In this document: positions 1 to 64,000 of the stretch, piece after piece
Position numbering within the stretch: the stretch's first letter is position 1
Layout of the letters: each line of letters starts with the position of its first letter
Assembly (NCBI GenBank): GCA_963576565.1
Contig: OY755040.1
Span: 83,113,321 to 83,177,320 of the forward strand
From: Aspidapion aeneum
Taxonomy: Eukaryota > Arthropoda > Insecta > Coleoptera > Brentidae
Reading direction: 5' to 3'
DNA length: 64,000 nt
The notes under the pieces: model-generated
What the model was told of the DNA's origin: nothing
The model's database searches: none
Seen by the model: the letters and a program-made list of their open reading frames with translations, nothing else
Position numbers and translations under genes: made by a program

Positions 1-1816
1 GTTACTTTCTGCGATTCGCAAGTCGTATTGCACTGGCTTTCATCCCCTCCTATTCGCTGGCACACCTTTGTTGGAAATCGAGTCAGTAGAATCCAAGAAA
101 TCATTCCCTCAAACTCATGGCGCTACATTCCTTCTGCTTTAAATGCAGCCGATATTGCGTCACGAGGGGCCACCCCCTCACAGCTCATTTCACATGACAT
201 GTGGTGGAACGCACCGTCGTTTTTGTGGTCTCCCGAAAACGAATGGCCCGATTTTCATAAGTCAAAAATGCCAATTGATTTCGGAGATATTAATCTGGAG
301 GAAAAGCCGAAGGTCTGTTGCATTGCGATAATTGACGTTAACTTCTTAGATCAGCTTCTTATCAAATATTCATCTATATCAAAAATTCAACGTATCATTT
401 GTTATGTCCTTCGAATAGTTAACCTTTTTCAAAACCATTCCTATCAAAAACCCACTAAGCCACCGGACCAAAAAATTATTTTTGAAAATATTGTTTTTCC
501 TACCACCGGTGAGATGCAAAGTGCGTTATACCTTCTTATCAAACGCGTTCAAGGTTCTTGCTTTTCTGAGCTTTTTTCCGCGTTATCTAAGGATAAACCA
601 ATACCGAAACCTTTTCGAAAACTTTCACCTTTTCTTGATGAAAATAATATCATTAGAGTCGGTGGCAGATTACAAAAATCTGACCTTTTGTCTTATTCTG
701 CAAAACACCCCGTCTTACTTTCGAGTAACCATCGTTTAACTACTCTTCTTATCGAGTCCACTCATAGACAATACCTTCATCCTGGGTTTAAAACATTACA
801 TAATCTGCTTTTACAGCAATTTTGGATATTATCTGCCAGACGGGCAATTCAAAGAATCATATCCAAGTGCTTGCAATGTTTTAGAATCAACCCTAAACCC
901 TATAGACCGCCCATAATGAGTTCTCTTCCCGCTCATCGAATCAATCAACTTAAACCTTTTTCGAGTGTAGCTATCGACTTTTGTGGACCTTTCTTTGTGA
1001 TTCCTCATCTTTACCGTGGTTGTAAAGCTTTCAAATCGTATGTCTGTGTGTTTGTCTGTACTGCCACACATTGCGTGCATTTGGAATTAACCATGGAACT
1101 GTCCACCGAAGGGTTTGTAGGTGCATTCCATCGATTCATTTCCAGACGTAACCAGTAATTTTATAGGGTTTCGTAACCAATTACTTGATTACGCAAGAAG
1201 TGCGTCCACCAGACTTTCTATTCGTTGGCATCTGGGACCCCCTCTCAGTCCACATTTCAATGGCCTGGCAGAAGCTGGCGTCAAAAGTTTTAAACTTCAC
1301 TTTGTTCGAGTTGTCGGCGACCAGAAGTTGTCCATCATGGAAATGTCCACCCTTACATGTCGCGTAGAAGCTGTACTTAATAGTCGCCCTTTATCTCCTG
1401 CCTCTTCAGACCCACACGATCTTCAACCTCTTACCCCTGGGCATTTTTTGACCCTTAAACCCCTTAATTCAGAAATTCCGGAGTCAGATTTGTCCGAGGT
1501 TTCCCTAAATCGGCTCTCGAGATGGCAACTAATCCAAAAACTACATAATGATTTTTGGAAACGGTATTCTGTAGAGTATTTGCATACGCTACAACAGCGA
1601 CACAAGTGGGCTGATTCGTCCCCAAATATCAAATTAAATGATTTGGTTATCATTATCATAACGAGTGATCACATCCAATCACCTTTGAAATGGCCAGTCG
1701 GTCGGGTCATCCAACTGCATCCCGGCGGAGACGGTCAAGTGCGTGTTGCGACGGTACGAACGGCTACCGGTGTTTACAAGCGGCCAGTTGTAAAACTGTG
1801 CCTCTTGCCGAATTAA
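1..1816 (+). pseudogene. BEL-1: BEL/Pao polyprotein, 3' part (RNase H-like end, integrase, DUF5641)
   Basis: The frame is open from base 1, so the gene continues off the left edge. It starts in the RNase H-like region (CDSQVVLHW) and passes an integrase zinc-binding module (a histidine pair, then CLQCF) and the first catalytic Asp (VAIDFCGPF). At about 1147 the sequence differs from BEL-2 and BEL-3: 33 bases are replaced by 4. This shifts the frame, gives a stop at 1158 and removes the segment with the second catalytic Asp (SDQGSN in the sister copies). The shifted frame (about 1121-1816) holds the catalytic Glu (HFNGLAEAGVKS) and a DUF5641-like tail ending RPVVKLCLLPN. In this family the parts are made as one Gag-Pol protein that copies RNA to DNA and inserts it. 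This copy cannot make a complete integrase. Confidence 0.92.
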
Positions 1817-2025
1817 AACTAATTTTCATTTTTCTACCTATTACCGGGTATTACAATAGGTTTTTCTTTATTATTTTTTTTTTTAATTTTTGTTTGTTTG
1901 TTTTGCCTCTTTCGGGTTTCGTTATCTCTAAATAAACTTACGATACTTATCTGTTTTCATTCATTTATATTTATCGGTCGATCATCTTTCTTATATCTAT
2001 ATCTGTCCGGTTGAGATTCTAAAAT

Positions 2026-2047
2026 TGTGTGTTTTGGAGGGCAGTTA
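2026..2047 (+). other. BEL-1 polypurine tract region
   Basis: A short purine-rich run (GGAGGGCAG) lies directly before the 3' LTR, where plus-strand DNA synthesis is primed in LTR elements. The same run sits beside the LTRs of BEL-2 and BEL-3. Position is by eye. Confidence 0.5.
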
Positions 2048-2513
2048 TGTTAGCTCCCGCTAAATTTCGCGGTTGTTTTTAATTTTAAAACCACACAATT
2101 GGATGACGGACAGAGTACATTTTCGCGCATTTCGACATGCGCACCAACAATCAGAGAGATCCTTTTCTACCGCCTCGAGAAAATGGCGTGTTAATTTACT
2201 TTCTCCAACATTTACAAATTTCTACACTTGAAAGTGCTCGATTTTGGTGTATTGAAGCATAGAACTGGAAACTTCAGCCCTTCAGCTACGTGGTGCCATC
2301 ATTAGATCCAGACAGGGGCCCCTTGGAACGTGGAGAAATTGGCTGCAAACTGGTGAGTGCTTTGTTTCTGATTTCCGTTGTGTGGTACCAACAATTAACC
2401 TATGGACCTTAATTATTTCGTGATTTCATATCAATATATTTATGTTTGTTCGCGCTTTCATTAATTAAAATATCTACAGTCCACTGCAGTTATCGTTTTT
2501 CTATCTGCGGGCA
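2048..2513 (+). repeat. BEL-1 3' LTR (466 bp)
   Basis: It begins TGTTAGCTCCCGC and ends CTGCGGGCA. The same 466-bp length is found in BEL-2 (27896-28361) and in the 5' LTR of BEL-3 (53051-53516). The inner boundary is set by BEL-3, whose internal region starts right after GGGCA. TG...CA ends are typical of LTRs. Confidence 0.88.
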
Positions 2514-3311
2514 AACAAGTGAGTTTGATATTAACTTTATTTAACTATGATTATATATTAATTTATATAATATCAAAATACGATTTTGTTTATTCTTTTA
2601 GTCCTGGTTTTTATCCCTCGTTTATCCCAAATTTACAAAAGTGCATAACTTGTATTTATTTTATCTTCTCCTTATCAAAATAATAAAGATATCAAAGTGG
2701 GCGGAGCCTCGGTTGTTCCTGGTCAAACCGTGGACCTAAATATGTTTTCGTGCTACAAAAACTAGCCAATCCGTGAAGAAGAAGAGGTTCGAAAGAGAAA
2801 TCATTGTCCTAATATCCTCGAAAATATAAATAATTAAACGTCCAAAATAAATGAAATGTATATCTAAATGTTTTAAAACTGTCCTTAAAACATCGTGAGT
2901 GGTTTGTGATATGGCAACGCCGCCATGCCCCAGAATTATACCGGGTTGATTGGATTAGAATGCTTTTCTCATTTCGTCTATTTATTGAACGTACGCGGTC
3001 GCTAAAACAGCTGATTTTTCAATTCAGAACGTAAATTGACAAAATTACCCAATTTCAAAGATGTTTTTATGTGATTTTTCCCGAACCCGTGATCTCAGAT
3101 TCCAATTACGATGCCTAAATAATGCAATGTGCGCAGTGCCTACAATAACACGATGGAATGCCTCCTCTATAAGGTAACTTTCTGGACAATATGTAACCTC
3201 AAAACCCAGCTCTATAAAATACCCTTAATGTCTGTATAGAAAAACGAATCGAATAGTTTTGGTTATTTACAGAAATAAAACAAATATGTAACGTGTGCCT
3301 TAAACGTAAAA
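2514..3311. other. Intergenic, no gene seen
   Basis: AT-rich sequence. The first 41 bases repeat the flank of BEL-2 (see findings). I find no coding frame, RNA gene or repeat end that I can support in the rest. Confidence 0.5.
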
Positions 3312-3920
3312 ATGACACGTTACAGCAACTTAAGTACCATCGAGTCATTAAGAGCGCTGGAACTAGTCAAATTTTGGGCGAGTTTTATTAAATGCATACC
3401 GGAGATCAAAACCTTACAGGAACTTAGTTTTCAAGATATTGATAAATATACCATATAGAATAAATTTAAAATTTTTAAAGACTTCCCTCAATTGCAAACA
3501 TTAAATATAGATTGTGACAGAAGGTGTATTGAATTCCACACATTTGAGAACTTAAAGAGATTTGACAACTTAAGACATTTATCATTGGTGAAACTCGGAA
3601 ATGTGCATACTTTCTATGTTCAATTTTTCACCTGCTTTAATAATTTGGAATCCTTGGAGCTTATTATTGAAGTTTTTGCCAGTTAATCTGACAATTTTAA
3701 TTACTTGCCAAAATTAAAACGATTAAGATTAGAAAGAGCCGTGTTAATTAATGAAGAAGTTATAAACCCATTAAAACACCTAAAATCGCTCACAAGACTT
3801 AAATTAATTGATGAAGGTGCCAATATTTTATCGGGCTCTGTTGATCTTCTTTTTGCCTGGTCTTTATCATATTACACCCATGTAAAGGAACTTCTGATTG
3901 TTCCCGAGAATTTTTATTAA
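3312..3920 (+). pseudogene. Leucine-rich-repeat-like pseudogene
   Basis: From ATG 3312 one reading frame stays coherent for 203 codons with stops at 3456 (TAG), 3684 (TAA) and 3918 (TAA). It reads as repeated leucine-rich segments such as LPKLKRLRLERAVLI, LKHLKSLTRLKLID and FENLKRFDNLRHLSLVKL, spaced like LRR units of roughly 24-27 residues. LRR proteins usually bind other proteins, but nothing here shows a partner. A shared frame across two internal stops with no frameshift suggests a recently dead copy or part of a larger gene family. No LINE or LTR motif is visible in it. This is the only part of the window that looks like host-derived coding sequence. Family assignment beyond LRR-like is not possible. 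Confidence 0.55.
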
Positions 3921-4344
3921 AGCGGTCTATTTATTAAATAATTAAGCGAATCAAACATTACTACTTTTATCTTGGGAATTAAAGTAAAGATTATTATGAG
4001 TTGTCTTATGGTATGGCTTGGCAAGGCACCTAATAGTATAAGAGCCCAGTAGGATTTTGGGCTTGAATTGCAAACCGATACTAATATATTTTAGTCGATT
4101 CGTCATAAGACCGTGTCCCAAAAAAAATCCTGCATAAACAACCCGCCATCTTTGTTTAAACATGGCAAAAAGAAGTATGAATCAAATTTACGTAACTTTT
4201 TTATTATGACATCGATTTTACTCAAACAAATTGTGATTAGCTTCTACTATAATTGCCTCTCCAAAATACGATCAATACTTTGTTTTTTATTTGTCTCTAT
4301 ACTGTAAATTCTGTAAGTTCCTCAAATACCCTGTTTTTTTCTTA

Positions 4345-4348
<4 letters not shown>
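3921..4348. other. Spacer, nothing recognised
   Basis: AT-rich; short open frames on both strands have no recognisable motif. Confidence 0.4.

Positions 4349-4429
<81 letters not shown>
4349..4429. repeat. (TA)n microsatellite
   Basis: About 80 bases of nearly pure TA dinucleotides with one G interruption, directly next to the 3' end of the RTE-like fragment. Confidence 0.95.
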
Positions 4430-4431
<2 letters not shown>

Positions 4432-4436
4432 CGGTT

Positions 4437-4604
4437 TCACAACGTTCTACGTCTTCCGATACCCAATCTCCACTCGTTTCTGTTTGCCCATAATTCATCA
4501 TCTAGGCCTCTTATTCTTATTTCACTGTCTATTCCTTCTCTCCAGCTTCTCCTCGGCCTTCCTCGTTTTCTTCGGCCAATTGGTTTCCATTGTAATATTT
4601 GTGT
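4437..4604 (-). pseudogene. RTE-like LINE ORF2, C-terminal fragment
   Basis: On the minus strand this reads LQWKP, GRRKRGRPRRSWREGI, then RNEWR and ends RRRTL-stop. A K/R-rich GRP motif, a Trp, then an R..W pair near the stop is the usual C-terminal end of RTE/CR1-type endonuclease-reverse transcriptase ORFs. Only about 55 codons remain. The 3' end abuts a TA microsatellite, as expected for LINE ends in repeats. Everything upstream (endonuclease, RT) is missing, so it is a 5'-truncated copy. Confidence 0.6.
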
Positions 4605-4639
4605 GTGTGTAATATTGGTGGTGTGGGTCGTTGATATTA

Positions 4640-4849
4640 CCATGCTCTGATTGATGTTTAGTCGATTAAGAGGATGGGAATCCAACTTCTGCTGTGTCTG
4701 CCTCCTCGAGTGGTGGCCATTTATGGCCATCCGGCACCACTGGATGTCGGTGATATTAAGGCCTTTTAGGACTTGATAACCAAAGACGCCTGGGGTCTTG
4801 GGGGGACCTGGCAGTAGGAATAAAATGCTGACTAGCCGACCGGCTTACT
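4640..4849 (+). other. Probable 5' UTR of the R1/LOA-like LINE
   Basis: GC-richer sequence unlike its AT-rich left neighbour leads into ORF1. The exact 5' end is not visible because no target duplication could be found. Confidence 0.4.
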
Positions 4850-5263
4850 ATGAGTAATAAAAATATTTTTGTACCCCAGGTGAGTACTAATCTCACCGGT
4901 AGTTCAGATCGGGTTAAAGCCCTGGTTGCTGCCGCTGGCCCCATGGATTCTGGGGAGGGCCAATCACTCGTTAACCCTCACGGAGGAGGTAAAAACTCCG
5001 AAGGAGAAGCAGTGCCGAATAGGCCTGCAAGATCCAACCAACAAAGGAGTGCCGAAGAGGCCCCCATGGAGCTGGAGGTCATACCAACTCCAGCTCCAAC
5101 CCCATCACCAGATCTTGAGTGGAAAAATCAACTGCTCAAAAGCGACGGTGACAACACTGACAAGGGCTCCAATATGAATGCCCGAACTCAGAACATACAA
5201 AACCAAAAAATGTTTGGATCATGGCAGGCGCACAACAACGAGAACATCAAGGCCTGCACTTGA
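4850..5263 (+). CDS. R1/LOA-like LINE ORF1 remnant (137 aa)
   Basis: ATG at 4850; stop at 5261. The product is Pro-, Ser- and Asn-rich (PTPAPTPSPDLEW) with no predicted membrane segment. It overlaps the next frame by about 40 bases, as ORF1 and ORF2 do in this LINE group. ORF1 proteins in the group bind the element RNA and usually run to several hundred residues with CCHC zinc knuckles. None is present, so this ORF1 has probably lost its middle and end. The assignment rests on position before the endonuclease. Confidence 0.5.
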   Translation: MSNKNIFVPQVSTNLTGSSDRVKALVAAAGPMDSGEGQSLVNPHGGGKNSEGEAVPNRPARSNQQRSAEEAPMELEVIPTPAPTPSPDLEWKNQLLKSDGDNTDKGSNMNARTQNIQNQKMFGSWQAHNNENIKACT

Positions 5264-6795
5264 TACAAGTAAATCTACGCCATACCAAGACTGCAACGTA
5301 CACTCTTGGTAGAGTTTTCAAGCAGCAGAGGCTGGACATTGCCCTGTTGCAAGAACCGTGGCTATCAAGTACGAACCAAGTAGCCGAACTCTTGGTAACA
5401 TCATCACACATACTCAGGTATTAGACCACGAGCATCTATTCTTATAAGAAAAGATATTAACTACTTTGTCCTCTCAGATTTCTGTACCGATGACCTAGTA
5501 GCGCTACGATTAATCGTCCCCGGTGAGCAAGGCATGACAGAACTAGTCGTCTGCTCAGCATATTTCCCGGGTGACAGAGAAGCACCACTGCCTCCCACTG
5601 CAGAGGCAGCTAACCTGATTGCATACTGCAAAGAGAGGAACGTACAGCTCATCCTGTGATGCGAACGCGCACCACACAGTGTGGGGCAGCACATACATCA
5701 ACAGAAAGGGTGACCATCTGTTCCACTACATTATAGGGGAGGGGCTTTTTGTAAATAATGTTGGCTCCAAACCAACCTTTGTCGGTCAAAATAGGGCAGA
5801 GGTACTAGATCTAACAATAAGCGCAAAACTAATTAGCAATAAGATCACTGACTGGAGGGTTACAGATGAGCCCTCTCTGTCAGACAACAATCATATACAA
5901 TTCACCATCGGTATGGGATCTACAAAAACAATTAGATACAGAGACCCAAAAAGCACAGATTGGAGTGGATATGTCAGATCCCTCCAAGAAAAGCTAAACT
6001 CAGCAATGACCGACGTGTGGGATCGTGATAAAACAGAAATGGCCTCTGAACAACTAAGGGAGGCTATTATAACCGCGTATCACGAAAATTCCCCTCTTAA
6101 AACCAAAATTGATAATCGCGGTATGTCTTGGTGGAACAATTCTTTGTTCAAAAAAAGAAAAGTGGTTAGACGCCTATTTAATCGGGCAAAGGAGACGGGC
6201 AACTGGGAAAGCTACCGTGCCTCCCTCAACGAATATAACAAACAAATCAGAAGTGCCAAAAGAGAGTCATGGAGGCGGTTCTGTCATGGGATCACAAAGC
6301 TTCCGGACACAACTCGAATCCATAATGTAAAGTGCCAGTAAACAAACTTGGCGCAATAAAGCTCTCTGATGGCACCTTCACAAAATCTGAAAGGGAATCC
6401 CTGGAGGCACTGGCAGAGCATCATTTCCCAGGAAGCACACTCCTTGAAAACGGGAATATTCCTGAGCAATTGACCCATGGACATCGCCCAAAACAGGCGG
6501 ATTGGAAAATTGCAAAATAAATTTTCAATTCAAATACGATCAAAATGGCGTTCACGTCTTTTGAACCATACAAATCATCGGGCCTAGATGATATTCTTCA
6601 CTTGCTAGTACAAAAAGGCCTGGAAGTGCTAGTACCTTGCCTGGTGAAACTGTATAGAGCCAGCCTAGCATGGAATTATATTCCCACCAGCTGGACTAAA
6701 GTTAAAGTAGTTTACATACCTAAGGCGCGTCGGGCAGATAATACTCCAAAATCGCTTCGGCCCATAAGCCTTACCTTTTTTCTGTTGAAAGGCTT
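5221..6795 (+). pseudogene. R1/LOA-like LINE ORF2, 5' half: endonuclease and start of RT
   Basis: ATG 5221 opens an APE-type endonuclease: IQVNLRHTK, then LLQEPW with the catalytic Glu, CDANAHHTVWGST and SDNNHIQF. The frame breaks near 5420, near 5655 and near 6330, with a further stop at 6518-6520. The RT begins in the frame from 6545 (SSGLDDI, LRPISLT) and is cut at 6795 by the 37.9-kb insertion. The other half is at 44732. The endonuclease nicks the target and the RT copies the element RNA at the nick. The RNase H in the 3' half points to the R1/LOA/I group rather than plain Jockey. Several frameshifts make it dead. Confidence 0.85.
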
Positions 6796-8560
6796 TACTA
6801 CAAGAGCCGGTGACACAGAACTCTACGTTATCAGTACCAAAATAATTCACCGTCAAATAGTGTCATATTATCCTTCAAATATATGTGCCTACTTTAGTTA
6901 ATAACGAGACGTGGCCTGAAGTCGCTAATTAAGCAAATTGTATGAAAAGATTTACAGGTTCGTTAACATCTTATACTATCAGTTTAGACTCTATTGCAAG
7001 TATGTCATATAAACCCATTTATAAAAATATGATGATGCTGCCACACCTCACTCCAGCTGAAGGACAGACACACGCACTTAAATAAAATTTCGCCCCTGGT
7101 TAAACCTACATAATCTAAAAACATTATATTATTAATATTTTTTGTTGGCACATGTGTCATTTGCGCCCCCTTATATATGTGTCTTATGATGCCTTGTTGC
7201 TGCCTGGCTGCTGACAAGGCACACCATCTAGACTATAAAGGTTTTTAAGATCCACCAAGTTGAAAAGAGTTTTTTTTTATAAAATAGCTGTCATATAGGT
7301 CCCGTAAGTTTAAAATAACTATGCTGCCCAACCTCCATTTACTATAAGCTGGGCACACCTATAAAAATTTTAAAATATTTTACTTTCAAGCCACATCATG
7401 TAGTAATTAATAATTGTCTATGCTGTCAGACATCCGCCTGATCTAAGAACAGGCTCACCTCCTATAAATATATTTGAGGCTGAAACTCATCTACACCCCA
7501 AAATAACAAGATCATTTTTAATGTGTGTCATATGGATCATCAAATAATAATTTGGATATGCTGCCAAACATCTGCCTCACCAAAGGACTGGCACACCTTC
7601 TATATTTATAATTGAGGCTGAACTCATCTATATCACTAAATATCAAGATAGTTTTTTATTATTGTTTGTCAAATAACAAAATGACTATGGTGCCAAAAAT
7701 TTGCCTGAAAGAACGACTGGCAAACGTCCTATAATTATACTTGAGGCTCAAAGTCATCTACATCATTAAAAAGCAAGACGGTTTTTAATTACTGTGTGTC
7801 ATATGGACCCTCAAATACTAAGTTGACTATGCTTTCAAACATCAGCCTGATTGAAGGACTGGCACACCTCCGTTATTTATAATTGAAGCTGAACTCATTT
7901 AAATCACTAAATATCAAGAAAGTATTTTATTATTGTTTGTCATATGGACCCTTAAATAATAAAATGACTATGGTGCCAAAATAAATATATATTATCCTTG
8001 AGGCTCAAAGTTATCTACATCATTAAAAAGGAAGACGGTTTTTAATTACTTTGTGTCATATGGATCCTCAAATACTAAGTTGACTATACTGCCAAACATC
8101 AGCCTGATTGAAGGACTGGCACACCTCTTATAATTATATTTAGGCATAAACCTAACCTACACCACTAAGTACCACGATGGTTTTTAATTTTTATATGTCA
8201 TATGGACTCTCAAATAATAAATTCACTTTGCTGCCTAACATCTGCTTGACTAAAGGATTGGCTCACCTCATGTAGTAATATTTGAGACCGAAACTTATCT
8301 ACATCACTAAATACAAAGATGGGTTTTAATTATTCTGTGGCATATGGACCCCTCAAATAATAAATTCACTATGGTTCCAAACACTGGTCTGATCGAACGA
8401 CTGGCACACCTCTTGTACATATTTTTAAGGTAGAAGGGTTAGCTATTTACATAATTAAATACGAAGAAAGTTTCTCATTTTCTGTTTCATATGGCCCAAC
8501 AAGCACGACATTTCCAAATTGTGCACTTACTTACGAATTTAGAGTTATAATAATCGCTCT
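6796..8560. repeat. Left terminal inverted repeat with ~135-bp subrepeats
   Basis: From about 7030 a diverged unit recurs roughly every 120-145 bases, marked by TATGCTGCCAAACATC followed by GGACTGGCACACCTC and by GTCATATGGACCCTCAAATA. Clear starts are near 7420, 7558, 7687, 7828, 7966, 8087, 8227 and 8371. The unit appears inverted in the right arm. No coding frame. Confidence 0.75.
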
Positions 8561-8626
8561 GCAGCCAATTAAGAGTATATAGTAGGACTTTTTTCCTTTT
8601 TGTTTCATTTTAGTTCTCTGCTTATA

Positions 8627-9550
8627 GACCAGTCAAATTGCACTTTGAGAGAAAAAAAAATTATTAGCTGAAGCATTGAAAATTGTAGAGCGGCGAGAAA
8701 CGAAGTTAAAAAAAAATAAATGTGTGAGCTGGGGCGTTTCGTGTTAGGCTTGTGGGGGTAAAAAGGGCCAAGGAATCGTATTATTGCGATTTCCGGCCAA
8801 AGTTGAGGTTGGAGAAAAAAGTGACACACATAAAAGTCATAAGTCATAAAATTATCAAAAAAAAAAATTTATGTGATTTTTTACATAACCTTAAAATGTT
8901 CGAGAAAAATTAAAAAACCGTATTTTTTTTGTTTTTTATTTTTTCAGTCGGTTTAACAAAACTTGGTAGGAGTAGAGATCTTTGGGTGCTAAATGTTTAC
9001 AATATTTTACAAACAGAAAAATTAAGGAGTTTAAGATATTTGTTTTTTTCGATCAAAAACATTTTTTATTTTAATTGAAATTTCATCTTTAGAAAATCAT
9101 TGTATCTAGTTCTGCTTGTACTCACTTTTTGACATGATGATATAGTTTTTGTCGACAAAAAAAATAATAGTCGTCATTTAAAAACATGTCCGAAAAAGGC
9201 AAAAACTTGTCACAATATTTTATAGTTAAGTTATTGTAGTTATTTTATGGCTAAAAAAAATTACGTTTTTTTATTTTTCTCGAACATTTTGAGGTTGTGT
9301 AAAAAATGACATCTACAAATGTTTTAGACAATTTTATGGCCTATGACTTTTCTTTATGTCACTTTTTTCTCCGACAACTTTCGCCGGAAATTGCAATAAT
9401 ATGATTCCCCGCCCCTTTTTACCCCCCCAAACCTAACCTGCAACGCCACTACTCACGCATTTATTTTTTTTAACTACAATTTCCAATGCTTTAAGTCCTG
9501 TTAATAATTTTCTTTTTTTTTGCCTTAAAATATGGTAATTTTTACTAGCC
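8627..9550. mobile_element. Long-hairpin MITE, TA-flanked (924 bp)
   Basis: About 300 bases at each end are inverted copies (for example the plus-strand AATTTATGTGATTTTTTACA region near 8870 against GTGTAAAAAATGACATC near 9300, and the GGGGGTAAAAAGGGCC region against CCCCTTTTTACCCCCCC). Ends read GACCAGT and, reversed, GGCTAGT, each beside TA. A TA duplication is typical of Tc1/mariner-type non-autonomous elements. No transposase frame. Confidence 0.65.
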
Positions 9551-9813
9551 TATTAAAATTGAGTCCATCCTCTGATACAGGTTTGTCAGCGGATCCCGGT
9601 TTTTTTTTAGCAGTGTGCTCTTTATTTATTTATTTATATCATTAAAAAGGACCATTGGCATTTATTATAAATTTTAGCTCACACATATACTATACTATAG
9701 TAGTGTGAGCTATGGTGATCCTAATTTTTTCGAGAAAAAAAAAGTTGCTCCGATTTCACAAATTTTTATATATCTTTGCGTTTCAGATGATTTTGAAACT
9801 TTTTTGTCGCGCC

Positions 9814-9844
9814 GTCTGTCTGTCTGTCTGTCTGTCTGTCTGTA

Positions 9845-9875
<31 letters not shown>
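9814..9875. repeat. (GTCT)n microsatellite
   Basis: About 15 copies of the tetranucleotide with one A interruption. Open frames across it on both strands are low-complexity artefacts. Confidence 0.95.
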
Positions 9876-10000
9876 AACGACCAACGCGCATAACTCAAAA
9901 ACCGCCAATTTTAATGAAACTTGGTACCTAGGCTGGGTCTTGCGTCGAGATGGTCCCATTTAAAAATGAACAAAATCCACCGAACACAAGCCAAATAAAA

Positions 10001-10350
10001 GGGTGGGGGAAGATTTAAAAAATTAGAGTTTATGTGAAAATATGGCGTGTGTGATATCAAACGAAAGGTAATTGAGTATGGAGTTAAACAAAATACATTT
10101 TATTCTTTTTTTCTTCAAAAAGGGTGGGGGTAGATTTCAAAAATTAGAGTTTACGTGCAAATATGGCGTGTGTGATATCAAACGAAAGGTAATTGAGTCC
10201 GGAGTTAAACAAAATACATTTTAGTTTTTGTTTTTTTAAGGGTGGGGGTAGATTTTAAAAATTTGAGTTTAAGTCAAAACATGGCTTGTGTGGTATCAAA
10301 CAAAAGGTAATTTAGTCAAGTTGAATAAGATATATTTCAGGTTTTAGTTT
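10001..10350 (+). repeat. Three direct repeats of ~118-121 bp
   Basis: Units start with GGGTGGGG at 10001, 10122 and 10239. Each holds AGAGTTTA...GTGAAAATATGGCGTGTGTG and ATCAAACGAAAGGTAATT, the third most diverged. Confidence 0.85.
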
Positions 10351-10680
10351 TATTAGCTCGCACGTACACTATAACTAAAGTAACTAGTGTGAGCTTAGGG
10401 GCCCATATATTGGCAGAGTATTTTTAATGATTTGCTTTTCTTGCTATAAACTAAAAACGTTATGATCTTTTTATTAATTAAAATAAATTATTATTAATAA
10501 ATAAATTATAATGACCAACAAATAAAATTTTGGAAAACAGGACTTGCTAATAGGTACAACTTATAGATAACGAAACTTCTGCATGTTTGTGCAATGTAAA
10601 ACCTTAATAATAACCCTATTGAAATAAATATTGAAAAAATATATTTATATCAAATTAACTGTAGCTGTGGTCAAAGACTA

Positions 10681-12393
10681 AATAAATAAATTTTCGGGCA
10701 CGGCCTCAGAACGGAGTAGTGGTAGCCGTATACATTGATGTGAATGCCTTATTAGACATCATCAGTACAGCGTGTCCCATTTTCGATGGGATTAAATGAG
10801 AAACTCGGTTATTATTAAAGATATTTATTTTCTGATTGCACCTTACCGTGCTCTTTTTTTGAGCCCTTAAAAATGGCGTAATCAGATTTTTGCTATATCC
10901 CGTAGTTTCGCTAATACTATAATATATGAAAAAATTGTATTTTTAATAATCCCTTGTATTTCGCTTATTATGCGAGATATTTTTATTCTGTAAAAACCTT
11001 TTCATGGAAACTTTTTTAGAAGAAAATAATGACGTTGTCAACTTTTTAAAATATTGTTTAGTTTTTGAGATATGGTATTTATCATAAAAAAATTAAATAC
11101 GGACCTGGATTTTTTTTATTACTATTTTGATTGGTTTCATGCTAGTATTATCATAAAATAAAAAAAAATTTGTTTTAAGGCAACAAAAAAAATTTTATAT
11201 TAAAAAAAAATTAGTCCGAACCTGGATATTTCCAACATACAATATAAATTAAAAATTGCTAGTTAAACAATTTTTAGTTTAACTGTTTTGATACTTAGCA
11301 TATTAAAATGGTTTTAAGTTAATTTACAGATTTATTTGAAATAAGGTCTACGAAAAATACAAAAAAAAACAAATTACAAAAAATAACAAATTTTTCTGAT
11401 TACCATTATGTGTAAGACATAGTTAGCATTTTTGAGTAATTTTTCTTAACGCATTTTGCATAAAAATATTTCTGCCATTTAAATATTGGGATTTTGTTGC
11501 TTGAATGAAGCAGTCAAACATATCATATTTTTCAAAATCTGGATATGGGCGATTTATAGCCAGTTTAAAATAATTGTAACCCCAAAATGACAATGTCAAT
11601 TCCACGCTTTTGTTTTGTAAATTTCACGACCTGCAGTGCTACCATCAAATAATTAGTATGATATTATTTTTGTAACTTTTTAACGTTTTTTACTTTATTT
11701 ATAAATCTTTTAATTATCATTTCAAAACAGATAAACTAAAAATCGTTCAACTAGTGTGTCTTGCAATTTTTAATTTATAATTACGTTGGAAATTTCCAGG
11801 ATTAAACTATAAATTTTTTCTTCAAATATTAAATAGTTTTTTTTTAACCTTAAATCAAAAAAATATTAAAGTTTTATCATTTTAGGGTAATAATAGCATG
11901 GAACCAATCAAAATAGTAATTAAAAAAATCCAGGTCCGTATTTAATTTTTATATGATAAATACCATATCTCAAAAACTAAACAATATTTTAAAAAATTGA
12001 CAACGTCATTATTTTGCTCTAAAAAAGTTGCCATGAGAAATGTTTTTACAGAATAAAAATATCTTGCAAAATAAGCGAGATACAAGGAATTAATTAAAAT
12101 GCAATTTTTTCAAAAACTCCCTGTATTAGCGAAACCACGGGGTATAGCAAAAATCTGATTACACCATTTTTAAGGGCTCCAAAAAAGAGCACGGTAAAGT
12201 GCAATCAGAAAATCGATATCTTTAATAATAACCGAGTTTCCCATTTAATCCCATCGAAAATGGGACACGCTGTACATCACAATTATCCATTTTGGTTGTG
12301 CTTTACTGATGATGTCTAGCAAAGTGGTAACATCTATCAATACGGCTACCACTATATCCCGTTCTGAGGACGAGCTCGAAAATTAGTTTATTT
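10681..12393. mobile_element. Outer hairpin MITE, interrupted by a second MITE
   Basis: The first 85 bases (TTTTCGGGCACGGCCTCAGA, then GTGGTAGCCGTAT and GACATCATCAG) recur inverted at 12300-12393 (CTGATGATGTC, ATACGGCTACCAC, TCTGAGGACGAGCTCGAAAA). The inner element 10768-12272 splits it at a TA. Confidence 0.65.
10768..12272. mobile_element. TA-flanked MITE with ~480-bp inverted repeats (1505 bp)
   Basis: Ends are CAGCGTGTCCCATTTTCGAT and its inverted copy, each next to TA (10766-10767 and 12273-12274). Inverted homology runs inward to about 11250 and back from about 11780, including the pair AAAAATGGCGTAATCAGATT and AATCTGATTACACCATTTTT. No transposase frame, so it depended on a Tc1/mariner-type enzyme supplied elsewhere. 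Confidence 0.8.
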
Positions 12394-13324
12394 AAAAATT
12401 TTTATCGTGGTACTTAGGAAAGGCATTCCAATACTAAATAAGTTTTTTAAAAGCACGACAATATAAAGGGTGTCCCATAACTTAGGGGCCATAGTGCAGC
12501 AGGCGATAGAAGAGGATATTTAGGATGTCAAATATAAACATGGGGGTCAACCCTCCTCTATTTTTAAGACACAGGATTTTAGAGTTTGGGGATTGGGGGA
12601 AAAAGGGTTTACAAAAAAAGAAAATCTGTTGCCAAAAAATTCTCAAAAAATTTATAAAAATTTATAATTATTTTAGGCATTTATTTTCGTTTACTTTCTG
12701 TTAAAAAAATTGTGTGTGCTTAAAACCACACGGCAAAAGTGTAAACTTCAACAAGGCGAAATTAATAATACGGGCCTTCATCTGCATCATCATATCGCTC
12801 GCTGAATGTTCCTCACACAGTTAGTCGACTCGAGCTGACTTCACCCGAATGAGCGTTACATAGCCGAGCCTGACGGCTCAGTTCAATTCATTACCCACAA
12901 AAACTGCTAAACGCGCCTAAAGAAGTTTACACTTCAAAAACATTGACGGATTGACGATTGAATTATTGCTCTTGTTTTAATACACGCCTTCACCAAAATT
13001 CATATTTTTTAAAAAAGTTTTTGGGAAAGAGTTTTAGGCGATGCGTTATATGAACTTTTTTATCAGAAATTACCTCCTCTATCACTTGTTGCCGTATGAG
13101 ATACTTTGGTAATAACTTTTTTTATCCTTCGGTGTGTTGCCTAGTTCTATTTCATTGCTCACGACTTCTTAGCACATGTACTTAATAAGTTAAGAGTTAA
13201 AAGCTATTTAGGCCTAGATTATAGGAAAATAATATAAAATATCAGCCGTCATTTTGACAGTTTTGACATTATTTGTGAAATTATGAAGAATATAGTTTGT
13301 GGGGTATCCTTTGAGAGTTAATTA
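12394..13324. other. Unassigned repeats, no gene seen
   Basis: The start of a possible MITE (GGGTGTCCCATAACTTAGGG, 12469) has no visible partner end. The rest has no coding frame or recognised end. Confidence 0.4.
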
Positions 13325-13790
13325 TGTAGTGTTCTAACTTTTTGGTTAAATGGTTTGGTACATTTTTCTCAAAAGCGAATGATATGCAGGTTTTAGAACA
13401 AAACTTTAAAAATGACAAACAATCGGAAATTTTATTTTATTTAGTTTCGCAGAAGATGGCTTGCAGTAAATTGAGCAACCCTTTCATTTTGAACTTATTA
13501 GGAGCGTTCCAACAACGAAAAATCCTAATGCGCGCGCAACACTAAGCGCATATACAAACTTTTCGTACCTACAACTTGGAGTTGAAACGCAAATAGGAGT
13601 TTTCGGACGGTTTTATGACAGATCACCAAAGGGTGAACCGCGGTTTTATGACTAGTCCAATGGTGAGATGAAACGAAACTAAATATCAGCTAAATAACGG
13701 TGCCCAAAACCCAAAATTAGAATTTGAGAGTCTTACCAGCCACACAAACCACAGTAGATCTACCGCAAACTCTATAGTTCTGGCAAGATT
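13325..13790 (+). repeat. Dispersed repeat X, copy A
   Basis: Several blocks match 29888-29950, 30165-30270 and 31990-32190 in order: AAAAATGACAAACAAT, AATCCTAATGCGCGCGCA, GTTGAAACGCAAATAG, ATCAGCTAAATAACGGT and CACAGTAGATCTA. Copy A is continuous where copy B carries insertions. No protein family seen. Confidence 0.65.
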
Positions 13791-14869
13791 CGGGAAAATC
13801 CACTTTCTAGAAGCATTTTATATTACTTTTTGGCAAATGGGCAATTCCCCCTATTTTGACCCCGCTGAATCCGAATATTCCTGTTGTCAACTCGAAATAT
13901 TGACAGGGGCTGAGATATTCAAGATGGCGGCCAAAATGGCGGCGGAATTTTAAATTGCCGCTGGAAACCCCAAATTGTCACAGGTGTACATTCAAAATAT
14001 ATATTTGTATATTTAAAAAATAATAACATATTATTTTTTTTTTAAATAGGTGCAAAAACCTCCAAAAAACCCCCCAGACCCCCTAAAAAAATCTGAAAGT
14101 TTGAGGTTTTTTCAAATTTTCTTAAAAACTAAGCTTCTAAGAAAAAAATGTATAATATACTTTGTTGTAGACAATAAAATTCCCTTTTTAGCATGGTATA
14201 ACTTAATAAAGTTAGGATAATAACAAGCTCTCCAGCGGCGTCCGTTCATTGAAGTAATTAAAAAAAGTTGAAAAAATACCTATGTTTTTTCCAAGATTTA
14301 TTTAAATTTTTTAAAAACTAATAGCTACAGAAAACCATGTATTACATTTTGGTATACTCAATAAAATTTCCTTCAAAATGACATTATAAATAAAACTTCA
14401 GGGGCATCCGTAAATTAAATTACTTTTGAAAAAACAGAAAATAAACCATTTTTGTTACAAGTTTTATCTAATTTTCTCAAAAACTAAGCTGAACATGAAA
14501 AAACTTGTTCTACACTTTTTTGTAGACAGGGAAACTCCCTTTTTATAAATGTGAAACTCGGTGGGGTTTGACTTATAGCAAACTCTCCAGCGACGTCCGT
14601 CAATGGGGGTGATTTCAACAAATCATTAAAAAAACATGTTTTCATACGTTTTATTCAATTTTCTTAAAAACCAAGCTCTTTATCAAAAAATGTGTTCTAT
14701 ACTTCGTCATAGCCGATAAAATTTCCTTTCAAACGAGGTATAACAAAGTGGAAGTTATTTTATATTTACCGCTCCAGTGGTGTTCTTAATTTAAAGAAAT
14801 TATTTAAGATCAATCCAAACTAATCAATTTTGTGTCTTATGAGCTTTTCGGTGGATAATAAAGAGCGGC

Positions 14870-15250
14870 GGATAAAAGGTCGAAAGTACAAATGGTCGAA
14901 AAAATAAGGGCGAAAGTACAAAAGGTCGAAAATACAAAAGGTCGAAAGTACAAAAGGTCTAAAGTACAAAAGATCAAAAAACAAAAGGTCGAAAGTTCAA
15001 AAGGTCGAAGGTACAAAAGATCAAAAAACAAAAGATCGAAAGTTCAAAAGGTCGAAAGTACAAACGGTCGAAAGTACAAAAGATCGAAAGTACAAAAGAT
15101 CGAAAGTACAAAAGATCTAAAGTACGGCCGCGGGTCCACAACGACTGGACAGGTCAATTCGACTTAATACGGTAAATTTGTATTTTTAATATTTTGTTTT
15201 GTCGATTTTTTTTCGACCTTTTGTACTTTCGACCTTTTATGGCTTCGGCG
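14870..15250 (+). repeat. Array of ~15-bp GGTCGAAAGTACAAAA repeats
   Basis: About 15 tandem copies of AAAGGTCGAAAGTAC-type units with GATC and TCTA variants (14876-15125), followed by inverted copies near 15203-15238 (TTCGACCTTTTGTACTTTCG). Flanked by GCGGCGGATAA-like and GGCGGCGGGTCC phrases. Lysine-rich open frames across it are artefacts. Confidence 0.85.
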
Positions 15251-15391
15251 GCGGGTCCGATAATAAAATGTCCTTTTAAACAGTGTGTCGCAAAATGTGA
15301 CCCATAGTATAGAAAACTTCAAAACATTCAATTTTCATCAAAATCTTAATTTCAATTTGAATTTCAATTTCAATTTCAATTTATTATTATG

Positions 15392-15406
15392 CCCCCCCCC
15401 CCCCAA
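15392..15406. repeat. Poly-C tract
   Basis: A run of 14 or so C bases, a possible assembly weak point. Confidence 0.9.
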
Positions 15407-16330
15407 ACCGTTGCATAAGATTCACCACTTTATTTTTAGTTCCATATGCTTAAAAAAATAACCAAAAAAACCTGTGTCAAAGTTACTACTGTTACTTTCT
15501 GCACAAAAATATTGCTTAGGGGGGGCCATGGCCCCTATGCTCCCTCCCTTTATAACCACCGGTGTTTTTTTGCTTTAAAGAACTTATTTAGATAAATCAA
15601 AATATCTAATCTAATCAAAAAATAGTTTATTTTAATTTGGAAACATTTTATTTTGGTAGGTATAAATTACGAAACTTTTTGAAGTATTTATCATAACATT
15701 AACCTCACTTTGTAATATATCATTTAAAAAGAAATTTTCTTATCCTCAATAAAGAATAAAGGCACATTTTTTTCTGAAAATCTTAGTTAGAAAAAATATT
15801 TAAATATGTAAGAGAAACTGATTATTTAAGTTATTTTTGAAAATAAGTTTATATTAGTACGCCTCTGAAGCCTTAAATATGGCAACAACCCGACATTTCA
15901 TTAAAGTTTTTAAAAGAAAATGTTATGTTCTACAATAAAGTATACTACATATTTTTTCCTAAAAAGTGTAGTTTTTAAGAAAATTTTTAAAAACCTATAA
16001 TAAACATGTTTTTTCTAAATAATCCCAATTTACGTACGCCACTGAAGAGCCACTTGCTTTTCCTAACCTTACTGACCAATACATCGTTGGAAAGGGAATT
16101 TTATTCTCCGCAAAAAACTGTTCTTTGCTATTTTTGATAAAAAGGTTAGTTTTCGAGAAATTTGCATAAAACTGAAAAAAAAACAGGTTTTTGGGGGTTT
16201 GGGGGGGATTTTCTCCGTCCCTGTCGATTTTTCGAGTTGGCAACAGAGATATTCGGATTCAGCGGGGTCAAATTAGGGGGAAATGGTCTGTTGCCAAGAA
16301 GTAATATGATTTGCTTCTAGACCGAGAACG

Positions 16331-18080
16331 GAAAGCCTTTTAAAATAATATGCTCTGACTACTAGGGCTAAAATTAAAAAAATAAAGGTAGTAATTACGT
16401 AAGAACTGTCCTGTGTACAACTTTGTTTTAAAAATCTAATGCCTTACATAAATCTAAAAATAAATAAAAATAGAGACAAATACTAAAATAATCGAAGGAA
16501 TCAAAGTAATCAAAGTAACGAAAACAATCATTTAATTTTCGGATCGGTATTCGTTACTCCGTTATTTGTAACAAATAGTTACTTTTTCAACACCTCTAGC
16601 AGATGATTGGATAGGAATAGAAACATAAGGGTTTACCCTGATCGCAGCAAATCCCAGTGACCTGTGAACTAAAAGTTAAAAAAAGAGGGGTAACACCGGA
16701 TGTGAAATTTTACACCAGATTTGGCGGAAGAACAAACAACTTCGCTTTAAAGCATCGACAAGGTCATTAACTATATATACCTAACAAAGTACAAGCTACA
16801 AAATGTGATTTTCCTAACTTCTTTCTTAGAAGTATCACGATCTCTATTTCCTAACAATTAATAAAATCACAAAAACCTTGTGAATATTAAGGCTTTGTAT
16901 AATTTGTAGGTAATTTCACAAATATTTTGTAAAAATCAAATTACAAAATACAAATAAATAAAAATATAAATTTAACATAAAACTTGTAATATTTTTTCAC
17001 AAGTTTCGCCCAAAAATATGTGCTAATGCAAGTTCGTTTTAATTTTTGGTATATTTAGTTTATTAGGCAGTCTGTAGTGGTTTATAGTTTGTGAATATAA
17101 ATTAAATTAATGTAATTATTTTATCTGCATTTTAAAAAACTAAAATTAAAAATGTATTATGATAATTCTATGTAATTGTGTAATCCTTTCTGTGTGCAAC
17201 TTTAATTTCGTGCTCTCGAATTCATACGTTGCCTTCGATGTATCTTCACGCGAGGCGGCGAAACTCACCCTTTCTTTTAGTCGCGTGACTTTGAATTTAA
17301 CCCTCTCGCATATGATCACATGCCTGAAGTAAATCGATCTCTCATTCGAACAGCATTCGTGTTTTGGACAGTTATTTGGTCGTTCCATCAAACCAAACCC
17401 GTTTTAAAACAGTCCTCGTACTGCATGCGCACGCTTTGGGATTTTTCGGATCGTTTTATGACCGTCGAAGGGCCTGATGGAACCCTGCTATTGTGTTACG
17501 GACCAACACACACACACACACACACACCCACACACACACACAGACAGGTATCACGACAATTGCTAAGATATGTTTAGGAGTTATCTCAAAAAAATTTGCG
17601 CGGGCTAAGAAGGTAAAAATTAACCGACAAAATCAAATTTATCAACTGTGTACCAAGGGACTGTCCTTGAATTACGTAACGCTCTAGGGTGGGAGGGGGG
17701 GGGGGTTTGCCTTGCGTTACACTCAATGTTTTTTTAATGTGTTTTTTCTTGAAAATGCGTTTTTAGGGGAGAGGAGGGTCAAAAATCTTTAATTTTTACG
17801 TTACATAATTTAAGGGCGTTCTCTAAGCCGGAGTTACCTAAACTTAAAACCCTGTGCAGTTTTAGTGGATGAAAACACTACAATACTACCAAAATGGCCA
17901 CCATGCAAGAAAAATTGAAAAGTATGCTAGAAATGTGCTACAAATCTTTCATCAAAAATTACAATTGACAGCATAGAAATCTGTGCACTAGCGCCTTGAT
18001 TGATGATGTCAGTAAATATAACAGTTTTTGGCAGAAAAACGTGAGTTTGAACACTATCGCCTGTGGTCGGTGTGGCAATT
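16331..18080. other. No gene seen; contains (CA)n
   Basis: AT-rich, with a CA microsatellite at about 17506-17542 and a G-run at 17692-17705. The short frames at 17146-17687 are low-complexity or lack motifs. The GGGTGGGAGGGGGG phrase and the following CTTGAAAATGCGTT resemble sequence at 38080 and 38820, so a dispersed repeat is likely. Confidence 0.45.
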
Positions 18081-18084
18081 GTTT

Positions 18085-18291
18085 AACAATAAAGCCCAGG
18101 ACCGGACGATATTTGCCTCTTAACGCTCTCGGTCAATTTCCATATATACTCACAGCCATTTAAATTTCAATTCAATTCAAAAATTCAATCATCATCCCAA
18201 TTCCAAGACCAAACAAAAACCCGACAGCTACAGACCTATCTTACTTTTGAATAGCATGGGTAAAGTTTCGGAAAGGACCATACTCGCTACG
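18085..18291 (+). pseudogene. Jockey-like LINE RT, left fragment
   Basis: One frame reads KA..GPDDI near 18095 (the KAPGPD motif) and, after a frame change, DSYRPILLLNSMGKVSERTI near 18218-18275. These are the N-terminal RT blocks of Jockey-type ORF2. It stops at the edge of the TACGTAC element, and the next RT block (TPPTQYGFRKNHST) continues at 26930. Upstream of about 18085 no endonuclease is recognisable. Confidence 0.75.
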
Positions 18292-18642
18292 CAGACAGCA
18301 CACTTCGTCCCAGGGACGTACATTTTATGTCCATTTTACGTTTTACGTACATATAACGTCAATACTTCTCGGGCCAATTAGGTATGTACCATTTACGTAC
18401 AAGTGTGTACGTACATAGTTGGTACATTATAGGTGCGCACATTTTACGTACATATTACGTCGGTACTTCTCGGGCCAATTAGGTACGTACTATGTACGTT
18501 CAGATGTGTACGTACATAGTACGTACATTTTAGATACGTACATTTTACGTCGGTACTTCTCGGACCAATTAGGTACGTGCTATATACCTACAATAGTATA
18601 CGTACATAGTACGTACAGGGTGATTTTTTATAATTGCAAGAT

Positions 18643-18806
18643 AATAATAATAATAATTAATAATTAATGTCTTTATTTCACAATTTAGAAATCAAATTAC
18701 AATATAGGTACAAATGTTTATTTTACAAAAAAGACAATTGTGAAAAAGGCGAAATTCAGCAGTTTCGACATGCTTGATGCCAAAAGCGCTGATCAGTTAA
18801 CCTTGG
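18643..18806 (-). mobile_element. Short retroposed LINE or SINE 3' tail
   Basis: On the minus strand it ends AATAAAGACATTAATTATTA followed by ATT repeats, a polyadenylation-type signal and simple tail. It interrupts the left arm of the MITE between GCAAGAT and CGCTATAAC; a GAT is repeated at both edges. Confidence 0.5.
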
Positions 18807-18880
18807 TCGATCGCTATAACTCGGTTATTCGGAATTTCAATCGTCAATATCTCGAAAACTAACAAAGATAGAGCCATAGT

Positions 18881-19294
18881 TGTGCGTGCAAGTAGTGAAA
18901 AATAATGGAATTTCCTTCGATAGGTCGCCGGTTTGGCTTTACAAGCACATTTAAAAATAATTGTCGGTATTGACGATAGTAAATGGAAAGTTACGATACA
19001 TATGGAATCTTATATGAAAAGGCACCTACCTCGGACTCTCTTGCGGCTCCAGTCAACGTTTAAACGTCCAGTTTTTCACCTCAAAATTCACTTTTTTGGG
19101 AACGTGATTTTTCTAGTGTCTTGTTGTGACGGTGGTTGTTTTTGCACACCCATCGCGGCGCTGCTTGTCCTCCCACGTGTGCGGTGCCGTGAAAACCCAT
19201 ATGCATATTTAAGAGCGCGAAAGTTTAAATTATTTTAAACGCGCCGAAAAGGAAAAGAAAATGAAAAATAGAAAATTTATTGCTTGCACCAACA
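18881..19294 (-). repeat. BEL-4 3' LTR (414 bp)
   Basis: Minus-strand ends are TGTTGGTGCAAGC and CTTGCACGCACA. It is 89 bases longer than the 5' LTR. A GGCGGCCGGAAAA run lies just inside it and may be the polypurine tract. Confidence 0.92.
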
Positions 19295-19498
19295 TTTTCC
19301 GGCCGCCAAAACACGTGTGTTTTTACTTAGTTAAGAAAAGGAAAGGAAAAAAAACTTAAATAATATTCGCCTATTAGCAATTAAACGATACAATTTAACA
19401 TTAACCCAAATATGCATTAAATTATGCATGTAAATTAAAATTAAAAGAAAATAAAAAAATACTTAGAAAAAATTAAGAAAGAAAAAGAAAATTTTGCC

Positions 19499-20990
19499 TT
19501 ATGCGTCGGGTATAGGCAAAGGACATAGTTTCACTACTGGTCGACGATATGTTCCTGTAGCTGTTTTAACGGTCACAACACGAATATGACCGTCTGAGCC
19601 AGGGTGTACGTCGACAATTCGCCCAACAGCCCATTGCAATGGCGGTTTTTGTTCATTTTTTACCACGACTAAAGTATTTAGTTTAATATTGTTAGAAGCC
19701 TCTGTCCATTTAGAACGCTGTTGCAAGGTGTTTAGGTACTCCAAGTTCCAGCGTTTCCAAAAATCGGACTGGAGCCTTTGCACCAGCTGCCAGCGGGACA
19801 GGGTGTTCAACTTGGAATCAATGAAATCGGGTTCTGGTACGGAATTCAACGGTTCCAGGGTAAGAAAATGACCAGGGGTCAGTGGAAGAAAGTCGTTCGG
19901 ATCCATACTTTGGGCATACAGAGGCCGGCTGTTTAGTATGGATTCGACCTGACACAAAAAGGTAAAAAACTCTTCATAGGTTAACCGTTGCTCACCTATT
20001 ACACGTTTTAAATTTGCCTTGGTGGATTTAACTCCTGCCTCGGCTAGTCCGTTTAGGTGCGGACTACCAGGACTTGAAAAATGCCAGGTAATTTTTAGAC
20101 TGTGACATGCTTCCTGGGAGTACTGTTTGAGTAGACGATCAGCTCCCAAGAACACGCTACCACAATCTGAGTAAATGTCAGAAATTCTTCTTGCCACAAA
20201 TCTCTTAAAAGCCGCAAGAAAGGTAGGGGTGGAAATATCGGAGGTAAGTTCTAGGTGAACTGCCTTTGTTGCGGAGCAGACTAAGACAAGAATATAACCT
20301 TTGGATACCTTTGCACCTCGGTACTTTCCCATTGTAATTGGAAAGGGACCACAATAATCTATGGCAACATGTGAAAATGCCTTTACTTGAGAGATGCGTT
20401 GAGCAGGCAAGTTGCCCATGATTTGTATGGAAGGTTTAGGATTTAATCGATAGCATAAAATGCAATGAGAAGTTATACTCTCGATTGCATAGCGAGGGGA
20501 AAGGATCCAAAATTGTTGGCTCAAGAGGTAATGCAACGTTTTTTGACCGGGATGACAGTACCTTTTGTGAGGGTACTCAATGACAAGTTGAGTAAGACGG
20601 TGAGAACGTGGTAAAAGTAAAGGGTGTTTTGCTGAATAAGAGAGTTCGGAAGAATGTGGTAATCGACCCCCCACTCTTAAGCAGCCTTGTGTATCTAGAA
20701 AAAGTGAAAGTTTACGAAATTGTTTAGGAAGTAGCTTTGCGTCATTCAAACGTGAAATGAGATTAGCAAAGATGGAACGTTGAACATGCCGAACGAGAAC
20801 AATAAGAGAATGTTGAAGTTCTACTTCGGTAATTTTTTCGTTAGGATATTTAGATTTCTTTTCGGTAAGGCGAAAAATATAGGAAATTATGCGTTGAATT
20901 TTCTCTAGGGAAGAGTAACGAGAAAGAAAAGTATCAAGCATGTGTGGTTCAACTGTGCATGTTTGAAATACTGATTTTCGTTCTTTCGTT
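19499..20990 (-). pseudogene. BEL-4 integrase and DUF5641 part of pol
   Basis: The open frame has in order an integrase zinc module (HKRYCHPG, then CILCYR), a core with VAIDYCGPF, YSDCGSVF and HLNGLAEAGVKS (Asp, Asp, Glu) and a C-terminal DUF5641 domain ending RRPVVKLCPLPIPDA. The first ATG is at 20941, but homology to the other BEL copies starts earlier. The frame reads back to about 20990, where it meets the RT frame after a 1-base shift. It joins the cDNA to host DNA. Apart from the frame break it looks complete. One base missing near 20997 would explain the break; it could be a mutation or a sequencing error. Confidence 0.88.
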
Positions 20991-22821
20991 ATTCCAGAAT
21001 AACCTCGTTTTCCGGAGGGTCTGGACAGCGAAAATCATCAGGCCAGCTCTCTTTTGGTAGCCTAAGAAAACAAGGACCTTCCCAATACAAGTCATGTTTG
21101 ACAAGTTGATTAGGCATAAGACCGCGCGAAGCACAGTCGGCTGGATTTAGCGCTGATGGAATATATTTCCAGGCCGTAGGAGAAATGGTTTCTTGAATGT
21201 GACAGATACGGTTTGCCACAAACGTTTTAAACCTGTGAGGTGAAACCGCCAACCAGCATAGAACCACTTGGGAATCACACCATGCAGAGATTTGGTTGAA
21301 GTTAAGAATATCTGAATAAGTGTTTTGAATAAAGGAAAGTAGGTCGCAAAGTAAAGTGGCACCAAGAAGCTCCAGTCGCGGAAGACTGACTGTTTTCACT
21401 GGTGCGACCTTAGATTTGGCCATTACAAGAAAGGTATGGATTTCTCCGGAAACTGACTCCATTCTGAAATAGACCGTAGCCGCGTAACCTATCATAGAGG
21501 CGTCTGAAAAGCCGTGAAGTTCAATGCTACGTGGTTGATCAATGGAAAGGCGTCTAGGTAAATGAATATTTGAAAGATTTGGAAGTTCGGTTCGAAATTG
21601 ATTCCAAACATTTACGATATGCGGAGGAGGCTGAGAATCCCAGTCCAGCTTCTCCTTCCACAGATCTTGCATGAGATGCTTAGCAAGTAAAGAAACGGGA
21701 GAACAGAAACCTAAGGGATCAAAAATTTTCATGATTTGAGATAAGATACCTCGCTTGGTGCATGGTTTATCTTCTGGTACGACCAAGTAGGTAAACGAAT
21801 CTGAGATAGGATTCCATTGGAGACCCAATATTTTTACAAAATTAGGTTCGGATTTGTCGAAACGAATGGACATTTGTGTTCCTGATTCTGAGAATGAGGA
21901 GAGAAGTTCCGGACTGTTGCTCGCCCATTTTTTAAGTTCAAACCCTCCTAGGCGCAACAGGGAGATTAACTCCGACTGAAGTTCTTTGGCAGAGGCCACA
22001 GAATCCTGCCCAGTGAGCACGTCGTCGACGTAAATGTCTTTAAGAAGCACCTTGGAAGCATTAGGATACCTTTCAGACTCAAGTTTAGCTAGTTCTTGTA
22101 TAGTACGAATAGCTAAGTAAGGTGATGACTTAAGTCCATAAACAACTGTTCTTAAGGAGTAGGTTTGGACAGGATCATCCTCAGAAAATCTCCATAGAAT
22201 ATTTTGATAACGCGTGTGCTCAGGAATAATTAAAATCTGTCGGAACATTTTTACTATGTCAGTAACAAAGGCTACAGCATGAATTCGAAAATTAAGTAGA
22301 ATTTCACGGACATCATTTTGCAGTTTAGGACCTGCGCACAACGTCTCGTTGAGTGAGGCACCTCTGGGACTACGTTGAGACCCATCAAAGACTACTCTTA
22401 TCTTCCCAGTGTTCCAGATACTGTGATGAGGGATAAAGTAGGAATTATCCAAGACATCTTTAGATATAGGCGTAGGAATAGGTATCATGTGACCAGTGTC
22501 TAAATAATCTTGCATAAAATCTTTGTAAGCTTGATAATTAGCTGAGTCTTTGAGAAGTCTAGCTTCCTGAAGCTTGAAACGTTTTAAAGCGATTGGATAG
22601 GTGTCACCCAACTGGGGTTCTAAGTTTATGAAAGGTAATGGAACGACGAATTTACCTGATTCGTTGCGTGAAACTGATTGTGAAAATAATTTTTCGCACA
22701 TAATATCCTCAGGACTGTGATTAACCTTATGTGGAACCTGCTCTATCTCCCAGAAGCGCTCTAGGCAGATATCCAGAGATGGTTCGATGGAAGTGTAACA
22801 GCTTATGAGTGATTGTGGATT
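20989..22821 (-). pseudogene. BEL-4 reverse transcriptase, A17-type and RNase H-like part of pol
   Basis: ATG-initiated at 22701, but the frame is open from the TAA at 22822-22824 and in register with the gag frame. The segment between (FWEIEQVPHK) is part of the polyprotein in BEL-3 too. RT motifs include FVTDIVKMFRQI and the catalytic DIYVDDVLTG; downstream are GFSDASMIGYAATVYF and WCDSQVVLCWL of the RNase H-like region. It copies element RNA into DNA. It is separated from gag by one in-frame TAA and from integrase by a 1-base shift. Confidence 0.9.
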
Positions 22822-24765
22822 TTATTGCTTTGAAGTTTCAACTTTACCAATCAGCACATAGCCAAAGATGCTATTAAAAGCACTAGGTTGTCCACGCTCT
22901 CCGTGGATAACTCCCTCTTGTAAGAGATGCGGAAAAAGTTCACAACCTACTAGGACATCAATGGAACTTGGTATATGGAAGTTTTGATCAGAAAGTTTGA
23001 TATTGCGAATGTGATTCCACTTGTTCGAGTCGACAGCGCAAGAAGGAATCTCTGTACAAAGTTTTGGAAGTACTAAAGCCTCAAAATCAAAGGTAGGTCC
23101 CGCTTGACCTTGAGGTTTGATAAGACATTTCGTCTTACCTTTGGTATTGGAAGATGTCATTTGATTTAAGCCTTGAATGGAAGTAGAAAAGAAGCTTTTC
23201 GAAAGACCTAAACGATTTAGACATTTTTCTGAAATAAAGTTTGCCTCTGAGGCAGAATCGAGTAAGATACGAACTGGTTGGTAATGTCCCCTTGAGTCTA
23301 ACATGTCAGCTACAACGGTAGAAAGTAGAAAAGTGGAATTTTTGGAAATCATTGTCGCATGACAGTTTGTGGAATGGCTTCCTGACATAGGGGTGCTATT
23401 GGAATTGGAAAGTGGAATATTAACGTTCTCTGGAGGATAAGAATTAACACTCACAGAGGGCGCTACTGGTTGTGGAACGTGAAGAAGACTGTGGTGCCTA
23501 GCTCCACACGTAAAGCAGTTGTAGGAGGAGGGGCAATTCACGGTCTGGTGAGCAAAATGTAAGCAATTTTGGCATAGATTCACCTGCCGAACATAAGCCA
23601 TCCTTTCCTGTGGACTTTTGTTTTGAAATTCGATACATTTCGATAATGCGTAATTCGAAGAACATAGGTAACATTTTATTTTTGGATTAAAAGTTCTGTT
23701 CTGATTATTTTGTATTTGAGGGTTGCTGCGTTGATTGCTATTTTGTAAAGTATTTTGTTGATTTCTTGAATTTGAACTTTGATTTGAAATAGTTGTATTG
23801 AAAGCAGAAGGTGAATTAAAATTATTAAAACTGTTTCTCTGAAAACTGTTCTGTTGAGAATTACGCGTAGTTTGAGGTTGTCTAGGGGTTTGATTTTGCC
23901 TACTAAAACTGGGCATTTGCACTACAGATTCGAGCGCAACGCAATGATTTTCTATAAACGTGTAAAGATCAGTGTAGGACGGAATTTCTGAATTGTTTTT
24001 CTCTCTACTATAGTAAAGTTCGAAATCAGTCCTCATCTTGACTTCAAGTTTTGAGAGCATCATGTTAAAAGTAAGAAAGTCCCATTCTTTTGTAGGAAAA
24101 CCAAGCTCATTTAAGATGGCTAGATTCTCAGAAAATGTATCCAACATGGAACGTAATTCTTTCCCAGAACTGGACTTAGTTGAAAGAAAGTTAATAGCAT
24201 TCAAAGCGGTAGTAGCAATAATTCGTTTATTTTGATACCTCTTTACTAAGGTTTCATACGCAATGTGATAATTGATATCTGCGAGGGGAATGGTTTTTAC
24301 TAGAGAAAGGGCTTCATTCAGAACAGTACTCCGCAATTGTTGAAATTTCTCTATATCACTTAAATCAGAATTTTGATGTACCATGACTTTAAATAAGTCA
24401 AACCAGTGTTGCCAGTTGTTATAATTACCATCGAAAATTGGCAACCTTGGTTGTGGAAATGATCTTGTATTTGACCTCTGAACAATATTTTGTTGGTTAG
24501 GGTTGCCTACGTAATTGACAGGGTTGGCCCTAAAAAGGTCGTAGTAAATACCCTTACATTCATAATAAAGGTTGTCAAAGTCTTTTCTAGTTTTATCCTG
24601 CTCGTCAAATGAAAGTTTAAACTCTTCGAGAGAGCCAATAATTTGGTTATGAAAATTATAGAATTGAGCATGACATTCTTCGACGTCTTCATATCTAGAT
24701 TTAAACAAAAAGTGAAACGCTGTATCCGAGTTCGCTTTCAAAGCTACCTCGTGAGCTTCCGCCAT
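22822..24765 (-). CDS. BEL-4 gag and protease (647 aa)
   Basis: ATG at 24765. Residues of about 100-250 carry a DUF1759-type gag region (LPIFDGNYNNWQHWFDLFK, YETLVKRYQNKR). An Asn/Gln-rich linker follows. From about residue 366 come Cys/His clusters (CYLCSS, CQNCLHFAH, CFTCGARHH), and near residue 500 the DUF1758-type aspartic protease (LLDSASEANFI). Gag packages the RNA and the protease cuts the polyprotein. In this family gag and pol normally form one frame. Here TAA ends the protein after KVETSKQ, with pol following in the same frame, so it is a nonsense mutation or a readthrough stop. No strong readthrough context is seen. Confidence 0.92.
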   Translation of the reverse strand: MAEAHEVALKANSDTAFHFLFKSRYEDVEECHAQFYNFHNQIIGSLEEFKLSFDEQDKTRKDFDNLYYECKGIYYDLFRANPVNYVGNPNQQNIVQRSNTRSFPQPRLPIFDGNYNNWQHWFDLFKVMVHQNSDLSDIEKFQQLRSTVLNEALSLVKTIPLADINYHIAYETLVKRYQNKRIIATTALNAINFLSTKSSSGKELRSMLDTFSENLAILNELGFPTKEWDFLTFNMMLSKLEVKMRTDFELYYSREKNNSEIPSYTDLYTFIENHCVALESVVQMPSFSRQNQTPRQPQTTRNSQQNSFQRNSFNNFNSPSAFNTTISNQSSNSRNQQNTLQNSNQRSNPQIQNNQNRTFNPKIKCYLCSSNYALSKCIEFQNKSPQERMAYVRQVNLCQNCLHFAHQTVNCPSSYNCFTCGARHHSLLHVPQPVAPSVSVNSYPPENVNIPLSNSNSTPMSGSHSTNCHATMISKNSTFLLSTVVADMLDSRGHYQPVRILLDSASEANFISEKCLNRLGLSKSFFSTSIQGLNQMTSSNTKGKTKCLIKPQGQAGPTFDFEALVLPKLCTEIPSCAVDSNKWNHIRNIKLSDQNFHIPSSIDVLVGCELFPHLLQEGVIHGERGQPSAFNSIFGYVLIGKVETSKQ

Positions 24766-25608
24766 TTGGTTGAAGCTTAAAAGCCTTTTGTCGCAAAGTT
24801 TTTTTCTGTTTTTGCGTAGACATTTTTGTTTTTGAAAGTTAATTTGTTTTTAAAATTACCCAAAAAAATGCTTAAAATATAGCTTAAAATATAACCCGAA
24901 TTTTAGCAAAAATTAAACAATTTTATTATTTTAATTTTATTAACTTTTTTCGAAAATTTTGAAATGAAATGTTTGTAAGTTTGTCTGTATGTTATTATTT
25001 GAACATATCCTTAAAAAAAAACTTTTATGTCTCACCAAGGATTGAACCCCGCACCTCTCGATTCCAAGTCGCACACTCTGTGCACACGACTAGCGGTCCT
25101 GTTGGAAAGTTTTTAAGAAAATCGGTATTTGAAGAAAGAACGAGCGCGCAACGTGAGACCCACGTCACTATTCAAGCGGTATGACCCTGGTGACGGCGAC
25201 ACTTGCACCTGCGCGTTAACGCGACACCTGTAAAATCGATAATTAAAGGAATGTAGATGGAAGAACCGCCTTAAAATTTCACTTTCGGCGTATTGACGCC
25301 ACTTTTACTGAAAATGTAATGAACAAAGCGATCAACTTTGATGAACTAGTAAACTATACGAAATATGTGCATTGGATATAGCTATTTTTGAACGGTAATA
25401 AACACTTCGATCAACTTTGAAGGAACATATCACCAACGGGTCGTAAAACAATATGGTCTGTTTGATTTATTACTGATTGTAGAAATAATTGAAATTGGAA
25501 ATAAATTTTGAAAATATATGGAAATTTGGAATTTTTGTAGGAAATTGGTGAACCACAGGAGTCTAGGTAGTTTGGAAAACTATTAATTTGGAGAGAAGGA
25601 CCATTAAA
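24766..25608 (-). other. BEL-4 leader (5' UTR)
   Basis: Non-coding, between 5' LTR and gag. Next to the LTR, after a TTTAA spacer, the minus strand reads TGGTCCTTCTCTCC, a possible primer binding site starting with the usual TGG. A tRNA-like module is at 25035-25105. Confidence 0.6.
25035..25105 (-). other. tRNA-like module in the BEL-4 leader
   Basis: Minus strand reads CTAGTCGTGTGCACAGAG, GACTTGGAATCGAGAGG and GGGGTTCAATCC. This resembles the A-box to B-box stretch of a tRNA, the last phrase being close to the B box. Acceptor pairing is not convincing, so it is a tRNA-derived relic, not a tRNA gene. Confidence 0.35.
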
Positions 25609-25933
25609 TGTGCGTGCAAGTAGTGAAAAATAATGGAATTTCCTTCGATAGGTCGCCGGTTTGGCTTTACAAGCACATTTAAAAATAATTGTCGGTATTG
25701 ACGATAGTAAATGGAAAGTTACGATTCAACTTTTTTGGGAACGTGATTTTTCTAGTGTCTTGTTGTGACGGTGGTTGTTTTTGCACACCCATCGCGGCGC
25801 TGCTTGTCCTCCCACGTGTGCGGTGCCGTGAAAACCCATATGCATATTTAAGAGCGCGAAAGTTTAAATTATTTTAAACGCGCAGAAAAGGAAAAGTAAA
25901 TGAAAAATAGGAAATTCATTGCTTGCACCAACA
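25609..25933 (-). repeat. BEL-4 5' LTR (325 bp, internal deletion)
   Basis: Same ends as the 3' LTR, but 89 bases present at about 19010-19100 are absent after GTTACGAT (25725). Because both LTRs are copied from one template, the loss happened after integration. The lost piece is in the transcript-start side of the element, which may affect its promoter. Confidence 0.92.
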
Positions 25934-26929
25934 ATAGTGTTACATATTTCTGTAAAGCTAATTTTTTGCGGAACTTAAAAATACAAAAATATATAGGATG
26001 TTCTCTTTAAAAAAAATTGATCTGATTGTTGCCCCCTGTATATTATAACCTATAAAAAAATACTAATGGTGGGTCTAAAGTGGCCATAATTTACCAAGCC
26101 GAACAGTTTTTGTTTGAACTCTCTACTCCCAATAATAACCGAGTTATAGCGATCTTGCAATTATAAAAAATCACCCTGTACATACATTATAGATACGTAC
26201 GTTTAAAGTATATTTTACCTCGGTACTTCTCGGACCACATAGTACGTACAAGTATGTACGTACATAGTACGTACATTTTACGTTCATTTGGTAGATGCGC
26301 TTTCGAAAATTTAACAAAGAAATTTGGTAACAGATGGCTTACACTAGTTACCATTTAACGGCATTGTTAGAGATATATTTCTTAAATATTAAATCAAGCA
26401 AAACAAACTAAATCAAACCTGTGGAGACTTCGACTCTCGAGGTAAAACTGGAAGATCCACTCTAAAGTAGAAATGTTCAGGTAGCTGGAATATTTTAAAT
26501 ACTACCTACTCCTAATCCTTCACTTTCTTTGTTTTAATTTGAAGCCATATGTACGTACCATGTACGTCTGGGGTATGTACATTTTACCTTAAAATTTAAC
26601 GTACCTTGGACGTACCTACTAGGAGTTTTTTTACATACATTACTTCATTTTAGGTGCATTTTTCGTCCCTTGTAGATCCATAATGGGACATATAAAAGAC
26701 GTACAGAAATAAAGGTCCAAAGTACGTCGAATGTACGTACATAGTACGTACTTCTGTACGTATATAGTACGTACTTCTGTACGTACAAATCGAAGGAAAA
26801 TAATGGCTAAAGTTACGTCCCTGGGACGTACACATGTGGACGTACGTCGAAAAATGTACGTATTATGTACGTACATACGTCGCACAGTTACGTACTATGT
26901 ACGTACATAGTACGTACTTGTGCTATCTG

Positions 26930-27868
26930 GGTAGGATGGAGGGCTTGGACAGGAAAATTAATATAACGCCGCCTACACAATATGGATTTAGAAAGAACCA
27001 CAGCACTCTCTTGCTAGTTGTCAAAACTGTAAATGAAATTCAATTAAATTTTAATCAAAAACAGCAATCAATACTTACGCTTTTAGACATCGAAAAGGCA
27101 TTCGATACGGTTTGGCATAGAGGGATGCTGTGGAAATTTCATAATATCTTACACCCGCCTAGTACGTATTTGTCAGGTAAGGGTCAATGGCACACTATCG
27201 GATTCTAGGCAAATCCTGCCCGGGCTCCAAAAGACACGGTCATATCTCCGAAACTGTATGTATGAGATTCAAGCGACTACAAACCCACATAAGCAGACTG
27301 GGACATTTGTCGACGACGTGGGCATAAAAGCCTACTTATTTCACACGGAAACCGCCAATAGAAAGATCGAAATTCATTTAAACACCCTGGTTCCATATTT
27401 AGAGAAATGGAAAATAAACCCTCTAAAAACCGAACAAGTCATTTTCTTTAAAAAAATAGGCCAGTCAGGATAATTCAGCACCTAAAAATTGAAAATGTGA
27501 ATATACCTGTGAAGCCACGCGCCAGGTATTTAGGAGTAATCCTAGATAAACTTCTAACTTTAATTAAACACATCGACCACTTACTCCAACGAACCTGGGC
27601 CGCGGTGGCTTCACTATCACAATCTGTAGAAGGTCTGCTCTTTCACTACAGAGTGACAAACGATTCAATTATGCAATTGACTAACATAGAATCTTTGATG
27701 GACTATATGGACGACATCTCCCAGACCTTTTACAATAGAGAGTCCCAAAATGTCCTCAGACCGAAAATCTTTGCCCACACAATATACATAATTGTAATTT
27801 TAGATTCAAACCCCTGTACCATAGGACGGAAATCTTTATGGATCCAGAATAACAATAATCATAGTTAA
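26930..27868 (+). pseudogene. Jockey-like LINE RT, right fragment and C-terminus
   Basis: It resumes the RT with TPPTQYGFRKNHST, motif A LDIEKAFDTVWH, a catalytic box FVDD (usual YADD or FADD), the thumb ARYLGVILDKLL and a tail LTNIESLMDYMDDISQTFY typical of Jockey ORF2 ends. Frame breaks near 27208, 27473 and between. It pairs with 18085-18291 on the other side of the 8.6-kb nested insertion. Inactive. Confidence 0.85.
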
Positions 27869-27895
27869 ATAAAGTTAATATCTAACTCACTTGTT

Positions 27896-28361
27896 TGCCC
27901 GCAGATAGAAAAACGATAACTGCAGTGGACTGTATATATTTTAATTAATGAAAGCGCGAACAAACATAAATATATTGATATGAAATCACGAAATAATTAA
28001 GGTCCATAGGTTAATTGTTGGTACCACACAACGGAAATCAGAAACAAAGCACTCACCAGTTTGCAGCCAATTTCTCCACGTTCCAACGGGCCCCTGTCTG
28101 GATCTAATGATGGCACCACGTAGCTGAAGGGCTGAAGTTTCCAGTTCTATGCTTCAATACACCAAAATCGAGCACTTTTAAGTGTAGAAATTTGTAAATG
28201 TTGGAGAAAGTAAATTAACACGCCATTTTCTCGAGGCGGTAGAAAAGGATCTCTCTGATTGTTGGTGCGCATGTCGAAATGCGCGAAAATGTACTCTGTC
28301 CGTCATCCAATTGTGTGGTTTTAAAATTAAAAACAACCGCGAAATTTAGCGGGAGCTAACA
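27896..28361 (-). repeat. BEL-2 3' LTR (466 bp)
   Basis: Inverted relative to BEL-1, with the same ends and length. Its outer flank (27855-27895) repeats the outer flank of BEL-1. Confidence 0.88.
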
Positions 28362-28477
28362 TAACTGCCCTCCAAAACACACAATTTTAGAATCTCAACC
28401 GGACAGATATAGATATAAGAAAGATGATCGACCGATAAATATAAATGAATGAAAACAGATAAGTATCGTAAGTTTAT

Positions 28478-29789
28478 CTAGAGATAACGAAACCCGAAAA
28501 AGGCAAAACAAACAAACAAAAATTCAAAAAAAAAATAAAAAGTTCTATGCTTGTGTCGCTGTTGTAGCGTATGCAAATACTCTACAGAATACCGTTTCCA
28601 AAAATCATTATGTAGTTTTTGGATTAGTTGCCATCTCGAGAGCCGATTTAGGGGAACCTCGGACAAATCTGACTCCGGAATTTCTGAATTAAGGGGTTCA
28701 AGGGTCAAAAAATGCCCAGGGGTAAGAGGTTGAAGATCGTGTGGGTCTGAAGAGGCAGGAGATAAAGGGCGACTATTAAGTACAGCTTCTATGCGACATG
28801 TAAGGGTGGACATTTCCATGATGGACAACTTCTGGTCGCCGACAACTCGAACAAAGTGAATTTTAAAACTTTTGACGCCAGCTTCTGCCAGGCCATTGAA
28901 ATGTGGACTGAGAGGGGGTCCCAGATGCCAACGAATAGAAAGTCTGGTGGACGCACTTCTTGCGTAATCAAGTAATTGGTTACGAAACCCTATAAAATTA
29001 CTGCCCTGATCTGACCAGCATTGCGTCACGCTTCCACGTCTGGAAATGAATCGATGGAATGCACCTACAAACCCTTCGGTGGACAGTTCCATGGTTAATT
29101 CCAAATGCACGCAATGTGTGGCCGTACAGACAAACACACAGACATACGATTTGAAAGCTTTACAACCACGGTAACGATGAGGAATCACAAAGAAAGGTCC
29201 ACAAAAGTCGATAGCTACACTCGAAAAAGGTTTAAGTTGATTGATTCGATGAGCGGGAAGAGAACTCATTATGGGCGGTCTATAGGGTTTAGGGTTGATT
29301 CTAAAACATTGCAAGCACTTGGATATGGTTCTTTGAATTGCCCGTCTGGCAGATAATATCCAAAATTGCTGTAAAAGCAGATTATGTAATGTTTTAAACC
29401 CAGGATGAAGGTATTGTCTATGAGTGGACTCGATAAGAAGAGTAGTTAAACGATGGTTACTCGAAAGTAAGACGGGGTGTTTTGCAGAATAAGACAAAAG
29501 GTCAGATTTTTGTAATCTGCCACCGACTCTAATGATATTATTTTCATCAAGAAAAGGTGAAAGTTTTCGAAAAGGTTTCGGTATTGGTTTATCCTTAGAT
29601 ATCGCGGAAAAAAGCTCAGAAAAGCAAGAACCTTGAACGCGTTTGATAAGAAGGTATAACGCACTTTGCATCTCACCGGTGGTAGGAAAAACAATATTTT
29701 CAAAAATAATTTTTTGGTCCGGTGGCTTAGCGGGTTTTTGATAGGAATGGTTTTGAAAAAGGTTAACTATTCGAAGGACATAACAAATG
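28478..29789 (-). pseudogene. BEL-2: BEL/Pao integrase fragment
   Basis: Minus-strand frame from the break at 29789 to 28478. It has the integrase zinc module and all three core residues (VAIDFCGPF, WSDQGSNFIGF, HFNGLAEAGVKS). The DUF5641 tail is replaced after LHTLQQRHK by an out-of-family end, because about 250 bases are deleted at 28549, with a few filler bases. Everything upstream of the integrase region is lost at 29789, where unrelated sequence begins. It is nearly identical to BEL-1 and BEL-3. Confidence 0.9.
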
Positions 29790-29950
29790 ATGGGATAAAT
29801 TAAATTATGTACGACAAAAATGACACCCATGACAGATTAGGTGAACCTAGGGTTGTCCCAGGTCAAATCCAGGAAAAGCCGAGTTCTAACTTTTGGGTTA
29901 AAGAACTTTAAAAATGACAAACAATAGGAAATTTTATTTAGTTGCGCAGG

Positions 29951-30156
29951 CAGTAGCGTGTTGTATAGGGGGCCAGGGGGGGGCGAATGCACCCCCCCCC
30001 CCATCCCACCCCGCCCATCTGCACTTGGCTCCCCTGGCGTCCTTTAAGAAAAAATAGAATTAATAGTGTTATTGTTTTAATTTATTTGACTCCCATACCT
30101 ATATTTGCGCCCCTTAAGGTCTTCGCCCCCGCCCTTTTATCCACGACACGCTACTG
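29951..30156. mobile_element. hAT-like MITE (206 bp)
   Basis: Ends CAGTAGCGTGT and ACACGCTACTG are inverted copies in the CAG..GCG style of hAT elements. Flanks TGCGCAGG and TTCGCAGG match at 7 of 8 bases, as expected for an aged 8-bp duplication. It splits repeat X. Confidence 0.75.
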
Positions 30157-30265
30157 TTCGCAGGAGATGTTGGCAACTCTTTATTTTTGAATATATTAGG
30201 GGCTCCAATTGGCCAACGGACTGGTTGTAAAACAGTACGACAAGTACGAAAAATCCTATTGCGCG

Positions 30266-31989
30266 CGCACATAAAGAATAGAAAATAGAATAGACGAAAA
30301 TAATTTAAACAAAACGTAAATTTGTTGATTTGAAAAAACCCAGACAGCACAAGTACGTAACTCTGCGACGTAGTGTACGTACATGGTACGTACATTTTTG
30401 GACTTACGTCCACATATGTACGTCGTAGGGGCTTTAGCCAATATTTTCCTTCGATTTGTACGTACTATAGACGCACTGAAGTACGTACTGTGTACGTACA
30501 TTCGACATATTTTGGATGAATGTACGTGCTATGTACGTAAAAATATCGTACTAGATACGTACATGCTACGTCCAATTAAACGTATAATGGACGTACATGG
30601 TACGTACTTAAGAAATCATATTAAAAGAAAGAAAGTGTAAGATTGGAACCAGGAACAATTTAAATTAAAATTAATTTATCTCTAACAATGCCGTTAAATG
30701 TTAACTAGTGTACGCCATCTATTAGCAATAGCCGTTGTTAAATGTTCAGAGGCGCATCTTTAAAATAATCGTAAAATGTACGTACTATGTACGTACCTAG
30801 TATTTATAGTATGTACGTACATATTTGTACAACGTACTATATTATTTACCTAGTGTACGTACCATGTACGTACACACTTGTACGTCCACAGCACGTATTT
30901 TATTGGTCCCGGGACTTACCGACGTAAAATGTACGTATAGTGTACGTACTATGTACGTACACATTTGTACGTAAATAGTACGTACGTTTTTCGTCCCGAA
31001 AAGTAACGACGTAAAAGGTACGTAGCTAGTGGACGTACTATGTACGTACTACTGGTCCCGGGACGTCCCGACGTAAAATGGTCATAAAATGTACGTCCCT
31101 GGGACAAAGTGTGCTGTCCATCATGAAAATGTGGAAACGTAAAAGCATTGAAATGGAGTTAAGTTGAATCGCAGAATGATCGAACCCTAAAAAAGTCGAA
31201 TTGCAAAACGCCGAACCTTAAAAAAGTCGAAAGATGAAAGAAATAAAAGCAATTTAAGCCACACGTACTTTTGTCAATCCGTAAAAATGTCTAAAATAAT
31301 ATGGTCGAAAATAATATGGTCGAAAATTAAACGCACGATACGCAATGCGACGCAAAATCATCGAAACGCAATTATGTTAATACGTAAAAAGATCAAACTG
31401 TAAATTCATCGATTATATAACTCAGCTGCAAAAACTCCCGATGTTGCCAAATGTACGGTTACATCATACTCGCCTTAAGAGCCTATCAAAACCTAACCGG
31501 TTAGCGCCAATTCAACGAATTTACATCGCACCTTCATTTTCGACTTTTCTACGCTTCGATCTTGTTGCATTGCGACAAACCTACGTTTCGATGATTTTTC
31601 GTTTAGTTTTCAACTATATAATTTTCGGATCGACAAAACTACTATTCGTTTAAATTATTTTCGACAACTTTACGGATCGACAACAATACGTCTTGCTTGA
31701 GTTGCTTTCTTCTCTTTTATTTTTGTACGCTTTGGCCTTTTTGCGATTTGATTTTTTTACGGTTCAATTATTCTTTCGTTTTCGACTGAACTCTGTTTCG
31801 TGGCTTTTACGTTTCAACTGTATTATCTTCAATAATTTTACGGATCGTCAATACTACGTTTCTTCAAAATTATTTTCGTCTATTTTACTTTCGATTGTTT
31901 GTTATTTTCGACCAAATTACGGTTCAAAAATTTTTTTCGACCATTTTAGGCTTTGACAAAACGTTTTTCGATGTTTTTATGGATAGTCA
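30266..31989. mobile_element. GTCGAAA-motif inverted-repeat element
   Basis: It lies between GCGCGCGCAC and CACTTATACAAAC, which are adjacent in repeat X copy A. The left half (30290-30340 and 31120-31410) is rich in GTCGAAA, GACGCAAAA and ACGTAAA words; the right half (31540-31980) holds their inverted forms (TTTTCGAC, TTTACGGATCGACAA). A TACGTAC element sits inside. Same word set as the array at 14870-15250. Confidence 0.55.
30341..31118. mobile_element. TACGTAC-rich element, copy 2 (778 bp, uninterrupted)
   Basis: It begins CAGACAGCACAAGTACG and ends GTCCCTGGGACAAAGTGTGC followed by TGTC. It is inverted relative to copy 1. Dense in TACGTAC palindromes and GTACGTACATNNNTACGTAC spacings. 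No open frame of interest. Confidence 0.8.
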
Positions 31990-32210
31990 GCACTTATACA
32001 AACTTTTAGTGCAACGTGCAGTTGAAACGCAAATAGAAGTTTTCGGGCCGTTTTTATCATGGATCACCAAATGGTGAGTTGGAACAAAGCTAAAAATCAG
32101 CTAAATAACGGTCCGAAAAACTTAAATTATGATTTGAAAGGCTTCACAGCGGCGCAGATCACAGTAGATCTATCGCAAGCGATAGTATGTACTCAGTAGT
32201 GTCAATCCTT

Positions 32211-32743
32211 TAGAAAACTTTGTTTTACTTTGAAGCAATAAAGCACATATAAACTAGAGATCCTATATGCAGTGGCGGATCCAGAGGGGCCCGGGCACCC
32301 CCCCCCCTCCCTGACATTAAACTTATTTTTAGTTTAAGAGAAAAAATTCCACTAGATAAACCGCATTTTTTAACAAAATTTACCCGCAAGATAACTTTTT
32401 AAAATTTTTTTGATAAAAATAACTAAGTATTCTAAAAATTTTATATGCCTACCAATTTTATTTCAGACCTGAGAATTAATAAAAACTGCACCCTAGGAAC
32501 TAAATTCCTTTTATGCACTTTAGAGATCAAAAATGTACTTTTAGTCGCACCTTTAAGGTACTAAAATTATACTTTTCAATCCTTCGGAGATTAAAAGCAT
32601 CCGCTAAAATCCAGTAGGTAAGTTTACAACACACGAAACTTTGTGGAGACCTACGCTTGAGCTAAAACATTTTCGCCATGGGTTTAAATGTGCCCAGTCT
32701 TTAGCTTTTCAATACACTATTTTTGCGCGACATTATATAATGT
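32211..32743. other. Possible hAT-type end, otherwise nothing recognised
   Basis: CAGTGGCGGATCCAGAGG at 32270 is a typical hAT-type MITE terminus, but I find no partner end. The rest is unassigned. Confidence 0.45.
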
Positions 32744-32891
32744 TAACAAACGTGGAATTTCGTACCCGTGAATTTAAAAATCAAACAAGTTTCGTGGCTA
32801 ATCGGGCAAAAAAGGAGTTTTTTGTTTCCCTCATATTTTTCCGTGGGTAGCCTGAAAGCTTAACCTCACGGGGGTCCAAGATCTAATGGAC

Positions 32892-32953
32892 ACCTAATAA
32901 GTGTTGACAGTTAACCGTTTCGTCCTTATGGGACTCCTCAGAACACTGCTGGT
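32892..32953 (-). ncRNA. Hammerhead ribozyme, type I (array 1, unit 1)
   Basis: Read on the minus strand, 5' to 3': stem I strand AGUGUU, core CUGAGGA (matches CUGANGA), stem II GUCC with loop CAUAA and GGAC, core GAA, stem III ACGG with loop UUAA and CUGU, cleavage triplet ending GUC, then stem I strand AACACU. Stem I is 6 perfect pairs, plus an outer ACC/GGU after an internal loop. Stem II has 4 pairs and stem III 4, one a G-U. The cut is predicted between plus-strand bases 32906 and 32905. Open stem I makes it type I, as in schistosome and cricket satellites and in retrozymes. Confidence 0.88.
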
Positions 32954-33405
32954 CAATGTGACAAATCTTGCGAAGTTAATCAGACGGTTTTGTCTCTAAT
33001 TAAATGTAATTAGTGAGAAAACTGTAGCAAGAAGCGCCATCCACCCAGATACGAGAGAAACAAAAAACCAAAAGCAGGCGAAACACTGCTAAACAATATC
33101 GATCAATGAAAAGATCGAATGCAAATAAAAGAAAACAACTATAGTCCGTGGCCTACGACAGCTCTTTGTCTTTCAGGCCGGATCAACACATATTGCATCT
33201 TTACCCGTCATCAAGACAGTGAGCGTCAATCAACGGAATTTTTAAACCAAATAATACTAACAAACGTGGAATTTCGTACCCGTGAAGTTAAAAATCAAAC
33301 AAGTTTCGTGGCTAATCGGGCAAAAAAAGACTTTTTGGTTTCCCTCATATTTTTCCGTGGGTAGCCTGAAAGCTTAACCTCACGGGGGTCCAAGATCTAA
33401 TGGAC

Positions 33406-33467
33406 ACCTAATAAGTGTTGATAGTTAACCGTTTCGTCCTTATGGGACTCCTCAGAACACTGCTGAT
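33406..33467 (-). ncRNA. Hammerhead ribozyme (array 1, unit 2, weakened)
   Basis: As in unit 1, except plus-strand C to T at 33422. The cleavage triplet becomes AUC, still allowed as NUH, and the second pair of stem III becomes a C-A mismatch. Activity is probably reduced. Confidence 0.78.
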
Positions 33468-33905
33468 CAATGTGACAAATCTTGCGAAGTTAATCAGACG
33501 GTTTTGTCTCTAATTAAATGTAATTAGTGAGAAAACTATAGCAAGAAGCGCCATCCACCCAGATACGAGAGAAACAAAAAACCAAAAGCAGGCGAAACAC
33601 TGCTAAACAATATCGATCAATGAAAAGATCGAATGCAAATAAAAGAAAACAACTATAGTCCGTGACCTACGACAGCTCTTTCAGGCCGGATCAACACATA
33701 TTGCATCTTTACCCGTCATCAAGACAGTGAGCGTCAATCAACGGAATTTTTAAGCCAAATAATACTAACAAACGCGGAATTTCGTACCCGTGAATTTAAA
33801 AATCAAACAAGTTTCGTGGCTAATCGGGCAAAAAAGGAGTTTTTTGTTTCCCTCATATTTTTTCGTGGGTAGCCTGAAAGCTTGACCTCACGGGGGTCCA
33901 AGATA

Positions 33906-34389
33906 TAGTTTAAACTTGAACTATTTGAGCTAGAATTACGCTATTATACGCTAAGATCTTTGACAAATATATTTTATAAAATATATTTTACAAAATGTTC
34001 CACAGTTTTTAGCCCATGTTTTTAAAAAACATTTATTTTGTTTGATAAAATTTAAACTAGAACACTAATCAAATTGTTATTAAAAAAATTTGAAGTGCAA
34101 TTAACAAGCCCTAAACAAAACTACGATGTTCAATAATAATAAAACTTACCTGTTTGCATCCAAAAGGTCCTGTTGTTCCATGTACACTTTGACACTGATC
34201 TACCGAACAATACGCAGTATTCCTTCGACAGAACATCTTCGCAATTGACAAAACTTTTAGGCGCACCTTATAACACAATAACGTGCAAACGAATAGCTGG
34301 CATCTTTCGAGTGAAAAGGCCTTATGATAGGAATGACCATACTGTAAGACACCTACACCACTGTGGTCTAGATATAAGAGCATTAATAA
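33906..34389. other. Spacer with a doubtful exon
   Basis: AT-rich. On the minus strand near 34153-34240 a frame reads MFCRRNTAYCSVDQCQSVHG and then GCKQ before a consensus donor (CAG then GTAAGT). The plus strand is also open at 34173-34439 (HLHHCGLDIRALIMTEG). See findings. Confidence 0.35.
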
Positions 34390-36862
34390 TGACAGAGGGT
34401 AAGAAAATGGGTATTCCGGATTCAGGTATAGTAGAGTAAATTTGTAAAATAAAGCTGCAAAAAGGGTATATTTTTTTATATTTGGCATAGTAGTACCTAA
34501 CACCAAAAGCTAAATTTTCATTCGAGGATCCCCAATTTTCCGGCCTCAGAATCCAAGATGGCGGCTGCCAAAGTTAAGAAAAAAAATGATTTCCTTGTTT
34601 TAAGAGTAGTGTGAAGTCTGCTCCAAAAGTTCCAGCTCCAGAAAGTTTTACCCAAGGACTGTACACAGAGAATAGGATGGTCCACTTCGCGAAATCTGTC
34701 AGACGGGTTTTAATACATCACAAAATACTCTACAACATAACCTCACTTTTTCGTAAAATATAAACAAAAACTAATTTTAAAACGTTTTTTTTTTTTAAAC
34801 CATGTCTCGCTGTAATGTAGAAGGATAATAATAATAATATACAATTTTATGTAAAAATATCATAGGTGTATCTTCTTCAGAAAATAGTTTACAGAACCCC
34901 TCATTCATCAATAAAATCAAATAAATTTTTTCATTGTCATTCATCAGCATTTGCTTAAAAAAACATGTTAATATTTGGAGTATCATCTAGAATATTTTGT
35001 GAATATTATTTTACTGCCCATTAGAATACCTATGCCTAGAATGAGGAGTGATCAGCTGCCCATAGTAGGTGTACAAAATTCATTTACAGGACTGTGCAGG
35101 ACACTTTATTGCCCGGCTTAAGCTATAATGCTTTTATCCAACATTTGGACAATTTTGATGCTGTCTAATCACTATATTATTCTACTTATCAATTTCTATT
35201 AGCAAATCTTCTTAAGCTTTTATGGTTTTTAAGAAGCAAATAACTTACCATTATCAGAAAGTAGCTTTTGTATATTATTTTTCAGGTTTTTTTTTCTGGC
35301 TTAAGCAGTATACATGCACCCTGCAATCCACTACAGGACCAAAAATTTATTGCTAATTCCTGTAGAACAATGCATACATTTCATTCCACTTATCACCTAG
35401 TAGTTCCACCTAGAGTGAGGGGCTCATCAATATGTAAGGACCTATACAATATCTCGACACTTTTAATGACCACTCAGGACTGAAAAGAATCAGGACCTGG
35501 CACAACCTTTAAGGACTAACAGGGTCAACAAAAATATGGTTTATTAAGTCCCTGTACAAAGTTTTTGCTATTGATCAGCAACAGGCCCAGAGGTATTTTT
35601 TGCACTTAAGAAATATTCACTTTTTGTCAGTAGCGGCTTGTGGTAGAACATGGCACATCAGTTGACCAGAAAAAACCAAGGACCATAAACTGACTGTCTT
35701 TGGTAAAAACAAGATATTGTTGGCAAAAATGTTCAGTTATCATGTCATTTGTACAGTATGAAACCTCATTCCACATGACATGATAAATTAAATGTTTTGT
35801 CAATACATTATACAGTTTTTTTTTTCAATTGATGTAGAGTGTTCTACTACTATGTTTAAAAGGAAATAACATGTGTACCTACTGAGGTGTGTATATTGCT
35901 CAACTTCACCTGACTAGCAGCAGTACTAGCTTTTTGTCCCTTATTATTTTAGTAATTAAAATCTCACTTTTTGTCCTGTTGAAGCAATTTGTAGTTATCA
36001 GTATTTTAACTTATTGCTTCATCTAAATGTTGCCTATAGGTTTGATTTTATGAAGTATATGTTAGTGCCCCCAAAGATATCATCTCAGGATACATGTTTA
36101 CATACTTACAGATAAAAAATAAAATGATTAAATAAAAGTTATTTTCCTATTTTAATTTCGACCAAATTTATTATATTTATTGATTCATAATACTAGAAAT
36201 TATCTAAGTAGATAAAGTCTTTAGGCATCTGTATACATTTTTAGAATTTTTTTGTTATATCACTCATAATAGCAAAAAAATAACAAACCTGTATACAATA
36301 TTAAGGGGGGTTATTGATTAGAAGCAATAAGGAATGGGTTACCATAAACATCAGGATAACAAATCCTGAATGTGATAAATGAAACATAAGAAGAATGAAC
36401 CATGGGGGCAAAAAATCTAGGACATGTAGGTATTTTACCTTTCTAAGAAATGGCCTAGTATTTTTTACCCAACTGCAAGACCTTTTTACTTCTCAGCATC
36501 ATTTTGTTTTTATTAAGTGACACTAGCTTCTAAAAAATTGAAAAAAATATAATAATATATTACATTTTAATAATATATATAAAAATATAAATATATCTTT
36601 AAAAAAACTGTGCTAAAGCAAAATCTCCATTGTGCAAAAACTAAAATTGATAAAATTGACAAAACAAAAACTTAGAACATTATAAATAAATTATTGGGGA
36701 GGCAAAGAAAACAGCTAAATTAAACTTAGAATAGATTCTGAAACTATTAAAGACACACACTAACAGTCGCAAACCAACTGAATACTCATTTTTGTACAAT
36801 AGCAGACTCCGATACAAAAAATTCAACAATAACTCTATCAATTTGCACAAAACAAAAAAAAA

Positions 36863-37035
36863 TCAGACTTTAACTAAGTAGTTTTCTTTTGTACCAACAT
36901 CAACCAGCAAATGTTCCTCGATTTCGATGCTTGTACCTGCAGTTGGCTCTTCAGGATCAACTTCTATTGGTTTCACTGATAGGTTTTGACTTGGCACAGA
37001 TGTATTCCTTAGTATTGTTTTAGAAGTACATAAGC
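36863..37035 (-). pseudogene. Exon-like 3' coding segment, left arm
   Basis: A run of T followed by GCAG gives an acceptor, then 56 open codons to TGA (EVDPEEPTAGTSIEIEEHLL and a VDVG tail). The mirrored copy is 39722-39865. It looks like the last coding exon of a gene carried in the arms. I do not recognise the protein and no upstream exon could be linked. Confidence 0.4.
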
Positions 37036-39721
37036 CTGCAATAAAAAAACATATATAAGGAACTTTTTTAAAAAAAGGTAGATTCTACAGTGTAAATTTT
37101 GTACTCTAGTACATATGGAATTCACAAAAAAACATGAGGATATAGAAATTGTCCAAGTATTATTTTGTTACGACATTTTTGTCAAAATTACAGTAGGTGT
37201 CCCAAATTAAGTTGGCACTATTGATAACTTCACTATTATTGGAGTCAAATTAGTACACTAGTAGCATTGTTTGAGCTAATTAAGATAATCAAAACAGAAA
37301 AACAATTAAATTGCACATTTACAGAAAAAAAATTAAAAAATATGTTTAATGTCTAATTTTTGTGGTTGTAGAGGTTTCTTCATAGACAAGGGGTGATCAG
37401 CTGCCCACAGTAGGTCTACAGGACTCCATAGTACACTACAATACACTACAGGATCAAGAATTAATTAAAGTCCTGTAGGATGGTGAACAAATTTGGTTCA
37501 GCTGATCACGCCTTGTTCATAGATGAACACACAGGCCTAAATAAATTCACATTCAGCTTAGTGTTACATTAAGTAATCTCTGGGGGGGGGGGGGTTACCT
37601 TTGTGTCATAGTCTTGGCCATAGGTGGTTACACTTTTGTGACATTTTTAACCTATTTCTTTATCAAAAAATCTGAAAAATGGTATGTTGTTGAGTTGTTT
37701 TTATGAGAACATTTTTTTTGTCAACATAAGGTATGTATGTATTCGAAAGTGGTGGCCAGCCCTACTGGACCTCCATGCACTGCGACCACATATGGATCTA
37801 TTGTGCCCATGTACCTATATACTGAGTTTGACTAAAGTGGCATATTTTTTTTTTCCACCCAGCACTTAAAAAACTCTGGAGATTACAACAATAAATGATT
37901 TAGGCTTAACACAACATAAGGTATACCTACACAACATATTTAATTTTTAATATATTTGTGGCTAGGAAATATGCTTGGAAATAGGCTCGGAAATAGGTAT
38001 TGTTATGTCAAAGTCACAAAAGTGTAACTGCCTATGGCAAGGACTATAAACTGAATGATTTTTTTATATTTTTCTTGAAAATGCGTTACGACAGGAGAAG
38101 GGCGGCGAAAAATCCTGAATTTTAGCCTTACATAATTAAAGAATGCCCTAGCAATTTATCTTGAAAAGGAATTTCGAAATCTGTTCTGTAGAAATGCTTT
38201 CGTGGGATCCATATTGTCTTTTCCACAACGCCTTAGCCACTCTTGCAAAATAGTCTTGGGAACAGTCATTGGAAGGTGGAAATTTAAAAAAACTCATAAA
38301 CGTAGAACTTCTAAGTTCGAATAGTTGGATTTACATCCAGAAACCGCACAGGATGCTCCTGGGATTTTGCGATTCCGAAAATTGTTTAAAATAACGAAAA
38401 TAACAATACAAAACCAAGATTCCACAAATTTTTTCCCTTAAAATAAATAAAAATGCGAAATGCACGGAAAAATTAACCACACTTTGGATTCGCGAAAAAA
38501 ATCAATAAGTTCGGTTGTCCTTTTTCATTTAATGTGAATAGAAAAGGAAAGACCACCCTATCAAACAGATCAAGGGTCTTTTAAGAAGGATGAGTAGGTT
38601 CATAGAAGGATGGCTCAACACCTTGAGGATTTTGTGACGTAGCGAAATTTGGAATATATGGGGCTTATGGAAGTGGACCGTCCTGTTCTCTGTGTACAGT
38701 CCTTGGTAAGCACCAAGGACAATTTTTTAAATCTATTTAAATCTATTTAGGGCCACATTATTTAATTATGTTAAGCTAAAATTCAGTATTTTTTAACGCC
38801 CTTCTCCTGTCGTAACGCATTTTCAAGAAAAATATAAAAAAATCATTCAGTGTATAGTCCTTGTCATAGGCAGTTACACTTTTGTGACTTTGACATGATA
38901 TAAACATACCTATTTCCGAGCCTATTTCCAAGCATATTTCCTAACCACAAATATATTAAAAATTAAATATGTCGTGTAGGTATAAAATTTAAGGTAAAAC
39001 TGTCACTGCCTCTTAATTAATAGATGCTGACTTTATGTTGACAAAAAAAATGTTCTGATAAAAACAACTCAACAGCATACCATTTTTCAGATTTTTTGAT
39101 AAAGAAATAGGTTGGAAATGTCAAAAGTGCAACTACCTATGGCCAAGACTATGACACAAAGGTAACCCTTCCCTCCCCAGAGATTACTTAATGTAACACT
39201 AAGCCGCATGTGAATTTATTTAGGCCTATGTGTGTATGTTTGATGGCCTGTGTGTTCATCTATAAACAAGGGGTGATCAGCTGAACCAAATTTGTACACC
39301 ATCCTACAGGACTTTAATTAATTCTTGATCTCATAGTATATTGTAGTGTCCTATGGAGTCCTGTAGAACTACTGTGGGCAGCTGATCACCCCTTGTCTAT
39401 GAAGAAACCTCTACAGCCACAAAAATTAGACATGAAACATTTTTTAATTTTTTTTCTGTAAATGTGCAATTTAATGGTTTTTCTGTTTTGACTATTTCAA
39501 TTAGCTCAAACAATGCTACTAGTGTACAAGGAACTGTAACACAGTTCCGTGCTAGTGTACTAATTTGACTCCAATAATAGTGAAGTTGTCAATAGTGCCA
39601 ACTTAATTTGGGACACCTACTGTAATTTTGACAAAAATGTAGAAATACTAGAGTACAAAATTTACACTGTAGAAACTACCTTTTTTTAAAAAAGTTCCTT
39701 ATATATGTTTTTTTATTACAG

Positions 39722-39865
39722 GCTTATGTACTTCCAAAAGAATACATCTGTGCCAAATCAAAACCAATGGAAGTTGATCCTCAAGAGCCAACTGCAGGTA
39801 CAAGCATTAAAATCGAGGAACATTTGCTGGTTGATGTTGGTAGAAAAAGAAAACTACTTAGTTAA
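39722..39865 (+). pseudogene. Exon-like 3' coding segment, right arm
   Basis: TTTTTTTATTACAG acceptor, then 47 open codons ending RKRKLLS-stop. The core EVDPQEPTAGTSIKIEEHLL matches the left arm. A deletion of about 23 bases near its start relative to the left arm changes the entry phase, so at least one copy is not functional. Confidence 0.4.
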
Positions 39866-40781
39866 ACTATGATTTTTTTTGTTTTGTGCAAATCGATCGA
39901 GTTTCTGTTAGAATTTTTTGTATCGGAGTCTGCTATTGTATCTACAAAAGATATATTTATATTTTTTATATATATTATTAAAATGTAATATATTATTATA
40001 TTTTTTCAATTTTTTAGAAGGTAGTGTCACTTAATAAAAACAATGATGCTTAGAAGTAAAAAGGGCTTGCAGTTGGGTAAAAAATACTTGGACATTTCTT
40101 AGAAAGGTAAAATACCTACATGTCCTAGATTTTTTGCCTTCATGCTACATTCTTCTTACATTTCATTTATCAAATTCAGGATTTGTTATCCTGATGTTTA
40201 TGGTAACCAATTCCTTATTGCTTCTAATCAATAACCCCCCTTAATAATGTATACAGGTTTGTTATTTTTTTGCTATTATGAGTGATATAACTAAAAAATT
40301 CTAAAAATGTTTACAGATGCCTAAAGACTATACATACTTATAAAATAAAATAACTTTTATTTAATCATTTTATTTTTTATCTTTAAATTGGTAAACATGT
40401 ATCCTGAGATGAAATCTTTGGGGCACTAACATATACCTCATAAAATCAAACCTATAGGCAACATTTAGATGAAGCAATAAGTTAAAATACTGATAACTAC
40501 AAATTGCTTCAACAGGATAAAAAATGAGATTTTAATTACCAAAATAATACGGGACAAAAAGGTAGTACTGCTGCTAGTTAGGTGAAGTTGAGCAATATAC
40601 ACACCTCAGTAGGTACACATGTTATTTCCTTTTAAACATAGCAAAACTGTATAATGTATTGACAAAACATTTATCATGTCATTTGGAATGAGTTTTCATA
40701 CTGTACAAATGACATCATAACTGAACATTTTTGCCAACAATAGCCAAGGACTGGCGGTTTATGGTCCTTGGTTTTTTCCAT

Positions 40782-41060
40782 TCAACTGATGTGCCATGTT
40801 CTACCACAAGCCGCTACTGACAAAAAGTGAATATTTCTTAAGTGCAAAAAATACCTCTGGGCCTGTTGCTGATCAATAGCAAAAACTTTGTACAGGGACT
40901 TAGCTAGGTAAACCATATTTTTGTTGACCCTGTTATTCCTTAAAAGGTCCTGCCAGGTCCTGATTCTTATCAGTCCCAAGTGGTCATTAAAAGTGTCGAG
41001 ATATTGTATAGTAGGTATAGGCAGTACTACTAGGTGATAAGTGGAATGAAATTGGTGCAT
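40782..41060 (-). pseudogene. Coding-like segment in the right arm (92 aa)
   Basis: A frame of 92 codons with a coherent end (FAIDQQQAQRYFLHLRNIHF, then CGRTWHIS). The mirrored plus-strand copy at 35368-35660 keeps the same end but has stops before it. Unknown family; may be chance. Confidence 0.25.
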
Positions 41061-42049
41061 TGTTCTTCAGGAATTAACAATAAATTTTTGGTCCTGTAGT
41101 GTATTGTAGGGTCATGTATACTGCTTAAGCTAGAATGCCACTATCTACCTATAAAATTTTCCTAGTTTTGATAAAAAAACCCGAGAAATAATACACAAAT
41201 GCTACTCTCTGATAACTGTAAGTTATTTGCTTCTTAAAAACCGTAAAAGCTTAAGAAGATTTGCTAATAAAAATTGATGTAGAATAATGTTGTGATTAAG
41301 ACGGCATCAAAAGATCAAAATTGTCCAAATGTTGGATAACGGCATTATAACTTATGCCAGGCAGTATAGTGTCCTGCACAGTCCTATAAATTAATTTTGT
41401 GCACCTACTATGGGCAGCTGATCACCCCTCATTCTAGGCATAGGTATTCCAATGGGGAGTAGAATACTATTAGATGATATTCCAAATATTAACATGTTTT
41501 TTTAAACAAATGCTGATGAATGACAATGAAAAAGTTTATTTGATGATTGAGGGGTTCTGTAAAGTATTTTCTGAAGAAGATACACCTATGATATTTTTGT
41601 ATAAAATTGTATATTATTATTATCCTTCTACATTACACCCAGAAATGGTTTTAAAAAAAACCGTTTTAAAATTAGTTTTTGTTTATATTTTACGAAAAAG
41701 TGAGGTTATGTCGTTAAGTATTTTGTGACGTATTGAAAACCGTCTGACAGATTTCGCGAAGTGGACCATCCTATTCTCTGTGTATAGTCCTTGGGTAAGC
41801 ACAGAGGCACCGGCGTGGGACGTAGCGCGTAGCCGCATTCGGATAAGTTTTTGGAGCTGGAAATTTTGGAGCAGACTTCACACTACTGTTTTAAGAGGAA
41901 TTAAATTAATTTTGATAAATTTACTTTTAATGGGATATACCCAATGTAAAAATGTAAAAAAAAATTACACCTGTCACTGCAAAACAAAATGGCGGCTATA
42001 TTAAAAAAAATCGTTTTTCTTCGATATTTTCATTATTTTTTGTGTAATA

Positions 42050-42661
42050 TGTCAAAAAAGTTGACATATGTCACGTGCCGGGTGATTTGAATAAATTGAC
42101 ATATTTTACTTAATAGCTATCTCCGTTAATATTGATCTAACAGAAACGTTTAAATCGGCAAAGTTACATAAGTTTTTCTAAATCATCAGAATCTTATGTC
42201 AAAAATGACATATGTCAAACACTTGTCAAACTATTGACATATGGTTTATTTTTTTAAATAAAACATCCTGTATATAATGTTTTTAATTGATAGGGCTCCT
42301 TTTTCTGATTTTAAAAATATATAATATGTTGACATTTAGTCCAGCCGTTGTTGAAATATTTGCATTTAGGTTATTAAAATGCAAATATTTCAATGACGGC
42401 TGGTCTAAACGAGTCTTATCAACTAAAAAAATTATATACAGGGTGTTTTATTTAAAAAAATAAACCATATGTCAAAAGTTTGACTAGTGTATGACATATG
42501 TCATTTTTGACATCAGATTCTGATGATTTAGAAAAAATTATTTAACTTTGCTTATTTAAACATTACTGTTAGATTAATATTAACGGAGCTATTAAGTAAA
42601 ATATGGTCAATTCAATCAAATCACCCCGTTCGTGACATATGTCAACTTTTTTGACATTTTT
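42050..42661. mobile_element. Hairpin MITE with TGACATATGTCA motifs
   Basis: Near-perfect fold-back centred at about 42365. The outer phrase TCAAAAAAGTTGACATATGT appears inverted at the right end, and an inner phrase TACAGGGTGTTTTATTT faces its own copy. It lies only in the right arm, so it arrived after the palindrome formed or was lost from the left arm. Confidence 0.6.
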
Positions 42662-43599
42662 AAAATATCTGTGTTTTGTTTACCGAGATGTCTTGTTTTT
42701 TCCAGTATTTTTTGTTAAATTTCGAAAAAATAAACAAAAATGTTTTTTTTTACTTTTTCGACCGCCATCTTTAAAAAATAAATAAATTATATTATTTTTG
42801 TACATTACGACTTAAAACTAATTAAGAGTAATATAAAACTACATATCTTGGTAAAAAAAATTACCAATCCAAGAAGATAATGTTGTTTTTATATTTTGAA
42901 CGCCGCCATCTTGATTAATAATAGACATGTGTCATTTATGATGAAATATTTAAAATCGGCGACATCTATTTAGTATAAATCGATATATTACACGGCAATA
43001 CTAGTTCTGTCCAACAAGAACAAAAAAATAACTTTTTTATCTAAACTTCGGCCGCCATCTTAAAATTTTTACTGTCAAATAGTAATTTTTTTTAAATTTT
43101 TACAAAACTTACTATTGATAAAATCAAAAAAAAATTTTTTTTTAATTTAATTTGGTCTACAGGTTATAAAGGTCTCTTTTATTTTTGACATATTAAACGC
43201 CATCTTTGTCTCGGTTGAGAAACTAATAACTTTGTTTCATTAGGTTTAAAGAGCTGGTCAGTGGCTTTACTATGAGGTATTAAAAATAAATATCGCGCAA
43301 AAAATAAAGAAAATATCGAAGAAAAACGATTTTTTTTTTACATTTTTGAATTAAGTAGGTCCCACTTAAAGTTTATCAAAATTAATTTAATTTGTCTTAA
43401 AACAGGGAATTTATTTTTTTTTCTTATCTTTGGCAGCCGCCATCTTTGATTCCGATGCCGGAAATCAGGGGATCCTCGATTGAAAATTTAGCTTTTGGTG
43501 TTAGCTACTACCATGCCAAATATAAAAAAATATACCCTTTTTGTAGCTTTTTATTTAAAAAACCGACAAATTTACTGTACTAGTAGCCAAACCGGTATT

Positions 43600-44728
43600 T
43601 AAAACCCATTTTTAAAAAACTTCTATCATGTAAATTAATTACTACTATTTTTATATAACATATTTATCAAAATAATTAACTTGGTATGTTCTAAGGTAAA
43701 TGAAGTAAGTAAAGTAAAATAAATAATTTATTTCAGAATGTGTGCCTCACCTATTGTTAAGAAAAATATTGTTAGCATAGTAATGTAATAATCAGGGTAT
43801 CAACATGATATCAACGTAAAAAAATCTGATACTTGATGAAGTAGATGAAACTTAGATAGTTTAAAATAGGTGTGCCTGTCGATACGTCAAAAGAAGTAGT
43901 GGCAGCATCATTACCTGGTTGGTATGTCATGGCGTATATCGGATATATAGATAACCAATCTTTAGAGGAGGTGTGTTGGGCCTTTGATCAAAAGATGATT
44001 TGACAGCATAGTATTTTTATATAAAAGAGGTTCATATGACACGTTTATCATAATGAATACCATGATATGTTCTAACGTAATTGTAGTCTCAATAAATAAT
44101 TGCTTTCAGGCGGTGTGCCTCATATTTAGTCAAGTAAAATTTAGACAGCATACTCATTTAAGAATAAGGACATTTTTATGACACCTATGTAATAGGTACA
44201 TTGTTCATATGTAATAGCTTTAAGGAGGCGTGACTTTCCTCTTTCCAGGTTTGGCTGAATATAGTTAACTATTATATTAGTAATAGCTTCATCTGACACT
44301 AATTAGATAAAAGCTGTTTTGATATTCAGTAAGGTAGTTTATCTAAAAAAAAGTGCAGTGTGAGGCAGGTGTTACATGACAGGGGATTAGGCAACCTGAG
44401 GCAGCATAAATAATTTAAAGGAAAAGTATAAATACACATTTTCTGCAAAAAATTTTTTGGTTTTTGATTATGTAGATTTACTTTCACCTGTATATTACAA
44501 AAAAAGCGTGTGCCTGTCCCCCACTCAGGTGAAGGGGTGGCAGCGTAATCATATGTTAAAAAATGGGTAAATATGACTCATTTACAACAAAAACTCAAAT
44601 GATACTAATTCATGCTGTTTAATGTTAATCTTCGTCAATGCAATTAATTTAATTAGCAACTTGGGTCCAAGTTTGGTTATTTGTTTCGGTAGGCACACCA
44701 GAGATCTGTGTCACGGGCTCCTGGTATA
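43600..44728. repeat. Right terminal inverted repeat of the 37.9-kb block
   Basis: Reversed, it matches the left arm: ATGATTACGCTGCCACCCCT against ATGATGATGCTGCCACACCT, with CTACATAATC downstream in both. GCAGCAT-centred subrepeats recur near 43913, 44005, 44145, 44400 and 44540. Confidence 0.75.
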
Positions 44729-44731
44729 CTT

Positions 44732-46995
44732 GGAAAAGATAATAGACGCACATATCAGAGGTGGCGCCTTAATGGCCCACCCGCTCAATGCAAACCAATA
44801 TGCACACCAAGCAGGAAAGCCAACAGGACTAGCTTTAAACAACCTTGATGGAAAAATCAAGAAAACCCTCGATGCAAAAGGCGTCGCAGTAGGCGTTTTT
44901 CTTGATATAGAAGGAGCATTTAACAATGCACTACCCAATTCCCTCTTTGAATCAGCGTGCGCCCGAGGAATAGAATCCACCATCACGGGATTCATCAGGT
45001 GCACACTCGAGAATCGAGTGATTGAAACAAATCTTAACAACGAGATGGTAAGTTTCAGAGCAGCTAGAGGCTGTCCACAAGGAGGAGTTTTGTTTCCCCC
45101 CCTGTGTTCTCTACTGATCGATGATCTTCTTGCCATCTTGGAATTGCTGGATGTAGAGGTATTGGGATACGCGGATGACGTAGGAGCAATCATTAGAGAC
45201 ATTCCAGAGAGTGAATTCTCTGGAAAGATTTTTTTATTTGTCAAACACACTGTGTTTATTGTATTACAATCTAGTGAGTAAGACTAATTAGCAATTTTGT
45301 TTTAACTTAATTTACTAGAAAAGTCAGATTTAAACTTAGGGTTCACTCAACAGTTCTCCCCGCTTTGTTTAGTCTGTAACTCGCAATTGTGTTGTGTTTA
45401 TAGCATGTTCTCTGGAAAGATACAAGAAGTAATAAACACGGTAAAATACTGGTGTGACAGGGAACAGATGTCTGTAAATGCCAGCAAAACAGTTATTATA
45501 CCGTTCACCCGTAAAAGGAAGCTTGATTTTCTGACTCCTCCGGAGCTTAACGGTGAAAGAATTCCATTTGCATCAGAGGCGAAATACCTAGGGGTCACTC
45601 TAGATAAAACTCTTACCTGGAATGCCCATATGGAAAAAGTAACCCGCAAGCCACACTGTCCTTATGGACGTGCAAAAGAATTTGCGGAAAAACCTGGGGC
45701 ACTAGCCCCTAATAAATGTATTGGCTGTATATAACAGTCATCAGACCAATGATTGCGTATGGCGCAATAGTCTGGTTCGAGAAGGGACATTAAAGAACCT
45801 CAAGGGCCAAACTAACCAGCTTACAACGACAAGCCAGTCTTGCCATATGTGGTGCAATGAGCTCTAGCCCATCGACTGCGCTTGAATGGTTACTAAACTT
45901 ACCTCCGCTTCACATTTTCTTAGAGGCGGAGGCACGAAGAGCAACATACAGAATAAGAGCCAACCATCAGGATGGTAGGGCAAACAAAGTGATATCAACA
46001 GCCCTAATAAGGGAACAAGAGTTGGATGCAACTCTAGGAATGATATCCGACGTCATGCCCAACACGGTGTACAGCAGAAAGCTATACAACATTATCCTCC
46101 CGGAGAGGGAGGACTGGTTAAAGAACAGGACCAATTTTTCAAATAACGATAGCTTCTGATATACCGACACATCCAAAATGCCTTCGGGCGTTGGATCTGG
46201 AGTTGTTAGTATTCAAGAAAAACATTATTCAAGAGAGACTAAACATAGTCTCGGCCAATTGGCTACTATATTTCAGGCCGAACTCGTAGCCATTGATCTG
46301 TGTGCCCGGTGGATTACTGACCACGAATGGACCAACAGGACAATAAAAATCTTCTCCGACAGTCAGGCAGCCTTAAGAGCGCTTGATTCCTATACGGTCT
46401 CATCGAGAACCGTGAGATGCTGTAAAGATTCGCTGAATGCGCTTGGTAGCGCTAACAATGTATCATTAGTATGGATACCAGGGCATTCTGGGCACGAGGG
46501 AAATGAGGCCGCAGACCTAGCAGCGAGAGAAGCGGCATCTGCCGAATTTTTCGGCCCCGAGCCAGCTCTGGGGATATCATACAATGCTGCTAAATCAACC
46601 ATATTAAAATGGATGGAGAATAGCTTTCAACAATACTGGATAAATATACCAGAACTGGCTCACTCTAAAGAGTTCATTAAAGGACCTTGTAGAAACAGAG
46701 CCAGGAACATTATTGGACTTACCAGACAGGAGATACGTATAGTGACTGGTCTTTTTACGGGTCACTGTCGACTGAGAGTACCCATGCACAGAATGGGACT
46801 AACAGAAGAGACCGAATGTAGACTCTGTATGGAGGATGACGAAACAGTCAGACATGTACTGTGCGAATGTCCGGCTATTGCACGTTTACATCAGAATACT
46901 TTCGGTAAACCTCAGATCGACTCAGAAGATCTGAACAGTGTCTCACCCAAACTGATAGCTGGCCTTTTTGGAGGATTAGGCATACAGTGGTCAGG
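44732..46995 (+). pseudogene. R1/LOA-like LINE ORF2, 3' half: RT and RNase H
   Basis: It continues the RT cut at 6795: GVFLDIEGAFNNA (motif A), GCPQGGVLFPPL (motif B), LGYADDVGAI (catalytic YADD) and KYLGVTLDKTLTW. A 178-bp insert lies after YADD. Frame breaks follow near 45730 and 46160. The RNase H has YTDTSK, AELVAIDLCARW, FSDSQAALRAL and WIPGHSGHEGNEAADLA, holding Asp, Glu, Asp and Asp of the active site. A C-terminal Cys/His cluster (CRLC...HVLCECP) closes it. Codons after GIQWSG come from the BEL-3 LTR, stop at 47005. No 3' UTR or tail remains. Confidence 0.9.
45230..45407 (-). mobile_element. 178-bp retroposed insert with 14-bp target duplication
   Basis: TTCTCTGGAAAGAT occurs at 45216-45229 and 45408-45421. 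On the minus strand the insert ends AATAAACACAGTGTGTTTGA then CAAATAAAAAA, a poly-A tail with AATAAA signals. A 14-bp duplication and a tail mean LINE-driven retroposition. The source (SINE, truncated LINE or mRNA 3' end) is unknown. Confidence 0.82.
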
Positions 46996-47370
46996 CACGA
47001 AATAATTAAGGTCCATAGGTTAATTGCTGTTACCACACAACGGAAATCAGAAACAAAGTACTCACTAGTTTGCAGCCAATTTCTCCACGTTCCAGGGGCC
47101 CCTTTCTGGATCTAATGATGGCACCACGTAGCTGAAGGGCTGAAGTTTCCAGTTCTATGCTTCAATACACCAAAATCGAGCACTTTCAAGTGTAGAAATT
47201 TGTAATAGTTGGAGTAAGAAATTAACACGCCATTTTCTCGAGGCGGTAGAAAAGGATCTCCCTGATTCTTGGTGCGCATGTCCAATGCGCGGAAAATGTA
47301 CTCTGTCCGTCATCCAATTGTGTGGTTTTAAAATTTTAAAAACAACCGCGAAATTTAGCGGGAGCTAACA
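46996..47370 (-). repeat. BEL-3 3' LTR, truncated (375 bp)
   Basis: Corresponds to 53142-53516 of the 5' LTR. The missing 91 bases are the end that would carry CTGCGGGCA. Confidence 0.93.
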
Positions 47371-47605
47371 TAACTGCCCTCCAAAACACACAATTTTAGA
47401 ATATCAACCGGACAGATATAGATATAAGAAAAAATGATCGACCGATACATATAACTGAATGGAAAACAGATACGTATCGTAAGTTCATTTAGAGATAACG
47501 AAAACCCGAAAAACGCAAAACAAACAAACAAAAAATTCAAAGAAAAATAAATATAAAGAAAAACCTATTGTAATACCCGGTAATAGGAAAAAATTAAAAT
47601 TACTT

Positions 47606-50600
47606 TTAATTCGGCAAGAGGCACAGTTTTACAACTGGCCGCCCGTAGCCGTTCGTACCGTCGCTACACGCACTTGACCGTCTCCGCCGGGATGCAATTC
47701 GAGAACTCGAACGATTGGCCATTTCAAAGGTGATTGGCTGTGATCACTCGTTATGATAACCAAATCATTTAATTTGATATTTGGGGACGAATCAGCCCAC
47801 TTGTGTCGCTGTTGTAGCGTATGCAAATACTCTACAGAATACCGTTTCCAAAAATCATTATGTAGTTTTTGGATTAGTTGCCATCTCGAGAGCCGATTTA
47901 GGGGAACCTCGGACAAATCTGACTCCGGAATTTCTGAATTAAGGGGTTCAAGGGTCAAAAAATGCCCAGGGGTAAGAGGTTGAAGATCGTGTGGGTCTGA
48001 AGAGGCAGGAGATAAAGGGCGACTATTAAGTACGGCTTCTATGCGACATGTAAGGGTGGACATTTCCATGATGGACAACTTCTGGTCGCCGACTACTCGA
48101 ACAAAGTGAGTTTTAAAACTTTTGACGCCAGCTTCTGCCAGGCCATTGAAATGTGGACTCAGAGGGGGTCCCAGATGCCAACGAATAGAAAGTCTGGTGG
48201 ACGCACTTCTTGCGTAATCAAGTAATTGGTTACGAAACCTTATAAAATTACTGCCCTGATCTGACCAGCATTGCGTCACGCTTCCACGTCTGGAAATGAA
48301 TCGATGGAATGCACCTACAAACCCTTCGGTGGACAGTTCCATGGTTAATTCCAAATGCACGCAATGTGTGGCCGTACAGACAAACACACAGTCATACGAT
48401 TTGAAAGCTTTACAACCACGGTAACGATGAGGAATCACAAAGAAAGGTCCACAAAAGTCGATAGCTACACTCGAAAAAGGTTTAAGTTGATTGATTCGAT
48501 GAGCGGGAAGAGAACTCATTATGGGCGGTCTATAGGGTTTAGGGTTGATTCTAAAACATTGCAAGCATGGTGGATATGGTTCTTTGAATTGCCCGTCTGG
48601 CAGATAATATCCAAAATTGCTGTAAAAGCAGATTATGTAATGTTTTAAACCCAGGATGAAGGTATTGTCTATGAGTGGACTCGATAAGAAGAGTAGTTAA
48701 ACGATGGTTACTCGAAAGTAAGACGGGGTGTTTTGCAGAATAAGACAACAGGTCAGATTTTTGTAATCTGCCACCGACTCTAATGATATTATTTTCATCA
48801 AGAAAAGGTGAAAGTTTTCGAAAAGGTTTCGGTATTGGTTTATCCTTAGATAACGCGGAAAAAAGCTCAGAAAAACAAGAACCTTGAACGCGTTTGATAA
48901 GAAGGTATAACGCACTTTGAAACTCACCGGTGGTAGGAAAAACAATATTTTCAAAAATAATTTTTTGGTCCGGTGGATTAGTGGGTTTTTGATAGGAATG
49001 GTTTTGAAAAAGGTTAACTATTCGAAGGACATAACAAATGATACATTGAATTTTTGATATAGATGAATATTTGATAAGAAGCTGATCTAAGAAGTTAACG
49101 TCAATTATCGCATTGCAACAGACCTTTGGCTTTTCCTCCAGATTAATATCTCCGAAATCAATCGGCATTTTTGATTTATGAAAATCGGGCCATTCGTTTT
49201 CGGCAGACCACAAACGGTGCATTCCACTACATGTCATGTGAAATGAGCTGTGAAGGGGTGGCCCCTCGTGACGCAATATCGGCTGCATTTAAAGCAGAAG
49301 GAATGTAGCGCCATGAGTTTGAGGGAATGATTTCTTGGATTCTACTGACTCGATTTCCAACAAAGGTTTGCCAGCGATTAGGAGGGGATGAAAGCCAGTG
49401 CAATACAACTTGCGAATCGCAGAAAGTAACGATATTTGTAAAAGTTATTTTTCCTTCATAGCTAGACAAGACGAAATCAATTAATTCGCTTAAAAGAAAT
49501 TCGCCTAGGAGTTCTAGCCTAGCCAAAGTTGGTGACTTTATAGGCGCGACCCTAGATTTTGCAGATATGAGAGAAACAGATATATTGTTTTCCTCTTCTA
49601 CACGAAAATATACGAGGACTGCGTAGCCTCGAATTGAAGCGTCACAGAAGCCGATGATTTGACAGGTATTAGTTTTAGACAGTTTGATTTGTCGGGGTAA
49701 TTGAAAATTGGAAAGAAGCGGGAATTCAGAACGAAGTTTGTTCCAACAGTGATGATAGAAGAATCTGGTTCTTCGTCCCAGCCTATTTTCGATATCCACA
49801 ACTGTTGCAAAATAAATTTTGCTTGTAGCAACAAGGGACAAAGAAAACCTAAGCGATCAAAGATTCTTCCTATGATAGATAAAATAAAACATTTAGTTGG
49901 GGGTTTGTCCTTCATTCGGCATTGATAAGAAAAAATGTCGTTTTTTGGATGCCATTGAAGGCCTAAAACTTTGATAAAGTGTGGTTCATCCTTGTCAAAA
50001 GAGAGAGGCATTTGACGATCGGATTCTGGCAATGTTGCCAATAACTCAGGACAATTGCTTGCCCATTTTTTAAGTTTAAGTAAGAATCATTGAGTTCCGT
50101 TTGAAGGGAAAGGGGCTTTAGAAAGCGAAGGGCTAGTTCCCAAGATATCGTCGATGTAAATTGACGTTTTTAGAACAGTACTAGCCATAGGAAAACGTTC
50201 CTTTTCTCTCTCTGTCAGCTCATTTAAGGTACGCATGGCTAGAAAAGGTGAGCATGTCATGCCAAAAGTGACAGTAGAAAGTTCCCACACTGAAAGTGGG
50301 TCCTGTGGAGAAAACCTCCACAATATCCTTTGATAAGGACGGTGATAAGGATTGATAAGGACTTGACGGAACATCTGTTTGATATCAGCAATGTAGGCAA
50401 TAGGATTAAAACGAAACGTAAGGAGTAAAGAAGCAATATCCTTTTGAAGTTTCGGTCCAGATAACAACGTGTCATTGAGACTAATATTCTTTGGGGTGAC
50501 TGCCGAACAATCCCAGACTACCCTTAATTTTGTACTTAAGCTTTCCGGCTTTAGTACGCAATGATGTGCCAAAAAACAAGATACGTCGACTTTTGGTTGA

Positions 50601-52697
50601 CTAGACAAAACTAGACTCATGTGATTAGAATCGATATAGTCTTGCATGAAACTAGAATAGGCAGTGTACAGATCAGGATTTTTGAGTAATCTATTTTCTA
50701 GAAGTAAAAATCTACGATAAGCTTGCGGATAAGCATTTCCTAGGTCAGGGTTTATTTTATCTTTAAACGGAAGATCTACCATGAATCTACCGCTCGGTTG
50801 TCGTACGACACTCGCAGTAAATATTGATTCCGCTTGTTTTTCCTCCTTTGATAAGATTTGTTTTTTAGGCAAATGTTCGATTTCCCAAAACCTAGGGATA
50901 ATGACCTCTAAAGGAGGTGAATGACTCGTTAAAAAACAACTGGTTCGTTCCGTAAGATTACCTACTTTGTCAACTTTTCCCATGACGACCCAGCCAAAGA
51001 TGGTTTCAAGGGCTGAAGGTTGCCCTATTTGTCCAAGAACCCTGCCCTCCTTGAATATCTGTGCGAATAGCTCGCAACCAATAACTAGGTCCACAGGTCT
51101 AGATTTGAAATAAGCTGGGTCGGCAAGTTTAAGGTTTTCCAAGTGTTTCCACTGATTATCGTTCAAAGTGAATGTAGGCATATTGGAACATAGTTGTGGA
51201 ACAACAATTGCTTCGAAATTAAGTAAAGGAGGGACCTGTCCTTGTGGCTTAATGTGACATTGAACGAGCCCTTTGGAAGTAAAAGAAGACATTTGATTTA
51301 ATCCGAATATTTCAGTGGCGTAACTTCGCCTAGGAACATTAAGACGCTGAATACACTTTTCACTGATGAATCCTGTCTGTGATCCAGAATCAAGCAGTGC
51401 CCTTACAGGTGGTGTGTGAATGACAGGACTAGTATCTTGGCTTCCAGACTCTTTATTAGTTTCTAAGATATGAGTTAAAGTGTGGTGCCTTTTACTATTG
51501 CAAGTCCTGCATGAATATTTTGATTTGCACGTATCTACCCCATGCGAGGGATGAAAACACGCTAGACATAATTTTTTCTCCTTGACGAAAGATAGGCGAT
51601 CGATAGGTGAGAGGTCAAGAAATGTTTGACATTTCGAAAGCACGTGACCCTGATTACACCGGAAACATTTTATTCCCGTACTTGAATTAGTTGAGGTGCC
51701 AGCCAGTCCTATAAAAGGCGAATTGGATGATTTATAGGTAGGCTTTTGCCCAAACTGATTTGGCATAGAATTTGATTTTTGATAGGTAGGCACCTTTTTG
51801 GGTGCTGTTGATTGAGGAAGTGATTCCAAAACTTTACATCTTTTTTCTAGAAATTGAAAAAGTGACTGAAAAGTGGTAATTTCGGTATTAGTATTGGCGT
51901 GACTCATTTCGAAATTTGAACGCGTCGGAATATCCAATTTTTCTAACAGAATGAAAAAAATAATAAAGTCCCAACTGTCAACGTCAAAGCTAAGTGATTT
52001 TAAAATTTCTAGGGATTCTGAAAAGGTGTCAATTAAATTACGCAATTCTTTAGCTGACTCGTTTTTTAATGTAGAGTTCATAATTGTGCTCAAAGCATCA
52101 TTTGCGAGGTCTCGCTTGTTTTGATATCTATTGACTAATTTGTCGTAAGCAATTTTATAATTTTGATCAGACAAGCTAATCCCTGATATCAATTTTAAAG
52201 GCTCATCCTCGAGATACGAAAATAAATATTGAAGTTTTCGGACGTTACTTAGACTTTGATTTTGATCTATAATGTTATTAAAAAGATCGAAAAAGCTTGG
52301 CCATATTTTTTTTATCACCTCGAAATATGGGAATACCTAACTCTTTGAGTTTTGGAGTTTCAGATTCGTTTTGACGAACATATGATCGCGAAAAGGATGG
52401 AGCCTCAACCGGAAATATTTCAGAGTAAACCCCTTTACACGCATAAAAATATTTACGAGCTTCTGAAAGGATCGCATCTTGCGTTTTAAACTCCTCGTCG
52501 TCCGAGTCGTCTATCATGATAATGACATCATTATGTGCCAGCATGCATTTATCGAAGGTTTCATCCAAATCGGAATACCTCACTTGAAACTCGTTTCTCG
52601 CTTTTGCGTCCGTTGCCGCGGTTTGTGAAAACACATAACACTCGGTGATCGCAGATAAAAAACCCTTGCGTTTTTGCACGGCTTTTTTGATAGACAT
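47606..52697 (-). pseudogene. BEL-3 gag-pol polyprotein, frameshifted
   Basis: Start ATG 52697 (MSIKKAVQKRKGF). Gag (DUF1759-type) shifts frame near 52300. The frame 52318-50087 has Cys/His clusters (CFRCNQGHVLSKC, CLACFHPSH), protease LLDSGSQTGFI, and RT with SIYIDDILG. A shift with loss follows the YIDD box at about 50095. Further shifts lie near 49750, at 49230 (TGG to TAG plus a 5-base loss), near 48560, and a 10-base loss near 47640. The integrase core retains VAIDFCGPF, WSDQGSNF and HFNGLAEAGVKS. Normal product is a single Gag-Pol. Domains are in the usual order but the copy is dead. Confidence 0.93.
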
Positions 52698-53050
52698 GAT
52701 TTTACCTTTGAAATAGAAAAATGACGATTTGTCGAAAATATGCACTAATTTATCGCAATTGATGAAAAATGTTTTAGTATCGAAATGGTATGGAACAAAT
52801 CTAATCACAGAAATCGTGCTTGTTTGTTTTGATTGCTTCTCGATGTTTGTTTACTGAAATGACCACGCGGTAGACCCTGCGTTACCATAGCAGCGGACCG
52901 AAAACAGGAGAACTGCGCCGAAACCGAAGGTCGAACGATTGGCAAATTCAAGGTTGTGTGGTCGCCGTGTGAAAATGTGAAAATGGCTGCCTTAAAATAC
53001 CGTCGAATGGATTTAATTTACTTATTCGGTTCGAAGGAACACTTTATATA

Positions 53051-53516
53051 TGCCCGCAGATAGAAAAACGATAACTGCAGTGGACTGTATATATTTTAGT
53101 AAATGAAAGCGCGAACAAACATAAATATGTTGATACGAAATCACGAAATAATTAAGGTCCATAGGTTAATTGCTGTTACCACACAACGGAAATCAGAAAC
53201 AAAGTACTCACTAGTTTGCAGCCAATTTCTCCACGTTCCAGGGGCCCCTTTCTGGATCTAATGATGGCACCACGTAGCTAAAGGGCTGAAGTTTCCAGTT
53301 CTATGCTTCAGTACACCAAAATCGAGCACTTTCAAGTGTAGAAATTTGTAATAGTTGGAGAAAGAGATTAACACGCCATTTTCTCGAGGCGGTAGAAAAG
53401 GATCTCCCTGATTCTTGGTGCGCATGTCCAATGCGCGGAAAATGTACTCTGTCCGTCATCCAATTGTGTGGTTTTAAAATTTTAAAAACAACCGCGACAT
53501 TTAGCGGGAGCTAACA
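53051..53516 (-). repeat. BEL-3 5' LTR (466 bp)
   Basis: Complete TG...CA LTR. It sets the inner boundary for the family. No convincing primer binding site is visible just inside it. Confidence 0.93.
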
Positions 53517-54114
53517 CATAAGTTTAAAAATAATTTAAACTTATTTAAAAAAAATTTATTTGATGAATAAAATATAAAAATTTAATAAAAAAAGGTAGAT
53601 TCAAAATGGAGTTTGAGTTGCTAGGCGTGTGTTCTCATTTTGAAGGTAGGTAGGCAGCTATTTTTAGACTTGACCGCAGTCAAGGTCAAATAAAAGTGAA
53701 AGGCATGTATGGTAAAATTGAACTTGAATTAACCACAAAAAATCCAAAAATCTGTCAAACCGACATTCTACATGAAGAAAACATCTCTTGTGTCTAATTT
53801 TGGAAAAACATGACTAATATATTTTACATAAAAATATACCTGCTATACTATGGATAACCCAAGAGAAGTATTCAACATTTTAAAGATTTAAAAATGACCA
53901 AAAGCAACACACAATATTTTCAATAAATTTAGTCTAACGACCAAGCCAAAATTACCTTTTTTAGCAACAAAAAAAATACTGTATGGCCCATGTCATTTGT
54001 AAAAACTTTTACTTAAAAATTTTACTAAGTCATTGGTGGTTAACCCAAAACAACTTAACCAAATTTCCACATTCTCAGCAGAATGTAGCTTATATGCTTA
54101 AATAAATTAAGACT
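53517..54114. other. Spacer, nothing recognised
   Basis: AT-rich, no coding frame or repeat end that I can support. Confidence 0.4.
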
Positions 54115-54231
54115 CAAAAATCAAACAAGTTTCGTGGCTAATCGGGCAAAAAGGAGTTTTTTTGTTTTCCTTATATTTTTCCGTGGGTAGCCTGAAAGCT
54201 AAACCTCACGGGGGTCCAAGATCTAATGGAC

Positions 54232-54293
54232 ACCTAATAAGTGTTGACAGTTAACCGTTTCGTCCTTATGGGACTCCTCAGAACACTGCTGGT
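54232..54293 (-). ncRNA. Hammerhead ribozyme (array 2, unit 1)
   Basis: All core positions and stems as in array 1 unit 1 (stem I at 54240-54245 and 54282-54287), triplet GUC. Confidence 0.87.
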
Positions 54294-54745
54294 CGATGTG
54301 ACAAATCTTGCGAAGTTAATCAGACGGTTTTGTCTCTAATTAAATGTAATTAGTGAGAAAACTATAGCAAGAAGCGCCATCCACCCAGATACGAGAGAAA
54401 CAAAAAACCAAAAGCAGGCGAAATACTGCTAAACAAGATCGATCAATGAAAAGATCGAATGCAAATAAAAGAAAACAACTATAGTCCGTGACCTACGACA
54501 GCTCTTTGTCTTTCAGGCCGGATCAACACAGATTGCATTTTTACCCGTCTTCAAGACAGTGAGCGTCAATCAACGGAATTTTTAAGCCAAATAATACTAA
54601 CAAACGTGGAATTTCGTACCCGTGAATTTAAAAATCAAACAAGTTTCGTGGCTAATCGGGCAAAAAGGAGTTTTTTTGTTTCCCTTATATTTTTCCGTGG
54701 GTAGCCTGAAAGCTAAACCTCACGGGGGTCCAAGATCTAATGGAC

Positions 54746-54807
54746 ACCTAATAAGTGTTGACAGTTAACCGTTTCGTCCTTATGGGACTCCTCAGAACAC
54801 TGCTGGT
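54746..54807 (-). ncRNA. Hammerhead ribozyme (array 2, unit 2)
   Basis: Complete motif, core at 54754-54801, triplet GUC. Confidence 0.87.
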
Positions 54808-55265
54808 CGATGTGACAAATCTTGCGAAGTTAATCAGACGGTTTTGTCTCTAATTAAATGTAATTAGTGAGCGAACTATAGCAAGAGGCGCCATCTACCG
54901 AGATACGAGAGAAACAAAAAAACCAAAATGAGGCGAAAGAAAACACTGCTATACAATATCGATCAATGAAAAGATCGAATGCAAATAAAAGAAAACAACT
55001 ATAGTCCGTGACCTACGACAGCTCTTTGTCTTTCAGGCCGGATCAACGCAGATTGCATTTTTACCCGTCTTCAAGACAGTGAGCGTCAATCAACGGAATT
55101 TTTATGCCAAATAATACTAACAAACGTGGAATTTCGTACCTGTGAATTTAAAAATCAAACAAGTTTCGTGGCTAATCGGGCAAAAAGGAGTTTTTTTGTT
55201 TCCCTTATATTTTTCCGTGGGTAGCCAGAAAGCTAAACCGAACGAAGGTCCAAGATCTAATGGAC

Positions 55266-55327
55266 ACCTAATAAGTGTTGACAGTTAACCGTTTCGTCCT
55301 TATGGGACTCCTCAGAACACTGCTGGT
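55266..55327 (-). ncRNA. Hammerhead ribozyme (array 2, unit 3)
   Basis: Complete motif, core at 55274-55321, triplet GUC. With the previous copy it would release a 520-nt RNA. Confidence 0.87.
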
Positions 55328-55655
55328 CGATGTGACAAATCTTGCGAAGTTAATCAGACGGTTTTGTCTCTAATTAAATGTAATTAGTGAGCGAACTATA
55401 GCAAGAGGCGCCATCTACCGAGATACGAGAGAAACAAAAAAACCAAAAGCAGGCGAAAGAAAACACTGCTATACAATATCGATCAATGAAAAGATCGAAT
55501 GCAAATAAAAGAAAACAACTATAGTCCGTGACCTACGACAGCTCTTTGTCTTTCAGGCCGGATCAACACAGATTGCATTTTTACCCGTCTTCAAGACAGT
55601 GAGCGTCAATCAACGGAATTTTTAAGCCAAATAATACTAACAAACGTGGAATTTC

Positions 55656-56005
55656 ATTCTGATATCCAATTTAGGTAATTTAAGATAAAATATAGAGACA
55701 TTCTTAAATTACTTCGTTGTTGAGTAATTTAGATAGATTGCAATTGCATAAGTCATTCCAAGCGAACTGACAAATTTCGTGTAACAATCCTCAGAATTTT
55801 TGAAAAATTATTATATCAACATCATAACTGCAACATTTTAAGTTTCAATGAACCAACTTACGTTGCTAATTTAGTTCATTTAAACACCGAAATCCCAAAA
55901 AAAAATCTAGTTATAAGAACCAGGTAAATTAATTAACTGAAATTGTTAATCTAAGGTATTTTAAATATTTTAAGTAAATCTACTTTATACAAAGACATGT
56001 TAGGT

Positions 56006-56010
<5 letters not shown>
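55656..56010. other. Spacer, nothing recognised
   Basis: AT-rich. This is where the 3' LTR of the minus-strand Gypsy should lie, but no sequence here matches 60181-60778, so no LTR can be called. Confidence 0.4.

Positions 56011-56089
<79 letters not shown>
56011..56089. repeat. (TA)n microsatellite
   Basis: About 79 bases of pure TA. The open frame over it is an artefact. Confidence 0.95.
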
Positions 56090-56092
<3 letters not shown>

Positions 56093-56111
56093 AGAAAATA
56101 GAAATATACTA

Positions 56112-58301
56112 ATTATCATAGTCATCTTCTGCCGATTCATAATTAGAATTTTCATCTTCACTATCAGAATGATATTCCTTAAGATCACTGATATGAAAAT
56201 CACCGATCTTCTTTCCATCAGAATCTTTTTAACGATAAGAAATTTTCGAAAGTACTTTATCAACAATAGCTGGAGAATACTTATTTTCAAACTTTGCACA
56301 ATAATTCTTAGATGCATTAGATAAAGGATGATTTTTCTTCCACACTTTGTCACCCACATGAAACTGAAAATCCTTTTTTCTTAAATTATATCGTTTTTCA
56401 TATTTTAAATAAGCATTAAATAACTTCTTTCTAACATCAGAATACAATTTCGGCATTTCTTGCAAGTCTGTAAGTCTAGTATTTTTTTCATTAACAGAAA
56501 CAATATTATTAGCTTTATTGGAAACTTTCCCATAATAATCTCCAGAAACTGGAATATTTTGACCAAAAGATGAGAAACCTGGACTATAAGTACTAGCATC
56601 ATATTGAGCTGTATTTATAGCTAAACAAACTTTATGAATATGCAAACTCCAATCCTTATGATTTTCTCCTATATAACATCTTACAGTAGTAAGAATAGCT
56701 CTATTGGCTCTCTCAGTATGATTACTTTGAGCATGATAAAATAACCCATAAAAAATCTTCTGAACTTTATAACTCTCACAAAACACCTGAAAAGCTTTAC
56801 TTTTAAATTGAGGCCCACAGTCACAAGCTAAAATTTGCGGAACCCCGAATACTAGAAATATATGATTTTCCAAGAACTTAATGATACAAGAAGTTGTTGC
56901 ATTAACCAAGGGACAAACTCACAAACTTTGTAAAATAATCACAACAAGAGCATATTTGTAGGTATTAGATCGAGGATATGGACCAATAAGATCAATTGAT
57001 ATCATTTGGTAAGGAAAAATATCTTTATATACACGCATTAAACCAGGAGTTACATAATTAGGACTTTTATTAGCCTGACAAATCTTACAATTTTTAACAT
57101 ACTTATAAATGTCCTTTCTCATACTCGGCCAATAATATCCTGCTGTTTCTTGATCATGAAAAATTTTTAAAATCTGCTCCCTATTATGTGTAGGAATAAC
57201 AATCTTCCACTCAACCAAGTTACTTTCAATACTATGTTTAAGAAAAACATGTTTATATAATATATTATCTTTAACTAGAAATGAAGGAAATAAGTCTGGA
57301 TTTTTGTTAATTTTTTCAATCATAGAAAGATACCATTTATCTGGTTTTAATAAAGATAAATCCAAAACTGAAATATTTGAAAAAATATGAACAAAATTTA
57401 AAATGTTTTCAGTACTGTCAACTTCACCATTTTCAGTTTCACAGCTTCTAGACAGAGCATCGGCTACAACATTTAGTGTGCCTTTTCTATGTATAATATT
57501 AGATGTTTTATGAGACATTGTTAGAGCCCATCGACTCAATCTTCCCGAGGGATTTGAAATTTTAGTAAACCATTTTAGACTAGCGCAATCTGTAATTATA
57601 TTTATCTCTGCTCCTTCAACATAACCCCTAAAAGTTTCTAACCCAAATAAAACACCCAAAATTTCTTTTTCAGTTGCTGAAAATCGCCTCTGTTGCTTAG
57701 TTAAAGTTTTACTAGCATAAGCAATAGGAAATTCTTTATTATCATCAATTTGAAAAAGAAAAGCACCTAAACCGGTATAGCTTGCATCAGTTTGAATATA
57801 AAAAGGTTTAGAAAAATCTGGACTCACCAAAATTGGAGCACTAGTAATACGTTTTTTTATTTCTTGGAAAGCTTTTTCAGCTTCGTCAGTCCAAGTAATT
57901 TTTTCACCTTTTTTCTTTCCCTTTAATAAATCATTTATAGGAGAAGCAATGGTTGCATAATCTTTAATAAACCTCCGGTAATAAGAAATAAGACCGGTAA
58001 TTCGTTTAATTTCTGTGGTCGTTTTTGGAGAAGGATAGTCTAAAATAGCCTTAATTTTATCTTCTGGCGTTCTTAAACCTAAAACGTCAATACCAAATCC
58101 TAAATAAGATAAGGAAGAACGACAAAAATTACTTTTTTCAAGGTTGATTGTAAAATTTGCACTTGCCAATCTACGATAAACCTCTTTAAGTATACGACAG
58201 TGCTCAGAAAAGCTACTTGATTGGATAATCAAATCATCAGTATATACAAAGACATAGGGCTCTAACTCAGCTCCAAAAAGACTATCCATAGCTCTTTGCA
58301 T
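56112..58301 (-). pseudogene. Gypsy (minus) pol: RT end, RNase H, integrase
   Basis: From 58301 the frame has QRAMDSLF, the RT box YTDDLI, RNase H (QTDASYTGLGAFLFQ), an integrase zinc module (CKICQA) and MISIDLIGPYP (first Asp). The frame breaks near 56915. The next frame has ACDCGPQFKSKAF (second Asp; the usual Asn is Cys) and HTERANRA (Glu). It runs to TAA at about 56232 and then, in register, through an acidic tail (SDSEDENSNYESAEDDYDN) to 56112. Order RT, RNase H, integrase is diagnostic for Ty3/Gypsy. Inactive. Confidence 0.88.
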
Positions 58302-58342
58302 AGTTGCAGTACTATTACAAAACTTGAAAACTACATTTAGGT

Positions 58343-58830
58343 CTACTCTCTTTGTCTAATGGTATTTGATGCTTTACGCAAATCAATGGAACTCAAAAAA
58401 CGAGCATTTCTTAATTTCATCAAAATCTGATCTATTCTCTGCATAGGATATGTATCTTTCACAGTTAATTTATTTAAATTTCTGCTGTCCATTACGACAC
58501 GATATTCACCCGATTTCTTTTCAACCAACCAAAGTGGACTACACCATGGAGATTGAGAAGGTTCAATAATTCCCAACTTAAGCATATCTTTAATTTCTGC
58601 ATGTAAATGTTTTTGTAGGGCAGGTGAAAGAGGATATTGTTTTTGTTTAACAGGTTGGGCATCTCCTGTATCTATATTATGAGAAATTATATTTGTAAGA
58701 CCCAATTTATCTTTTAAATCTAAAGTTTTAAATAAATCTATTATTTCATTTATTTCCTTTTTCTGACTCCGGACTTCTGGTGGAATTGTCGGTCGAACTG
58801 TCCTTTGTATGTTGCGCACCCCCGGAGAAT
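58343..58830 (-). pseudogene. Gypsy (minus) pol: RT N-terminal blocks
   Basis: Frame with IIEPSQSPWCSPLWLVEKK, RVVMDSRNLNKLT and FLSSIDLRKAS, then stop. About 20 codons normally between SIDL and QRAMD are missing. Just upstream the sequence passes directly from the zinc-knuckle region, so the aspartic protease with its DTG motif is deleted. Confidence 0.85.
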
Positions 58831-60180
58831 TCGTTTTTTGGATTGCACCTAAAACATTTATTTTTATATACATCTTTTGCACCACACCCAAAACAAAATA
58901 TTTTTTTAGGAAGATAACACTCAAAATATAAGTGATTTCGTCTGTCACAATTTCAACAAACAACCTGCTTCTTATTCTCTATTGCAGAGTTATTTGAATC
59001 TCTAGAAAACCTAGAAGGTCTTGAGGAATCACCAGAATTATAATTTGTTTTATTTACAAAATCAAAACGTGATGAATTATTAAAGGTAGAATTATAATTT
59101 GACTTATTTGCAAAATTATCAGAAAAACTAGAATAACTTAAATCTGGTTCAAGTAAGCCTTTTCTGGAAGGTGGATGTCTATATCTTTTTGACCTCGAAA
59201 TAGATTTCTCTATACGTTTACAATATATTTGTAAATCTGCAAGTGTAGAAATATCATGATCAATCTCATATAAAGAAAGTCTATCTCCATATTCTGGGGT
59301 TAAACCACGAATAATCTGTTGAACTCTAGTATATTCATCCGGTGGAGTAGTTAAACGTTTATATAAAGCCTCAACACACGAAATATACAAGATAACATTT
59401 TCATTTGGACCCATAGTCCTTTTTACTATTTCATCTGCTAAATCTCTATCATAATCACAGGGAAGAAAATCTGCTTTTAGTTTTAAAACTACATCATTCC
59501 AGCATAGAAAAGTATGTTTGTTTGTAGTAAACCAAACTTTAGCTTTTTTATCAAATAAATCACTAGCACTTGAAAATAAATCAATATCAGAACAACTTCT
59601 AGAAATTTTTAATTCATCTATTCTTTCCAAGAAAGAAACCACAGATTCATTACTATTTCCATGAAAAACACCCCATTTATGTGGTGGAACAAAATTAGAA
59701 TTAGAATGAGGAATAAATAATGATTGTTGGACTTGCATATTTTGTCTAGCTGGTGTGCTATGATTTAACTGGTTTGTATTTTTTTCAAGTTTATCAGCTA
59801 AGTTTCCCTCTAACTCTAACATTCTAGTATAAACTTCTAACTTTTTCTCTGTATCTTCATTAGTAGTTAAATTTAAACGTTGTAATCTCCCCGAGACATG
59901 ATATAAACGCGACTCTATTCTTTTCTTTTCCCTCTCTGTTCCAGAAAATGAGTTAATAATTTTTTTCAAATCATTTAAAGTCTCTGTTATTCCTTTAATA
60001 TCAACTTCAAAACTTAAGCTATTCGTCAACTCGACAAAACTTCGATTTCCATCTTGTTGTCTTATTGCTCCCCTTAAAATTGACTTTTTTTTTATCTACT
60101 GTATAACTTGCTGAACTTTTTACTCCTAGAATTTCTAATTCGTAAGTTAGTTCATTTGTTTTTAAATCCCCTACATCCAT
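58831..60180 (-). pseudogene. Gypsy (minus) gag
   Basis: ATG at 60180 (MDVGDLKTNELTYELEIL); the frame shifts at a run of nine A near 60090 and continues from the codon at 60029 to 58953. A coiled-coil-like start is followed by a retrotransposon gag domain (WGVFHGNSNESVVSFLERID, ending RIEKSISRSKR). The nucleic-acid-binding end has Cys/His clusters (NCDRRNHLYFEC, CFGCGAKD) but a TGA replaces the expected residue before NCDRRNH. Gag forms the particle and binds RNA. Confidence 0.82.
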
Positions 60181-60778
60181 TTTGAATTAAAAAAAAATAT
60201 TACAAAAAAAAATGAAAAAGATAAAAAATATGTATAATATTTTTTATTTATTCTAAAACACAAAAAAAATTGTATGTTTAGCAAAAGATAAATTCTTATT
60301 CTTCTTCTTCTTATAAGATCTCCTTAAATTTCGTAAAAGGTATGTAAAACTTAAATAAATTTTAAGTATTGACAAAGGTAGGTAGGTATTAACTTCAAAG
60401 ATATGTGTTAAATTAAATTTGTTTTTATGTCAAAAAAAATTTAAAAAAATATTGATTTTTACAAAAATCAAAATGTTCAAAAACAGAAAATATCAACAAG
60501 TGTGAATCATCTTTAATATCTTCAATAAAAAATTGTTTATTTAAAATAACCGTAAAGTCACAATAGGTTAGTAAAATTTTGGTAGAAATTCCTTTTTTTA
60601 TATATCTATATATATATATTGAAACACTGAGTCAAGTTTATTCTTATTCTCTCCCTTAATATAAAAGAAAAGAAAATGGGAATAAATTGCTAGACTGAAT
60701 AATGAAAATCTTATATTTTTATTTTATATTATTTGCATAATAATTAAGGGCCCTAATTCTGCGAAAGTGGCGCCTGCG
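60181..60778. other. Leader of the minus Gypsy and spacer
   Basis: A- and T-rich, with a short TA run at 60600-60620. No LTR ends found; the plus-strand Gypsy LTR begins at 60779. Confidence 0.4.
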
Positions 60779-61195
60779 TGTTACAAATTTAAGTTATTTA
60801 AATTTTATAATTGGAATTTGTTTAGGTTTAGTGTAGTATTAGGTTGATTTATCTTAAGGTTGTATTCTTAGTCTAGGTTTTAGTTGCGTTATCTGTGACT
60901 TGCGGTCGCAATAATACGAGAACTTTCCGGACGTCGAAGGCTGCCGGAAAGTTCGAGAGAGATGGACGATCCTATATATAGGGCCGGGGTCGCGCACCAG
61001 GCAGTCAGTCACAGATAACTAACGGTAGTGATCGCTAGATGTTAACGCGAAGTTAATAGGCGTATTAAAGTAGTGAATTGTTAGCAAGTTATCAGTAATT
61101 TTAAGTGCGTGTTTTTGTACATAATTTGTCGAAATAAATTGACGTATCGTTTTCAACAATTGCGAGTTTTAATTTGTCGTTGTGAACCCGTAACA
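60779..61195 (+). repeat. Gypsy (plus) 5' LTR (417 bp)
   Basis: Ends are perfect inverted hexamers TGTTAC...GTAACA, followed after AT by a primer binding site. It contains an 11-bp inverted repeat (60920-60954), TATATATA (60973-60980), an initiator TCAGT (61005-61009) and AATAAA (61133-61138). GC-richer than its surroundings. Confidence 0.92.
60920..61009 (+). promoter_or_regulatory. LTR core promoter: hairpin, TATA box and initiator
   Basis: GAACTTTCCGG and CCGGAAAGTTC face each other across 13 bases, just before a TATA box. The insect initiator TCAGT lies about 32 bases after the TATA box, the expected spacing. Confidence 0.7.
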
Positions 61196-61197
61196 AT

Positions 61198-61216
61198 TGG
61201 TGTCAGAAGTGAGATT
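61198..61216 (+). other. Primer binding site, tRNA-Leu type
   Basis: TGGTGTCAGAAGTGAGATT lies 2 bases after the LTR. It is complementary, except for one base, to the 3' end of leucine tRNAs of the type ending CUUCUGACACCA. Confidence 0.75.
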
Positions 61217-61714
61217 AAAAGAAAGAAATAGTGCAAAGACTATCCTTACACAGTACCACCGGCTAGGACAATTCAAAAGAAGAACAGTAAGTGATTTTGC
61301 CAGAATATTCGGAACTGAATAGTGCAAAGACCACCGGATAGGACAATTGGACAGAAAAACAGTAAGTGATTTTTCCAGAATATTCGAAGAAGTTCGATAT
61401 TGTTTTATTCAAAAACCAGAAGAAATATCCAAAAAGCGACTTCGACATTAGCTTAGTAATTTCAAAAGTAAGAACTAAAAAGAATTTCTAGAAGATTCCA
61501 TAACATTCTACGACGGTCTATTCGAGAACCAAAAGAGATAATCAAAAAGTGACTTCTACATTTGCCTACTAGCAGAAAGAGTAGCATTTACCAGTATATT
61601 CCAGAACATTCCATTAGGTTCTATTTAAGAATTGGAAGAGATATTGAAAAACCGACTTCGACATTCGCTTTGTAGCCCTAAAATACACGTTTTAAGTGAT
61701 TTATCACGAAGTTG
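61217..61714 (+). other. Gypsy (plus) leader with tandem repeats
   Basis: An approximately 91-base unit is duplicated (AGTGCAAAGAC at 61231 and 61322), each with ACAGTAAGTGATTTT. Three further diverged units share AAAAAGCGACTTCGACATT-like phrases near 61430, 61545 and 61650. GTAAGT words could act as splice donors. Confidence 0.65.
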
Positions 61715-64000
61715 ATGCTTACTAGACAAAGATCGGCCAAGATGGAAGATTTAACTAAAATGATGCAGGCTCTAGCAGCTCAAATAGCTCAAAACCAGGG
61801 CGATATGAAACACACCATGGATGACATGAAACAGACCATTGAACAAAATCAGAACGACATGCAGGAAAACTTTGACCAAATAAAGAGCAACTCCGAACAG
61901 CTGGGAGAAGAGTTTAAGACTGCAACCGAAGATCTTAAGGAAGAAATAACTTAAAGAATGCATAGTGTGGAACAAAAGGTACAAAATAAATTGCAGAATG
62001 TAGAAGAAAAGGTACATAATGTTGAAGAAAAGGTACAGAATGTTAGGGAAGAAGTTTTTCAAACCATGGAAGAAAAATTCCAGGACGTGTCAAAACAGCT
62101 TATACAGCTCCAAAAAGAACACAACAAAATGAAAGCTCAGGGATGTGTTGTGAATTCCAACCAAAACATTAAGCCTCCAAATTTCGATGGTACGTCTTCC
62201 TGGTCTACTTATAAACAACAGTTTGAAGCTGCCGCTGCTGCAAATGGTTGGGATGATGAGGAAAAAGCTAGAGCATTGTTAGAAGCTCTACGAGAACCTG
62301 CTCTGGGACTTTTACGGTCCATTCCTGTCGAACAAAAACAGAATTATAACGCTTTAGTGGCAGCGTTAGAAAGAAGGTATGGAGACGAACACTTGCGAAA
62401 TTTACATTGGTCAGAATTAAATATGCGTCAACAAAGACCAGGAGAATCATTGCAGGAGTATGAAGCAGATATCAGGAGGCTGATGTATTTAGCTTACCCA
62501 GACATGCCAGAAAATTACAGAGATCCCTTCACGGTAGATCGCTTTATTAACGGATTACAGGACACGGACTTAGCAAAGTTACTTCGTCGAGAACGCTTCC
62601 AGAATAGCAGTGAAGTGTTGATTCGAGCCCTTGAAATCGAATCATCAAATAATATGTCCAGGCCAAAAGTAAGAGCTGTTTCAATTCAGGAGGGAGAAGA
62701 AATGAGCAATGGACATGAGGTCAACTTAAAAACGCTAAACCAAATGTTTCAATCACTGATAGAGAAGCTTGACTCTTTGAAAGAAAGCAGACGATCCCCT
62801 CCAAATGTAAAGTGTTTCAGATGCGGACGTACAGGGCATATTCAACGCGATTGTCGTGTCCAAATGAGGTCTCGCTCACCATCTAGTGGGACAGAGTACC
62901 GAAGAAGAGATCAGGAAAAACTAAAACTAGTCAACGCAGAGGGGCGGGTGTTGGCTAATGAGAATTTAGCCCCCAAAATTTACTCTATCAAGAGCTTAAA
63001 ACATACTGCTGACAGTCTTAACATCGACGGACTTATTAATGGAAGAAAAGTTAATATAACAGTAGACACTGGTGCTGCCATATCATTGCTTAAGTTCAAA
63101 ATTGCAACGAGATATAAAATTCGACCAACAGAAAAGAAAATAACACTTAAGACTGTGACTGGAGAATCCGCCGACGTGTTGTCGCAGACAGACATAGACC
63201 TACAGCTGGGGAGGTTGAAGATTCGCCACTCGGTATTAGTTGCAGACATAGAAGACGAATTTATTTTGGGAATGGACCTGATAAGTAAACATGGATTTGC
63301 GTTTGATAATAAACTTAATACCCTAAGATTTGGGAACGAAGAGTTCATTTTGTCAAATAGTCACATCAATAAAGAACCAATAAAGGTGGTGGCAGTATGC
63401 ACAACAAGACTAGTCGGTAACAGTGAGACCATAATTTTTGGGAGGCTAGAAAGTAAAACATCAAGCTGCGTCGGACTCATAAGCCAACAAAACACACCCA
63501 ACACCTACCTCGTTGCAAAATCACTAGTTAAAACCGATAAAGACATCCCGATTAGAGTCGCCAATATTTTCCCAAATAGTGTCAAAATTAATAAGGGGGA
63601 GGTGGTAGCATTATTTGAACCAGTACAGAAAGTAACAAGATGTGAAGAGCCAACTTCCGAGGATACAAGCAAGTTACCAACGGAGGTACTTCAGCAATTT
63701 CAGTCAACTTGGCAACATCTCACTCCAGAAGAATTTCGTAAAGCGAGAGAGTTTATAGAAGAACAAAGTAATATCTTTGAAACTAAGAGTAGTTCGGGAC
63801 GCACAAACCTTATTCAACATTCCATCAACACTGGCGATGCCCAACCGATAAGACAGCCCCCAAGAAGACTACCATTGGCCAAACAAGAAGAAGTTCACAA
63901 TCTCATTAATAAAATGTTCAGCGACGGTGTTATTGAAGAGTCATCAAGTCCTTGGTCATCTCCTGTAGTGTTGGTCACTAAAAAGGATGGAAGTACTAGA
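61715..64000 (+). pseudogene. Gypsy (plus) gag-pol polyprotein, partial, one early stop
   Basis: ATG 61715 is followed by 79 codons and a TAA at 61952. The same frame then stays open to the right edge (682 codons); the next ATG is 61958. Counting from there: a Glu/Lys/Val-rich coiled coil to about residue 50 (NVEEKVHNVEEKVQNV), a gag domain to about 230 (FDGTSSWSTYKQQFEAAA), one CCHC knuckle at 286 (CFRCGRTGHIQRDC), the aspartic protease at 370 (VDTGAAISLL, later FILGMDLIS) and RT beginning near 660 (VIEESSSPWSSPVVLVTKK). Gag, protease and RT are fused without a frameshift. Either translation starts at 61958 or the TAA is a nonsense change. The rest lies beyond the window. Confidence 0.9.

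What the first reader, a model, noticed from the sequence alone, without database searches (positions are those of the whole stretch)
32744..55655. A 510-520-bp satellite that encodes a hammerhead ribozyme in every unit
Five minus-strand copies (near 32.9, 33.4, 54.2, 54.8 and 55.3 kb) show all conserved hammerhead parts in the right order: CUGANGA core, GAA core, a NUH cleavage triplet and three pairing stems, with stem I strands exactly flanking core and cut site. Unit-length tandem repeats with a type I hammerhead are known from schistosomes, cave crickets and animal retrozymes, where RNA monomers self-cleave and may circularise. Here the arrays lie inside nested transposons at two places 21 kb apart, which suggests spread by copying, perhaps as an RNA. 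I do not know this family from any named repeat.
Basis: partly seen in the sequence, partly recalled or inferred. Interest (0 to 1): 0.92.

Follow-up and report, generated by a model that had tools for sequence, protein, structure and literature searches.

The report
Self-cutting RNA repeat in an insect
Two short runs of a roughly 515-base non-coding repeat, probably in an insect genome, carry a hammerhead, a small RNA that can cut itself, once per unit; this looks like one more, unusually long, member of a known group of animal mobile repeats called retrozymes.

Summary
On the minus strand there are two tandem arrays, 33904-32744 (about 2.25 units) and 55655-54116 (about 3 units), of a 508-520-bp AT-rich unit. 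Five hammerhead motifs lie at one phase. Four are intact and identical over 48 nt; the fifth (33461-33414) has one broken stem III pair. Rfam's type I hammerhead matches the four at 24.7 bits, below its curated cut-off of 34, but core, cut site and stems are right. Two arrays whose flanks do not match each other suggest a dispersed family. The closest known kind is the metazoan non-LTR retrozyme; by unit length, the pDo500 satellite of cave crickets. Unusual here: a long unit (described retrozyme RNAs are ~170-400 nt) and a self-complementary stem III. A two-copy double hammerhead is the best predicted dimer fold for the bare motif, but not once 7 or more flanking bases are added. Against the simplest retrozyme story: no target-site duplication above chance, and mosaic units in array 2, which argue against birth from one RNA circle followed only by point mutation. 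Copy number, transcription and cleavage were not testable; the genome search did not complete. Verdict: real, a new member of a known kind, of modest interest.

The parts
32744..33904 (-). Array 1: about 2.25 units (508 and 514 bp full units, 5'-partial unit, short 3' stub)
54116..55655 (-). Array 2: three units (520, 520, 500 bp)
32900..32947 (-). Hammerhead, intact; predicted cut between 32906 and 32905
   Evidence: RF00163 24.7 bits
33414..33461 (-). Hammerhead with one broken stem III pair (AUC triplet)
   Evidence: not reported as type I by Rfam
54240..54287 (-). Hammerhead, intact; predicted cut between 54246 and 54245
   Evidence: RF00163 24.7 bits
54754..54801 (-). Hammerhead, intact; predicted cut between 54760 and 54759
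   Evidence: RF00163 24.7 bits
55274..55321 (-). Hammerhead, intact; predicted cut between 55280 and 55279
   Evidence: RF00163 24.7 bits
54760..55279 (-). Predicted released RNA monomer, 520 nt
   Evidence: distance between cut sites
54246..54759 (-). Predicted released RNA monomer, 514 nt
   Evidence: distance between cut sites

Best explanation
The repeat is a non-autonomous, non-coding retrozyme-type element, probably of an insect. Read-through transcription of the minus strand would give a multimeric RNA. The hammerheads cut it once per unit after GUC, alone or, possibly, as pairs joined through the self-complementary stem III. The released 514-520-nt RNA would be closed into a circle by a host RNA ligase. 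Circles would be copied by a reverse transcriptase of another element (the published guess is a Penelope-like element or LINE) into head-to-tail DNA that inserts elsewhere. Shown here: tandem units, the motif in each, and two arrays whose flanks do not match each other. Inferred: transcription, cleavage, circle formation, reverse transcription and insertion.
For: Intact type I core, cut triplet and three stems in 4 of 5 units at one phase. Units are AT-rich (GC 0.39-0.40). Of the 4 ORFs of 60 aa or more lying wholly inside the arrays, all on the opposite strand, the 3 scanned have no Pfam domain. Self-BLAST shows no match of 80 nt or more (E up to 1e-10) between the flanks of the two arrays. 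Units within an array are 97.2-98.1% identical, between arrays 94.5-96.8%. All 4 array ends lie away from the cut site (unit positions 24, 162, 145 and 130), as a circle without ends would allow and linear cleaved monomers would not. Published metazoan retrozymes match in tandem type I hammerheads, low GC, and dimers to large multimers (PMC7229834). For the bare 48-nt motif, two copies fold as a double hammerhead, -29.4 kcal/mol against 2 x -9.1, with a 12-bp stem III; 0 of 5 in-silico tetraloop replacements give that fold.
Against: No target-site duplication above chance at either array (array 1: 26% of 3000 random pairs score as high; array 2: 68%). Units are longer than the 170-400 nt described. 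In array 2, unit 3 agrees with array 1 at all 6 informative gap-free columns in positions 183-263 and with its own array at the 9 elsewhere (chance of contiguity 0.002-0.003; 0.02 in an earlier count that merged neighbouring sites and missed one column). All 5 gap-free private differences of unit 1 fall within 20 nt. So array 2 was not made from one circle followed only by point mutation. The Rfam score is under the curated cut-off. The lowest-energy fold of the 62-nt motif is a competing hairpin, -13.4 against -9.8 for the hammerhead. The double hammerhead is the best dimer fold only with 0, 2 or 4 flanking bases; with 7, 12, 20 or 30 it is not, and from 12 on the competing hairpin forms instead. 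The hammerhead is not significantly more conserved than the rest of the unit (1 of 48 against 37 of 472 columns variable, p 0.24).
Confidence: 0.58

Rival explanations
1. Ordinary satellite DNA that spreads at the DNA level: unequal exchange, gene conversion and reinsertion of excised circular DNA. The hammerhead may still cut transcripts but plays no part in the spread.
For: Mosaic units and clustered private differences in array 2; no target-site duplication above chance; array 2 begins and ends within 15 nt of the same unit position (145 and 130), as insertion of an opened circle of whole units would give.
Against: Two short arrays with non-matching flanks rather than a long block. An intact ribozyme in 4 of 5 units would need another reason. 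Exchange can also act after an RNA-mediated insertion, or by template switching.
Confidence: 0.28
2. The arrays are leftover terminal repeats (pLTRs) of a Penelope-like element, whose pLTRs carry type I hammerheads and lie in tandem.
For: Penelope-like elements are tandem and carry hammerheads, and in one of them genomic ends coincide with start sites of reverse transcription (PMC11167929, passages). Three of 4 array ends here fall in a 32-nt stretch of the unit (post hoc p 0.04).
Against: Penelope-like hammerheads are described as minimal, lacking helix III or loop contacts (PMC7761336, passages); this one has four stem III pairs and a 6-bp stem I. No GIY-YIG domain was reported in the 27 ORFs scanned; the four reverse transcriptase (RVT_1) hits, two of them under Pfam's cut-off, lie in what I take for BEL/Pao, Ty3-like and LINE-like fragments. 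Not all ORFs were scanned.
Confidence: 0.08
3. A chance or dead hammerhead-like sequence carried by a repeat, with no cleavage.
For: Rfam score below the gathering cut-off; a competing hairpin has lower energy, and 3 of 3 circular monomers fold with the motif in it; one of 5 copies is damaged; no significant extra conservation.
Against: Rfam's E of 0.13 counts 4227 families, so for this one family it is about 3e-5 (my division). All core bases and three stems are right in 4 of 5 copies. In pDo500, 113 of the 146 sequences judged potentially active likewise do not have the hammerhead as lowest-energy fold (PMC2837043).
Confidence: 0.06

Closest known systems
Metazoan non-LTR retrozymes (Cervera and de la Pena 2020, PMC7229834)
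   Same: Tandem low-GC repeats with a type I hammerhead per unit, from dimers upward
   Different: 508-520-bp unit against ~170-400-nt RNAs (150-450-bp repeats) described; no target-site duplication above chance; no transcript evidence
pDo500 satellite of Dolichopoda cave crickets (PMC2837043)
   Same: Unit of 463-505 bp in the paper's data set, one hammerhead per unit, a double-hammerhead form proposed, a G-U pair in stem III, competing folds
   Different: pDo500 is about 5% of the D. schiavazzii genome; here only two short arrays are seen. Sequences could not be compared: no pDo500 sequence was available to the tools
Penelope-like elements with hammerheads
   Same: Tandem units, type I hammerhead
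   Different: No such ORF or GIY-YIG domain found in the ORFs scanned, and a fuller hammerhead here
Plant LTR retrozymes (as described in PMC7229834)
   Same: Non-autonomous repeats cut by hammerheads and thought to spread as RNA circles
   Different: Those have type III hammerheads, LTRs, PBS and PPT, and 4-bp duplications. No LTRs are seen here; PBS and PPT were not searched; 4-5-bp matches at the ends exist if the boundary is let slide by 14 bases, which says nothing

Membership tests
Type I hammerhead ribozyme | CUGANGA...GAA core, NUH cut site and three stems, with stem I open | tested here: met
   4 of 5 units; Rfam score 24.7, under the cut-off of 34
Type I hammerhead ribozyme | Self-cleavage | not testable with these tools
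   needs in vitro transcription
Type I hammerhead ribozyme | Loop I-loop II tertiary contact | not tested
   Pentaloop CAUAA and a possible stem I internal loop (AGC/UAUUA) are seen by eye only
Metazoan non-LTR retrozyme | Tandem repeats with a type I hammerhead per unit | tested here: met
   intact in 4 of 5
Metazoan non-LTR retrozyme | Low GC (<45-50%) | tested here: met
   0.39-0.40 for the five full or near-full units
Metazoan non-LTR retrozyme | Unit of about 150-450 bp | tested here: not met
   508-520 bp. The same paper speaks of circles from 150 to >1000 nt from hammerhead-flanked repeats, so I read this as a described range, not a strict rule
Metazoan non-LTR retrozyme | No LTR, PBS or PPT | tested here: inconclusive
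   No terminal repeat flanking the arrays in self-BLAST; PBS and PPT not searched
Metazoan non-LTR retrozyme | Target-site duplications, when present, longer than 4 bp | tested here: inconclusive
   None above chance at 2 of 2 arrays
Metazoan non-LTR retrozyme | Expressed as linear and circular RNA | not testable with these tools
   no RNA data
pDo500 satellite family | Sequence relatedness to pDo500 | not testable with these tools
   no eukaryotic DNA collection held
Penelope-like element | RT plus GIY-YIG ORF between tandem pLTRs | tested here: inconclusive
   no GIY-YIG among the 27 ORFs scanned, but only 10 of 23 ORFs of 60 aa or more near the arrays were scanned

The most novel reading that the evidence does not exclude
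An insect retrozyme whose ribozyme works mainly as a double hammerhead. The 12-nt self-complementary stem III would let two neighbouring units cut each other, so that tandem copies are processed while single units and closed circles stay uncut, held in the competing hairpin. That would link tandem arrangement to processing and explain how circles survive, and would be unusual in an invertebrate.
Probability: 0.17. Interest if true: 0.5.

Novelty: new member of a known kind. Interest (0 to 1): 0.35.

Why it matters
It adds a long-unit hammerhead repeat, probably from an insect, to a group whose mobilising enzyme and circle protection are still unknown. The self-complementary stem III and the competing hairpin give a direct test: compare cleavage of one-unit and two-unit transcripts. 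[quoted passage not shown] A ribozyme that needs a partner, or that sits in a rival hairpin, would be a simple answer.

Tried and rejected
Search of the window's own genome: the genome search 'own' gave no answer in 7 tries, so copy number, dispersal and host name stay unknown.

Exact 25-nt core pattern: 0 matches in viral contigs and in genome contigs, a prokaryote collection. BLAST of the unit against these 120 gave 38 rows in 18 loci, none longer than 47 nt; 30 of 38 begin at or near the core and 8 are chance-level matches elsewhere (E 0.28-0.98). Two loci with several motifs (L008, L074) were tested for tandem units and have no direct repeats of 40 nt or more, so they are not tandem relatives.

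Type III reading of the damaged unit (24.3 bits, cut-off 48.5): rejected because its stem I does not abut the core (my reading of the alignment). Pol III promoter boxes: none on the hammerhead strand of the one unit scanned; the box A matches on the other strand are at chance level (88 of 300 shuffles have one). Fold of one monomer as a circle: z -2.8 on the hammerhead strand but -2.5 on the opposite one (60 shuffles each), so the extra pairing is not specific to one strand. Double hammerhead as the general dimer fold: held for the bare motif, failed at 4 of 7 flank lengths.

Host: the BEL/Pao protein's best named hits are insects, with many beetles (120 of 1636 listed, 37-56% identity); beetle is a guess.

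In print: searches combined hammerhead or retrozyme with satellite, insect, beetle, Penelope-like or dimer terms, and no listed title or abstract start names such a repeat in this host group apart from pDo500. One search (3 of 5 terms) returned papers without the word retrozyme and says nothing. Supplements could not be read and most subscription papers are not held, so I do not claim that it is unpublished.
Full report
Observation. Two arrays on the minus strand were mapped from the sequence and by BLAST of a doubled unit: 33904-32744 and 55655-54116. Full units are 508 and 514 bp in array 1 and 520, 520 and 500 bp (cut short at the array end) in array 2, with GC 0.39-0.40. No other copy lies in the 64 kb at E up to 1e-3, apart from short inverted self-matches inside the arrays.

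Hammerhead. A descriptor scan found 4 complete motifs, all in the arrays: 6-bp stem I, 4-bp stem II with loop CAUAA, stem III and a GUC cut site. The scan counts five stem III pairs, but only four can form around the UUAA loop. One of 60 Markov-simulated windows held matches. Rfam had no hit at gathering level. With E-values, type I hammerhead scores 24.7 bits at 4 of 5 units (E 0.0026-0.0033 on the arrays alone). The fifth unit has a stem III pair broken by G to A, and Rfam gives it only a weak type III match, which I reject because stem I does not abut the core.

Fold. On its own the 62-nt motif prefers a competing hairpin (-13.4 against -9.8 kcal/mol), and in 3 of 3 circular monomers folded the motif lies in that hairpin. 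The strand ACGGUUAACUGU is self-complementary, with two G-U pairs. Two bare 48-nt motifs together fold as the classical double hammerhead, with both stem I helices between copies, a 12-bp joint stem III and intact cores: -29.4 against 2 x -9.1 kcal/mol. In 0 of 5 in-silico loop replacements was that the best dimer fold, and for the damaged unit the dimer is weaker (-22.4; mixed pair -25.9). A further control limits this: with 0, 2 and 4 flanking bases on each side the double hammerhead is the best dimer fold, with 7, 12, 20 and 30 it is not. With 7 a 12-bp pairing remains without the cores; from 12 on each motif folds into the competing hairpin. So the double form is possible but not predicted in long RNA, and plain energy models do not score the hammerhead's own core contacts.

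Array history. Units within an array are 97.2-98.1% identical and between arrays 94.5-96.8%. Array 2 unit 3 carries a block (columns 183-263; 6 substitutions, and the same gaps) like array 1, flanked by 9 columns like its own array (chance of contiguity 0.002-0.003). Unit 1 has all 5 of its gap-free private substitutions within 20 nt (0 of 200,000 random draws). Exchange or template switching among variants must have occurred. The array ends lie at unit positions 24 and 162 (array 1) and 145 and 130 (array 2), counted from the cut. None is at the cut site, and three lie within 32 nt (post hoc p 0.04). No target-site duplication exceeds chance.

Surroundings. The window is rich in transposons: BEL/Pao-like proteins (19.5-24.8 kb; 47.6-52.9 kb, with a repeat pair 46996-47370 and 53142-53516 at 98.7% that I take for its LTRs; and fragments), LINE-like fragments (5.6-6.3 and 44.6-47.0 kb) and a Ty3-like fragment (56.2-60.1 kb) (the names are my reading of the Pfam domains). 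The BEL/Pao protein's best named relatives are insects, many of them beetles. Near the arrays 10 of 23 ORFs of 60 aa or more were scanned; none gave a convincing domain (one sub-threshold MYND hit at 34114-34509). Neither array was shown to sit inside a named element.

Known kinds. I read parts 1-4 of 6 of PMC7229834, parts 1-2 of 5 of PMC2837043, passages of PMC7761336 and PMC11167929 and one passage of PMC3088659. Metazoan retrozymes are tandem, low-GC type I hammerhead repeats giving ~170-400-nt linear and circular RNAs. pDo500 is a ~500-bp cricket satellite with single and double hammerhead forms. The present repeat fits the first in tandem arrangement, ribozyme type and GC, not in size; target-site duplication and absence of LTR signals were inconclusive. 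It fits the second in size and style. Sequence relatedness to either could not be tested.

Verdict. A real hammerhead repeat, most likely a long-unit retrozyme-type element. The motif and tandem arrangement are shown; RNA cleavage, RNA circle and retro-insertion are inferred.

Noticed in passing
34429-43582: Large inverted repeat: arms 34429-38145 and 38756-43582, pieces 81-92% alike, about 600 bp between them; 6 of the 23 ORFs of 60 aa or more in it were scanned without a domain above Pfam's cut-off.
   Followed up: partly
42118-42591: A shorter hairpin (arms of 185 nt, 90%) in the right arm of the large inverted repeat; its tip (42341-42403) is matched weakly by Rfam on both strands as mir-15 (29.7 and 27.5 bits, cut-off 57.3), probably by shape alone.
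   Followed up: no
18338-18617, 26183-26918, 30352-31055: Repeats dense in the palindrome TACGTA/GTACGTAC at three places, in direct and inverted orientation.
   Followed up: no
7399-8497: Diverged tandem array with a period of about 129-142 bp.
   Followed up: no
14867-15137 and about 31180-31930: 16-bp tandem repeat AAAAGGTCGAAAGTAC; GTCGAAA-like words recur in the second region (and reading).
   Followed up: no
L008, L011, L074: Viral contigs with three hammerhead-like motifs each on one strand; L008 and L074 have no direct repeats of 40 nt or more, L011 was not tested.
   Followed up: partly
upstream of each hammerhead, e.g. 33504-33497: AACCGU, some 65 nt upstream of stem III, is complementary to its 5' strand (ACGGUU); by eye it is present in all five units and could hide the ribozyme (alignment, reading).
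   Followed up: no
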